NCBI GenBank assembly: GCA_964035015.1
Contig: OZ035997.1
Location: 17,447,923-17,511,922 of the forward strand
Direction: 5' to 3'
DNA from: Corallium rubrum
Lineage: Eukaryota > Cnidaria > Anthozoa > Scleralcyonacea > Coralliidae
DNA length: 64,000 nucleotides
The notes under the pieces were generated by a model, which was not told the origin of the DNA, did not search any database, and was given only the letters and a program-made list of their open reading frames with translations. A program made the translations under genes and the position numbers. The first letter of the stretch is position 1, and each line of letters begins with the position of its first letter. This document shows, piece after piece, positions 1 through 64,000 of this stretch.

Positions 1-2849
1 AACACTGATGTTTGATGTTCAGTCATATATAATTAATACCAAGCGATTTTGTTAAACTAAAAAATTAATTATATAAGTGTGATTACTGATTTGCAAGAAT
101 ATTTGATTCATATTTGATTCTATTATTCTAATTTAATTGTTGTGTGTAAATATGCACTTTCTCATACTTTATTTATGATAATATTGGAACATGATCTCCC
201 TCGATGAGCTTTTAGCTCTTGGAGAAAATGTGTTTTTTTTACTTTGAAATATGTTTAAATAAAAAGAAAAAAGTGATGATAAAAAGCCATGAGAGATGGA
301 ATTTCCCTAGAGACAAACATTTGTTTCTGTGAAAATGTTTCTGTATAATAGAGAGTTCATTAAATTGTTGAGTAACTATGCTTGGCTTAAGCCCGTGTAC
401 TTCAGATAAATTGACGTAAGCCCAGGGTGAGGGAAATAAAACCACTCGGCTATTCGTACCAGGGGATTTGAAAGCGTTAGCGAGATGAGTACTGAGATTT
501 TGTCGGTATAAATAAATGAATAAATAAATATTTATTTCAATTTTTTTGGCCTCCGCTATTTTTGACCTCCGCTTTATGCGCATGCGCGAAACATCAGCCA
601 CAGGAGACTGGTATCTAGCTCATGATTGGCCATTGAAAAAATATTGTTTTTGCCAATATACGTCAGCAACTTTAACGGCCAAAAAGCCAAATAAATTAAT
701 AATTTAAACAAAAAGTTTTTCGAAAGAGCAGAGGGTTTTAAATGTTAATGAAAGTTTATACTAGGCAACAAATGGCAGCCCGAGTTCAGTTGGACGATAA
801 AAAAGACTATTAGATTAAATTAGATTATATATGGATATTCCAGAGTTAGTTTCATTGTTTATTGAATATTTTTCATTTTAGAGTGTGGTACTTATTGTTC
901 GGTCTCCTGTAGATGTACATCCGTCACAAAAAAAATGAAATAATGTTTCTGTTTCCTAAACTAGCTCAATAAAACTGACATAACTCTAGATTATAAACAA
1001 GTTTGACATGATATACATTTGACCCATAAAAAATTTTGCAACTCATATTCCACAACGGTAGAAAAAAGGGTAGTACAAGGCCAGCACAAACAGGGATCTA
1101 AGCCATTTAGGCGAATCCAGCATATGAAAAATGGTTGGAAGCTGAAGGAACAGGGGATGTCTTATAGTTGTGCGACCAACTGCTGAAGGTGGAGTTCAAA
1201 AACGAAGGATTGGATGACAGGCAGTATAGCATACATAGCTTGCATATTGGTGAGCATCGGCAGCAGCATCATTAGGGTATCAGAACGATTATTTCTACGA
1301 CACAGGGGATGGAGGAGCGAGACAGCCAGAAATAATTATGTGAATATTGAGGAATTGTGAAGAAGAGCCTAGACTTTTTGTTGACAAAATCTCAGGACAA
1401 GACCACTTAAGAGTTATAACATTGTTTCTGCGAGAACCAAAACAATTAAGAACTCGCTTCGCAAAACAAATACTTACAACGATTTGTAAGATAGGATCTC
1501 TAATTTTGACAAATGTTCCCACAGTCGATAGCTAAAAATTCCCACCATGACATTTACGTCTCCTAAAGCTCTGTACGACCTAAAAATTATAAAATTTCTG
1601 TATACCAAGAATGTATTTAAAAACTTATTCCAATCACATGGACTTCAACTGTGAGTAAAACAGTTTTTTCACTAAACTAACAATTACTTTTAATCTTACG
1701 GTAGCATGATTTTCTTATCGCCCACTTCGCTTCACAGCAAATGTCTTCTATCCTTGTCTTACCTACCTGCAATTTTTTTCCCAGGAAAAAAATGGTTATG
1801 CAGCTCATCCACACCCAACTTTGTTGTGTTCTGGAGTTCTTCCAAACCCTGGTCTTCTAGCTGAAAAAAATATGAAAAATACATCATTGAGAATAAATGG
1901 ACTTTTGCCTTGCCTGAAATCACAGTTTTCGTTCATTTCGTAAAATAATCTTTTGTCTGTCAGGTTTTTTTTATTGTGTACTGCGCCTTGAAACACGGTA
2001 CATATAACATTGGTTTTGGCAATGATTGAAGATTTACGGATCCTTTATTAACGCACAAAACGATGTTGGTCCGATACTACAAAAGTCTTAGATGGTGACA
2101 TCTGTAAAACAACTCACATGAGGGGAAGGGACCCCTTCTACGTTTCTACCATTGGTACCAATCGTACCAATGGTAAATGTGCTTTGCTGATGGTAAATTG
2201 TCCTTTACGATCCGTAAAACATCTCACATGGAGGAAGGGGGGCCCTTATTATTACTCTTATTATACATTACTCTTAATCGCCTTATTCACGGATGGTAAA
2301 TACGGTTTGTAAAACGAATCTTACCATGTGTAACATTTCGTAATATTGGACATGTATAACTCACTTGTTTGCACAACACAAATGTATCCGCAAAGGCCAA
2401 GTTTACGTATTTCATCCGGTAGTAATGGCCAATATATCGCTCCACATTTCTCAACAAAGCCTCCATGCGCGCACAATACTAAAAAGACAAAATCACACAT
2501 GATAGCTTTTCGCACTCACACATAACAACACGCACAATTGAACTGGCTTTGTTGGCAGTTGATCTTAATGTTTGCCCAGTCAACTCACTGAATACGCCGC
2601 CGAAAAGGTCTCTTTTTGACCACTAAATAGCTGTATTTCAACAAAGATAAAGGCTTTTAAAGTTTTTAAACTTTGAATGATACTCGAAATTTAATACAAA
2701 ACATGTCACCGGAACGTAGAGTAATTTTAAAGTTGTTTTTTTCTCAGGAGTCAAAGTGCAAAGTTTTCTTCGGTACGTTCAAACTTGTGTAATATTTTGA
2801 ACACGAAACCGTTATCCAGAAAGTTTTTGCTGTTTGTGGACGTAAATAT
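1..2849. other. AT-rich non-coding flank, no gene recognised
   Basis: I see no coding sequence with a recognisable domain here; the open frames are short and of low complexity. The only local structure noted is a small near-palindrome around 2,150-2,176 (ACCATTGGTACCAATCG followed by its inverse). Nothing else could be supported. Confidence 0.6.
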
Positions 2850-3515
2850 AAGAAAAAAACATACTCCGAAAAAAGACATCTTGTGAACTCAAGATATGAG
2901 CTGCTAAAAACAAGACACACTTTTACAGGTGATATTTCGATTCTATTTCAGGGTCATTGTCAAACCTAACTAATTACAAGTGTGCGCTCAGATTATATAT
3001 ACAATTGAGAAGGAAGATGACATAACCAATTTGTTAAGAAACGGAAATATTATATTTACAAGCGTTGTTGCAGTCTATGCTATGGAAAAATTACGAGTTC
3101 TTTGGACGCTTTCAAGCCATTATTAAGTTCTGGTTTTCTAAACTTTATATGGAAGGCTCCAAGAAAAAGTAAAAGATTAGAGTTTTTGTGTTTGAGAGAA
3201 TGAATTATTTTGGTGTTTGTTTGCAGGAAGTGTTGGTGTGAAAACGGAGTGTCAGAGTCATGATTGTGACAGTCGTTAAGATTGTCGTAGAGATTGTTCA
3301 GGTGAAGAAGGAAGTCGAGGTTTTCACAGTCGGTCAAGTGTTTAGAAATGGCGCTCCTGAACGGATCCAATTGTTCAGAAAGTCGTGTTTGCAAGTTCCT
3401 TTCCGTTTTGCCAATGTAACACGAATTGCATGCGGGACAAGTGAATTGGTAAACTAGGTTACTGCGTGACGTATCCGGAATTTTGTCTTTCCTCGGAAGG
3501 AAATAGGATACTTTT
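2850..3515 (-). mobile_element. Penelope-like element fragment, left arm of head-to-head pair
   Basis: This 666-bp segment is the near-perfect reverse complement of 3,818-4,481. It carries the endonuclease end and 3' tail of a Penelope-like retroelement; the reverse transcriptase part is absent. The two copies face each other with their 5' (truncated) ends toward the centre, separated by about 300 bp. Penelope-like elements often leave 5'-truncated and inverted partial copies, and I infer such an event here, although a later inverted duplication is also possible. Confidence 0.75.
3080..3498 (-). pseudogene. GIY-YIG endonuclease domain of a Penelope-like element (left copy)
   Basis: The minus-strand frame reads through a CPACNSCYIGKTERNL-type motif, a Zn-ligand CxxC followed by the YIG half of the GIY-YIG fold, with Arg and EHL after it. 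It then has an HLTDC segment and ends near a KPELNNGLK tail. This is the C-terminal nicking endonuclease of Penelope-like retroelements. The upstream RT domain is missing, so the copy is a remnant. It differs from the right copy by only a few residues (for example SEQLDPF here against SEHLDPF). Confidence 0.8.
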
Positions 3516-3533
3516 TTTGTCAGTATAGAATTA

Positions 3534-3661
3534 TACTCGTGTTGTGTTCAACTTCCGGGGATGCAGATTTCACTGTGACAGCGCTACAGCTTCGCTTCTC
3601 TCACGAGGTCGACTTGGGGCAAGTCTAGTCTTATGTAAATACATGATAAATGTATAAATAA
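3534..3661 (+). repeat. 128-bp dispersed repeat, copy 1 (SINE-like)
   Basis: This segment recurs almost unchanged at 5,509-5,637. It starts ATACTCGTGTTGTGTTCAA and ends in an A/T-rich tail (ATAAATGTATAAATAAA). It lies in the spacer between the two Penelope-like arms. The compact size, A-rich tail and dispersed copies suggest a SINE or the 3' end of a LINE. No tRNA-type promoter boxes were identified, so the class is uncertain. Confidence 0.55.
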
Positions 3662-3817
3662 ACACGACAAAAATAGTGATAGCGAGGACAACAGACCACA
3701 AGTTTGAGAAAGAATTCCTTTTCTTGGCAAGCAGGGCGAATTTCTTGTTAAAAAGCTCATTAAGAAAATTCAACGCAGTTTAACCAAACAAGTTAAGTTT
3801 ATCGTTATTTACCAAAC

Positions 3818-4481
3818 AAAAAAAGTATCCTATTTCCTTCCGAGGAAAGACAAAATTCCGGATGCGTCACGCAGTAACCTAGTTTACCAATTCACTTGTC
3901 CCGCATGCAATTCGTGTTACATTGGCAAAACGGAAAGGAACTTGCAAACACGACTTTCTGAACATTTGGATCCGTTCAGGAGCGCCATTTCTAAACACTT
4001 GACCGACTGTGAAAACCTCGACTTCCTTCTTCACCTGAACAATCTCTACGACAATCTTAACGACTGTCACAATCATGACTCTGACACTCCGTTTTCACAC
4101 CAACACTTCCTACAAACAAACACCAAAATAATTCATTCTCTCAAACACAACAACTCTAATCTTTTACTTTTTCTTGAAGCCCTCCATATAAAGTTTAGAA
4201 AACCAGAACTTAATAATGGCTTGAAAGCGTCCAAAGAACTCGTAATTTTTCCATAGCATATAGACTGCAACAACGCTTGTAATATTTCCGTTTCTTCACA
4301 ATTAGTTACGTCATCTTCCTTCTCAATTGTATATATAATCTGAGCGCACACTTGTAATTAGTTAGGTTTGACAATGACCCTGAAATAGAATCGAAATATC
4401 ACCTGTAAAAGTGTGTCTTGTTTTTAGCAGCTCATATCTTGAGTTCACAATGTCTTTTTTCGGAGTATGTTTTTTCTTACA
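3818..4481 (+). mobile_element. Penelope-like element fragment, right arm of head-to-head pair
   Basis: This is the mirror copy of 2,850-3,515. It contains the endonuclease domain (to 4,256) followed by about 225 bp of 3' tail that ends in the shared block around TCATATCTTGAGTTCACA. The arms diverge abruptly outside 2,850 and 4,481, which marks the end of the duplicated unit. Confidence 0.75.
3835..4256 (+). pseudogene. GIY-YIG endonuclease domain of a Penelope-like element (right copy)
   Basis: The plus-strand frame includes FTCPACNSCYIGKTERN, then the RLSEHLDPF segment, HLTDC, and a C-terminal EALHIKFRKPELNNGLK block, which is the usual order in Penelope-like endonucleases. In the family this domain nicks the target DNA for primed reverse transcription. 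No in-frame start codon precedes the domain inside the repeat and no RT is present, so this is a 5'-truncated remnant. It has fewer differences from the family pattern (EALHIK) than the left copy (GAFHIK). Confidence 0.82.
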
Positions 4482-5508
4482 TTTTATTAAATTGTCTGCT
4501 GGTAAAGGATTGTGGACGTAAAATACTCAGAACCATCCAGAAATCCAGGTTTGAGTCTTTCAAATTGAAGCCTTTGGGTGAAAAAAGTACTTTTTCTTGG
4601 CAATTTTCGCTCAAAAACAAACTTTTGACTGAATTTCCCGTTCCTCGAAACTCCCCCTAGTCGTTTTGAAAGTTAAATAATCCCACGCGGCTCCCCCATG
4701 ACCTAAACTTGGAGTTATCGGCCCACTTCATCTAGAGCGCATGATTGCCATCAACGCTATTCCGTTACTTCGTTATGCGCGTGTTTGCCATCGAGGCTAT
4801 TCCGCAACAGCCATACCTGGGCGAACTTTCCCTAGTATACCATGTTTCTTATTCTTCTCATGCACCTTCTTTCTCAGGTTTTTAACCCACTTCATCATAC
4901 GGGGAAAAACAGCGGGAAAATAATCTTGATCACTCAGTACCACATTTGTTATACCAGACTTCACAGCTATAAAGAAACTAAAATTATATTTTATAATAAA
5001 ATTCTATAAAAAGTTGGATTAGTCTCGCTTTTTACAGAAACGTTTCACTTAAAGGACATTGGCGACGCAAGAAAAGCTAGGGCGCTAGGCCTCAAACGCA
5101 CGAGACCGCATAAAATGCTACGTCACAAAACGTCATAAAATGACGTATAAGAAAAAACAGGTGTTTGAGGTTCACAAAATTTGTTAGGGTTAGTGCTAGT
5201 GTAAGGGTTAGGATTGTCGCAAGTCCCTGTCTTTCTTTTCGCATTTTAACGATCTGGAAAACAAGCCACCATCTTGAAAACCTACACCTCTCAGTATGTA
5301 TATCAGTATGTTCTTTCCGCGGAAATCGCAAAAAGCCTATGCGGTAAGGTTTATGATCTGTTTAACTGAGAATCTTTATATAATAATGTATATATATATA
5401 ATATCTAAAGAACGTTAAATTTTAGTTTATAACTAATATTAAGAAGTAATCTACCAAAAAAAAGCATAAAAAGCAAGAAAAACTACAATTGTGAACCCCG
5501 TTTGGTTA
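4482..5508. other. AT-rich spacer, no gene recognised
   Basis: Nothing codes here that I can recognise. Around 5,180-5,215 there is a short G-rich run resembling degenerate telomere repeats (TTAGGGTTAG ... AAGGGTTAGG), too short and irregular to call a telomeric tract. Confidence 0.5.
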
Positions 5509-5637
5509 ATACTCGTGTTGTGTTCAATTTCCGGGGATGCAGATTTCACTGTGACAGTGCTACAGCTTCGCTTCTCTCACGAGGTCGACTTGAGGCAAGT
5601 CTAGTCTTATGTAAATACATGATAAATGTATAAATAA
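5509..5637 (+). repeat. 128-bp dispersed repeat, copy 2 (SINE-like)
   Basis: Second copy of the repeat at 3,534-3,661, same orientation, with about three substitutions over 128 bp and the same A-rich tail. The isolated copy here shows that the repeat is not part of the Penelope-like element. Confidence 0.55.
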
Positions 5638-5933
5638 AATGATAATTGATAAATATCCATCGCATGAATTTAACAAGTATAAAAGAACCCGAAGACAATG
5701 GCTTTCAATAGAGTTCTTGATCACTTACTAAATCTGGATAGTTTGTTCCTCGATTTGACGAAACTGTGAAAGTGTGGCGACGGTTTATAGGCCCTTGAAT
5801 CGCATCTAAGAGCTATTTCGACGATATCTCCCTCCTCTGGGTCGCCAGACGTAGCTTCAACATCGAAGAATATAGAGAGAGGTGCATAATTCTCCATATT
5901 AGAGACTGTGCTGACCTGTATATAATTAAAGGA

Positions 5934-6084
5934 ATACCGTATGGATTTCCGTGCATGATTCTCTTATTCTTGCACGCGGGATGTTGCGAGACTTTCGGAA
6001 AGCGTAATCAAGCAACATCCCAAGTCGAGCAACATCCCAAGTGCAAGAATAAGAGTATCATGCACGGAGAAATCCATACGGTAT
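5934..6084. repeat. 151-bp hairpin-forming inverted repeat (foldback/MITE-like)
   Basis: The left arm begins ATACCGTATGGATTTCCGTG and the right arm ends in its reverse complement (CATGCACGGAGAAATCCATACGGTAT region). The arms are about 55 bp, with a loop of about 45 bp that repeats the word AACATCCCAAGT twice. No clear target-site duplication was found. The size and structure suit a small foldback element. Confidence 0.6.
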
Positions 6085-6371
6085 TTGTTTTATAATATAA
6101 CTACAGTATTACAACGAAAAAAGTTGTTAAGACTTCCTGATGAAAACAGCAATTCTCACACAAATCATCAGCCAGCCAATCATACATAAGCAGAGTTTGC
6201 AAGTCCTGCGCCAGCAAATTTTTTTTGCTTTTCTTATAGAGATCAGTGGTTAGAACCCAAGCCCAAATCTTTACTCTAGTCTGATAGCCCTAATCCCAAC
6301 GCTAAAACTAAAGCTTGTAACTAGCCCAAATTGTCTGACTCATCACTGTAACAGCTGTGGTTTTGACAGGT

Positions 6372-6659
6372 AAAGAAATTTAAAAGTCGCAAGGACTATC
6401 TTTGTCAAATGGTTATTCGTTCAGTTGGACTATGCCGGAAATATATCTGACAGTAAAAATACGTAGGGTAATGTGAGAAGTTCGAAAAATTTCTTGCACT
6501 TTTCTTTAAATTTCTTTAATAGTTTAATTATGTATAGATGAATGTTAGCTACGACAGATTAATGTGGAAAATTCTCTCTAGTGTTTCGACGTAAAATACA
6601 CACCTAAAGACCAAAGAATATATAGTACTCAGAAAAATTGGTAGCTAGTGACTGAACGC
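6372..6659 (+). repeat. Long inverted repeat, left arm (partner 9,362-9,675)
   Basis: This about 290-bp sequence is found inverted at 9,362-9,675. Shared blocks include GTAGGGTAATGTGAGAAGTT and CTAAAGACCAAAGAATATAT. The arms enclose 2.7 kb that holds a Harbinger MITE and a second MITE. A diverged partial third copy lies at 6,996-7,107. The whole may be a large non-autonomous DNA element or independent insertions of one repeat in opposite orientation. Confidence 0.6.
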
Positions 6660-6995
6660 AACAGTTCCTCTAGACATGTCTGTTCATTGCAAAGCATGCA
6701 CATTTACATAGGTAAAAATATGATGCAATATGATTATAATTAGAATACCAACATGAATTCCAGCTCGTACCATCACACGCTTAATTTGCAGAGAAGTTGC
6801 CTCCTTCGTTACGCATGTAGACTCCTCAGGCACGGAGAACTAAACGGGTCGATAGCGTTCAATCCCTTACGTGTAGAGAAACCTAGCTTTCACATTTCTT
6901 AAGTAATACACTCGCACACGAGTATCACTGCATGTCTATATGCTTTCGAGACGAAAGTCTTATATATGCAACTCAGTTTAACAGTCATTCTACCT

Positions 6996-7107
6996 AGATT
7001 AATGTGGAACTGAAATTCTCTATAGTGTTTCAATGTAAAATACACACCTAAAGACCAAAGAATACATATAGTGCTCAAAAAAATTGGTAGTGACTGAAAA
7101 ACTATAA
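6996..7107 (+). repeat. Partial diverged third copy of the 6.37-kb repeat
   Basis: GATTAATGTGGAA, then TACACACCTAAAGACCAAAG and AAATTGGTAG follow in the same order as in 6,372-6,659, with indels between blocks. Its presence favours a dispersed repeat family over a single foldback element. Confidence 0.5.
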
Positions 7108-7234
7108 AGGACACTATTAAAGAAGATTTGAAAAATACTTTAATGTATTTGTTTGAATTGGTGCTCAAACTATCCTCCATGTGTGATCAGTTGTCGGTTA
7201 AGGCCTTCATAATTTGAATTTTTCATATGTATTA

Positions 7235-7586
7235 GGCCTGTCTCAAACGTCGAATTTTGCATGTGTCGAATTCAATTGTTTGAATTATGCACATGCAAAA
7301 TTCGACGTCTTAAACAATTAAGTTCGATGTTATTAATTACGCTCGAGCGTAATGCTAAATTCGACCGGTTCGGTCGCATAATGCGACAGTTTCAATTCGA
7401 CACATGCAAAATTCGACGTTTGAAACCGTCGTCGAACTTAAATCGAATTCGCTCGAATCAAATGTGAATTGAATTCGACACATGCAAAATTCGATGTTTG
7501 AAACCATCATCGAACTTAAATCGAATTCGCTCGAATCAAATGTGAAGTGAATTCGACAATGCGAAATTCGACGTTTGAAACAGGCC
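7235..7586. mobile_element. PIF/Harbinger-type MITE
   Basis: The 352-bp element starts GGCCTGTCTCAAACGTCGAA and ends in the matching inverted repeat (TTCGACGTTTGAAACAGGCC). It is flanked on both sides by TTA (7,232-7,234 and 7,587-7,589). A 3-bp TTA/TAA duplication and GG-starting termini are the family hallmark of PIF/Harbinger. The interior repeats ATTCGACACATGCAAAATTC several times in both orientations. There is no transposase, so it is non-autonomous. Confidence 0.75.
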
Positions 7587-7892
7587 TTAGTGTTCACGTT
7601 CAAGACAACAACCAATACTATAGATTCAGCCTGTATTTAAAGAATACATCAATATAAATCAATTCAACTTACCTAATGATTGAAAGAAGCTCTGTAGCAA
7701 AATAAAATTTCCAAGAGGACATATAAAGAACAGACCAACTGTGATTCCCAACTAAGCTTCCCAAACATCCCGCTCTTGGGGTAGAGGGAGGCTGAGTCTG
7801 CGATACTACAGCAGTTTTACCCAAAAATGTTGATGAATAATAAATCGCATATCCCAGGAGGCGTATGAGATTACCCGCCATTAAATAGGGTG

Positions 7893-7986
7893 TCACTTTT
7901 CCATGGGCGTAGAGGGAGGTCTGATCCTAATCCTAAAGTATCACTTTTCCATGGGCGTAGAGGGAGGTCTGATCCTGATCCTAACC
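7893..7986. repeat. 48-bp tandem duplication with telomere-like tail
   Basis: TCACTTTTCCATGGGCGTAG followed by AGGGAGGTCTGATCCT occurs twice with a 48-bp period. It runs into CTAACCATAATCC ... CTAACCCTAATCC, a degenerate telomere-like run. A partial relative (GTAGAGGGAGGCTGAG) lies about 120 bp upstream. Confidence 0.5.
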
Positions 7987-8064
7987 ATAATCCTACGGCT
8001 AACCCTAATCCTCCTTCTACGCATTTCCCGCCATCCATAATATGGTGGGAAATATGGTAAACAT

Positions 8065-8490
8065 GGCCCATCTACACGATGCGATTTTTGCTTACGATTG
8101 TCGTATGCAACTTGCTGACGCCATTCCTGCAACTTTGATCGTGCCGTGTAGATAGCCCTACAACTTGCTTACGACAGTTGTGTACAACACAAAAAAGTCG
8201 TAAGAGTTTTAAAACTTGTTTTAAAATCCTGCGACTTTCATACAATTTTTGCTGAAAAAATAGTTCAAAATGGCGGACATCAACAGTGAGATGAGAGAAA
8301 GCGAAATTGGTACGCCTCTTGTACAAAGTGCGACCAAGACAAAGTTTTGAAAGACAAAGACCAAGACAAAGGTTTGAAAAGTCGCATACAATAATTGTGC
8401 CGTCTAGATAGACGGCACAAAGTCGCAGGAATGGCGTCAGCAAGTTGCATACGACAATCGTAAGCAAAAATCGCATCGTGTAGATGGGCC
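8065..8490. mobile_element. MITE with about 80-bp terminal inverted repeats
   Basis: The 426-bp element begins GGCCCATCTACACGATGCGA and ends TCGCATCGTGTAGATGGGCC. Arms of about 80 bp continue through the word GTATGCAACTTGCTGACGCC. Internal segments repeat parts of the terminus (CGTGCCGTGTAGATAG, GCCGTCTAGATAGACGGC). No transposase is present; a 134-codon open frame on the minus strand is a by-product of the palindrome. I see no convincing target duplication, so the superfamily is open. Confidence 0.65.
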
Positions 8491-9116
8491 TTTACAGATA
8501 CCTCTGGTGATGTTCGATTTACCGGCGGTTATTGTATGGCAACATACGAGGGCAACGAAGGCAGACTAAACGATATTCTAGACGCATTTCTTCATTTGGA
8601 TAAGGTAGGGAATTTCTGAGTATCTTCGTTGTGTTAAGAGAAAGTTTTTGTGCGTTTACCCCCTCGTAATTTTATTTACCTTTTTGTAGAGCTTAATGAA
8701 CGCTGTCAGAGGTATACTTTTCCTCAGTCTCTTTACAGTCGTCGTTGACACGGGCATGTAGGCAAGCGTAGAAAACGTGCATTAGGACTGAGAATTAGAG
8801 CCGGAAAATATGAAATGCAACAGTGTTCACAATGGTAAACGTCACACAAAGTAGATAACGACTTGATAAGATCGACTGGTTTGACCGAGGTGGTTTTTTA
8901 ATTCATGTGTTCATTAACGAATTAACTAAGAAGGTATAAAAATAAATATTATAGACTTACATGAATATTACCAAGTTGTGTTTGACTAGATTGATCGTTA
9001 TTTTGTTATCAAAATGAATAAAATATATTTTCAATCTCTATTTTGCACCTTCTGAAACCTCAGCTCAAACAACAACTCGAGCATACGCAAACATTTGACC
9101 GCGGTGTTGATGGTGT

Positions 9117-9237
9117 TGTGAGACGACATCATTTCTCATTCAGCAACAAGGCCGCCTGGGTTGTGATCAAATATATATTATATATTTATAAAATAAAAAC
9201 GGTTTGGAGATATTGACTTGTGTTTTTTTTCTATTTA
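9117..9237 (+). repeat. Inverted repeat, left arm (partner 11,945-12,060)
   Basis: TGTGAGACGACATCATTTCT and CATTCAGCAACAAGGCC here reappear inverted at 11,945-12,060. The arms of about 120 bp enclose 2.7 kb. This pair interlocks with, and does not nest inside, the pair at 6,372/9,362. Confidence 0.6.
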
Positions 9238-9361
9238 TTGGATCCATTTGAACCCGTTTGATTGGCGCGAACGTATTCAATTTACATTTCATAGCGTGCA
9301 AACATGGTGCTTTGATTGGAATTTTGTGAAAGTTTCGCTGTAAGATTACAAGCAGTCACTA

Positions 9362-9675
9362 GCGTTCAGTCACTAGCTACCAATTTTTCTGAGTACTATA
9401 TATTCTTTGGTCTTTAGCTGTGTATTTTACGTCGAAACACTAGAGAGAATTTTCCACATTAATCTGTGGCAGCTAACATTCATCTATACATACATCTATA
9501 CATAATTAAACTATTAAAGAAATTTAAAGAAAAGTGCAAGAAATTTTTCGAACTTCTCACATTACCCTACGTATTTTTACTGTCAGATATACTTCTGGCA
9601 TAGTCTAACTGAACGAATAACTGTCAACGAATAACCATTTGACAAAGGTAGTCCTTGCGACTTTTAAATTTCTTT
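9362..9675 (-). repeat. Long inverted repeat, right arm (partner 6,372-6,659)
   Basis: Reverse complement of 6,372-6,659 with a few indels, including a duplicated ATCTATACATAC near 9,480-9,500 and an extra GAATAACTGTCAAC near 9,617-9,635. Confidence 0.6.
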
Positions 9676-11275
9676 CACGCACTTTTCAGTTTTTCCAAAA
9701 CTGCTCACATATGTCTTCATTTTAATATAGAAAATAAGCAAACAGGAATTAATAATACAATTCCAAACGCTTTTGTTTTGGTTAATCGTAGCATAACGAA
9801 AAATATATTAACTATTTACTCTTTAGACTGCTGGACGAATAACCATAACAATGTGCTCCTGAACATTCATTTTAGCCACAAATTACTACTGAAAATAAAA
9901 ATGAATTATTTCAACATAACAAGAATTACTATTTACAATCTCATTCGTACGAATGTTTTTGAATCTGAAGTTATCTGCCTCACAAAGTGTTAACCGTTTG
10001 CTGGTTGTACCATCTAATAATCATTATCATATCAGGCTCACATTTTTATAAATATATACTTTATTTCCCACCTTAAACATTAGTGTTTCAACAGTTTTCA
10101 TATATGTTTCTAATATAATACATTTAACAACTAAAAATAATGTTTCAAATATACTTCATGCAACAAGTCTGTCTGTCAAAGCACTTACCTGGTAATGGTA
10201 TTAAGACGATCTCATTATATCAGTATACAATCAATCTGCGACAACAAGGTTGTGACATGTAGGGTTTTCCCCCGATCCCCCTTATTCAATGTTGGTAAGA
10301 CATGATATTTTCATAAGACATAGTACATTTATTTAAACTCGGAATTTCACAATTTACATATAATTGCTTTTCTTGAAAGCCGAGACCTATATTAATATGG
10401 ATGGTTGCTCCTTGCGGGCGGTCGTGGGCCACGCGCAGAATGCTTCGATGAATAAGAGGAAACTACAGATAAAAAAGTCTGAGAAAAAAAAAGATAAAAC
10501 ATTTGGAAATTTCTCTTATAACTAAATTGTTACTCCGATCCCGTCTATTTAAGTAAGTTATGCGTAACAACACCATGCTAGTATTCTTATAAATATTTTC
10601 TGAATGTTAATTATTTTATTTGCTTGAGTTGTGGGATAAATAAATTCAACGGTACACAGCTGTGTACTGTGATAGTAAAATGAATTGCTTGTGTATTCTT
10701 TAAACAAACGGTGCACAAGTGTGTACCGTTGAACTTCCGGCCGACCTCATTGATCCATTAACCTCGTTATATTTATATTTACAGCAATGTAATTTTAACA
10801 GATATCAAATGTCCACGAACACAACAATCACATTTGAGCTCTCTTACGTGTTCACATAACTTATTTATCTATTTTAAGAGTCAGTCAATCATCGGCTTAT
10901 ACTAGCCCAAACATTTTAATGGATACTTAAAACTAATTCCACACTTTGATGGATATTAAAAGGATAGTGTACTTCACTAAATGGTTTAGTCAATAATATA
11001 AGTAAATGTTAACAACTCACAAATAAGGGGTAAGTTGGACGTTGAAATATTACTTTGCATTTCTTCCGCACGAAATAGCTTTTTTATTTCAATATTACTG
11101 TGTCTGAAGAATTAGTTCGGCGAAACATCTCGGGCACGGTGTAACCTCTACTTGCTCCTCAAACATCATAAACATACGTCTTATGAACTCTGTTAAACAA
11201 ACAACCCTATTGTGCACCGTCTCAGGTCCACTAAACACCTTAAATTTGGCATTTTCTACTCAGTCATATTTTCAG
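9676..11275. other. AT-rich spacer, no gene recognised
   Basis: I recognise no protein or RNA gene. The open frame at 9,655-9,993 has no domain and biased composition. The only structure noted is the hairpin at 10,645-10,733. Confidence 0.5.
10645..10733. repeat. 89-bp hairpin (TTCAACGGTACACA ends)
   Basis: TTCAACGGTACACAGCTGTG at the left pairs with CACAAGTGTGTACCGTTGAA at the right with few mismatches. The loop is about 49 bp. It may be a tiny foldback element or solo remnant. Confidence 0.5.
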
Positions 11276-11530
11276 ACAATCCTGGCAAAAATTAGTGTGG
11301 ACAGCGCGTGCATAAATCTCTGTGTCTGGTATTTCCCATGTTTTCTTGCAAAAATAGGCCCTTTGGCCCCCCCTCCCCCCTTTCAATGTTGATAAATTTG
11401 ATAAAAATGTATTGTGAGATGCAACATTGAAAAGGGGGGCCGGGGGGCGGAATGCGGGGGGAAAGAATATGTACGAACATGAATTTGCTTGTCTAGAGTG
11501 GACTGTCCACATAATTTTTGCCAGGATTGT
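11276..11530. mobile_element. 255-bp MITE-like inverted-repeat element
   Basis: The ends are ACAATCCTGGCAAAAATTA...GTGTGGACA and its reverse complement TGTCCACATAATTTTTGCCA...GATTGT. Inside lies a second palindrome (CCCCCTTTCAATGTTG / CAACATTGAAAAGGGGGG). A possible AG duplication flanks it but is too short to rely on. Confidence 0.55.
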
Positions 11531-11944
11531 AGATGTGCTAGAGTTACCGTTGTGAAGAATTTTTACATTGTCATAAATTATAGGTTTTACATTGTCACAT
11601 GCGTAGTGTAAGTTTATGATGGGTTGCACGTATTCACAGTGTAAATTGAATAGGTTCGGGCAAGTCAATTGGATTCAATGATAATCAGTAAGCTGTAATG
11701 AAAAGAAATGCCCATCTTGAGTATGAAGAAAACTTATTGATCTAATCAAAATCGCAAGAACAAAATATGGATTAATTCCGTTTCGCCAGTCAAACAGTTC
11801 CCTGGATTCGATAATCAAAACAAATTTGCCAAGTTTCCATACGTTATTGCAAATAACGTACTATCCAGTTTAATAATATGAATCAGCAAACTTGAAGCAA
11901 AATTTTCACAGAATTTTCCATGTTTCCAGTCTAAAAATGTAGAT

Positions 11945-12060
11945 TAAATAGAAAAAAACAACACAAGTCTATATCTCCAGACCGTTTTTATTTTATAAAT
12001 ATATATTTGATAACAACCCGGATGGCCTTGTTGCTGAATGAGAAATGATGTCGTCTCACA
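11945..12060 (-). repeat. Inverted repeat, right arm (partner 9,117-9,237)
   Basis: Reverse complement of 9,117-9,237: GGCCTTGTTGCTGAATGAGA and AAATGATGTCGTCTCACA. It lies about 260 bp outside the first LINE sequence of the array. Confidence 0.6.
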
Positions 12061-12317
12061 GGTTTGGTGATGTTGCTATTGTCATGTTCATTATTAGTCA
12101 TGTTCACAGGAAACAGAAGCTGTTGATTCCTTTTTTGTTGTCGTTCTGAAAAGATGAAAAATTTTATTATTATAATTGGTCAAATTCATAATTATTTATT
12201 ATTTGGAAATAGCAACGTCAAGCTTTTGCCACGTATAGCAGGAATATACTTACGTGTATTTTGCGTATGTGCTTTTGCGTTTGCGTATATGGTATCATAA
12301 CCATACCCCAAGGATAA

Positions 12318-12650
12318 ATCGATCTTCTTTAAAAGCGGACCCCACACAGTGTCGGAAGGGACTGAAGGACCCAAAGTGGCACCAAGCAGTTTAAGAGAGG
12401 ATGAAGTCCAAACAATGGAAGCAGGCGTATCCGAGCGACCTTTCCAGGGACCAAGCCAAAGGCCACAACATTTACCCAGGTTTAATTTAGCACCACTGGC
12501 GTGTTCGTAATCCGCAAAGAGAGCAAACAAACGCTGAATGGAAGAGTCAGTAGAGACCAAGGCAGTCGTATCATCCGCATACTGAGAAATCTTGGCCTGA
12601 ACGCTACTTGATGGAAGGAAAAACCCAACAATGGAAGAGTCCGCTCAAAG
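12318..12650 (-). pseudogene. LINE fragment C: reverse transcriptase core (Tx1 group)
   Basis: A minus-strand frame reads KISQYADDTTALV, then GAKLNLGKCCGLWLGPWKG and LLKKIDLSLG. These are the catalytic YADD motif and the region after it of an L1/Tx1-type RT. It follows A1 directly but repeats a part of the RT that A1 already contains (A1 has its own motif near 12,985), so it is a separate copy. It differs clearly from A1 in sequence, so it belongs to another subfamily. The catalytic Asp pair is intact, but the fragment is only about 110 codons long. Confidence 0.7.
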
Positions 12651-15100
12651 ATGCAAGGTGCCAAAACAAGCTAAGCCCCAGCACATTTACAATGAGAGCT
12701 CTGCCGCGAAAGGACAAATGACGCTTCTTCCACGATTCGAGAAGCTTTGTTAATTTCTTGACCGGTTTGTCCCAGTCCTCTACCCCATCATTCGCAAGAC
12801 GGCTGCCAAGCGCTTTTATGTGACTAGATGACCATCTAAGAGCAACAGGGAACATAGTACGCGTTTTCCAGGGTCCTACTAAGAGCCCATGGCACTTTGT
12901 TAAATTTAATTTGGCCCCTGAGGCCCGCTCATATTTATCAAAAAGCGAAAAAAGAGCTAGAATTGAACTATCAGATGCTACCAGGGCAGAAGTATCATTG
13001 GCGTATTGAGAAACCTTAAACCTTCTGCACCCACCTGGTAGGGGAACCCATCTATGGCCGCATGCGCGCGTATTGCACATGCAAGTGACTCCACCACTAA
13101 CACATAAAGCAGGGGAGAAAGAGGACACCCCTGCCTAACGCCACGAGTGACGGAAAAAACTCAGTTAAGAACCCATTAACCATTACTGCAGATGTGACAT
13201 CGGAATATGGAACTCCAATCCATTGCCTAAATGAAGGTCCAAAACCCATCCGTTGGAGAACTTTTTGTATATATGCCCATTCGACCCGATCGAAAGCCTT
13301 TTCTTGGTCTAATGACAAGATTGCCACTGGAATGTTTGGGAGATTAGCATACTCGACAACGTCATGTAAGAAACGGATGTTTTCACCCATGAAGCGCCCA
13401 GGGACACCACACGACTGGTCGGGTGAAACTACGGTGCCAGACTCTCAGCAATCGGTTAGCTAAGGCCTTGGCGGAATTTTATAATCAACACAAAGAAGTG
13501 TGATCGGCCTCCAATTGGCGGTGTTCAGCGGGTCTTCCTTCTTATAAGGAGGCGTGATAGCGCCCGAACGTTGAGACCTTGCCGTTCCTATAGCATGTAT
13601 TAATTACAGTAACCAAGTCAGGGCCTAACCAAGACCAAAATCTAAGATAGAACTCCGCTGGCAGCCCATCCACCCCAGGAGCTTTCTGGTTCGGCATTTG
13701 TGCTAATGCGTGTCGGCACTCTTCTTCAGTTAGTTCCCCTTCACAGGAGTCTGATTTTTCCTGAGTCAATTGTCACTCCAATGCGCCTATAAAAGTATCT
13801 TGGTCTTCTTCGACTAATGGGATTGAACTGAACAACTGAAAGTAATAATCACGCCAAACCCTTTTCATGTCGGTTGACGATGTGGCAACTGACCCATCAG
13901 GCCGACGTACCCCCCGAATAACATCCTTTTGATTCTGGATTTTTTCCTGCCATAAGAAATAAGCAGATGATGATTCACCCTCTTCAGCCCAGCGAATTCG
14001 AGCACGCACCCGGGTGCCTTTAGCTCCGGACTGTAGTTCAAGCGCAAATAAAGCTTTGGCATCTTCCAATTCACGCAACACTGGCTCGCCGTTATCAAGG
14101 CGGCGTTGAAGGTGAAATATTGTAGCGTTAAAAGATTTAATTTTTAAATTTTGCCGGTTGGCTTTTTCGCGCGAGTATTGCCGGATGAAATTTTTTAAGC
14201 GTACTTTTCCCGCATCCCACCATGCTGAAAGAAAGGAAAACTCCTTTCGCTTCGTTCACCATTGTTGCCAAAGATCAGTAATACTGGCACGAAACTCCTG
14301 ATCGTCGAGGTGCGAGACGTTAAATTTCCATAAGCGCCAGGGCCACGTTCAGTCGCCAGAGGGAGATTAATTTTCATGTGCACATAACCATGATCCGACC
14401 AGAAAAAAGGTAAGATTTCAATAATTTCTACGTTAGAAATAAGATCTTTGGGCATCCAGATCATATCTATTCTAGACCCCTGTGCACCATTTGGACGCCT
14501 CCATGTGTATTCCGATTCCACGGTGTGTTTGGCCCGCCAAACATCATTGAGGTCATATGCAGACATTAGTGCCGACAGGGTGCCAGACCAGTTGTAAGCC
14601 CAATATGAGTTCGGATTGTTTCCAAATCTATCCAAAACCGGATCTAACACCGTATTAAAATCTCCGCAAAGGAAGGCAGGAACATCTGGGTCCAAAGCTT
14701 GATAAAGGGATTCAAAGAATACCGAACCAGCGGCTTTGTTATTTGGACCATACACGCAAGCAACTTGGAAGTGATAGTCGTTATATTTGACTTCACAGCC
14801 TACCAGACGGCCATCGGTATCTTTGAAAGGCTGAACAATAGACAAAGATTTTCTATAAAGGATAGCAACTCCGCTACTCCATACCGAACCTGGTGATGAA
14901 ACACATGAATAAGCTTTAGTGTTGTTCCCATTTTGCGATTCATCCGAAACCCAATCCGCAAATTCGTTTTCTGAGACCGAATGGGTCTCTTGCAGACAAA
15001 CAACATCAGTGCCGAAACAGTTAAGCCACTGAAATAAAGTTTGCCTATTTACCGCAGACCTAAGTCCCTGGCAATTCAGCATAGTAATGCTGACTGCCAT
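12651..15100 (-). pseudogene. A1 ORF2: APE endonuclease and reverse transcriptase, broken
   Basis: The start ATG follows the ORF1 stop directly (TAA then ATG). The endonuclease part (15,100-14,195) shows TMLNCQGLR, VVCLQETHS, FLCGDFN, GSRIDMIW and WSDHGY, the AP-endonuclease-like motifs. The RT follows in at least four shifted frames (breaks near 14,270, 13,770, 13,480 and 13,120) with QEKAFDRVEW and PLSPLLYVL visible. The catalytic motif reads QYAND: the first Asp of YADD is Asn, which should abolish polymerisation. Sequence stops after the FRGRALIVN block, so the C-terminal zinc-knuckle region is absent. Confidence 0.8.
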
Positions 15101-16837
15101 TTAATCGATTGAAAAATTGTCTGATGACGCACTACTAGCGTGGCCATCGATCCCAGGTTTAGAATAAATTCTACGAACCTTTAGTCGACTCGCAATATGG
15201 GGAATATTTTGAGCTGCCATCACTAAGGTTGGCCCTTTTTTACCAGCAAAAAGAGTAGGGTTCGTATGTTTTCTTTTAAAAATTGCACTGTTCTCTCCCA
15301 CAGGCAATGGTTTCTCTTTCAAAACCCTAGCTAACTGAAGCTTTTGCGTGGGAGCAGCCTTACTATGTTTGGATGGGCTTGATTGCAAAAAAGGCAATAG
15401 CCCCGAGGGTAAACCTGAAGATTCACTTGGGGACCCGAATGGTACCCTGGGTAAGTCGGGCGGGAACTGCGTCAGCGGATTGTCCACTGGTGATTCTCAG
15501 CTTGCTGCGCCGTTTCACTACCACCTTGAGGAAGCGAAGCTGAAGGTAAACCTAGAGAAGCTTCTGGGGAACCTAACGGAGAAGGCAATAGCCCCGAAGG
15601 TAAACCTGAAGAGTCACATGGGGACCCTGATGGGACCCTGGGTAAGTTCGGTGGGAACTGCGTTAGCGGACTATCCACTGGTATTGTCAGCTCCCCTGTT
15701 TGCTGCACCGTTTCACTACCACGTTGAGGAAGCGAAGCTGGAGGTAAACCTAGAGAAGCTTCTGGGGAACCTAACGGAGAAGGCAATGGCCCCGAAGGTA
15801 AACCCGAAGATTCAGTTGGGGACCCTGATGGAACCCTAGGTAAGTTCGGTGGGAACTGCGTTAGGGGACTATCCACTGGCGTTGTCCGCTCCCCTGTTTG
15901 CTGCGCAACATCGCCACCATCCAGAGGCAACGAAGCGTTTGCTTGATCATGGGCAACTGGAGAAGTGCCCAAAGAGCTCTGCAATGCAGAATCAACTGAA
16001 GTTTCACTAACCTCTACCTGAGCTGGGACGTGACCAAGCTCCATTCCAATTGGGTCAATATCTAAATCCTCGACCTCTTCTTGTGAAGATTCATAATCGT
16101 CTAATTCCGACCCGTCTCCTAATTCTTCGGAAACACCTGGTAGCTCATCAGCTGTACTTAACACCGAGGGAACACTACCCCCAGCAGCAGTAGTTACCAT
16201 TGTCACATGAACGCGCATTGCCGATGCATATGTTGTTGGCACATCGCCATTTACTCTTGGCACCGATGCCTGAGTCTGGGCAGGTGCATGACGACCTACT
16301 GGGGGGAGGGGGGGGGTGGTCAGTACGGGCCGAACAACCCTTCCTAGAACATTTTTTGCTGATATGTCCAGCTTCACCACAGCGAATGAAAGTGCGGGGC
16401 TGATCACGATAAAATACATGACATAAATGGCCGCGAATCCGAAGCTGGGACAGTATGTGCTTTTGGACGTCCATTAACACTGACCTCGTCCCAATATACA
16501 CACCTAAACATGACTCAATTTTGGTCCGCTTTATGGGACCATACGGGGCTAAGGCATTCCTGAGATCTTCCTCCGGAATGCCGTATGCCAGGGTGTCTAT
16601 GATAAGACAATCCACTATGAATTAATTCCTCTAACTTTTGAGGAGTTTTACACGTGACCCAAATCTTATTATATTAAGTTGGACGAAGCACTCAAAGGTG
16701 TCATTCCAATGAACATACTGCTTATGGAAATCGTCACAAACCTCTTTAATTGTGACTCGCGGATTGTCACGAATAGCAAACTCTGGCAGATTTATATCCG
16801 CTGAACGATTAGAGAATGGTATAGCCATTACACACAC
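15101..16837 (-). pseudogene. A1 ORF1: RNA-binding protein with zinc knuckle and 66-residue repeats
   Basis: ORF1 of the Keno-like family is thought to coat element RNA. The N-terminus (from MAIPFSNRS, about 16,825) has a fold with LAYGIPEEDLRNALAPYG, resembling an RRM. A frameshift lies near 16,640. A zinc knuckle follows (RCGEAGHISKKC, with the first Cys of CxxC replaced by Ile-Arg-Cys spacing). Then comes an acidic stretch and a Pro/Ser-rich part with a repeated unit SPLTQFPPNLPRVPSGSP of about 66 residues (198 bp), present nearly three times. A frameshift near 15,480 precedes the Lys-rich C-terminus. Confidence 0.75.
15406..15870 (-). repeat. 198-bp coding tandem repeat in A1 ORF1
   Basis: GGGGACCCTGATGG and the surrounding block recur with a spacing of about 198 bp (for example near 15,622 and 15,820). 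Each unit encodes about 66 residues rich in Pro, Ser and Leu. A2 has one unit fewer, so the number varies between copies. Confidence 0.7.
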
Positions 16838-17282
16838 TTAGTTATAATTTTATTGTAAGAAGAAAAAAAAAACACACTTAGAACAAACAACAGGTGACTT
16901 ATTTTGAAGTAGGAGACTACTTCCAAAGCCACCAGTCTCGGTACTAGAGGTACCACACACGGCGAGACGAACCCAAGGAACGGCCAGCCAAAAGCACCAA
17001 ATAGGGTGCCGATGGGAGGTGGAGAGAAACCACGACTCGAAAGGTCGTCCACAGGCCACAGCAAGAGTCCAGACTGGACGCCCACCAAGGCGCGAGGAGA
17101 GCACTGAGAGACACCAAAAGGCTGCCTAAACCAACTGGAACGACCAAGGCCCCAAGGCTATGGAGACACCAAACAGGGTGTCGGAGAACCAACCACCAGG
17201 CGAGAAGAGCACAAAGGTTCTAACAAGAACCACCACAAGGGCCCGGTCGTGTGCTACCACTGGAATGGCGTGATTTGCCAAC

Positions 17283-18915
17283 ATGGCGGCTAGTCAGGAA
17301 TTTCCGAGCTCCGCATGTTCGACATATTCGTCGAAAAAAAACGAAAATAACAGTGACCAAAGTGATGGAGTGTCTCCAAGAAGCAACTTGCTAGTCGTTC
17401 GCGGCAGTGAGTTCTTTTGGAAAGGAAATTTGACCGAATTAAAGCATTTCACAGATTGTGTACTACATCTGACGGGGAGATGGTCGTCACCGGGAGGGGA
17501 AGTGAAATGCTTTTCAAACGAGAAAATCGTCCTTAAATGGCATGGACCGACTAGAAAGAAGATCACTATTATCAAAGACGAAAATGAGGAGCTTACGAAT
17601 GCCATCCAGAAGCATGCCCATGAGGAAATTCAAGCGAACGACAAGAGAACCGTAAATACAGCTATCCACCATGTTGACGCTGCCATATTGCTACCCCTTC
17701 CTTCACCAACGTGTGACAAATGCGGAAAGCACGAACTAGAACTTGACCAAACCGAAATTGAACAGAAGTTTGGAATGATTCTCGCTCGCCTTGGTCAACT
17801 CAAGGAAAAGCAACATCTGGGTGAGACGAGGATTGGAATTGGAAGCAATAATCGAAGCCCTAAAAATCGAAAACAAGAAAATGGCCGACCATCTTGAGAA
17901 ACAGCAAAGTACGATTGATGAAATAACTCAGGACAATTCGATGTTGAGTCAAATCCTGGAGGTAAAACAACACCAATGGATTGAAGTTGAGGGGAAAAAC
18001 AGCTCCAACAAGGCAAAAACCTCTATGCTTCAAAATGTAGTCCATGACAGTTTGCCACCGAGGACTTCAAATCGATTCAGCGTACTTGACGTTGAAGGCG
18101 TTGAAGACAGCTCGAATGAAACGCAATCTCAAGACAACACGACCATGAATACGGATTTGAACGATTTTAATACCCAAATTAATAACTATCGTTCAAAAAA
18201 GAAAAGAGATCGGAAAGGAATGAAAGCACAAGAAACGGACAGCAAAACAAATGAGAAATCGAAGAATGGCAGTAAGGTTTTGGTATTGGGTGACTCAATG
18301 GTTAAAAACATTGACAACTCGAAGATTTCAAGGGCTTCTAGGGAACAAAGTTGCTGCCACTCCTACCGTGGAGCGACTGTAGATCAACTTCAGGAAAAGT
18401 TCAAGGAAGACTGCTGTGGAGCTGACGACGAGCTGATACTTCATGTGGGCACAAATAATTTAACAAATGAAGATCCAGAAGACGTGGCAACAAAAATGGA
18501 AAGTCTAATCCAAGATGCGAAAAATCAAGCTAAAAATGTTGCTGTCTCAAGTGTGGTAAACAGGTATGATGGCCGTTTGCCCCCAAATCACATAACAACT
18601 TTCAATGGTCTTCTGCATGATCTATGCTTAAAGCAACAAGTAACATTCATTGATAATAGTATTATTAAAAAATCTCTATTAAATAGATCAAACCTGCACC
18701 TAAAGAAAAATGGTGATAGAGTTTTAGGAAAGGCATTCTGTGGATACCTAAGGTCACTAAGACTAGCTTCTAGTAATCCTGCTCCAAATGAGCATTTTTT
18801 ATGGTTACGCCCAAGTCCCTCAGGCCAAAGGAGGGAGTGGATGAAGTATCTAGAACATGTGTCACGCGTGACCAGGTTGTGGATAGTTATTCTGATTTTT
18901 CTGAAACAGTTGTGA
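17283..18915 (+). pseudogene. CR1-like ORF1: coiled coil plus SGNH esterase-like domain
   Basis: Frame 1 (17,283-17,897, 204 codons) begins MAASQEF and carries a CDKCGKHE pair of Cys. The frame then shifts near 17,820 into a 374-codon frame (to 18,915). This has a Glu/Gln/Asn-rich probable coiled coil (LELEAIIEALKIENKKMADH) and then KVLVLGDSMVKNI, the GDS block of SGNH hydrolases, with LHVGTNNLTNEDPEDV as a later block and NLHLKKNGDRVLGKAF near the end. Such esterase-type ORF1 proteins are known in CR1 LINEs. The single frameshift suggests recent inactivation or a sequencing error. Confidence 0.75.
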
Positions 18916-21805
18916 GTAGCGATTTTTGCAAAAACCTTAATTCTATTCCCAACCAACGAGGTTTTAAAATGGCTTTTCTGAATATTGTTAGTTTACCAAA
19001 GAAATTTGATGAAGTAAATTTCTCAATGTCTAACAAGCTCCTTGATGTTATGGCCTTTAATGAAACCAGGCTTGATCCATCAATACCAAATAGCATGGTT
19101 CACATTGATGGGTATGATATTGTTAGAAAAGATAGATCAAGGAGAGGGGGTGGTGTTTGTATTTACCTGCGTAGCTCCATTAATTACCATATCAGGCATG
19201 ATCTTGTGCCATCTGAATTAGAGGCTGTTTGCATCGAAATTATTAAACCGCATAGTCAGCCTTTTTTTATTGTTTCAGTGTATAAACCCCCAGTGTATAA
19301 ACCCCCTGGGGCTTCATCTGATTTTTTACCCTTTTTGAAAGCTTAATTCAAGCTACTGATGATGAAAACAAAGAAGTAATCATTCTTGGCGATCTTAATT
19401 GTGACTTACTAAAGACAAATTCTGACCAAGCAACTAAGACATATTGAAATCACTATATGAAATGTATCAACTATCACAATTGATTAGTGAAGCTACACGA
19501 GTAACTATGACCACTGCTAGTCTTCTTGATCATATTGTTACCAGTAAGCCAGAAAAAATTTGCAACTCTGGTGTTATTCATACAGGTATCAGTGATCACA
19601 GTCTGATATTTGCAATTAGAAAAATTAATATGACTAAAAAGCACCAGAGAAACATTATTGAAATTAGAAATATGAAAAATCTCCAAGAAGAGCAATTTCT
19701 TTCTGACCTAGGAAATCAACCCTGGGAATATGTTTACTTTTTTGCTGATGATCCCAATAGTATGTGGGACATTTGGAAGAAATTATTTCTAGAGATTTTG
19801 AACAAACATGCACCTTTGCAAAGCAAAAAGATAAAGTCAAATAGAATCCCATGGATAACAAGTAATATTAAAAAATTAATAAACAAAAGAGATAAGTTAA
19901 AAAGAAAAGCCATTATCACAAACCTTGAAACTGACTGGCAAAATTATAAAATGGCCAGAAACCAAACAAACATAGAATTAAGAAATGCTAAGACAGATTA
20001 TTACTCTAGTAGGATTGCAAATCAAAAACAAAATCCAAAAGAGGCTTGGAAAACAGTAAATACTTTGTTACATCGTAAAAATAGACCTGCAAGTGTAAAT
20101 GAACTAAATGTGGGTGAAACAATTTTACAAAGCCCTGAGGAAATTGCTGAGGGTTTTAATGATTTCTTCTCAAACATTGGACCAAATTTGGCAAGCGAAA
20201 TTAACAACTCTGGTTGCAATTTTGTGCAATACATTAAAACTACTGAATCTGAGTTCACTACTTTTAAGGCAGTTACTCTAGATAACATTTATCATCTCCT
20301 TCGTGGCCTATCAGGTTCCAAAGCTACTGGTATAGATAACATCTCCAGTAAAATTATTAAAATAGCATCACCTGTTATTTCAAACTCACTAACTTATATC
20401 TTTAATCAAACTGTTACCTTATGCTCCCTTCCCAATGAATGGAAGGTAGCAAGAGTAACACCACTATATAAAAGTGGGCATCGAAATTTGCCAGGTAACT
20501 ACAGACCTATCTCAGTTTTGCCTGCCATAAGCAAAATTATGGAACGAATTCTCTATAATCAATTATATGATTACTGAACCGAAAATGAACTACTTTCTGA
20601 AAACCAGTTTGGTTTTAGAAAATTCCATTCCACTGCAACTGCATTATTAGATTGTACAAACAGTTGGTATGTAAACATGGATAGAAAGTTGTTTAATTTG
20701 GTAGTATTCATAGATTTAAAAAAAGCCTTTGATACAGTGGATCACCAAATTTTACTTAAAAAACTAGAACTGTACGGAATCATAGGGAATGCCTTTTTAC
20801 TATTGAAATCATATCTATCTGACCGAAACCAAAAATGTCGAGTAAATGGATTTGTTTCATCTGAGCACAGGATTAAATGTGGTGTTCCTCAGGGCTCAAT
20901 CTTAGGGCCATTATTATTTTTGTTATATATAAATGATTTGCCACAGTGCTTAAATGAAACTAAATCCCGATTATTTGCTGATGACACAAATTTAACAGCC
21001 TCAGGTGAGATGATAAGTGATGTTGAAGTTAAAATGAACTCAGATTTAGAAAACCTCAGAAAATGGTTAATAGCCAACAAACTTAGTCTAAATGTTGCAA
21101 AAACTGAATTTATGTTGATTGGATCAAAGCCAATGATAGGTAAAGCCTCAGATTTCCAGATTAAAGTAAATATAAATAATAACCCAATTAAAAAAGTTTT
21201 GGAATGCAAAACTCTAGGAGTAACTGTTGACCAACATTTGTCCTGGAAAAAAAATACTGAAAATCTCTGCAAAAAAATCACATCAGGGTTAAGTGCTCTC
21301 CGTCGTCTGAGGGCATTTGTCAACAAACTCGCTTCTTTCCGTCTACAATGCAATTATTCAACCATACTTTAACTACTGTTGTGAAGTATGGAATGTTTTT
21401 GGTGAAACGCTGTCAACACGTCTGCAAAAACTTCATAACAGAGCTGCTCGAATTATTACATATACGAGCAATGAAGTCGATCACAAAATTGTGTTAAGTG
21501 AATTGGGATGGCAACCACTCCAAACACAAAGAACAAAAGCCAAGGCTAAGATTATGTTTAAAATTTTAAATAATATGGGACCAAAGAGTCTCACAAACCT
21601 TTTTAGTTACAAAAAAGAGATGTCAAGTTACAATCTTCGAGACGTCTCATCTACCGTTTGTTTGCCGCAACCACGCACAAACAGCATGAAAAAGAGTTTC
21701 ATGTTTGATGGAGCATCCATATGGAATTCTTTGCCCAAAGAAATTAGAGAAAGCAAATCTCTGTCGATCTTCGAATGCAAAATCGCTACTCATGACATGA
21801 AGTAA
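18801..21805 (+). pseudogene. CR1-like ORF2: APE endonuclease and reverse transcriptase
   Basis: The endonuclease starts near 18,969 (MAFLNIVSLPKKFDE) with NETRLDPS, RRGGGVCIYLR and ILGDLNCDL. Frame changes occur near 19,340 and 19,440. The RT frame (19,444-21,372) has one in-frame TGA at 20,575-20,577. It shows VVFIDLKKAFDTVDH, GVPQGSILGPLLFLLYIN and RLFADDTNLTAS, so the FADD catalytic motif is intact. A last frameshift near 21,350 leads into the C-terminal part (21,317-21,805, CEVWNVFGE to the end). There are only about four lesions, so this is a fairly young copy. Confidence 0.8.
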
Positions 21806-22003
21806 TGCATATGTAAATAAAATATGTAAATAATTAAATGATATTACTATATTACCTAGATACTTTACTGACATTGTTAACTACTTAAACTTCTATTTTT
21901 TACTATTGCTATATTCTATACTTTTTATTTCTCTTTATTGTTGTACACGCCCTTCGTGGAAACCAGCTTTTGTTGACGTTGTTAGCGTGTTTAAATAAAA
22001 ATT

Positions 22004-22116
22004 TCTATCTATCTATCTATCTATCTACCTACCTACCTACCTACCTACCTACCTACCTACCTACCTACCTACCTACCTACCTACCTACCTACCTACCTAC
22101 CTACCTACCTATCTAT
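22004..22116 (+). repeat. (ATCT)n/(ACCT)n microsatellite tail of the CR1-like LINE
   Basis: Tetranucleotide tract at the LINE 3' end: five ATCT-type units, then about 22 CTAC/ACCT units, then two ATCT units. The clean switch from ATCT to ACCT suggests spread of a point variant by slippage. Confidence 0.85.
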
Positions 22117-22216
22117 CGTAGAAACTATGTAGCAGTGTTAAGAGAGTAGCACTCTCTAGCATGGATCCACCACAGTCACAGCGACCGCTTAGACCAATTC
22201 GGAACTATTCGATAAA

Positions 22217-25200
22217 AGCCAAGAGAGCCAAGTGAGCGCCAGATGATGTCCATTGCTACAGTTACTAGGTAGCGGCGAATGGTGGTGATTGGTGACAGCA
22301 GTTGTGGATCTGGATACCAGTGGAAAACCAGGGCAGATAGGTGAGTGTCCGTAACTGGACATCCAAGTGCCATCAGCAGGCTGTTGATTCGAGACCACAA
22401 AGCTCTTGTTCTCTGGCAGTTAAAGACATGTTCGGTTGTTTCGGTGTTGTTGCAAAAAGGGCAGTCATCGTTGTCCGTGATTCGTTTTCTCCAGCTGTTG
22501 ATGTAAACTTTCGATGTGATTACTGGGTGAGATGTTCTCCACGGGGTCTCTTTTTCTCTGTTGAGAGCGATGTTATCCCATAGAGTTGGCCAATGATCTT
22601 TAAGAATCTTTTTGTCTACGTTATGTTGCTCCCTCCATCTTCGTTCAGCGCACGGTTCTACTGGTTGCAGCAGGAGATCGTAGGTACGTTTGTTTGTGAG
22701 TCGTTGAGTGTCGAGGTTGCATAAGTCTCTTTTAATTGCTTGTACTGTGTCTTGAACTGTTTGATGCCAATCTGGTATGTGGTTCGGGTCTGTGTGAGGT
22801 TTATTACTGCTCCTCAGGAAGCTCCAGGAAGGTTTTACAGTGCTCAGCGCCATTCCGATGTAGTATCTGGTCCAGTAGGCCCAGGGTCTGCGGTATGTTT
22901 CATCCGCCACTTGTTTCAACCATTTGGTTTTCATTGAACGATTAGTTAAGAAAAGGTCAGGGATACCCAGACCGCCGTTTCCAGTTGGTTGGTGCAATGT
23001 AGCTCTGCTCACTAGTTCTGTATGTTTGCCCCATAGGAATTGGAAGATCAGTTTATTGGTATTGGCGATGATGTGCTTTGGTGCCTTGAAGACGGTAAGG
23101 AGGAAGATGAGATTTGCCAGGCCGTATGTCTTTACTACCAGTGCTTTCCCGAAAAGCGACAGAGGTCGGGTGGACCACATCCCTAGGCGGCGTTCAAGTT
23201 TCTTTAGCGGTTGATCCCATTTTTGGTTTTCCATGTGCTCTCCGATTTCTGTTCCGAGAATTTTTAGGTTGTCCGTGGTCCACGTAATAGGTACCGGACC
23301 ATGTTGCCTTCCATGGTGTTGGCCGATGTATGTACCTTGGGTCTTAGTGAAGTTTAGCTTGCAACCTGATCCCTCTTCGTAAGTGCCGATTACGTCGAAG
23401 GCATGTACCACTGATTGGTCGTCTGTTAGTGTAAGAGTGCTGTCATCGGCGTATTGTGAGATTTTATCTTCTTGCCCGTTACTTCCCAGGATGTATATAC
23501 CGTGGATTCTGTCATCGTTCCGTATGGCTTGGGCAAAAGTTTCTGCAGTCAGTACGTATAGTAGCGGTGAGAGGGGGCATCCTTGTCGTAAGCCATGTTG
23601 TAATGTTATGTCGTCTGCTTGCCAGCCATTGTTTATGACATTGCACGTCGCTCCATGGTAAAGAGTGAGTATCCAGTGTTGGAAGGATTGTCCAAAATTG
23701 AACTTATCCAATACTCGTCGTAGGTAATCGTGGTCAACTCTGTCGAAAGCCTTCTCCTGGTCTAGGCTGATCAGTATCAGGTTGTTACCGTTTGTTTTAG
23801 AATGGTGTGCAGTGTCTCGGAGTTTAAAAATGTTCTTCTATAAATTGATCTTCCGGGTATACCACAGGTTTGATCTGCATGGATGATGTTAGGCAAAACG
23901 TTCTTGAGTCTGGTCGCTATTGCTTTAGCCAGTATTTTGTAGTCGTTGTTCAGTAGTGAGATCGGTCTCCAGTTTTTCAAATATTCTTTTTCGGGTTTTT
24001 TTGTACAGCAGTTTTAGCAAGGCTCATTGTTGGCTTGGAGTCACACTCGCAATATCGAAGATGTAGTTGTACAGATTGCTTAGGTGTGTTTTCAGAAGTG
24101 GCCAGTATTGTTTATAAAATTCAATGGTTATTCCGTCCGGCCCAGGTGCTTTGTTATTCGCCATGCTCTTCAGATGTTGTTAGTTCTTCCTCGGTTACAG
24201 GGCCTTCACATGAAAGTTTGTTTATTTCGTCTAGTCGTGCCGTGAGAGTATTGAGGAGTTGGTCTTGACTATCTCTGTCAGTGGGTTCTTTAGTGTATAG
24301 CTCTTGGTAGAAGTTGCATTCGATCATCTCGTCATGTAGAATGCGCAATATAAGTTATTGCGTGTTTCGTGAAGGATGTCTAGATTTGATGTTACCGTGC
24401 CGGTGTTGGTTGACAGTTTGTGGATGGTGTTCTTTGGTTGTCTGTGTTGTTCTAGCCCGAAAAAGTATTTAGTTGGTTTTTCTCCTTTTTCTATCCAGTC
24501 TGCCCTGCTTCTGATCTGAGCTCCTCTGTATTTTTCGTTGTAGTATATAGTCTTCTTCTGGTGTAGTACTTCGTGATTCGGTATTAAAGCTTGTTCAAGC
24601 TTGTTGATTTCGGTTTGTAGTGTCTGTTCCTTGGCTTTGTGTTGTCGGGCTTGTTTTATGGAGTGGTGAATTGTGATTCGTTTAATTTTTTCCTTGGCGA
24701 CTTCCCACCAGTCTTGTAGATTGTCAAAGTTTTGTTCATGTGGCCAGTATTTGAGGAAAGCGGTGATCTCGTTGTTATAGTCTCTGTTATGTAGGATGTT
24801 GCTGTTCATTTTCCAGACGCCAGGTCCTCTGGCATTTTCGCTAGGTGTTAGGAGTTCGGTAGTTAAGATGCTGTGATCTGAGAAAGGACAATGTGAAATT
24901 GTAGAATTGGGTAAGGCTAGGTCGTCGTTTGTGTAGAGTCTGTCGAGTCTGCATCGTATAGTGTAGTTGGCGTTGTGCCAAGTGTATTGTTTCTTCGTTG
25001 GGTTTTGCTTTCTCCATATATCAGTGATGCCGAGAGTGTTAGTGACGTGTTTTAGGTTCACACTGCCATCTTGTCCTCTGGTTGGGTTTCCCCCTGATTT
25101 GTCTAAAGTTATGTTCTCCACACAGTTAAAGTCACCAGTTAGGATGGTATTATTTGCATTGGACGTGTACTTTAGGAGGTTATCGAAAAAGAGACGTCTT

Positions 25201-25556
25201 TTGGGTGCTTCAATTGGTGCATAGACATTGATAAGGTTGGTGCGGAAGTTGTTTTGTGTTGCTACTATTGAAATTATTCGGCCTTCATTGTCTGTTTTAA
25301 TGTCTGAGAAGGTGAAGTTCGCGTTTGGTTTGGACACAATTGCTGTGCCTTTACTGTTCGACGAGCCGTGGCTCCAGAAAGCTGGGCCTCCCCATTCAGT
25401 TGTCCATTGGTCTGTTGTAGCTTTGTTATGTCCGTGTGTTTCTTGTAAACAGAAGATATCCGCCTGGTGGTTTTTGAGGAATTGAAAAACTTGTGTTCGT
25501 TTGTCTTTGCGTCCGAGTCCGTATACGTTAATTGTGGCGATCCGAATGTTGGTCAT
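22217..25556 (-). pseudogene. B ORF2: APE endonuclease and reverse transcriptase
   Basis: The endonuclease (25,556-24,324) begins MTNIRIATINVYGLGRK and has FCLQETHGHN, NVYAPIEAP, LTGDFNCV and CPFSDHSILTTEL, all motifs in place. Breaks occur near 24,340, 24,160, 24,000 and 23,760. The RT (about 23,980-22,217) has [20 protein letters not shown] and KISQYADDSTLTL, so the catalytic YADD is intact. It is followed by a CPFCNNTETTEHVFNC knuckle. The reading frame continues at 22,217 into A1 leader sequence (FYRIVPNWSK), which marks the fusion point. Confidence 0.8.
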
Positions 25557-25606
25557 TTCGTTGTTCGTGGTTTTTTAAAAGTAGGTTCTGGGTTGAGAAC
25601 AAGGCG

Positions 25607-26887
25607 CTAACAGCCTGTTGACACTCCTCTAGCATTCGTTCGCAGTCTCGGTTTATGGCTTTTCTTCTTTGTTGATCGTGGGCTGCGACTCTTGTCTCGG
25701 ATGGTGTTGTTTGTACTCGAGTCTTCGCTTGAGTATTCTGTCTCGGTAGTTTCCGCTCCCTTGTCTACGCTACGCGGTGGTGAATCTTGGCGTGTTGTTC
25801 TTGTCTGGTTTTCGGGTGGGTTATCTTTGTCTTTGTTTGTTTGATTCGTTGCCATTTCTTCCGAGTTATTGGTTTCGTTTGCTTCTTTCTCTGCTTCCTT
25901 GCTTGTTTCTTTTCTTGTGTTAGTTTCTTTTGTTGTTGGCTCTTCTTCTGTCTCCTTCCCTGTCTCCATTTCTTCCGTTTCATTGCTTCCATTTACTAAG
26001 GTTGGTTCAGTTTCTTTCGCTGCTCCCTCGATTGTTTCCGTTGTTACGTTAGTATCTTTCTCGGTTGGCTCTTTCTCCTGCTCTTTATCTGTCTCCATTC
26101 CTTCTGTTTCATTCGTTTGGTGCTCCTCATTTGTGTCGTTGTTCTCTGTTTGTGGCGGGTCGAGTGTTGTGTAATTGGAATTGTACTCGCCCCATCCCGG
26201 TCCGTCTAAAGCCCTGCCAAAGTAGGCCGTTTGGCGAAAAGGGTCTTCTGGGTTTTCTGGGTTGTCGTCTTCATTAAATGTGGGAAAATCCCTTGCATAT
26301 TTTTGGCAGGTGGATTCAACATGGCCTTGTTCACCGCAGTAATAGCATACTAAGCTTGGGCAGTCTTTCTTGGCAGGTTCGTTTGACCCGCAGGCTTTGC
26401 ACGTGACAATCTTGTTGCACTCTGGCTTCATGATCCCGGCCATGACATTTACGGAATGTCCTGATCTGTCCGTCATAGTCAATTCTGACCAGATGTGGGC
26501 CAACGTGAAGGAAGGAAGGGATTGGTTTCTCGATGTTCATATATACTTGGCGTCCTCCGGTGCGTACGTCGCATACTCTGTCTGTCATGTATATGATTGA
26601 TATGGGGTTGAAAGTTCTGTATATTCGAGGTGTTTTTCCAGGTGTTCGGTTTCGGCGTCTAGGGGGTATCCAAAGATTCGTACTCGTTGTTTAATTGATC
26701 GGCTGTTATTGTAGTTGGGATCTGGATGGAGGAGTTCCATTGTTTGCTCACGTATTTTAATTTCTTTACCAATGTTTCTTGCTTGTGAAGTCAGGTCTTG
26801 GAAAACGATGAAGTATCGTTTTTTAAAAGTCGCCTCGATGCCAAAGATTTCTTGTTTCTGAAGGCCAGCTTCCAAAAGTGCTGCCAA
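25607..26887 (-). pseudogene. B ORF1: RNA-binding protein with two zinc knuckles
   Basis: The N-terminal part (26,887-26,585) has an RRM-like region ending RVRIFGYPLDAETEHL. Frameshifts near 26,590 and 26,440 lead to the last frame. It has CKACGSNEPAKKDC and CYYCGEQGHVESTC, two CCHC-type knuckles. A long Thr/Glu-rich stretch and a short SR-like basic tail (RDKSRSPRSTKKKS) follow. The layout fits ORF1 of Tx1-group LINEs. D ORF1 has the same order but diverged sequence. Confidence 0.7.
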
Positions 26888-27297
26888 AACCTCCGTACAC
26901 TGGACCGGGCTAACTGCGGTAGCCGCATCCGTGGTAGCGTTGCACAGTGTCCAGTGAGAGGACGAGGGAACGTTGTCAAATTCGCATCTTTAAACTCGTT
27001 CACCGTCCAAGGAAGATGTAAGATGTTTCTGCGCATGTGCAGAACGAAAAATCCACCAAATGAGCACACCGCTCAGAAAAGCACGGGGACAAAGCAAGGC
27101 GGTGCCAGAGGTTGGTATACGGCTGAGAGGTGGGGTCCCTCAGAGAGGGTCCTGGCTCTGCGGCTAGTATCTGGCCCTTGTTGGCCTTCATCCACGCTCC
27201 CCCCTGATCGATGCGTCACCAAAAGTTTCTTCTCCCTCCTGGTTATAGTCGGCAACCACTCTCCACCATGGAAGAGGATTACCCGAGATACTTATAA
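26888..27297 (-). other. B leader (5' UTR) and junction with U1
   Basis: Non-coding leader between the ORF1 start and the U1 remnant. The junction is at AAAGTACCTC, where three A residues could belong to either side. No U2 sequence lies between B and U1. Confidence 0.5.
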
Positions 27298-27324
27298 AAA
27301 GTACCTCTCGCGTCAGGTAAGTAT
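27298..27324 (-). ncRNA. U1: U1 snRNA gene, first 27 nt only (truncated)
   Basis: The minus strand reads ATACTTACCTGACGCGAGAG, the U1 5' end that pairs with 5' splice sites. It stops after 27 nt at the 5' end of LINE B. The remaining 138 nt of U1, the adjoining 5S gene and the start of the next U2 are missing, so the event removed about 500 bp of the unit. The promoter side is intact, but the product would be non-functional. Confidence 0.85.
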
Positions 27325-27374
27325 GCATGTGTTTGTCGCAGAAAGCCTATGACCAGGTACTACGAGTCAGTGGC

Positions 27375-27382
27375 ATGTGGTT
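27375..27382 (-). promoter_or_regulatory. Candidate PSE of the truncated U1
   Basis: AACCACAT on the minus strand starts at -58 from the U1 first base, the same distance as in the other U1 and U2 copies. The position matches the proximal sequence element of snRNA promoters. Confidence 0.65.
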
Positions 27383-27685
27383 AATAGGGTAATTTGTCGG
27401 CAACTTAATTTCGACAGCCAGAATGCCGAGTAAACAAAAAATGATGAAAGAAACGTGCTTACCCCTCTCGGTTTTTAACAATGGTGTTGTATTGCGGCGT
27501 CGAACGCGATGTGTGCGGGTGAACTGAATCCGCGGTGGGGCACTGGATCGATGATGGGTTTTGTTGATATCTGTAAAATATAAACAATTGAAGTGCAGAA
27601 CTAGTGGAAGGAAGCTGTGTATATGCTTGTGGTGTTGATGAGTTTTTGCTTTATTTACGATGGTGATGTTCTTCCCCAAAGGGAA

Positions 27686-27850
27686 GAGGGCCATACTCGG
27701 AGGTAGGGCAATACCGAGACAACCCGTGGCCAGGGTGAAGCAAGCTTCAATCCCATGGCCGAAGCCCAAAAATCAGTTTAATATATGAGCCAGGCGTTGC
27801 CTGGCATATCAGATATTAAGCTGATAAGAACAGATACTACACTTGATCTT
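27686..27850 (-). ncRNA. U2: U2 snRNA gene copy 1, 3' part (nt 23 to end)
   Basis: The minus strand reads AAGATCAAGTGTAGTATCTG and goes on through the TATATTAAACTGATTTTTGG Sm-site region to the terminal stem with TACCTCCGAGTATGG. The branch-point recognition sequence GTAGTA is intact. The first 22 nt lie 6 kb away at 33,856-33,877, split off by LINE A2. The 3' end is estimated from the length of U2 in other animals (about 188 nt). Confidence 0.9.
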
Positions 27851-28477
27851 GTTTTGGGTTTAACTCTCGCGATTAACTAACATACTCGGGGGTGCAAATG
27901 AGCCCTGAAATCGTGTGAATGAGAGTTCTCCTGCGGAGGTGGCTATGAGCCACATCGATCTCACATGAAGGATATGAATCCTTCATCCACGCCTGAAAAG
28001 ACAGGTGATAGTGCAAAAGGTCTTATGGGTGACATTATGAGAAAAAATTAATGAGGAACTAATGATATAGTTTGAAATGACGAGTCGGCAGGCTAGAGCA
28101 GAGCTTTGTAGAATTGCCTCACCGGGTGTTTGCCCAAATCGGAGGTGGACCTCCGGCTTAACGTCCTTTTCCGAGAAGACAACGCCAGGTCGGGAGACCT
28201 GACGATTTTCGAAAATTAGGAGATCCCCGTGTATCTCCCCAACAAACTTGAGGTCAACGGCGCTATCTCCTTAGAACCTTAAATTATCCTAATTAAAAAA
28301 CGCAGCCTCAAGAAACCCAAACCGGAGTATGGGCACAGCTTTAACTCGCCTCAAGCAATGCCGAGCGGTATGGAGAGACGCCTACAAAGTCGGTCTTTCC
28401 TGGAGTTAAAGCTAAAATAGAAAGTCATGGTTGGGCAACGCGTTAAAAAAGGTAAAAAATTGCCCGTTGGCTTGACA
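27851..28477 (-). promoter_or_regulatory. A2 3' UTR with conserved hairpins
   Basis: About 630 nt are shared with the 3' UTRs of E and F. Near the 3' end are two hairpins: GTGGCTATGAGCCAC (27,939-27,953) and GAAGGATATGAATCCTTC (27,967-27,984). Further in are GGAGGTGGACCTCC (near 28,145) and blocks ACCGGAGTATGGGC and GTCGGTCTTTCC. Conservation of non-coding structure across diverged copies suggests a signal read by the element's own RT. Confidence 0.65.
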
Positions 28478-31400
28478 TTAACGCAGTGCTACATGCGGCA
28501 CCAGTTCTCCCACCATATCTACTGACCCGAAGGCCCCTCCCGCTAGCCATACTTGGTCATAAACCATTGCACGACTGTGGCGTTGTTGAATACGCAATAG
28601 AAAGACAAAAGATGACTGGACCTTCCTTACTGTACGTTCAGGGTCCCGCTGGAGGCCATCAAACCGGTACTCATTATGAGCTAACCAAATTCCATGCCGA
28701 ATTATTCCTAACAAGGCCGAGTATCCCAGTGGTATGGGAGAGTCTTTACCATACCCCAGCAAGATCTCGCACGGAGTTGGGCGTCTTAAGGAAGGGTCAT
28801 GTCGATGTAATTGACGCTCATACCAGGTAATGACGGCCGACGAAAAGGAGCATTCTGTAAAAATATGCACCAGATCCTCCATTCCTCCACAAGAACATGA
28901 GGGATCTACCCCCATGCCAAAACGTATCAGGTGATCAGCTGTTGGTAGGATCGCATGTGCAATAAGCCAAGAAGTGTCTTGTACTGGACGGACGAATTTC
29001 CACAAACCCATGCACGCCCAAATATAATTCCAGGAAATACCAGTCATGGAAAAGCTTTGGTATTTCTCTACACACCGATGCTGTTCTTGCACACCTGATG
29101 ACGAGTACACTAGGCTAGCTGTTAGGTCATTCAATAGAATGGGATTGCCTGATGGTTGTGGGACCATCCAAACCCCAAAAGCTCGGTGACCCCCTGCCGC
29201 ATACCAATCTTTTAACACAGAGTGATAAAAAGGCGGAAGCTGTCTGAGTGTTGACTCCGAAACATTAGCCAGATCAAATACACGATCAACTGGATTTGCT
29301 AAAAAAGCCCGCGAAAGGACAAATGACGCTTCTTCCACGATTCGAGAAGCTTTGTTAATTTCTTGACCAGTCTGTCCCAGTCCTCTACCCCATCTTTCGC
29401 AAGATGGCTGCCAAGCGCTTTTATGTGACTAGATGACCATCTAAGAGCAACAGGGAACATAATACGCGTTATCCAGGGCCCTACTAAGAGCCCATGGCAC
29501 TCTGTTAAATTTAATTTGGCCCCTGAGGCCCGCTCATATTTATCAAAAAGCGAAAAAAGAGCTAGAATTGAACTATCAGATGCTACCAGGCAGAAGTATC
29601 ATCGGTGTATTGAGAAACCTTAAACCTTCTGCACCCACCTGGAAGGGGAAACCCATCTATGGCCGCATGCGTGCGTATTGCACTTGCAAGTGACTCCACC
29701 ACTAACACATAAAGCAGGGGAGAAAGAGGACACCCCTGCCTAACGCCACGACTGACCGGAAAAAACTCAGTTAAGAACGCATTAACCATTACTGCAGATG
29801 TGACATCGGAATATAGAACTCCAATCCATTGCCTAAATGAAGGTTCAAAACCCATCCGTTGGAGAACTTTTTGTATATATGCCCATTCGACCCGATCGAA
29901 AGCCTTTTCTTGGTCTAATGACAAGATTGCCACTGGAATGTTTGGGAGATTAGCATACTCGACAACGTCATGTAAGAAACGGATGTTTTCACCCATGAAG
30001 CGCCCAGGGACACCACACGACTGGTCGGGTGAAACTACGGTGCCAATGACTCTCAGCAATCGGTTAGCTAAGGCCTTGGCGGCAATTTTATAATCAACAC
30101 AAAGAAGTGTGATCGGCCTCCAATTGGCGGTGTTGAGCGGGTCTTCCTCCTTATAAGGAGGCGTGATAGCGCCCGAACGTTGAGACCTTGTGAGCTTGCC
30201 GTTCCTATAGCATGTATTAATTACAGTAACCAAGTCAGGGCCTAACCAAGACCAAAATCTAAGATAGAACTCCGCTGGCAGCCCATCCACCCCAGGAGCT
30301 TTCTGGTTCGGCATTTGTGCTAATGCGTGTCGGCACTCTTCAGTTAGTTCCCCTTCACAGGAGTCTGAGTTTTCCTGAGTCAATTGTCACTCCAATGCGC
30401 CTATAAAAGTATCTTGGTCTTCTTCGGCTAATGGGATTGAACTGAACAACTGAAAGTAATAATCACGCCAAACCCTTTTCATGTCGGTTGACGATGTGGC
30501 AACTGACCCATCAGGCCGACGTACCCCCCGAATAACATCCTTTAGATTCTGGATTTTTTCCTGCCGTAAGAAATAAGCAGATGATGATTCACCCTCTTCA
30601 GCCCAGCGAATTCGAGCACGCACCCGGGTGCCTTTAGCTCCGGACTGTAGTTCAAGCGCCAATAAAGCTTTGGCATCTTCCAATTCACGCAACACCGGCT
30701 CGCCGTTATCAAGGCGGCATTGAAGGTGAAATATTGCAGCGTTAAAAGATTTAATTTTTGAATTTTGCCGGTTGGCTTTTTCGCGTGAGTATTGCCGGAT
30801 GAAATTTTTTAAGCGTACTTTTCCCGCATCCCACCATGCTGAAAGAAAGGAAAACTCCTTTCGCCTCGTTTGCCATTGTTGCCAAAGATCAGTAATACCG
30901 GCACAAAACTCCTGATCGTCGAGGTGCGAGACGTTAAATTTCCATAAGCCAGGGCCACGTTCAGTCGCCAGAGGGAGATTAATTTTCATGTGTACATAAC
31001 CATGATCCGACCAGAAAAAAGGTAAGATTTTAATAATTTCTACGTTAGAAATAAGATCTTTGGGCATCCAGATCATATCTATTCTAGACCCCTGTGCACC
31101 ATTTGGACGCCTCCATGTGTATTCCGATTCCCCGGGGTGTTTGGCCCACCAAACATCATTGAGGTCATATGCAGACATTAGTGCCGACAGGGTGCCAGAC
31201 CAGTTGTAAGCCCAATATGAGTTCGGATTGTTTCCAAATCTATCCAAAACCGGATCTAACACCATATTAAAATCTCCGCAAAGGAAGGCAGGAACATCTG
31301 GGTCCAAAGCTTGATAAAGGGATTCAAAGAATACTGAACCAGCGGCTTTGTTATTTGGACCATACACGCAAGCAACTTGGAAGTGATAGTCATTATATTT

Positions 31401-31712
31401 GACTTCACAGCCTACCAGACGGCCATCGGTATCTTTGAAAGACTGAACAATAGACAAAGATTTTCTATAAAGGATAGCAACTCCGCTACTCCGTACCAAA
31501 CCTGGTGATGAAACACATGAATAAGCTTTAGTGTTGTTCCCATTTTGCGATTCATCCGAAACCCAATCCGCAAATTCGTTTTCTGACACCGAATGGGTCT
31601 CTTGCAGACAAACAACATCAGGGCCGAAACAGTTAAGCCACTGAAATAAAGTTTGCCTATTTACCACAGACCTAAGTCCCTGGCAATTCAGCGTAGTAAT
31701 GCTGACTGCCAT
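28478..31712 (-). pseudogene. A2 ORF2: APE endonuclease and reverse transcriptase
   Basis: The endonuclease plus linker (31,712-30,387, 441 codons) is intact, with TLNCQGLRS, CLQETHSV, FLCGDFN, GSRIDMIW and WSDHGYV. A stop at 30,387 and a frame change lead to the RT frame (30,383-29,583): [26 protein letters not shown], and QYTDDTSA in place of YADD. A one-base loss near 29,588 shifts the frame. About 300 bp (100 residues after LSFRG) are deleted near 29,310. The C-terminal part (29,338-28,478) keeps the CSCGGMEDLVHIFTEC knuckle and ends PHVALR. Confidence 0.85.
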
Positions 31713-33298
31713 TTAATCGATTGAAAAATTGTCTGATGACGCACTACTAGCGTGGCCATCGATCCCAGGTTTAGAATAAATTCTACGAACCTTTAGTCGA
31801 CTCGCAATATGGGGAATATTTTGAGCTGCCATCACTAAGGTTGGCCCTTTTTTACCAGCAAAAAGAGTAGGGTTCGTACGTTTTCTTTTAAAAATTGCAC
31901 TGTTCTCTCCCGCAGGCAATGGTTTCCCTTTCGAAACCCTAGCCAACTGAAGCTTTTGCGTGGGAGCAGCCTTACTATGTTTGGATGGGCTTGATTGTGA
32001 AAAAGGCAATAGCCCCGAGGGTAAACCTGAAGATTCACTTGGGGACCCGAATGGTACCCTGGGTAAGTTGGGCGGGCACTGTGTCAGCGGATTTTCCGCT
32101 GGTGCAGTTCGCTCCTCAGCTTGCTGCGCCGTTTCACTACCACCTTGAGGAAGCGAAGCTGAAGGTAAACCTAGAGAAGCTTCTGGGGAACCTAACGGAG
32201 AAGGCAATAGCCCCGAAGGTCAACCCGAAGAGTCACATGGGGACCCTGATGGGACCCTGGGTAAGTTCGGTGGGAACTGCGTTAGGGGACTATCCACTGG
32301 CGTTGTCCGCTCCCCTGTTTGCTGCGCAACATCGCCACCATCCAGAGGCAACGAAGCGTTTGCTTGAGCATGGGCAACTGGAGAAGTGCCCAAAGAGCTC
32401 TGCAATGCAGAATCAACTGAAGTTTCACTAACCTCTACCTGAGCTGGGACGTGACCAAGCTCCATTCCAATTGGGTCAATATCTAAATCCTCGACCTCTT
32501 CTTGTGAAGATTCATAATCGTCTAATTCCGACCCGTCTCCTAATTCTTCGGAAACACCTGGTAGCTCATCAGCTGTACTTAACACCGAGGGAACACTACC
32601 CCCGGCAGCAGTAGTTACCATTGTCACATGAACGCGCATTGCCGATGCATATGTTGTTGGCACATCGCCATTTACTCTTGGCACCGATGCCTGAGTCTGG
32701 GCAGGTGCATGACGACCTACTGTGGGGGGGTCAGTACGAGCCGAATGACCCTCCCTAGAACATTTTTTGCTCATATGCCCAGCTTCACCACAGCGAAAGC
32801 TAGTGGGGGCTGATCACGGTAAAATACATAACATAAATGGCCGTGAATCCGAAGCTGGGACGGTATGTGCTTTTGGACGTCCATTAACACTGACCTCATC
32901 CCAATATACACACCTAAATATGACTCAATTTTGGTCCGCTTTATGGGACCATACGGGGCTAAGGTTTTCCTGAGATCTTCTTCCGGAATGCCGTATGCCA
33001 AACGCGTCACCGATACCCACTTAAACTTTGATACCGGAGAGATTTCTATGGGGTGTCTACAAAAAGACAATCCACTATGAATTAATTCCTCTAACTTTTG
33101 AGGAGTTTTACACGTGACCCGAATCTTATCACGACTGAGTTGGATGAACCACTCAAAGGTGTCATTCCAATGAGCATACTGCTTATGGAAATCGTCACAA
33201 ACTTCTTTAATTGTGACTCGCGGATTGTCATGAATAGCAAGCTCTGGCAGATTTATATCCACCGAATGATTAGAGAATGGTATAGCCATTACACACAC
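31713..33298 (-). pseudogene. A2 ORF1: RNA-binding protein
   Basis: Three frames: 33,298-32,771 (MAIPFSNHS start, LAYGIPEEDLRKTLAPYG), 32,774-32,220 (acidic and Pro-rich part) and 32,207-31,713 (Pro-rich repeat and basic tail). The first shift falls in the zinc-knuckle region, which is damaged (only KKCSREGHSA remains clear). The 66-residue repeat is present about twice, against three times in A1. ORF1 stop TAA is followed at once by the ORF2 ATG. Confidence 0.75.
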
Positions 33299-33855
33299 TT
33301 AGTTATAATTTTATTGTAAGAAGAAAGAAAAAAAACACACTTAGAACAAACAACAGGTGACTTATCTTGAAGTAGGAGACTACTTCCAAAGCCACCAGTC
33401 TCGGTACTAGAGGTACCACACACGGCGAGACGAACCCAAGGAACAGCCAGCCAAAAGCACCAAACAGGGTGCCGAGGAACCATGGAGAGGCGGAGAGAAA
33501 CCACGACTCCAATGGACGTCCACAGGCTACAGCAAGAGTCCAGACTGGACGCCCACCAAGGTGCGAGGAGAGCACTGAGAGACACTAAAAGGCTGCCTAA
33601 ACCAACTGGAATGACCAAGGCCCCAAGGCTATGGAGACACCAAACAGGGTGTCGGAGAGTGAACCAACCACCATGCGAGAAGAGCACAAAGGTTCTAACA
33701 AGAACTACCACAAGGGCACGGTCGTGTGCTACCACTGGAACGGCGTTGTACAACTCGTAGAAACTGTGTAGCAGTGTTAAGTGAGTAGCACTCTCTAGCA
33801 TGGATCCACCACAGTCACAGCGATCGCTTAGACCAATTCGGAACTATTCGACAAA
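33299..33855 (-). other. A2 5' UTR
   Basis: About 560 nt without coding content. The block CATGGATCCACCACAGTCAC (near 33,799) is also found at the 5' end of A1 (22,159) and, in shorter form, of G (55,011), so it marks the true 5' end of this family. Confidence 0.6.
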
Positions 33856-33877
33856 AGCCAATAGGCCGAGAAGCGAT
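33856..33877 (-). ncRNA. U2: U2 snRNA gene copy 1, 5' part (nt 1-22)
   Basis: The minus strand reads ATCGCTTCTCGGCCTATTGG then CT, identical to the strongly conserved U2 5' end apart from one base. It is cut from its 3' part by LINE A2. With its promoter intact, transcription would start here and run into the LINE, so the U2 promoter may also drive the element. Confidence 0.9.
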
Positions 33878-33927
33878 AACGACCAATAAAAAAGTTATGT
33901 TTTGCCTGGGAAGAAGCTGAAGCAACG

Positions 33928-33935
33928 ATGTGGTT
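33928..33935 (-). promoter_or_regulatory. Candidate PSE of U2 copy 1
   Basis: AACCACAT starts at -58 from U2 base 1, identical in sequence and distance to the U1 copies. No TATA box is needed for Pol II snRNA genes, and none was assigned. Confidence 0.65.
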
Positions 33936-33983
33936 CGGCCCAGGTCAGCCCACGCGGTTGAAGCGTCTGAAAGAAGAAAAAAG

Positions 33984-33988
33984 AAAAA
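33984..33988 (-). terminator. Pol III terminator of 5S copy 1
   Basis: Five T residues on the minus strand begin 3-4 bases after the 5S 3' end, the usual RNA polymerase III stop. Confidence 0.75.
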
Positions 33989-33990
33989 GG

Positions 33991-34109
33991 TGTCTACGAC
34001 ACGGGGTATTCCCAGGCGGTCACCCATCCAAGTACTAACCCTGCCTGACTGGGCTTAACTTCGGTGATCAGACGAGAACCGGTGTTTTCCCGGTGGTATG
34101 GTCGTAGAC
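33991..34109 (-). rRNA. 5S: 5S ribosomal RNA gene, copy 1
   Basis: 119 nt. The ends GTCTACGAC and GTCGTAGAC pair fully as helix I. Inside are TCGTCTGATCACCGAAGTTA (A-box region) and TAGTACTTGGATGGGTGACC (C-box region), the internal Pol III promoter. This is a component of the large ribosomal subunit. It lies 113 bp upstream of U2 and 148 bp downstream of U1. It looks functional. Confidence 0.95.
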
Positions 34110-34132
34110 ATTCGACGAGGTGAAAATATCAC

Positions 34133-34139
34133 TTTTATA
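34133..34139 (-). promoter_or_regulatory. TATA-like element upstream of 5S copy 1
   Basis: TATAAAA at -30 to -24 from the 5S start; the same place holds TATAAGA in copy 2 and TATAAAA in copy 3. Upstream TATA-like motifs of 5S genes occur in many animals. Confidence 0.65.
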
Positions 34140-34257
34140 GCGGTTGTTCGGCGTTGTGGCACGAGAGGTCGACGGGGAACATAAGAATGGTGAAATCGAA
34201 TGTTCCACGAAGTTGTGTGCTCGCGTTGGATGAGTTTGCTTTCGATTGGTTTGTTGT

Positions 34258-34358
34258 AAGGGGACGAGCGCGAACGCAGGTCCCCACTACCAGAAATTAT
34301 ACGTTCGAGTTACCCACATTTGGGGTAATCGCAGGGGTCAACCCAGTCGAAGTGCAAT
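34258..34358 (-). ncRNA. U1: U1 snRNA gene copy 1, 3' part (interrupted by MITE)
   Basis: It holds the U1 3' half: TTGCACTTCGACTGGG (loop II, U1A-binding type ATTGCAC), CCCAAATGTGGG, the Sm site AATTTCTGG and the terminal stem to about 34,258. It is separated from its 5' part by a 1,194-bp element. Confidence 0.9.
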
Positions 34359-35552
34359 CCCAGCTAACACACAACGTTGTCACAACGTTGCTAGAAAGTT
34401 GTAGTTTGGTTAGGTCCGACCTAACGTTTACATAACCTTTCCACAACGTTTGGTGAATAATCGGCAATGTCGTAACGTTTTAGACGTTGTGGCGCCGTTG
34501 AAATACGACGTTATACTGCGACATTGTCACAACGTTGTGGCAACGTTATACCAACGTAACAATACAACGTTATATCATGACGTTTGTGCAACGTTGTCGC
34601 AACGTTAAACCAACGTAGTAATACAACGTTATATCATGACGTTCGTGCAACGTTGTGGCAACGTTCTACTGACATTGTAATACAACGTTATATCCTGACG
34701 TTCGTACAACGTTGTGGAAACGTTCTGTCAATGTAGCAAAACAACGTTATATTCTGACGTTTGTTTAACGTTGTGGCAACGTAGTTTAAACATCGATGGG
34801 AATGACGTAATCGTATTCAGACTTATCAAAACAACGTGTGTTAGTCACTCGAGATCTCGCCATGTTACGTTCGATTTCACATAAACGTTTAATTTGAGGA
34901 GGACAAGTTACGATATCTGATATTCTACGATACCTGAACTTCGCAATGATACGGTATATTATTAATCTTTTGAATTAAGCTCTGTGTTTACCGCTGTTCG
35001 TATATGAGGTATATCCTATATTCGTTAACTGATTGTTCTTCAGTTTTTATTTCGTGTGTATTTGGAGTGCAGGGTAAGCTCGTTTTCGCAAACACATGGT
35101 TTGATATAAGTGTTGTACGTACGTATTTCCTGTATTTTTTCTAATATTTTTTCTTCACGATCGAGTCGCAAACGAACAGGCAAAATCAATAATATGGCGG
35201 ATTCATTTGTTAAAGGTTAATGACTAAAACTAAGCAAATTAATTAATCATACAATTAGGTATATATGCTATATGTAATGTGAAAACGGTCTAAATTAAGA
35301 ACGCAAGTTTATTCAATATAAAAGCATTTGTGAAAACGTTGTCGAAAGGTCACTGTTTAACGTTGTCACAACGTTACTGATAAAACGTTGTCAGAACGTT
35401 GTCAAAACGTCGCTGTTTCGTAATTTATAACGTTGTCACAACGTTGCCTGCTGTCTACAAATTTTCGTTGCCACAACGTTAACACGCAACGTTGTCACAA
35501 CGAAAGTCTAACGTTGTTACAACGTTGTCACAACGTAAATTTGTTAGCTGGG
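34359..35552. mobile_element. 1,194-bp palindrome-rich MITE inserted in U1 copy 1
   Basis: The ends are CCCAGCTAACA and TGTTAGCTGGG (perfect 11-bp inverted repeats). AT is present on both sides where the intact U1 has it once, a 2-bp duplication. The outer thirds are filled with the words CAACGTTGT, ACAACGTT and GGCAACGTT in both orientations, at a spacing of roughly 20-60 bp. The middle (about 34,800-35,320) is AT-rich and unrelated. There is no transposase. It does not match the LINEs in origin or target preference. Confidence 0.75.
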
Positions 35553-35618
35553 ATGAGAGGGCCTCATCCTGAGAGGACTTCCTTGTTGATCAAAGTACCT
35601 CTTGCATCAGGTAAGTAT
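35553..35618 (-). ncRNA. U1: U1 snRNA gene copy 1, 5' part
   Basis: ATACTTACCTGATGCAAGAG at the start keeps the splice-site pairing bases. GATCAACAAGG follows as the loop I (U1-70K-binding) analogue. The MITE enters after GGCCCTCTCAT, between loops I and II. Confidence 0.9.
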
Positions 35619-35668
35619 GCATGTGTTTGTCGCAGAAAGCCTATGACCGGGTACTACGAGTCAGCGGC

Positions 35669-35676
35669 ATGTGGTT
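35669..35676 (-). promoter_or_regulatory. Candidate PSE of U1 copy 1
   Basis: AACCACAT at -58 from the first base of U1. Confidence 0.65.
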
Positions 35677-35979
35677 AATAGGGTAATTTGTCGGCAACTT
35701 AATTTCGACAGCCAGAATGCCGAGTAAACAAAAAGTGACGAAAGAAACGTGCTTACCCCTCTCGGTTTTTAACAACGGTGTTGTAGTGCGGCGTCTAACT
35801 CGATGTGTGCGGGTGGACTGAATCCGCGGTGGGGCACTGGATCGATGATGGGTTTAGTTGATATCTGTAAACTATAAACAATTGAAGTGCAGAATTAGTG
35901 GAAGGAAGCCGTGTATATGCTTGTGTTGTTGATGAGTTTTTGCTTTATTTTCGATGGTGATGTTCTTCCCCGAAGGGAA

Positions 35980-36143
35980 GAGGGCCGTACTCGGAGGTAG
36001 TGCAAAACCGAGACAACCCGTGGCCAGGGCGAAGCAAGCTTCAATCCCATGGCTGAAGCCCAAAAATCAGTTTAATATATGAGCCAGGCATTGCCAGGCA
36101 TATCACATATTAAGCTGATAAGAACAGATACTACACTTGATCT
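35980..36143 (-). ncRNA. U2: U2 snRNA gene copy 2, 3' part (nt 24 to end)
   Basis: AGATCAAGTGTAGTATCTG through the Sm-site region to the terminal stem. LINE E abuts at 36,144. The 5' part of this U2 is not present anywhere: it was lost at the far end of the D-E chimera. Confidence 0.88.
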
Positions 36144-36891
36144 ACTTTTGAGATAACCTCTTCCAGACATACGAGGGTCGACGGTGCAATGACGCCTGAG
36201 TCAGTGCTAAAGAGTTCAACTCGCAGGAGGTGACTACTAGCCACACCGATCATACGTGAGGGTTATGAACCCTCCTCCAATGCCAGAACAACCAGAAGTG
36301 CAAGGGTGTGTCCTATGAGTGACATTATGAGACCTTTATGTGAAGACTGATGGAAGTGAAAGGTACGATTGATGAGCCCGCAAGCTGAGAAAACCGTCTA
36401 AACCTCACCGGGTATTAGCCAAATCGGAGGTGGACCTCCAGTTTAACATCCTTATCCGAGAAGACGACGCCCACAGGCAACCCGCCCGCCGCCCGAAATC
36501 CCCCCAAACCGTGATTTGGAGGAGCTTCCAGGCCACAAGGAGGCAACCTGCAGGCGATTTGAAAAAATTTTGGGATCCCCAATAAGCCTCCTTCCGAAGA
36601 AGAATCAAACCGGCGCTATCCCAAGAAAAAAACGGACAAGGACAGTACAGCTAGTGAAAGCGACCGTCCAAGTCCAGACACATAAAAACACACATCCTAA
36701 TTAAAAAAATGGCCTGCAAGACCCAAACCGGAGTATGGGCTGGTTACTGTCTTGCCTCAACTGTGGTCGAGCGAGCGTAGGAGACACCTAAGAAGTCGGT
36801 CTTTCCGGAAGACAGAACCTAACAAAGAGGAAGAGACTGGCTTTGACGAGAGCCAACAATAAAAACAATAAAAAACGCCCTAATGGCGAGC
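36144..36891 (-). promoter_or_regulatory. E 3' UTR with conserved hairpins
   Basis: Aligns with the A2 and F 3' UTRs: CCTCACCGGGTATTAGCC near 36,406, GGAGGTGGACCTCC near 36,427, and AAGTCGGTCTTTCCGG near 36,793. The hairpin GAGGGTTATGAACCCTC (36,258-36,274) has the same ATGA loop as A2 but a changed and still paired stem. The neighbouring GTGACTACTAGCCAC (36,230-36,244) is only partly paired. Confidence 0.65.
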
Positions 36892-39800
36892 TCAGTCCTT
36901 CAGCACAGAGCTGAAAAACAGGGACCCATCTGGGAGGAGGGACCCAAAAACATCCTCGGCCAGCCATGCATGCACGAAAACAACGGAAGAACAGTGCCGT
37001 CGCTGCACCGAGCTCACGAACCGAAACGCGGATTTAATCTTCCGAATCACGGCACCCGAAGAGGGCCGCAACCGATCAAACCGAAAGGCATTCCGGGTTA
37101 TCCAAATGTAATGACGGATAATGGTGGCGAGTGCATGAAACCCGAGGAGCTGACCGGCAGCACGTGGAAGGGTGAAGAGACATGCAATGGTCGAGAGACG
37201 AGAAACGTTGGGTCGAATGAGCCAGATGAGCTGAAGGAACCAGTTCCAAATGGCCGAGGCAAGAGGACATTCCATCATGAGATGAACAAGTGACTCCAGA
37301 GTACCACAATGGCAGAGAGGGTTGACACCAACCATGCCAAAACGAAGAAGACGGTCTGCTGTTGGCAAAATGCCATGTGCGACGAGCCAGGATGTGTCTT
37401 GTGCAGGATGACAAAAACGGACAAGGCCAAGATTCTGCCAGACATCGGACCAAGGTATAACACCAAGGGAGGCAAACTTAGAGATACACCGATGAGGTTG
37501 ACAGGCATTGCCACAGGCAGTAATGTAAAGAGCTTTGACAGAAAGCTTTTCAACCTGAAGAGGATCAGAGCCAGGACGCGGAATAACCCAGGAACCAGGC
37601 AAGCGGCATCCTCCGACCTCGAGCCATGCATGCAAGACCACCCGATAAAAAGGAGGTAACTTGTGAAGAGTTGAAAAGCCAATAGAGCGCAGGTCGAAAA
37701 CCCGTTCCACAGGTTCGGCAAGGAAAGCACGACGTAAGAAGTGCCGGAAAAATAGCTGCCAACCGCGATCAGGGCCAAAGAGAAAGTGCTTCACCCAAAA
37801 AGCAAGCAGAGCACATAACTTGTTGTGGATGTCGATGACTCCTACACCCCCAGAGGAAATAGGCTGTGTAACGGAGGAACGACTAAGCCACTCGCGCTTT
37901 TTCCCCCACACAAAAGGGAAAATAATCGCATTGATCTGTTTGACAGTATCCGAAGGCATCACACTAACAGAACAAAGATACCAAAATGTGCTAAGGCCCA
38001 GAGCGTTGGCTATCAAGGCACGACCACGAAAGGACAACTTCAGATGAGCCCAAGAATTGACGGTCAGTTGGAGGCACTTAACCAGAGGAGACCACTCCTC
38101 ACAACCATCATTGGCCAAACGACTCCCACGGGCAACGATCTGACGATTGGAGCAACGGAGAGAAACAGGAAAGGATGTACGTGCACGCCAAGGACCAAGG
38201 AGGAGACCATGACACTTGGACAGGTTAAGTTTGGCACCGGAAGCCATCTCGTAGTGGGAAAACAAAGCAAAAAGAGCGCGAATCGAAGCATCCGAGGTGA
38301 CGAAAGTGGAAGTATCATCAGCATACTGGGATAACTTGATGCGGTGCGGAGAACCAGGAAACGGGAATCCTGGAATAAGCGGGTCAGCACGGATAGTGCA
38401 AGCTAGTGACTCGGCCACCAAAACATAAAGGAGAGCGGACAGCGGACAACCCTGGCGAACCCCACGGGTGACAGGAAACTGGGGAGACACAAAACCATTA
38501 ACGATGACCGCAGATGAGACCGAAGTATAAAGCAACGAGACCCACCTGCAAAAGGAGGGGCCGAATCCCATCTTAGACAGGGCCGCATGCATGCAAGGCC
38601 ACTCCACTCGATTGAAAGCCTTCTCCTGGTCAAGGGAGAGGATAGCTGCCGGAATTTTAGCCTGGTTAGCGTAAAACACGATATCATGGAGAAGGCGGAT
38701 GTTTTCTCCAATGTAGCGGCCAGGAATACCACATGACTGGTCCAAGGCAACAATGGAAGAGATAACCACAATAAGACGGTTGGCCAGTGCCTTCGCGATA
38801 ATCTTGTAGTTGGTGCACAAGAGAGTGATTGGACGCCAATTTGCCGTGTCGAGGACATCACCCTTCTTGAAGAGGAGGGTAATAGCACCAGCTGATGGGC
38901 AGACAGCTGACCATCGGTGTAGCACGCATTAATGGTGGAAACAAAGTCAGGACCGAGAAGGTGCCAAAAACGACGATAAAATTCAGCAGGGAACCCATCG
39001 ATGCCCGGGGACTTACCTAAACTCATCTGCTGCAAAGCGTGCGAACACTCCTCCAGGGAGAGATCACCCTCACAAGACGAAGACTCGAGAGAGGTCAGTT
39101 GACGTTCTAAAGAGTCTACAAAAGGACATTGCACAACAGGATCTATTGGCTGAGCAGAGAACAGGTTACCATAATAGTCCGACCAGACCGAAAGCATATT
39201 GGCAGTTGATGTGACAACCAGTTTGTCAGGACCACGCACACCAGCGATCAAATGACGTTGCCCTCTGATCTTTTCTTGACGAAGAAAATAGGCCGTGGAG
39301 GATTCGCCTTCCTCAGCCCACTAAAGATGGGCGCGAATCTGGGCCCCGAGCCCTATGGTGTAGCTCATGCTGAAGCTCACCACGAACCTCATCCAGGAGA
39401 CCCGGGAGAATCTCACCATTATCAAGGCGACGCTGAATGTGATATGGGGTGTTCTCAAGGGATCGAATACGGCGGTTGCGATTTCGGGCGGAAGCGCGAG
39501 ATGAGCGACGAACAAGGCTCCGAAGCTTGAACTTACCAGCATCCCACCACGACGAAAGGTTCAGAAAACAATGCTGCTGCGAGCGCCAATCCAGCGAAAA
39601 AGCTTCTACCTCCTTACAGAAGGACGCGTTGGAGAGAAGGGAGGTGTTAAATTTCCAAAGGCCCTTTCCCCGCTCCACGACCTCCGGGAGGGCGATGTCA
39701 AGAAACAAGCAAGAATGGTCAGAACGGAAAAATGGACAAATGGCGACAGAAGTGACCAGGCCCAAGTAATGATCAGAGAGCCAGATCATATCAAGCCGCG

Positions 39801-40418
39801 AACCTTGCTTACCATTGGGGCGATGCCAAGTGAACTCTGAAACATCGGGGTGTTTTGCCCACCAGACATCCACCAACTCAGGATGAGATAAGGTCAGAGA
39901 GTGTCGATGACCAATTATACACCCAACGGAGAGGTAGGGTTACAGCCGAAACGATCCAAAACGGGGTCAACCACGGTATTAAAATCACCACAAAGAAAAA
40001 GAGGAAGGTCAGGGTCCAAAACCTGGTAAAAGGATTCAAAAAACAGGCGGCCATCCTCTTTGGTATTTGGCGCACAAAGGCAGGCGACCTGAAAGTTGCA
40101 ATTGCCACGCGAGAATTCTAAAACGACGAGACGACCATAATCATCGCGCCATTGCTTTACAACGTGGAAAACAGGGTTATACAAAATGGCCACGCGGAAC
40201 TGCGAACTTCACCAGGTGACGAAACACACTTATACGCAAATTTATTAGTAATATCACGGTTATGAGGAGCAAACCAATCGGAGAACTCATTCTCTGAGAC
40301 AGAATGGGTTTCTTGGAGACAAACAACGTCCGGACGAAAACAATTTAACCATTCCATAAGGTATTGGTGACTACTCAGGGCCCGAAGACCCTGGACATTC
40401 AAAGTAATAAGGTTAAAC
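36892..40418 (-). pseudogene. E ORF2: APE endonuclease and reverse transcriptase
   Basis: The start is MFNLITLNVQGLRALSS. Endonuclease motifs lie in three frames (40,418-40,157; 40,193-39,915; 39,876-39,313): CLQETHSVSEN, FLCGDFNTVV, GSRLDMIWLS, FFRSDHSCLFL. The RT part runs in 39,251-38,403 and in a long 677-codon frame, 38,925-36,892. It shows [24 protein letters not shown] and KLSQYADDTSTFV, so the catalytic Asp pair is intact. The CHCGTLESLVHLMMEC knuckle is near the end. The long C-terminal frame makes this the best-preserved Keno-like RT here. Confidence 0.85.
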
Positions 40419-40522
40419 ATTGGACGCAGGAGCATCCGAACCCACAAAAGGAGGGTTGGGGAGACGATCGCCAACCGGGGATGAGTCCCGAGAGTGTAGA
40501 TTACCCTGGTTAGCATAATTAA

Positions 40523-40578
<56 letters not shown>

Positions 40579-42162
40579 CGTCATCGTTGTCCGGCAGTGG
40601 AAACAAATCAGGAAGCACAGCAAACGAATTATGGTTAGCAAACGGAGCCAGCGGTGGCGCAGGTCGCGTATTGTGGCGTACAGCACACAAAAGAGGCTCA
40701 GGAGACTTTGGAGCCGTATTACCAGGGCGGGGCGTCCTACTAGAGAGCCGATCCCTACTCTGGGTCCTGGGCCCGCTACCATTGTCGGAGTCCATGGCAG
40801 AAATACCACGAGATTTGGTTCGCCTAGAAATAAGGGTAAAACCATCAGAAGTGAGGGTGGAGGAACCACCAAACCGCAGTGGGGGGAACCAACTCAGCAC
40901 CAGAAGGGGCCGAGGTTTCTGGAGCATCCGAGATAGGGAGCACGATATCGCGGGATGAATCCGTTATCGGGTCATCCCCAGGGACGTCTGGAGGAAGAGG
41001 AAAATCTTTGGCAGGGATAGTCCCGACAAGCTCAGCCTCATTGGAGGCTTTCTTGCACGAGCTTGGATCCGATAGCGGATCCTCGTCACTCGGGGAGCGA
41101 TGACGACGTTTTTGCCCAAGAGAGTCTGCCACAACCATTGGAGTCGCAGTACTTGGAGACTCTAACCCAGGGTCTGAGGACCCCAAAGGGACGTTCGATG
41201 AGGAAGGATGCAATCCCGAGGGCACACCACCCAAAGGAGCCACTCCCGGAGGAATGTCCCGAGCACAAGTGACTGTCGGCACAAGCGAAGTTGCCGAAGT
41301 GAGGCCCACAGACGTGGGGTCAACCACCACTGAGGGGTCCTGGGGCACGGTTGCACCAGAGGGGTCCAAAGATCCCAAAGTAGGGCGACCAGAAGGAGGA
41401 TCATCTACCAAAGGGTGGACCTGAGTAGTGGAGACAGTAGGGGGAAGAACCCACAGAGGCATGACCCCCAACAGGGGGGTTATCGGTAGTGGGTGTACCA
41501 TGTGGAGAAACCGCCGAACCTGGACCATGGCCGCCAACAGGAGGAACAACCACCTGGGGCGACCAGGACCCACCAGCCACGGAAGAATAAGAGGTGGATG
41601 AATCGTGAGAACCCTCAGCGGGGGGATCAACAGGAGGATCAGGTTCTGCATTAGGCTTCTGGGCGGGACCCCTGGAAGGGCAGTCAGCACTTTGGTGACC
41701 AGGCGTACCACAACGAAAACAAGTGGGGATCTGGCCACGGTACCAAATTCTACAAGAATGGCCCTTGATGACTAGTTTGGATGGGATCGCCACGTGAATA
41801 GCCATAGGGACCGAAATGGTACCTGTATAAACTTTATGGGTGACCTCACGTTTCGAGTGATGAATCAACCCATAAGGAGACAGAGCACGATGGACTTCGT
41901 CCAAAGGAATGCCATAGGCCAGCCTCTGTACACTGACCCAGGTACGGGAAGATATGTCCATCATGTTCGGGGTCGTAAAACAAATGCGCCAGCGATCCTG
42001 GGCGAGGATTTGAACGCACTCAAAATAAATGTCGAGGCGATCAATCCCGAATTGCTTCCCGCGAGATCTAATTTAACTTCCTTGTCGGTAGGGGCAGGAC
42101 CACCCGCAAGGGCCTGCTGGAAGCAGAACATAAGCCGAGCGATTGGCATATGGTACGGACAT
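40419..42162 (-). pseudogene. E ORF1: RNA-binding protein with zinc knuckle and poly-Asp tract
   Basis: The probable start is MSVPYANRSAY (42,162), which aligns with MAIPFSNRS of A1. Frameshifts fall near 42,070, 41,480 and 40,900. The middle frame has WVSVQRLAYGIPLDEVHRAL (RRM-like) and CFRCGTPGHQSADC, a complete CCHC knuckle. A Pro/Ser/Gly-rich part follows. Near the end, (ATC)n DNA encodes about 17 Asp residues. Confidence 0.75.
40524..40576. repeat. (ATC)n microsatellite encoding poly-Asp in E ORF1
   Basis: About 17 ATC repeats. On the coding strand they read GAT, giving a run of Asp near the ORF1 C-terminus. Other frames give poly-Met and poly-Ile, explaining odd open frames here. Confidence 0.9.
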
Positions 42163-42351
42163 CTTACGAAGCTGAAGAAAATATACCTAGGCTAATCCTA
42201 GAGTATCAACACACACAAAAAAGCAAAGGTGACTCACGGTCCGCAAAGTGACCACACACAGCCAGCTTCGTAGGATGAACCAGGGCCAAAAGAAAGGAAG
42301 ACCAGCAAGAGGTCTGGACAGCCACCGCCGATCCCTGCGAGGGGAGGCACG

Positions 42352-45300
42352 AATCCTGAACCAGATGACCAAAGACTGCAGGCCAATATCTATTAGGATG
42401 CGGTTGCATAATTTCTGTTTGACAAGTTCAGAGAGATTTCGTTCGTTGGTCGTTGGTTCAAAAGTTTTTTTGTTGCGGGTTGTCTGGAGGACTGTGATGA
42501 TCGTACCAAGGAGATACAGTAACAGTGGTTTGGCCGGGGTGGTGTCCGGTAGCTCTTGCGCGAAGAGAATGTTGTTAAAGGACGGTTCTATGTGTTTCCC
42601 TCCAATGGCGGTGAGGTAGAGAACCATGTCGTTCCATAGTTCTTTTGCTCGTTTGCAGTGTAAAAGGGCGTGCTTCGTATCTTCATCTTCAGTGCAAAAG
42701 GGGCATTTTCGGGATATCTTCATCCCCCACTTGGCCAAATAGATCCTGGTGGTTAGGACTCTGTGACTAAGAAGCCACATAGTCTCTTTTTCTTTATTGC
42801 CTAACAGTGAGTACCAGATGTTTTCCCAAACGCTGGTGAAGCTCCCTTTCCAGTTGAGTTCCCGTCTCAGTATTTCACGGCTCTCGGTGTATCTGTCTGA
42901 TCTTGGAGGATTTGGGCCAATTTTCAAACGCTGAAGTGCGTTCTGTCGAGAGATTTCAGTACGGTTTTGTGTTTCGTGATCATGGTTGTCATGTTGCGGG
43001 AAGTCAGCGGTATTGACGTTGGATCAGCGTGTGGCTTACGTGGTGACCGTAGCCATTTCCAGTCATCGCGTACCGTACTTAGCGCGAGGCCAAGCCAGTA
43101 GCGCGCAAAGTGGAGCCATATGGCGTTGTACGAGCTGTCCGTTATCAGTTTTAACCATTTCATCCGTGCTGCCTTGGTTCGGGAGAAAACGTCCGGGATT
43201 GCTAGCCCACCATCCCTAAGAGGCCTCGTGCATGTGTCTCGAGCCACTAGTTCATTCCGGTCCCTCCATAGGAAGGTGAAGATGGCTCGGTTGACTCGGT
43301 TGCAGATGTTATCGGAGACTGTGAAAACCGTCGCCAAATACATCAGGTGTGCTAGAAGGAAAGTTTGGACCAAGGTGATCCACCCGACGATCATAAGTGA
43401 CCGTTTGGACCATCACTCAAGAGTCGTCTCCAGTTTCTCGGCTTTGCTGACCCAATCCTGGGTCATTTGGTTGCCGATAGTGGAGCCGAGAACTTGTATG
43501 TTGTTTTGTTTCCAGTTGATTGCCACCCGGCCGTGTGTTCATCCCGCGTGTTCCCCGATATAGGTGCCTTCGGTTTTGACCATGTTCAGTCTACTGCTCG
43601 TGGCGAGTTCGTATTTATGGATGACCTCGAAGCTGCGTATGATTGATTGATCGTCTTTTAGCGTAAGCGTGCTGTCATCTGCGTACTGCGATATTTTGCT
43701 TCTTTTAGTGGGTCCAGGAACCAAAACTCCCTCGATGCCAGGGTCATTTCGAATCGCGTTGCCCAATGCCTCGCTCACCACTGTGTACAGTAGGGGAGAT
43801 AGTGGGCAGCCTTGTCGGACTCCTCGTCGTAGAAAGACCGGATCTGAGAGCCAGCCGCTGTTCAGAATGTTGCACTGCGCATCCGCGTAAAGAACTGAGA
43901 GCCAGTGGCAGAAGGACATGCCAAAGTTCATTTTACGAAGCACTCGTAGCAAGAAAGTCCGATTTACTCTGTCGAACGCCTTTTCTTGGTCGATGTTGAT
44001 TAGGACCACGTTGTTGTTGTTTGCTGTTGCTGTGTAAGACATGTCCCGTAAGCGTAAAATGTTCTCGAAAATTGTCCGCCCTTTTATACCGCAAGTCTGG
44101 TCTTCGTCGATAACGCCTGGCAGTACCGCTTTCAGTCTGGTAGCCAAAATTTTGGCCGCGATCTTGTAATCGTTGTTCAACAGAGAAATCGGCCGCCAAT
44201 TTTTGAGCTGGGTTTTCGGTCCTTTCTTGTATAGGAGACGTAGTAAGGCTTGTCGTTGGGTGTTGGTCATGCTGTTTCGGTCGTAGTTGCTGTTTAAGAC
44301 GTCGAGCAGGTCGTTGGAGATTTCGGGGTAAAATTCCTTGCAGAATTCCACCGGGATACCGGTCCGGTCCTGGTGCTTTGTTGGTGTGTAGGTCTTTTAT
44401 GACCTGTTCCATCTCATGGGCAGTGAGTGGTCCCTCGCAAGCATCCCGGTCTGTAGGTGAAAGAGTGCGGGTAACTTGGGAGCAGAACCATTCTTGTAGG
44501 TCAGGGTCAGTGGGTTCGCCAGTTCCTCTATAGCGTTCATGGGTTGCTTGCGTTTTTCAAGGTCGAAAAATAATTTTGTGGTTTTCTCCCCCTGTTCGGC
44601 CCGGTTTGCATGACTCCGAATTTGGGCCCCCCGTATTTTGGCCTCCGCGATGTCAGATAGTTCTTGCTCTAGCTTCGAGACTTCTTGTCTTGACGGTACA
44701 GGTTGTCGTTTGAGGACTGTCAGTTTTTGTAGTAGGTCTCGCTCGTGTCTGTCGCGGTTGCGAGTTTTAAGTACACAGTGTTTTATTGTGATTGTTTTGA
44801 TCTTGGTTTTGGCTTTATCCCACCATTCTGCGACGTCCGTATATTCGTGTTTGCGTAAACGCCAGAAGGCTAAGAAAGTTCGGATTTCTCGTTGTAGTTC
44901 TTGTCTTTTAGTATGGAAGTGTTCATTTTCCAAACTCCCCGCCGACGCATCTTGTGTGGTCTGAACTTAATCTGGGTTTCGATGACGGAATGATCGGAAT
45001 GTGGACAAGCTCGAATGCAAGTCTGTGCGTTGTCGTTGTACGTATGTGGAATGTACCACCTGTCTAGTCGAGAACGTAGTGAAAAGTCACGGTTATGCCA
45101 CGTATAGATCTTGTCATGTGGGTTTTTTTGTCGCCAATTGTCGTTGAGTTTAAGTATTGTTGTAAAGTCCTCAAGTTCTATTGAGCCAATTGTGCCACTG
45201 AGGGGATTTCCCCCGAATTTGTCGAGATCGGGTTCTGGAACACAGTTGAAGTCCCCCCAATTAGCAGGTTGTCTCGGCCTGTCAGGAGGGTCCAAAGGTT

Positions 45301-45679
45301 GTCGAAAAATATCTTGCGTTGTGTGGGTATTGTTGGCGTGTAAACGGTTGTGATGTTAAGTTGTAGGTCAGTAGCGTCAGGCCTAGAGATAGTACCCGAC
45401 CGTCGTTGTCTCGTTTCTGTGCTGTTATGTCAACGTGGTGTTTCGGATGAAAAAGAATTCCCACCCCCCGACTATGGTTGTTGCCGTGGTTCCAGACAGC
45501 TTTCCCCCCCAGTTGGTGGTCCATGTGATTGTCTCGTGGTCATTTGAGCTGTGCGTCTCTTGTAAGCAGTACACGTCAGCGTTCAAAGTCTGTAGGTAAT
45601 TAAAAATAGTTTGTCGTTTATTGTATTCTGCTATTCCATTGACATTGAGAGTGATAAGTTTTAGCTTATTTTGGGCCAT
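42352..45679 (-). pseudogene. D ORF2: APE endonuclease and reverse transcriptase
   Basis: The start is probably MAQNKLKLITLNVNGIAE. Endonuclease blocks are YCLQETHSSND, GDFNCVPEPDLDK and CPHSDHSVIETQI. There are frame changes near 45,450, 45,290, 44,900, 44,400, 43,560 and 43,390. RT blocks are [31 protein letters not shown] and KISQYADDSTLTLKDD (catalytic pair intact). The knuckle CPFCTEDEDTKHALLHC follows. It is truncated just before the expected C-terminus. Confidence 0.8.
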
Positions 45680-45772
45680 CGGGTAAGAAAGGGTTCCGAA
45701 TTTTGGCATGAGAAATAATTATGTCCCCCTGTCCTCGTGGTCATTTCGGATTTGGGTCGTCACTACCAGGAT

Positions 45773-46882
45773 TCATTGGTGGACTTTGGTCGTCTCGTGA
45801 CCTCTTGGCTCTATTTGATCTTTAGTATCATCTTTCGAGTGTTCGGTGGCGGGAAATCCCTCTGACGATTCCTCGGTTCGTAGCTCGTCTTGCGTTGAGT
45901 TTTCTGTCGTTTCGCCAGTGGTCATTTGTTCGTCGTGGTTTCCAGCGTCTTCTGGAGTTGATTCGGTGTCGTGGGTCGTCGTTGTTTCGTGCGCAGTCAC
46001 CGCCGCACTGGTGTTAGTGGTTGTCCGGTTTACCGAATTATGGGCTTCCCCTGAGTCTCGTTGATTGTTTTCACCCGAGCGCGGGTTGTCTTCTTCTTCG
46101 ACTCTGTCGTCTATTCTTTTGCCGTTTCAATTTTCATACACATGTGTCGACCGCCAATCGTGTTTCGTTGGTCGCGTTCTCCCCGATCAACGGAAATTCG
46201 TCGCGATAAAAATCGCATTCCAATTCGTGGTGGCCTTCTGCGCCGCAGTGGTAACATTTCTGATGAGGACAAGAAGCCTTGCTGTGGTCTGGTGAACCAC
46301 ATTCTCGACACACTTTCCCCGCGGTGCAGTCTTTCGCGATGTGACCTGTTCCTTGACATTTACGGCAGGTTTTTGTTTGCCCCTCGTGATCGATTCGGAC
46401 TTGGCCCTTCCCGACATAAATAAACGATGGTATAGCTTTCTTAATGTGTCTATTTCAGCCACACGGACTCCGGTTTTTACTTCGCATGACCGATCGTATT
46501 GATCGCGGACGTATTTCACGTCGCCGTAGAACCTCAAAACAAGTGTTAGCAACCCTGGGTCTGAGTCAAGGGGAAAACCAAACACGCGAACTCTCGTATA
46601 TGTCTTTATCGGTTTCGGTGGGTTCGGATGACACAAGATGACTTCTTTATTATTTACTTTGATGGTCTTGCCTACGTGCGCGTTTCGGTCTCTTTTAGTC
46701 TTAAACACCACAAACCACTTGTTCTTGTGAGATTTATCGATTCCTTCGATCTCCGTCACTGGAATACTGGATTCTCCGAGGCCTTTGATGATTTCTAAAC
46801 GAAAATTGATCGAACCCGCTACAGTGGCCGCATCATTAATATTCCCGTCGAGAATCACATACAGCGATCTGAGCCTAGACAT
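45773..46882 (-). pseudogene. D ORF1: RNA-binding protein
   Basis: The frame 46,882-46,187 begins MSRLRSLYVILDGN. It contains an RRM-like region (TYTRVRVFGFPLDSDPGLL) homologous to B ORF1. The knuckle region that follows is split by frameshifts (about 46,440 and 46,200). The C-terminal part (46,000-45,773) is Thr/Glu-rich. It ends about 95 bp before ORF2. Confidence 0.7.
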
Positions 46883-46963
46883 CTTCTTCTCTTTGTCCTT
46901 CGCCCTAGTACCAAAAGCTACCAGGTAGTCATGTGAATTTTCTTTGAAAAAAGTTGCTCGGCG

Positions 46964-47057
46964 AAAAAGCTATGTTTTGCCCAGGAAGAAGCTGAAGCAA
47001 CGATGTGGTTCGGCCCAGGTCAGCCCACGCGGTCGAAGCGTCTGAAAGAAAAAAAAG
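46964..47057 (-). promoter_or_regulatory. Orphan U2 promoter region (U2 start deleted)
   Basis: This matches the spacer between 5S and U2 in the other units up to 12 bp before the U2 start, where LINE D begins. The PSE octamer AACCACAT lies at 47,003-47,010. A transcript from this promoter would run straight into the D leader. Confidence 0.7.
47003..47010 (-). promoter_or_regulatory. Candidate PSE of deleted U2
   Basis: AACCACAT, the same octamer found at -58 of the other U2 and U1 genes. Confidence 0.6.
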
Positions 47058-47062
47058 AAAAA
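47058..47062 (-). terminator. Pol III terminator of 5S copy 2
   Basis: T5 on the minus strand right after the 5S 3' end. Confidence 0.7.
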
Positions 47063-47064
47063 GG

Positions 47065-47183
47065 TGTCTACGACACGGGGTATTCCCAGGTGGTCACCCA
47101 TCCAAGTGCTAACCACACCCGACCGGGCTTAACTTTGGTGATCAGACGAGAACCAGTGCTTTCCCGATGGTATGGTCATAGAC
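47065..47183 (-). rRNA. 5S: 5S ribosomal RNA gene, copy 2 (diverged)
   Basis: Same length (119 nt) and helix I (one G-U pair: GTCTATGAC at the 5' end). It carries several substitutions against copies 1 and 3, for example GGTGTGGTTAGCACTTGGAT, GTCTGATCACCAAAGTTAAG and ACCATCGGGAAAGCACTGG. It may be a pseudogene or a variant class. Box regions are largely kept. Confidence 0.88.
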
Positions 47184-47206
47184 ATTCAAGGAGGTGAAAA
47201 TATCGT

Positions 47207-47213
47207 TCTTATA
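47207..47213 (-). promoter_or_regulatory. TATA-like element upstream of 5S copy 2
   Basis: TATAAGA at -30 to -24, one change from copies 1 and 3. Confidence 0.55.
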
Positions 47214-47331
47214 GCCGTTGGTCGGCGTTGTGGCACGAGAGGTCGACGGGGAACATAAGAACGGTGAAATCGAATGTTCGATGAAGTTGTGTGCTCGCGT
47301 TGGATGAGTTTGCTTTGGTTTGGTTCGTTGT

Positions 47332-47496
47332 AAGGGAACGAGCGCGAACGCAGGTCCCCACTACCAGAAATTATATGCTCGAGTTACCCACATTTGGGGT
47401 AATGGCAGGAGTCAACCCAGTCGAAGTGCAATGAGAGGGCCTCATCCTGAGAGGACTTCCTTGTTGATCAAAGTACCTCTCGCGTCAGGTAAGTAT
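47332..47496 (-). ncRNA. U1: U1 snRNA gene, copy 2 (intact)
   Basis: 165 nt, the usual U1 length. ATACTTACCTG at the 5' end pairs with 5' splice sites. GATCAACAAGG is the U1-70K loop, ATTGCACTTC the U1A loop and AATTTCTGG the Sm site, then a terminal stem (GGGACCTGCGTTCGCGCTCG). One of two uninterrupted U1 copies in the window, it lies 148 bp upstream of 5S copy 2. Confidence 0.95.
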
Positions 47497-47546
47497 GCAT
47501 GTGTTTGTCGCAGAAAGCCTATGACCGGGTACTACAAGTCAGCGGC

Positions 47547-47554
47547 GTGTGGTT
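47547..47554 (-). promoter_or_regulatory. Candidate PSE of U1 copy 2
   Basis: AACCACAC at -58, one base off the octamer in the other copies. Confidence 0.55.
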
Positions 47555-47864
47555 AATAGGGTAATTTGTCAGCAACTTCATTTCGGCAGCCAGAATGTGG
47601 AGTAAACAAAACTGACGAAAGAAACGTGCTTACCCCTCTCGGTCTTTAACAATGGTGTTGTCGTACGGCGTCGAACCCGATGTGTGCGGGTGGACTGAAG
47701 CGGCGGCGGTGAGGCGCTGGATCGTTGCTGGGTTTTGTTGATATCTGTAAAATATAAACAATTGATGTGCAGAATTAGTGGAAGTAAGGAAGCCGTGAAT
47801 ATTACTTGTGCTGTTGATGAGTTTTTGCTTTATTTTCGATGGTGATGTTCTTCCCCAAAGGGAA

Positions 47865-48013
47865 GAGGGCCGTACTTGGAGGTAGTGCGATACCGAGACA
47901 ACCCGTGGGCAGGGCGAAGCAAGCTTCAATCCCTTGGCCAAAGCCGAAAAATCAGTTTAATATATGAGCCAGGCGTTGCCTGGCATATCAGATATTACGC
48001 TGATAAGAACAGA
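47865..48013 (-). ncRNA. U2: U2 snRNA gene copy 3, 3' part (nt 39 to end)
   Basis: Starts TCTGTTCTTATCAGCGTAAT and runs through the Sm-site region to the terminal stem. LINE H abuts at 48,014. The missing bases just before are the branch-point recognition sequence. Bases 23-34 lie at 53,410-53,421 and bases 1-27 at 55,103-55,129. Confidence 0.9.
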
Positions 48014-48484
48014 ATTCTTATTAAAACCTAAGTGTTACGTTAAAGTTTTAGGTGTGTGTCAGGTCGAAAGAGGTCGCGTACGTTCATTGATGTCGTAGCT
48101 TCCTGTAGGCTATGTATGTGTGCTAGTGACGTCTTATTTCATGTTTTACTAGTTTTGGGTGTCTGCAGTTTGAAATGAGGAGGATTAAGCTCATAGAGGG
48201 TTGGGTTGTCATAATCTCCTGTACCTTATAGTATGAGTCCTAGTGACTACTATGTATTATCATAAGTTACGTTAGGTGCCATGAGTTGGCAAGTTAAAAG
48301 TTAAAGTGTCTGCAAGCATGTCCGCCTAATGCGGTAGTGTTTCGTACTCTTCTGATGTAGTGCCAAAGGCAGATTAAGGAGCGCCACAGCTGAGGTGTTT
48401 ACGGTAGATATCGTTGGAGCCTTGGATGACATCTGAACAGCAGAGTTTTCGAAAGAGGTTTTTGTACGATTTGGTCATACCCAG
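48014..48484 (-). other. H 3' UTR
   Basis: About 470 nt without coding content. It ends TTTTAATAAGAAT directly before U2 nt 39. It has no similarity to the Keno-like 3' UTRs that I could see. Confidence 0.6.
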
Positions 48485-51400
48485 TCAGCGGAGGACTTTC
48501 TCATTATTGGCGTGCCAGGTGCCAAGTGAGCCGATGACGAAACCAAAGACTTCGCACTGTAGGTTGAGGGACTGAAAATGTTGCTTGAGTACATCATATT
48601 TCTCCAGTTTCCATTGTTCTGCTTCTTCCAGTGCTTCAGAGCCATTGTCAAAGGGGCAGCATAGATCAATGATTGACACCTGATTGCCATCGCGGATAAC
48701 GATGTCAGGGCGGAGGAGAGAGTTGGAATCATTGACAGCCTGGTCAGTTGTTATTTCACCAAGGCAGATGGCATTCATTAAACGCTCGACGATCTTATCG
48801 TGTCGTTGTCGGATCATGACCATGTTTGGATTACAGTGGTTTAGGACGTGTGGCAGGGTTTCTTGTTCGTCGCAACGTCGGCATTGTGGGGATGCGTTGG
48901 ACCATCTGTGTTTATGGGTGTTGAGGCTCACACAGTTTAACCAAGCCTTGTGAATGAAGCGCCAGTCCTGGAAGCGGAGATTTAGGCCAGTGAAGTGCCA
49001 GGAGGAGCCATTGGCGAACTTGTCTTCGTTTAGCGCTCGTGCTACTTTGCCTTGATCACGCAGCTGTCGTAGTTGGTGCGAGGCGCGTTCTCGGACGTGG
49101 TGGTGGAGGAAATGGCATACTTCGTGAGGTTGGATGGGACCAGCGTCAGAGGTGGAGATGGTGGGTTTGCAAAGTTCTGGGACCTGGATAGTGATTTGGA
49201 GATTCCGGGCAGCCTTGCGGGTTCGGGTCCAGAGAGAGTTTGTTCAATATCGGATCTCGGCTAGGCGGTCGTCGTGGATGGAGGAGAGGTAGTTCGAGGT
49301 GAGATCAGGTGTTGGATTATTCTTGGAGGCGTGGTGGACGGTTTGTAAGAGTTCTCCACGGGCCACACCAGCAATAGTCGGATCAGTAGAGGACAACATC
49401 TTGACGGCTTGGACGACAGTCAATATGTCACACTCCTTGATTGGATCTTGGAAACCCAGTCCTCCAGCTTGGTGCGATGCGAAGACGTAGCTGGTTGTTG
49501 CTTGAGTAGGCAAGTCACAGATCTTCCGGACGACGTCAACCAGAGTCGAGTGGTAATTGTCCAGGGACTTCTTTAGGGGAGCGCCTTCACGGAGAGCGTA
49601 CGTCAAAGATGGCTGTACGAATGTCCTGATTGCGTCGAGTTTTTGCCATGGCGTAAGGAGGGATTGCTCGATTTTGTGGAGGTCTGGGATGAGTTGGTCT
49701 ACCAGTTCAGGAAGGTTGTCGGGATTGTGGACCAAGCCAATTGGGACGCCAAGGTCCCAGTAGTGTTCATCTTCTTCGAGGGCAGGAAAAGGTTGACCTG
49801 AATGAGAAATTCGTTGATCTCAATTCTGTTAGGCGAGCGTTTCGAGTTTGGGAAGCTTAATGAGGCACATTTATCTTGGTGGAATTCGAGGCCAATGACT
49901 GACGCTGAAGATGACACCACGGCCAAGAGTGCTTCGAGGTTCTCTTTACGTCGAGCGATGAGGACCAAGTCATCCGTGTATGCCAGGATGGATAGGGGTA
50001 GACCATGGTGTTTGGCTGGTGCTTTCTTGAAGGTGGCGGCGGTAGACTTAACCTTCTGGAGGACAAGTTCTAGCGTCAGGTTAAAAAGGATAGGGCTGAG
50101 AGGACAGCCCTGTTTGATGCCCGCGTGCATTGGGATGGTCTCGGTCAGGCCTGCATCAGTGCGGATGGTAGTGGTGGCATTGGTGTAGGAGTTGCGGATG
50201 AGTTCTACCAGATCCGGAGGAACCCCCATGTGGTAGAGGGTGGTGGTGATGACAGCGTGCGGCACGCTTCCGAAAGAGTTTCGAAGATCTAGCCAGGCTA
50301 AGATGTCTTTCTGGATGTGGCGAGCATCTCCCACCACGGACTGCAGGAGGAAGCTGTGTTCGTAGCAGCTCTCGGTGGGTCGGGCACTTTTGTGCTCCGC
50401 TGAGGGGAGGTTGTTGTCAATTACCCATTTAGTGATCCTGCGAGCCAGTATGGCCATTAATAGTTTGTATATACAGGACATTAGGGCAATAGGCCGGAAG
50501 TTTGATGCATCAGTGGTCTGGCCTTTCTTGTGGATCAGGATTGTTGTTGCCGTTTTCCAGATGTCGGGCACGTCCTTTTCCACAAAGCATCGGGGGAAAA
50601 TGGTGGCCAGGATATTGCATTTCTTGTCGACCATTCTGAGGTGTCGGTATTCCACTTGGTCGTGGCCTGGGACCGAGTTAGCCATGGAGCGGAGCTTCCT
50701 TTCGCGTTCTTCAGGCGTTGGTGGAGCGAATAAGCTTTCATCAGGCTCAGCCGAAGGAACGTGTTCATTTAGTTCAGTGATAAGGGTCTCCGTATCGCAA
50801 GCTTTGTGTTTGAAGACGTTACAGAAGAAAGTCTCGGCGTCAGCAGTTGTGCCATTGTAGATAGGGCTGTTGTCCCCAAGACCTTTCTGGCAGCTCGTTT
50901 CCAAGAGTGACGGTAGAAGGCTTGAAGGTGTCTGGCCTCATTCAGGTCGAAACGGCGGTAGGTGTCCGAGTGCGGACGAGCCGACGGACGGTCGGGACGG
51001 CGTGGAGCTGGATGGTGAGGTCGCGTGGCCGAGGCAAGTTTCGCTGTCTCGATGCAGTGAGACGAGAGCTCTTCACAATTCGCGGAGAAATCCTCCCAGG
51101 AAGACTCGGCCGAAAACACGAGAGACCAATGGTTCCGAAAGTTTGCAAGTAATTCGGCTGTTTCGACGGTCGGGAAAGATTCCGCTGCTGGTCCTTCTCC
51201 AATAGGACTAGGTGGGCCAGGCTGGTTATCTGCGTTGGTCGGAGGTGTGGGCGATGGGTTCAGGTTTGGCCGTATCAGGAGGTTGTTTGGTCTTTGTTTT
51301 GGTGGTGGAGGTGTGAACTCGGCGCTGGTGATCAGGCCATGTGGTTGTGGTGGGTCTCCGGTCCCTCTAGGGCCAGGTGTAGCTCTACCGCAGTCTGAAT

Positions 51401-52465
51401 ACGTAGGTCTGGTTCTGGGCGTCGTGTGGTGGTGGAGGAGGAGGTGGTGGGAAGGATATTGGTTGATGGTCAAAATAGTCGGAGGCAACTGGACGCCGTT
51501 GTATGGATCGCCAGAGTGGAAGATCTGGTGTCTGCAGGGAGTATCGGTTCAGCCACGGTGGTAGGGCAGCCTCTGGTGGTGGGTGAGCTAGGTGGGGATA
51601 TAGCCTCTGAAGAAGCACTTGCTAGGAAACGGTGGAGGATCCCCTGGGTTTTTTGTGTCTGGTCCCGAAGCATGGGAGGTTTGGAATTCTGAGGCGTGGT
51701 AAGATGGTTGAGGAGAGGATGCATAGAGGTGGGAGAGTCAGGGACACTATCATCTGTGGTGGAAGGTGGGACCAAGGATGTGTCAGCGGAACCGGGTGGA
51801 GTCGCGGAGGAGGTGGCTGAGCAGACTATGTTCGGTGTGGTAGGGAGACTTGTGCTCGGTGTGGCAAGGAGGCCCGTGAGGGTGACTTGTGCCACGCTGA
51901 CAACGCGGTGGAGTGGTGGCGAGATATGGGCCTGCGGTAACTTGGATGTCGTACGTGGTGGTGAGGCAGGTAGGACGTTTTGATGAACATCACTATCGGC
52001 GAGGAATCACTGAAGCAGGGTTTGGTCGGGTTCATCCTGGCTCAGGTAGGTAGGAATATGTTGCAGTGAGCTTGGAGGTAAAGGTTCGGACCGAGCGGCG
52101 GCAGCTGGGTCTGCTGGTGGAGACTCCGGAACAATCGCCAAGCGAGTCGAGGACGGGTGTGAACTGTGGGAGCTCAATGAGGATGGCGAGGTGGTAGTCG
52201 GTGCCGTGACGGATGAGGTTTCTGACGTCATGTTGAGTGCTACGTGGGCTCGCGAGTACTGTGTAGAGGCCTGGCGATACGATAGAAACTTTCGTGGGCA
52301 GGCTGAGCAGGTAGTCGGAGTGTCTGTGCGGATGGCCTTATGTACCTTTCGAGCATGTTCTTTGAAGGCCGAAGTGTTCCTCTGTAATCTGGCGCATGCC
52401 GGTGCCGGACATGGTAGCCCAGTGGACGGGAAAGGGACCACACAATCGAGAGTCAGCGAGGCCAT
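48485..52465 (-). pseudogene. H ORF: zinc fingers, reverse transcriptase, restriction-like endonuclease
   Basis: N-terminal part (52,465-52,007): two C2H2-type fingers, CPAPACARLQRNTSAFKEHA and CSACPRKFLSYRQAS, likely for target DNA recognition. A Pro/Ser/Thr-rich linker in shifted frames follows (51,895-50,769). RT (50,904-49,699): RPIALMSCIYKLL, GIKQGCPLSPILFNL and AYTDDLVLIA (Thr in place of the usual Ala; catalytic Asp pair kept). Thumb region 49,735-49,244. C-terminal endonuclease (48,931-48,485): CRRCDEQETLPHVLNHC (CCHC), RPDIVIRDG and IIDLCCPFD, the PD-(D/E)xK-like residues. About five frameshifts. Confidence 0.82.
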
Positions 52466-53409
52466 CCAAGAGCCAGGGAAAGAAAGAGTGAAATACGAGC
52501 ACGATGAAAATCGCCGAACAAATATAAGTCGTAATTAAAATCACGAAACAACAACCACAGTAATAAGAAACACAGTGAAAAGAAGAGCGAACGAAAGAAA
52601 ACCCATGTTCAAACGCCCACAAAAAGAAAACTACAAAATTAGGATAAAATGCAAATTCAGCCCGAACGCACTGACCGTGTCGGAAACTTTTTTCATATTA
52701 ATAATAAGGCTAAACTGAACAGATTCCGACTAGCTCGGTACTTGGATAACCCCTAGTCTTCGCTAGTCAGGAAAATAAAAAGGTTAATGTCAAATAATAA
52801 AGGAACAACTCTCAAGGTATAATTATGAGAGCCGCGAAAACGAAAGAAGAGCCTACTCACAGGAATAAAAACAAAGAGTGAAAATAATAAAGCGAAGGCT
52901 AAACGAGGCGAAGTCACCGTGAACCGGCGAAGTCATCTCGCGTAGAATTCGCTGCGAAAGCAGAGAATAAGCGCCTATCGCTATAAGCGTTAGACTAGCG
53001 TCTTCTCCGTGGTGTCAGGCTAGGCAGCAAGTGTTCTCAAAGAATGGCCAGGCCCTGAGGTGCTAGTGAGAGCTAATGACAGTCTTCTTCCGAGGAAGTC
53101 GACCGCCGCTAACGCGTATAGCGAACTGAACTATAGCTCTGGTGAATGGACAGTTGCTTGAGCGCTGCTCAAACAAGTGTCTAGACACCGGTACTGTGTA
53201 GCGAACCTTACTAACTTTCGAGATCAGTCCGAAGACTGAAAACTACTGACTAGCAAGCGCCCTAACTAAGCGAGCGAGGCAAGGTCACAATGGGATCGCT
53301 GGCCGTTGAAAACCGGTCAACGTATCTCAAAAGGCAAAGCGCGAACGAGGTTAAACACCCGAGGACCTGATCTACTTCTCCGAAACAAAGTTTAGTTTAA
53401 AAAAACTGA
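52466..53409 (-). other. H 5' leader
   Basis: About 940 nt without a recognisable coding sequence, lying between U2 nt 34 and the first Met of the zinc-finger region. R2-type elements can carry a self-cleaving ribozyme at this place. I found no obvious one by eye, though several stems (GGCCAGCGATCC, TCAGTCTTCGGACTGA) exist. Confidence 0.5.
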
Positions 53410-53421
53410 ACACTTGATCTT
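53410..53421 (-). ncRNA. U2: U2 snRNA gene copy 3, 12-nt middle piece (nt 23-34)
   Basis: AAGATCAAGTGT on the minus strand is left between the 3' end of LINE G and the 5' end of LINE H. Its first five bases (AAGAT) repeat the last five of the 5' piece at 55,103-55,107, so they form the target-site duplication of G. Confidence 0.85.
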
Positions 53422-55102
53422 GTTTTGAAGTTAAGCCCCTTCAGGATATAAAGATGCCGGCAGTGCAAATGACATCGTGAATCCCTAAGTGCAAGGAACT
53501 ATTCCATGGAGGTGGCTTACGCGTGCCACTCAGACCAAAAGAGGATGCGACTCTCTCTCCGTTGCACCAGAAACGACAAAATGGTCACCCAGGACCGATC
53601 CACTTAAACCGGACCAGCCGAGGGAGTCCGGAATGGATGGTGATAAGGAATGCGCATGAGATGCCAACCCACACCTAATCCTCCTCAACCTCGACCGGGC
53701 GGACATGCCGCAAGGTACACCGACGGATCTCCGACCCTTCCTCAGTGAAGAGGATAGCCTTGTCCGAAAGCAAGTCATGGTCGAAGACCACACCCGAACC
53801 CAAAAATGCGCGAATCTCATCCCCCCTATGCTGCAGGTGGATCTGCCAGGCAGGCGGCAAGGTATCCAAAGGATCCACATCATCGCCAAAAACCTCGCCC
53901 TCCTCCACAAAAACGTAGGAAGCAGCGACGAGACGGTAATCCGAATTTTCCACACTACGTGGGTAATCGCGGTCCAGAGCTGCACGAGATTCCACATGGA
54001 GCTCGTGAAGGAACTGCACAACCGGATCATCGGAGGCCACACCGACAGTGTGGGGACCCACAACAGTCTCCATGGCCCCGACAACCGGTGCCGAGTCCAG
54101 AGGTGGATCCAAAGAGCCACCCATCGCAGGGTCGATGTCCAAGGCGGGTTTCTTCTCGAGTGGCTCAGAGCCACTCGACGAATCCTCCATCACCTCGACG
54201 GCCCCTGGCTGGGACGAAGAAGGGGCATCCGAAGCGGTCACGACCTTCTTCGACTTCCTCCAGTGGTTACGCTTGCGTCGACGCTTAGGCCCCGTAAGGG
54301 CCGCGGCGTCAGCGCCGTCACCCGAAGGACTTGCCTTCGTCTTCGTGGCAGTGACCTGCTTCTTTGGGCAGCGGCGGGACTCATGTCCAACCACTCCACA
54401 ATTGAAACAGGTACGAGCATGCCCCTGGTGGTAGACCAGCCCAGCATGACCGCAGATGCGAACACGCGTCGGGATGGCCTCTCGAAGCTCCATCAAAATC
54501 TTTACTGTCCCAGTCCTCATGTTCCGGAACAGCACGTAGACGAGCTTACACACCACCCCATAGCGACCGAAGAATACTTTCAATTCCTCCTCCGGTATGC
54601 CATAGGGCAGGTGCGTCACGGTGATCCAACTCTTCTTCTTGTAGGAATAGGGCCGGACCACACACGGAAAGCCACGGATGGTGATACCAGTCGCGATGAC
54701 CTCCTCCAAAATCTCCGGTGACTGGCACCAGAGACGGAAGCGATCAGAGCGCAAAGACTGGATCTGGGCGAAGAACTGGCTCGCAGGAGAGAATTCCTTC
54801 TCTAAAGCGTCCCAGACTTCCCCCGGCGACAGCTTCGGCTTCCCCGCCAAGGCCAACTCGGGAACGGTGACCACGGCGCAGTGTTCTGGGTACAGAACTA
54901 CGACCAGGGAGGCTGGAAGGTCCCGAAAAGGACCACTACTGGGATTGCTCCCAGTAGCACGGTCACCAACTCGTAGAGGGTAAGGCAGTGTTACCAGCCT
55001 GTAAGCTGGAGCATGGATCCACCACCTGTACCCTATCAGCACTCGTAGAACTTGGTGTTGCCATCAAGAACTCGTAGAACCACCAAAGATAACTTCGATC
55101 GA
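53422..55102 (-). mobile_element. LINE G: ORF1-only, internally deleted Keno-like element in U2 copy 3
   Basis: A 1.68-kb element with intact junctions on both sides: U2 ...GGCTAAGAT then the G leader, and TTCAAAAC then AAGATCAAG. AAGAT is a 5-bp target duplication. It has a leader with the family motif GTGGATCCATGCT, a single complete ORF1 and a 250-nt 3' region. ORF2 is missing. It was mobilised with full ends, so it may have used the RT of other copies (non-autonomous). The 3' end keeps the GTGGC/GCCAC hairpin (53,512-53,529). Confidence 0.82.
53675..55042 (-). CDS. G ORF1: intact RNA-binding protein with zinc knuckle (455 codons)
   Basis: The only uninterrupted ORF1 of this family in the window. 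The first Met lies in the leader motif (MLIGYRWWIH); a later Met cannot be excluded. The RRM-like region carries WITVTHLPYGIPEEELKVFF. The knuckle CFNCGVVGHESRRCP is complete (CX2CX4HX4C). Basic RRRKRNHWRKSKK follows, then an acidic part with a Val/Glu-rich C-terminus (RPVEVEED). By family it should bind element RNA in a ribonucleoprotein. The intact frame suggests a recent insertion or selection in trans. Confidence 0.8.
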   Translation of the reverse strand: MLIGYRWWIHAPAYRLVTLPYPLRVGDRATGSNPSSGPFRDLPASLVVVLYPEHCAVVTVPELALAGKPKLSPGEVWDALEKEFSPASQFFAQIQSLRSDRFRLWCQSPEILEEVIATGITIRGFPCVVRPYSYKKKSWITVTHLPYGIPEEELKVFFGRYGVVCKLVYVLFRNMRTGTVKILMELREAIPTRVRICGHAGLVYHQGHARTCFNCGVVGHESRRCPKKQVTATKTKASPSGDGADAAALTGPKRRRKRNHWRKSKKVVTASDAPSSSQPGAVEVMEDSSSGSEPLEKKPALDIDPAMGGSLDPPLDSAPVVGAMETVVGPHTVGVASDDPVVQFLHELHVESRAALDRDYPRSVENSDYRLVAASYVFVEEGEVFGDDVDPLDTLPPAWQIHLQHRGDEIRAFLGSGVVFDHDLLSDKAILFTEEGSEIRRCTLRHVRPVEVEED

Positions 55103-55129
55103 ATCTTAGCCAATAGGCCGAGAAGCGAT
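55103..55129 (-). ncRNA. U2: U2 snRNA gene copy 3, 5' part (nt 1-27)
   Basis: ATCGCTTCTCGGCCTATTGG followed by CTAAGAT. The last five bases are the target duplication of LINE G. This copy shows directly that the Keno-like insertion point lies in the GGCTAAGATC region of U2. Confidence 0.92.
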
Positions 55130-55179
55130 AACGACCAATAAAAAAGTTATGTTTTGCCCGGGAAGAAGCTGAAGCAACG

Positions 55180-55187
55180 ATCTGGTT
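55180..55187 (-). promoter_or_regulatory. Candidate PSE of U2 copy 3
   Basis: AACCAGAT at -58, one base different from the octamer elsewhere. Confidence 0.55.
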
Positions 55188-55235
55188 TGGCCCAGGTCAG
55201 CCCACGCGCTCGAAGCATCTGAAAGAAATAAAAAG

Positions 55236-55240
55236 AAAAA
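55236..55240 (-). terminator. Pol III terminator of 5S copy 3
   Basis: T5 directly after the 5S 3' end on the minus strand. Confidence 0.7.
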
Positions 55241-55242
55241 GG

Positions 55243-55361
55243 TGTCTACGACACGGGGTATTCCCAGGCGGTCACCCATGCAAGTACTAACCCCGCCCAA
55301 CTGGGCTTAACTTCGGTGATCAGACGAGAACCGGTGCTTTCCCGGTGTTATGGTCGTAGAC
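55243..55361 (-). rRNA. 5S: 5S ribosomal RNA gene, copy 3
   Basis: 119 nt, nearly identical to copy 1. Differences include ATAACACCGGG for ATACCACCGGG and TTGCATGGGTGACC for TTGGATGGGTGACC. Helix I pairs fully. The change in the box C region (GGATGG to GCATGG) could lower TFIIIA binding. Confidence 0.93.
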
Positions 55362-55384
55362 ATTCGAGGAGGTGAAAATATCGC

Positions 55385-55391
55385 TTTTATA
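55385..55391 (-). promoter_or_regulatory. TATA-like element upstream of 5S copy 3
   Basis: TATAAAA at -30 to -24, as in copy 1. Confidence 0.65.
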
Positions 55392-55510
55392 GCGGTCGTT
55401 CGGCGTTGTGGCACGAGAGGTCGACGAGGAACATAAGAACGGTGAAATCGAATGTTCCATGAAGCCAGTGTGCTCGCGTTGGATGAGTTTGCTTTTGATT
55501 GGTTTGTTGT

Positions 55511-55554
55511 AAGGGGACGAGCGCGAACGCAGGTCCCCACTACCAGAAATTATA

Positions 55555-55586
<32 letters not shown>

Positions 55587-55675
55587 GGAGTCAACCCAGT
55601 CGAAGTGCAATGAAAGGGCCTCATCCTGAGAGGACTTCTTTGTTGATCAAAGTACCTCTTGCATCAGGTAAGTAT
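55511..55675 (-). ncRNA. U1: U1 snRNA gene, copy 3 (intact)
   Basis: 165 nt with ATACTTACCTGATGCAAGAG at the 5' end, GATCAACAAAG in loop I (one change from copy 2), ATTGCACTTC in loop II, and the AATTTCTGG Sm site. Spacers on both sides match the other units. Probably functional. Confidence 0.94.
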
Positions 55676-55725
55676 GCATGTGCTTGTCACAGAAAGCCTA
55701 TGACCGGGTACTACGAGTCAGCAGC

Positions 55726-55733
55726 ATGTGGTT
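55726..55733 (-). promoter_or_regulatory. Candidate PSE of U1 copy 3
   Basis: AACCACAT at -58 from the U1 start. Confidence 0.65.
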
Positions 55734-56013
55734 AATAGGGTAATTTGTCGGCAACTGAATTTCGACAGCCAGCATGCCGATCCAACAAAAATGAGGAAAG
55801 AAACGTGCTTATCTACCCCTCTCAGTCTTTATCGACGGTGTTGTTGTGCGGCGTCGAACTCGATGTGTGCGGGGCACTGGATCGATGGGTTCTGTTGATA
55901 TCTGTAAAATATAAAGAATTGATGTGCAGAATTAGTGGAAGGAAGCCGTGTATGTACTTGTGTTGTTGAGTTTTTGCTTTATTTTCGATGGTGATGTTCT
56001 TCCCCGAAGGTAG

Positions 56014-56178
56014 GAGGGCCATACTCGGAGGTAGTGCGATACCGAGACAACCCGTGGCCAGGGCGAAGCAAGCTTCAATCCCATGGCAGAAGCCCAAAAA
56101 TCAGTTTAATATATGAGCCAGGCGTTGCCTGGCATATCAGATATTAAGCTGATAAGAACAGATACTACACTTGATCTT
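56014..56178 (-). ncRNA. U2: U2 snRNA gene copy 4, 3' part (nt 23 to end)
   Basis: AAGATCAAGTGTAGTATCTG through the Sm-site region to the terminal stem. LINE F begins at 56,179. The 5' part of U2 and its promoter are not found at the far end of F, where array sequence stops. Confidence 0.9.
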
Positions 56179-56792
56179 GTTTTGGGTTAACTCTCACGAT
56201 TAACTATCAGACTCGACGGTGCAAATGAGCCCTGAAATCGTGGGAATGAGAGCTTTCCTGCGGAGGTGGCTACGAGCCACATCGATGTCACATGAAGGAT
56301 ATGAACCTTCCTCCACGTCAGAATAGACACATGGTTGTGCAAAGGGTCAAATGGGTGGCCTTATGAGACAAAATTAAAGAACCAATGAAAAAAGGCGTTG
56401 CGATATGATGAGCCCGCAGGCCGTGAGAAGACTCACTTCAGAACCTCACCGGGTGTTTGCCCAAATCGGAGGTGGACCTCCGGCTTAACGTCCTTATCCG
56501 AGAAGATGACGCCAAGCCCGAAGACTTGGGCTTGATATAAATATTGAAAAGGAGATCCCCATGCGGCCCCTGCGAACCCCTGTGAACAGGTTCCACCGGC
56601 GCTATCTCCTACACACAACCTATTTAAAACAAAAGGCTCAAAGGACCCAAACCAGAGTATGGGCCACGATGTTGGCCTGCCTCAACTGATACCGAACGGT
56701 ACCAGGAGGCACCTACGAAGTCGGTCTTTCCTGGGGCCACCGTCTAAAAAGAGGCTAGGAGTGGGCATCGCGCTAAAAAAGGTAAAAGAGCC
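56179..56792 (-). promoter_or_regulatory. F 3' UTR with conserved hairpins
   Basis: Hairpins GTGGCTACGAGCCAC (56,266-56,280) and GAAGGATATGAACCTTC (56,294-56,310) stand where A2 has theirs. CCTCACCGGGTGTTTGCCC (near 56,443), GGAGGTGGACCTCC (near 56,469) and AAGTCGGTCTTTCCTGG (near 56,720) are shared with A2 and E. Confidence 0.65.
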
Positions 56793-59700
56793 CTAGTGGC
56801 TATTGTAGATCAGGATGGAACACGAGAGAACCATCTGGAAGCACTGAACTGAAAATGCCGGAGGCGAGCCACACACTATCAAATATAGTTTCGCGGCTGT
56901 GACGGTGCTGCATGCGCAGCAGGAACCGAAAGGAGGACTTAACCGCAAGAATTGCCGCATCAGAGCACGGAGCCAATCCATCAAAACGGAATTGGTTTCA
57001 GGTCAGCCAGATACGATGACGAATAATGCCGAGTAAGGTAGAAAATCCGAGGGGAACGCTGGAACCACGGCCATATCCCACCAAAACGTTGCACGGTGAC
57101 GGGCGAGCCGCGGCAGGATCGAATCTGCGAAGGGGACAGAGAAACCAGTCTATATTCACTTGCGCAAAAGGGCACTCGGTAAGGAGATGAACGAGGTCCT
57201 CCACGGCGCCGCAAAAGCAAAGAGGACTGACACTCATGCCGAAACGGATCAGCCTATCGGCAGTTGGAAGAATTCCATGCGCGACCTTCCATGACGTATC
57301 TTGGACAGGGCGCAGAAAGCGCCAGAGGCCAATACACGCCCAGACGTATTTCCAATTTACCGTAAACCCCCAGTTACGGTATTTCTCTATGCAGCGGTGT
57401 TGGGTTTGAGTGGCATTACCAAGGATGGAATAAGCCGCACGAGCCGAAAGATCACTGAGAGGAATTGGATCCCTGGGCAAGCAAGGAACAATCCACTGGC
57501 CAAACGCTCGGCAACCACCCATGGCAAACCAAGCCTCCAAAACAGACCGGTAGAAAACAGGCAAGCGGTGCAGAGTCGCAGGGTTGACATGTTTTAAATC
57601 GAACACCCGGTCCACCGGGCTGGCCAAAAAAAAAACACGGCAAAGGTAAAAGGCAAAAAAGCTTTGCCATCCCCGGTGTTCACCACAGAGAAATCGTTTG
57701 ACCCACTGGGCATGGAGCGATTTAAGCTTATGGGAGACGTCAACGACCCCAAGACCCCCACGTTTCACAAGTTGGGTCACAGAAGTCCGGGCAAGCCCTT
57801 CGCGCTTCTTAGCCCAAACGAACGGAAAAATTACCTTGTTAATTCCGGAAACGACCGAATCAGGCATCGCTCGCACAGAACCCAAATACCAAAAGGTGCT
57901 CAGACCTAACATGTTAGTTATCAAGGCCCTACCCTGCAGAGGTAAGGTGCGATGAGACCAGGAAGCGAGTACCAATTCCAGTTTCTTGACTAGGGGACCC
58001 CAGTCTTCTTTTTCGTCGTTTGCTACGCGGCTACCCAAGGCAGTGATGTGTGAGGCAGACCAACGAAGCTGAACTGGGTAAGTTGAACGGTTCTTCCAAG
58101 GACCCAAAAGAAGGCCATAGCACTTGCTGAGATTTAGTTTCGCTGCTGAAGCAAGTTCGTAGCGGCCGAAAAGTCGGAACAGCGCCAAGACAGACTCATC
58201 CGAGGCAACCAGAGAAGACGTATCAACAGCATACTGAACGATTTTGACACGCTTTCGGCCCCCCGGAAGTGGAAAACCGTCAATAGTAGTATCAGCGCGG
58301 ATGGCCCAAGCTAAGGACCCGGCTACGAGGACGTATAATAACGGCGAAAGGGGGCAACCCTGACGTACCCCACGAGTAACCGGAAAGGACTCGGAAATGA
58401 AGCAATTGACGTTGACGGCCGAAAACACCTCAGAATACAGAAGGCAAATCCATTGGCGGCACGACGGAGCAAAACCCATTTTGGAGAGAACTTTCTCCAT
58501 GTACGACCAGTCGACCCTATCAAAGGCCTTCTCTTGATCCAATGAGAGGATTGCCGCTGGAATATTCTCAAGATTAGCGTAATGGACAACATCGTGGAGG
58601 AGACGGACATTCTCGCCCATAAACCGACCCGGGATACCACACAACTGATCAGGAGAGACAACCGAGGGGATAACGCGGAGAAGGTGGTTAGAAAGTGCTT
58701 TTGCCATGATTTTATAGTCAGCGCAAAGTAGCGTAATGGGGCGCCAGTTTGTAGTCTCTAGGGGATCCTCCTTTTTGTAGAGAAGAGTGATAACACCTGA
58801 GCGCTGAGACGAAGACAGCTTACCATCCTGATAGCAGGCGTTAAACACTGACACGAGATCAGCACCCAAGAGACCCCAAAACCGAACGTAAAATTCCGCA
58901 GGAAGGCCGTCAAGACCGGGTGCCTTTTTAGTGGCCATCTGTTGAAGCGCGAGCTTGCATTCATCCTCGGTCAAATCCCCCTCACAAAGCTCAGCCTCAG
59001 ATGGGGATAAGTGCCTTTCTAGCTTCTCAAGGAACTCAGGTTGCGCTGATTCCCCTAAGGGTTCGGAAGAGAAAAGAGAGAAGTAATAGTCTCTCCACAC
59101 TCGCAAAATGCCTAGAGTACTGGAGGCAATAGTGCCATCCGGTCGCTTTATTTCACTAATTAAGCGTTTCTGGCCGAGGATTTTCTCCTGGCCTAGAAAA
59201 TAGGCAGTGGAGGATTCACCTTCCTCAGCCCAATGAGTACGTGCACGTACCTGGGCACCCCTAGCATCAGCGCGAAGCACAGCAGCAAGATCAGCTTTTG
59301 CTTCGTCAAGCTCGAGAGAAACTTGGTCACCGTTATCCACACGCCACTGCAAATGACCGACAACAGCATTGAGGGACTTAATAGACTCTCAGACAGATTT
59401 CAACTTCTTTCGAGAAAATTCGCGGATGACGCGTTTTAAGCGGGTTTTGCCGGCATCCCACCATGAAGAGAGATGGTGAAACCAGCCTTTCTCCTTTTGC
59501 CAGGCCAACCAAAATCATTGATCAGGGCAGAGAAAGCTGCGTCCTGCAAGTGAGCGCAATTAAATTTCCATAAGCCACGCCCCCGTTCGACCTGCGAGGG
59601 GAGGTTAATCGTAAGGAACAAGCAAGAGTGGTCGGACCTAAAAAAGGGGGAGATATCTACGGACTGGACTAACCCAACTAGTTGTTGAGGCATCCAAATC

Positions 59701-60337
59701 ACATCAATCCGAGAACCCTGCACCCCGTTGGGGCGACGCCATGTAAAGTCGGATGCTGTTGGGTGTTTAACACGCCAAACATCACACAAATCATTGGACA
59801 ACATTAAATCGTCCAGGGCGGACGACCAGTTATAAGCCCAAGGCGATGAGGGATCACACCCAAAACGGTCCACGAGACTGTCAACCACCGTATTAAAATC
59901 ACCACATAGGAAAGCAGGGACATCCGGGTCAAGGACTTGGTAGAAGGATTCAAAGAAAGGTGAGCCGTCTCTTTTATTATTTGGCGCGTACAAACACGCG
60001 ACCTGAAAATTAAAATTATCTTGGCAGAACTCCGCTACAACTAACCTGCCATGGTCGTCCTTCCAACTTCCCTGTACACTAAAGCGTGGGAGGTACAAAA
60101 TTGCACGCCACAGCTTCGAGTTGCACCAGGGGATGACAAACATCGGTAGTTATTTATATTATTAATATTAACGTTATTTTTGTGAAACCATGAAGAAAAC
60201 TCCGCTTCTGAAGTGGAATGTGTTTCCTCTAAACAAACAATATCCGGTCTAAAACAATTAAGCCAGGACATCAGTGTCTGGTGGTGATCCAAAGCACGAA
60301 GTCCTTGGACGTTCAAAGTCACTACCGAAGTAGCCAT
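56793..60337 (-). pseudogene. F ORF2: APE endonuclease and reverse transcriptase with YAVD motif
   Basis: ORF1 stop and ORF2 start overlap (TAATG). Endonuclease in two frames (60,337-60,041; 60,143-59,436): TLNVQGLRALDH, CLEETHSTSE, FLCGDFNTVV, GSRIDVIWMP and FFRSDHSCLFL. A frame change near 59,500 and a stop near 59,390 follow. The RT frame (59,352-56,998, 784 codons) is open: [28 protein letters not shown], and KIVQYAVDTSSLV where YADD is expected. Asp-to-Val at a metal-binding residue should make it inactive. The CFCGAVEDLVHLLTEC knuckle and end (56,984-56,793, shifted) follow. Confidence 0.85.
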
Positions 60338-61388
60338 TAGGAGATTGAAGGTGGAGCCACAGGAGGGTGCAAAGGCTCCCTCGGGGGATGCTCATCACGA
60401 AGATTACCGGACTCAGTCAGAAGAGGAGAGTCATTGTCATCATCACATTGGTCCCGCAGAGCCAGGAAACGGTTGGCAAGAGCAGGACCACCGGAAGATT
60501 TGTCAAACGGGGAACGGCTACGATCCCAGACTAGACACTGGGCAGTGGGACTACGATCCCGAACCTGGGACTGGACCGAAGGTGCGTTACGATGGGGAGG
60601 GTTCCTACGTTTAGTAGTTATGACCGCTCCGGGGAGGCTAAATTGTTGCGAGGCTACAGCCGCAGCCGATACAGGGTCTTTTCTGTGGGCATGGTCTAAG
60701 ACATCAGACGGGTCCTCAGGGGTGACAAAATCCCCCTCGGAATCCGCAGGAAGAGCAAGAGACTCTGGAGGGATGTACCTATCGAGGAACTCATGGAGGG
60801 GCACGGATTCGTGCACTGGCTTGAATTTCTTAGGGGGAGGGGAATCCTCCCTGTCCGAACCATCGGAAGATGAGTGGACAGCCACTTCAGGCTCGTTGGA
60901 AACGGCTTAAAGAGAAGTTTCCATCTGCTGTTCCCCAGTGGGGCCAGAAGCAGACTTACTAAAAACCTCCAAGGGAGGGTCGATGCCCTGGGGTTCATTG
61001 CCCGCCGGTTCAGTGGAGGGAGGATCAGGCACATCCCCCTTTTTTTCCATGGGCGGATCATCAGAAAGGGGAACCAATCCCCATGAATTAGTTGCACTGA
61101 CAGAAGGCGGACCTCCTGCAGAGTGGATGAGTGCTGGGGGCAGCAGCCCCCTGAGGTAGATGGACCATCAACCCTACCCTCAGACGTGGGTACAAAAGCA
61201 CCTGATGCGGGCTGTTCACCAGATGGAGGGGCAGCCCAGCCCCTAGGACGGTTCTCCTGTTGCTGCTTGCGCGGACACGTAGAAGACTGCTCAGGTGAGT
61301 TAATGTCTGGGGCCAGTTTTTCCTCGACCCAGTAATTCCTTGGCTTTAAGTGCGCGGCCGCGTCGCTGTTTTTGACACTTTGCGACAT
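60337..61388 (-). pseudogene. F ORF1-like protein, N-terminal half unusual
   Basis: Two overlapping frames: 61,388-60,696 (MSQSVKNSDAAAHLKPRN start, then Pro/Ser-rich) and 60,885-60,337 (MAVHSSSDGSDREDSPPPKK, ending PPVAPPSIS). Neither carries the RRM-like region or CCHC knuckle. The second half resembles the acidic, Pro-rich C-terminus of the other ORF1 proteins. The first 30 codons could come from flanking host DNA at a 5' truncation point. Confidence 0.55.
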
Positions 61389-61440
61389 ATTTTGCGATTA
61401 CAAGATGGCGTTGCTAAACTAGCGATAGATGAGCGTAGTC

Positions 61441-62687
61441 ACGTAGTAAACGTTGTTCTTACTATACAGCAGGGTAAAGCCGAAAACGACGAATGATACG
61501 AAGGTAAGCGATATTTATTTGATTGCTAGTATATTTGTCGGTTGCGGTACAAACACTGAAACACACGCAACACTGAGACCGAGATGGCGAGATCGAGTCT
61601 CTACTGTCACATAATATATATAATTGGAATTTTTTTAAAGTATAACCACAACAGTAAACACAAACACTAGTTTACGGTATCCACGCAGTATATATAATAT
61701 TATATTTTGTTGTTTGTGTCTATTAAGGCCATTTATTACGCCATAAAATAACCCTAGCGGTAAGCTACACCATTTCACTGTTAATAGTTATTATATATAC
61801 TTAGTTCTAAAATCTACCTGTCCACAGATGTTAAATTTTTTCTGCGAAATTTCTTTGAAGTTAATTCTTGCTATTTCTGTGCAATTGTGGTTTTGAACTA
61901 GCTGCTCAAAGACTTGAAAATCTTGACAAAGACTTGAAGTCCTTGCCATTGCTGTGTATATAATTATGGTTTTATTTTTATTAATTATTAATTATTTATT
62001 ATTTTTTATTTATTTTTACTCTAGATAACAATTCTTAATTGTTATATATTAGAACTGTGGTTTAATTAATATTAGAACTTAAACTATAACTATCCAAAGA
62101 CTTCTTAGTGCCTTAAGATGCTTTAAATTAAACTGTTGACATTTTCTGCTTTTCTTCAGGTACAATGTAATATTCCTTTTGACAAAGATGATTCTGTGCA
62201 TCCCCAAGCATTGTCATAGAACATAAAAGAACCAATCCCAATTCAACATATACATGTGCATGTACCAACTGTTTTATATAAAATAATATGGTGTACAGAA
62301 CATTGAAGTAACCAAATAAAAGTCAAAATTGAGGGGTGTCTGAGTGTATCTACAGTATCACAAACAGTGTATAATATATAATGACAAAATAATTTAGAAG
62401 AGGGCTGTATTCAGGTGATTCAAAATATGGTTTAGGCATGAGTAATAACAACCTAATGTACAATATAGATGTATTTCTGCATCATAAAGTCATTAAAACT
62501 ATCCCAGTAAGCCCATTGGAATTTTACACTGGCCAATGCCAGAATGCTTTGCTTCCAAGAAAAAAATGTTAAAAGAAGCAAACTTGTAAACCATTGTTCA
62601 ACAGCAGAGTAGGGTGATTTAGCACTGACTGCGGCAACCGATCTCATCCAAAATAATTTTCTTCAACATGAGTAAATAATAGTAGTC
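61441..62687. other. AT-rich right flank, no gene recognised
   Basis: No coding or RNA gene signal that I can support; base composition returns to that of the left flank. No snRNA or 5S sequence occurs beyond LINE F. Confidence 0.55.
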
Positions 62688-63215
62688 AGGTGGCAGAATC
62701 AGCTGAAAATTATCTTAGCAAAGCAAAGTAATTGTAGCCAGGAAGCAAAATCAGCTCAAGATAATCTTGATAAAGCACAACAATGCTAGTCAGGAGGCAA
62801 AAATAAATTCAAAATCATCTTGGCAAAGCAGAATATTGGTAGTCAGGAAGTAAAATCATCTTATAAAAGCAGAATAATAGTACTCAGGAGGCAAAATCAA
62901 TTCAAAATTATCTTGGCAGAGCAGAATAATAGTAGACATGAGGCAAAATCAATTCAAAATTATCTTGGTAGAGCAGAATAGTAGTCAGGAGGCAAAATCA
63001 ATTCAAAATTATCTTGGTAGAGCAGAATAATAGTAGTCAGGAGGCAAAATCAATTCAAAATTATCTTGGTAGAGCAGAATAATAGTAGTCAGGAGACAAA
63101 ATCAATTCAAAATTATCTTGGTAGAGCAGAATAATAGTAGTCAGGAGGCAAAATCAATTCAAAATTATCTTGGTAGAGCAGAATAATAGTAGTCATAGAA
63201 GTCAGGAGGCAAAAT
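62688..63215 (+). repeat. Minisatellite, about 10 copies of a 52-bp unit
   Basis: Consensus parts are TAGTAGTCAGGAGGCAAAAT, CAATTCAAAATTATCTTGG and TAGAGCAGAATAA. The first four copies are diverged and one is shortened (near 62,839). Those from about 62,930 to 63,190 are almost identical, showing recent expansion at the right side. Confidence 0.88.
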
Positions 63216-64000
63216 CAGTTCAAAATCAGAGTATTAATGGTATTAAAAGACAGCTATGAAAATTATCTTGGTTTGGCAAAGCAGTTTCACTTCGTACATG
63301 TATTCCTTTGATGATTCCTTCTCAAAATCTCACTTATTACAATATTAGATAATAAAACTTATGCAAATTATAAAACATATTTGCATAAAGAGACGAGCAT
63401 GAATCAAAATCTAATATTCTAATCAGCGATCACCTGATTATACGGAAAGCCGCTGAACAAATGTACTTTGGTTTCGTCGAAAGAAATGGCGAATGGCGCT
63501 TACCTTCTCTTAGCAATAAACTTGAACTTCGATCGCGTTGCGCGAAAGGTTTTCTTCGCACAGCACAAAGCATTTTACGCTATATTGGTAGACTATAGCC
63601 TCAACTTTCTTACTCAAACTTTAAATGTGACATTTCTATCCCGTAAATAACTCTAAACTAGAGAATACGTAATATTTTTGTCGAGTTTGATGTTAATGTC
63701 GTTAATACGCGTGATTTATGAAGAAATAGCAACATTTAAAGTTTGATTGTATTAGTACTAGTTGGTATCTGAAACATTAACAAGAAACTAGCTTTCGGGG
63801 AAGTGATTTTCCTTTCGCGCAGGGCGCGTTTGTTGATGGCCAATCTTTGTCGATCGTTTTATGCTTATAATTAATCACGTGACATTGCTTAAATAAACTA
63901 AAATTTTTTAAAAAATTCGCGTGGTCAATATGTATAACATTAACTTCTATACCAGTCATTTCCGTGTCGTTTCTCACCTAAAATGACGTTTCTTTTGCAT
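63216..64000. other. AT-rich flank, no gene recognised
   Basis: No supported gene. Short open frames at 63,468-63,650 (+) and 63,777-63,977 (-) show no domain. Confidence 0.5.

Follow-up and report, generated by a model that had tools for sequence, protein, structure and literature searches.

Several LINE lineages at adjacent sites of the U2 snRNA gene in Corallium rubrum

Background

The classical pair of LINEs on one RNA gene is R1, which is APE-type, and R2, which is RLE-type. In arthropod 28S genes, R1 lies 60 bp downstream of R2 (PMC2718515). Site-specific LINEs are also already known from U2 genes, on which APE-type and RLE-type elements, Keno and Utopia, have converged (PMC4640811). 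Utopia comprises RLE non-LTR retrotransposons of U2 genes, described with a central reverse transcriptase (RT), a C-terminal restriction-like endonuclease (RLE) and one to three N-terminal zinc fingers; the 3' flank begins at nt 39, the 5' junctions are variable, including cases with no duplication and with 20-bp duplications, and tandem insertions have been reported (Kojima and Jurka 2015, PMC4640811). Keno is APE-type, belongs to the Tx1 clade and is U2-specific (PMC4640811, PMC6136364). Its 3' target is given as TCTGTTCTTATCAGTTTAAT (PMC6136364), and its 3' flank is identical to that of Utopia, the same target having evolved in parallel (PMC4640811). According to the 2015 paper, these two were the only elements that had been reported for U2 (PMC4640811). 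HAL1 (half L1) is described as non-autonomous, encoding the ORF1 protein only (PMC5753468), and Dada-U1 and Dada-U6 as DNA transposons specific for snRNA genes (PMC3706591).

Here we describe a U2 gene of Corallium rubrum that carries two LINEs, G and H, within a window of 64,000 nucleotides (the whole stretch of DNA analysed). What appears to be new relative to the systems above is a site at U2 nt 22|23, an ORF1-only partner, a third lineage, repeated double occupancy and a nested pattern of occupancy.

Results

Layout of the window

The first-pass annotation had read the minus strand as U2 nt 1-27, G, U2 nt 23-34, H and U2 nt 39 to the end. Direct reading of this strand and mapping on a U2 reference gave the same order, exact to the base, with the last part extending from nt 39 to nt 192 (Table 1). 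The duplication of AAGAT (nt 23-27) that had been claimed around G is present on both of its flanks, and U2 nt 35-38 are absent at the insertion of H. The 12-nt island AAGATCAAGTGT has a chance expectation of 0.008 in 64 kb on both strands and sits exactly between the two element ends. The island itself is as annotated. As a correction to the spacing, the first-strand nicks that the 3' junctions and the way in which target-primed reverse transcription works would imply, 22|23 for A, B, C and G and 38|39 for H, are separated by 16 bp.

Table 1. Features of the U2-U1-5S locus and its inserted elements (window coordinates).
Feature	Position	Strand	Basis
U2 nt 1-27 (5' part, left of G)	55103..55129	-	direct reading and mapping on 192-nt U2 reference
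G, putative ORF1-only non-autonomous LINE, at U2 nt 22|23 with AAGAT target duplication	53422..55102	-	
Open ORF1 frame of G, 462 codons between stops, CCHC zinc knuckle	53675..55063	-	
U2 nt 23-34 island between G and H	53410..53421	-	
H, Utopia-like RLE-type LINE, broken frames, 5' junction nt 34, 3' junction nt 39	48014..53409	-	
H N-terminal region with C2H2-like zinc fingers	52010..52534	-	by eye
H reverse transcriptase piece, RVT_1, R2-like	49702..50937	-	
H piece, C-terminal half aligning with R2 zinc knuckle and restriction-like endonuclease	48488..49243	-	
U2 nt 39-192 (3' part, right of H)	47860..48013	-	mapping; Rfam U2, 103.4 bits
U1 gene, whole, in repeat unit of G/H-bearing U2	47333..47496	-	
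5S rRNA gene, whole, in repeat unit of G/H-bearing U2	47065..47183	-	
A, APE-type LINE at U2 nt 23 site of neighbouring U2 gene; 5' limit not fixed	56179..61397	-	
U2 nt 23-end behind A	56009..56178	-	
B, APE-type LINE ending at U2 nt 23 site; 5' limit approximate	36144..42299	-	
C, APE-type LINE between U2 nt 22 and nt 23, no duplication	27851..33855	-	
J, L1-group LINE; 5' end here at U2 nt -11; 3' limit approximate	42300..46964	-	

U2-U1-5S units are arrayed at this locus, and a further U1/5S pair precedes the G/H-bearing U2. Elsewhere on the contig (locus L020) there are 1,057-bp U2-U1-5S units with an uninterrupted U2, which represent the empty site.

Element H

The best PDB matches of the H reverse transcriptase are R2 proteins (2e-27, compared with 7e-21 for LINE-1 ORF2p), and the C-terminal piece aligns with the R2 restriction-like endonuclease, again as the best PDB match (1e-9), which bears out the earlier designation of H as RLE-type. 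The reading frame is broken at several places. C2H2 spacing was recognized by eye in three H copies (the window copy, g17 and g18), and Pfam zf-C2H2 appeared, below the cut-off, in g18. When the last 300 bp of H were used as a query, 15 places were found genome-wide and all were scored; at 15/15 the element is followed by U2 from about nt 39, four of them having a variant last ~80 bp and three being followed by a short U2 piece, which in two cases leads into another H. The 5' junction is at nt 34, with the loss of nt 35-38, at four places and at nt 57-59, with about 20 bp duplicated, at eight; of the three places outside this division, two abut G-internal sequence and one is a partial unread match. 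At the 12 H copies with a readable upstream junction, H follows DNA that stops at U2 nt 22-24 in nine cases and directly follows another element already at nt 39 in the other three, suggesting that H needs only the part of U2 downstream of nt 38.

From its target site and domains, we assign H to the R2-group RLE LINEs as an element matching Utopia: the two are alike in the U2 3' flank from nt 39, the RT in the middle, the C-terminal RLE, the variable 5' junctions and the occurrence of tandem insertions. H differs in that the 4-bp deletion type and the ~20-bp duplication type coexist in this genome and in its positions relative to other insertions, 9/12 behind DNA ending at nt 22-24 and 3/12 behind an nt-39 element. 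A search for an HDV-like ribozyme in the 5' region of H or G (window 52300-55200, Rfam, E up to 1) matched only U2 itself.

Elements at the first site

Other elements of the window share the site of G. The APE endonuclease domain PF03372 was found in C and the RT domain PF00078 in A and B; in BLASTP comparisons the endonuclease regions of A and B match that of C, and the RT of C matches that of A. The RT of A matches LINE-1 ORF2p at 1e-49 and R2 at 7e-16. Judged by these matches, A, B and C are APE-type, L1-group LINEs that use U2 nt 22|23, like G. Relatives of A or of the U2 core were looked for in viral contigs and none was found.

All 22 listed site-1 junctions are at nt 23 or 24, and one further junction contains a mismatch. 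Among the 23 U2 5' parts in 262 kb (one match, nt -2 to 9, was discarded as chance), 17 stop at nt 22, blunt and with no duplication, so that the AAGAT duplication at the window G is unusual; the others stop at nt 27 (the window G), 24, 20, 15, 10 and -11, one each. A copy of C lies after CTCTTGGCT inside D (window 22217), which had hinted that site-1 elements use U2 upstream of nt 22; this idea was weakened by a tandem G|AAGAT|G without upstream U2.

Like Keno, the elements A, B, C and G represent APE-type LINE lineages specific for U2, whereas the 3' flank of Keno starts at nt 39 (TCTGTTCTTATCAG) and theirs at nt 23, 16 bp upstream. Because the published 3' flanks of Keno and Utopia both begin at nt 39, the target at nt 22|23 seems to be new for U2. 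A literature survey of titles and the openings of abstracts, covering few subscription journals and no Repbase, turned up no paper describing a LINE inserted in U1 or at U2 nt 22/23.

Element G

G contains one long open frame with a CCHC knuckle, which presumably fits the Tx1 clade, and nothing else recognizable. Its ORF1 protein is homologous to the ORF1 of C (6e-26) and of B (7e-20), and the 3' end CAAAAC is common to G, A/C and relatives. The window belongs to a eukaryotic assembly of 474 Mb, which made it possible to test site specificity. A query consisting of the final 300 bp of G, free of U2, found 26 places in this assembly, all of which were scored (genome-wide counts of repeat copies are lower bounds). 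Two were set aside since they do not reach the 3' end, and all of the remaining 24 continue into U2 from nt 23: 22 with at least 10 aligned U2 letters, one with AAGAT followed by a second G, and one visible only to AAGAT. With 24/24 3' ends of G and 15/15 of H entering U2, no copy of either element was found at an unrelated site.

Five G copies of about 1.7-1.8 kb, the window copy included, have U2 on both sides; a full-length G with ORF1 and no ORF2 is thus seen in the window, with four more copies of 1.7-1.8 kb. In comparisons of the window ORF1 with other G copies, dN was lower than dS in 9/9 computed cases, and the NG86 ratios of 0.28-0.76 indicate moderate constraint. Database searches with the RT of A and with the ORF1 of G, in each of which the best ~8,000 candidates were scored, yielded ten relatives of the G ORF1, all on contigs of 1.4-2.1 kb. 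The ORF1 homology, the two-sided U2 copies, the moderate constraint and the relatives on short contigs together make G best seen as an ORF1-only (HAL1-like) family that borrows an ORF2. The shared site and the CAAAAC 3' end suggest that a partner ORF2 would mobilize it. The first-pass annotation had called G an APE-type relative; the relationship is upheld by the ORF1 homology together with the shared site and 3' end, which have to carry the APE link because G itself has ORF1 only, with neither endonuclease nor RT. G and HAL1 are alike in being non-autonomous and encoding only ORF1, but G is U2-specific at every copy read and has an ORF1 of a zinc-knuckle lineage.

Elements J, D, Z and X

A further lineage, J, whose RT matches LINE-1 ORF2p best, is inserted at U2 nt 34/35 and once at nt 37/38. 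Its sister D is a LINE inserted in U1; D and Dada are both mobile elements specific for snRNA genes, Dada being a DNA transposon and D a LINE. In a midpoint-rooted RT tree of 20 pieces, chosen by hand out of many, the site-1 elements occupy eight rows (88/98, a group left open), J and D eight rows (100/98) and H three rows (100/96). Within J/D, five U2 copies stand together (92/95, also left open) beside one U1 copy (88/89), and two U1 copies lie outside. This arrangement, which has moderate support and depends on midpoint rooting, suggests a target switch from U1 to U2 in the J/D lineage.

The second site also contains Z, a short element without RT. We considered X as a separate site-2 LINE and rejected this, because its outer ORFs match Z (4e-13) and flank an RT/EN block; X is treated here as Z with a nested LINE, whose placement is unsure since long branches meet where it joins H. 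A dependence of Z on H was likewise rejected: an ORF between H-like ends elsewhere has a similar-looking CxxC, but BLASTP with E up to 0.01 gave no relation to Z or X.

Double occupancy

The arrangement G|island|H occurs at four places genome-wide, the window included. One of these has an island of nt 24-34 and an interruption within the 3' region of its G; for the copy at L041, the 3' side lies outside the sequence read. The claim that two unrelated LINE lineages converged on adjacent U2 sites is borne out by junctions, lineages and site fidelity, with the correction that the event is recurrent rather than single. In 262 kb, a second element stands behind the site-1 element in 7/23 U2 genes with a full 3' part (H in three, J-type in two and Z-type in two), and the U2 islands between first and second elements are 10-37 nt long. 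As in the case of R1 and R2, LINE lineages each occupy their own nearby site of one RNA gene; here, in contrast, the target gene measures 192 bp with 16 bp between the sites, three or more lineages take part, and genes that carry two elements are common.

With respect to the independence of these events, the nearest relative of the window G is a G that is not followed by H (91% identity, 100/100 support), rather than any of the other G|H copies, in a 15-row tree in which most other forks are open. Over its first ~900 bp, H is 89-97% alike in every pair, across subfamilies. Past this region, the H copies of the window, g17 and g18 are 34-45% different in two 300-column blocks. Between the H copies of the window and L041, the likeness is 92-96% for most of the stretch compared. 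The flanks on the U1/5S side differ by about 7-9% between the window and g18. These comparisons indicate that the window and L041 arrangements may share one origin, and that the four places would be explained by at least two, and probably three, separate H insertions.

Occupancy of the two sites in the genome

We searched for U2 segments with up to three mismatches and no indels. U2 nt 11-34 is contiguous in 30 genes, and the same 30 are whole over nt 19-52; the segment nt 23-52 is uninterrupted at 94 places, and nt 39-70 at 112. Among the 100 listed of these 112 U2 3' parts, 24 (20 on the minus strand and, by eye, four on the plus strand) are without nt 23-52 directly upstream by coordinates; 17 of them are site-2 junctions by sequence, and the other seven, one of which is at the edge of the live array, are candidates by their coordinates. 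Among the 100 listed, the second site is thus filled in at least 17 genes, and none of these 17 keeps the first site whole. Fisher's test gave P = 0.006 (0/30 vs 17/82), a figure that overstates the nested pattern because the 30 whole genes, as tandem copies with one and the same sequence over the stretch tested, do not form an independent sample. Of the 38 U2 3' parts in the live array (C1:17131840-17187922), 30 are in whole genes and seven lie behind a site-1 element (six G and one A-type); no site-2 insertion was identified among the 38, one edge copy aside. Since every gene found with a filled second site has lost the first, the pattern suggests a succession in which the first site is filled first, followed by H, J or Z at the second.

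Discussion

Very probably, several distinct machineries of target-primed reverse transcription use U2 nt 22-59 as a common landing pad. At the first site, the APE-type, L1-group lineage of A, B and C would prime at nt 22|23 and may also mobilize G in trans. At the second, H, an R2-group RLE element behaving like Utopia, would prime at nt 38|39 and cut the second strand either at 34|35, with the loss of nt 35-38, or at about nt 57-59, producing the duplication of about 20 bp. A site-1 insertion would leave U2 past nt 22 intact, so that the same gene could be struck a second time by H, J or Z. For the window gene, the most likely order is G first and H second. We also consider a wider reading, which we hold tentatively and would, on balance, slightly doubt: a 37-bp stretch of U2 would have been settled independently by three RT lineages (H at nt 39, A/B/C at nt 23 and J at nt 34/35) and by two elements without RT (G at the first site and Z at the second), with an obligatory succession in which second-site elements occur only in genes broken at the first site, and with a switch of snRNA target via J/D. 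As D, the sister of J, uses U1, target choice would have switched between two snRNA genes of one repeat unit.

The opposite order, in which H came first and G was inserted later at nt 22|23 of an H-bearing gene, is unlikely. The frame of G is open and that of H broken, which could mean that H is older, but over the length of G this is not decisive, and we did not adopt frame decay as a clock; G is also recent enough to be in the live array, where it accounts for 6/7 site-1 insertions. Against this order, genes with nt 11-34 whole carry nothing at the second site (30/30 being whole), and G would have had just 12 nt of U2 downstream. Slightly less credible still is a single compound gene, G-island-H, multiplied by unequal crossing-over, so that the four copies would represent one event. 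The locus is indeed a tandem array, all four copies share the island limit at nt 34 and a similar H 5' end, including the closely alike first ~900 bp, and the nt 27 junction is common to the window and L041. However, the G 5' junctions otherwise differ (nt 27 vs nt 22), the G copies are not mutual nearest kin as far as the open forks allow, H past ~900 bp diverges by 34-45% between the window, g17 and g18, compared with ~7-9% for the flanks of the window and g18, and doubles with J and Z also exist.

It is improbable that G is no family of its own but arose by truncation or decay of an A/B/C-type LINE: its ORF1 homology to B and C, the presence of chimeric copies in the array and a dN/dS that is not very low would fit such an origin, but not the five copies of ~1.7-1.8 kb flanked by U2, the 9/9 comparisons with dN below dS, or the confinement of all ten database relatives found to contigs of 1.4-2.1 kb. 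An assembly or cloning chimera is the least plausible explanation by far, even though repeat arrays are prone to mis-assembly, considering that the junctions recur at four places and that, in 262 kb, none of the 23 U2 genes is whole, while 20/24 U1 and 23/23 5S genes are without a large insert (a few are shortened or diverged at an end).

In this genome, the U2 gene acts as a busy target for mobile DNA of several kinds. The published list of such elements is short (Keno and Utopia in U2, and the DNA transposon Dada-U1), and the locus extends it by a U1-specific LINE and a U2 site that is apparently undescribed. It constitutes a natural experiment on how LINEs find their targets. Each double insertion means that one enzyme of the pair acted where the U2 sequence broke off within 10-37 nt, so that genomic sequence can reveal how small a target may be. 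The host retains 30 whole U2 genes, all in a single live array, next to a large stock of broken copies, and this coexistence makes competition, succession and tolerance among site-specific elements testable.

Insertions in U2 genes and copies of element H

Coordinates of several of these features are given in the table below. One U2 gene (contig C1, 17402748-17395736) contains, as its third insertion, a hAT-like DNA transposon with DUF4371 and Dimer_Tnp_hAT domains, at which U2 nt 75-82 are duplicated (8 bp). An ORF of the short RT-less element Z at the same locus (L035) and an ORF between H-like ends at another locus (L021) both have a CxxC...H motif when read by eye; Pfam gave no match for either ORF, and BLASTP found no relation between the two.

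In H, the Utopia-like LINE of the R2 group, the first ~900 bp (window 53409-52510) are 89-97% identical even among those copies whose sequences just beyond differ by 34-45%. A small contig carries two H copies (C192:81874 and C192:95831) separated by 14 kb; their flanks are identical (about 110 bp compared), and this pair looks like a segment duplication.

Table. Coordinates of the features (L035 and L021 in local coordinates)
Feature	Position	Strand	Remark
hAT-like DNA transposon	L035 6083-8848	minus	in U2 gene
ORF in element Z	L035 1618-2331	minus	Z at U2 nt 39
ORF between H-like ends	L021 2426-3265	minus	
U1 nt 1-27 before D	window 27324-27298		
D, window copy	window 27297 down to 22226		
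D or relative, second place	C1:17309348-17304091		
D or relative, third place	C1:17292020-17286569		

Insertions in U1 genes and LINE D

A U1 gene is interrupted by a MITE-like insert (window 35552-34359) with the ends CCCAGCTAACA...TGTTAGCTGGG and a 2-bp overlap at U1 nt 65-66.

At window position 22217, a copy of C begins within ORF2 of LINE D, directly behind CTCTTGGCT, which resembles CTATTGGCT of U2. This copy is possibly an off-target insertion by an element that otherwise targets U2 nt 22|23.

In all three places seen, D or a relative begins within a U1 gene, behind U1 nt 27. The far side is U1 nt 28 at the second place and U1 nt 23 at the third, giving a 5-bp overlap; the window copy has lost its opposite flank. 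No description of a U1-specific LINE was found in the literature searched (titles and the openings of abstracts); the D lineage, as seen at the three places, is such a LINE.
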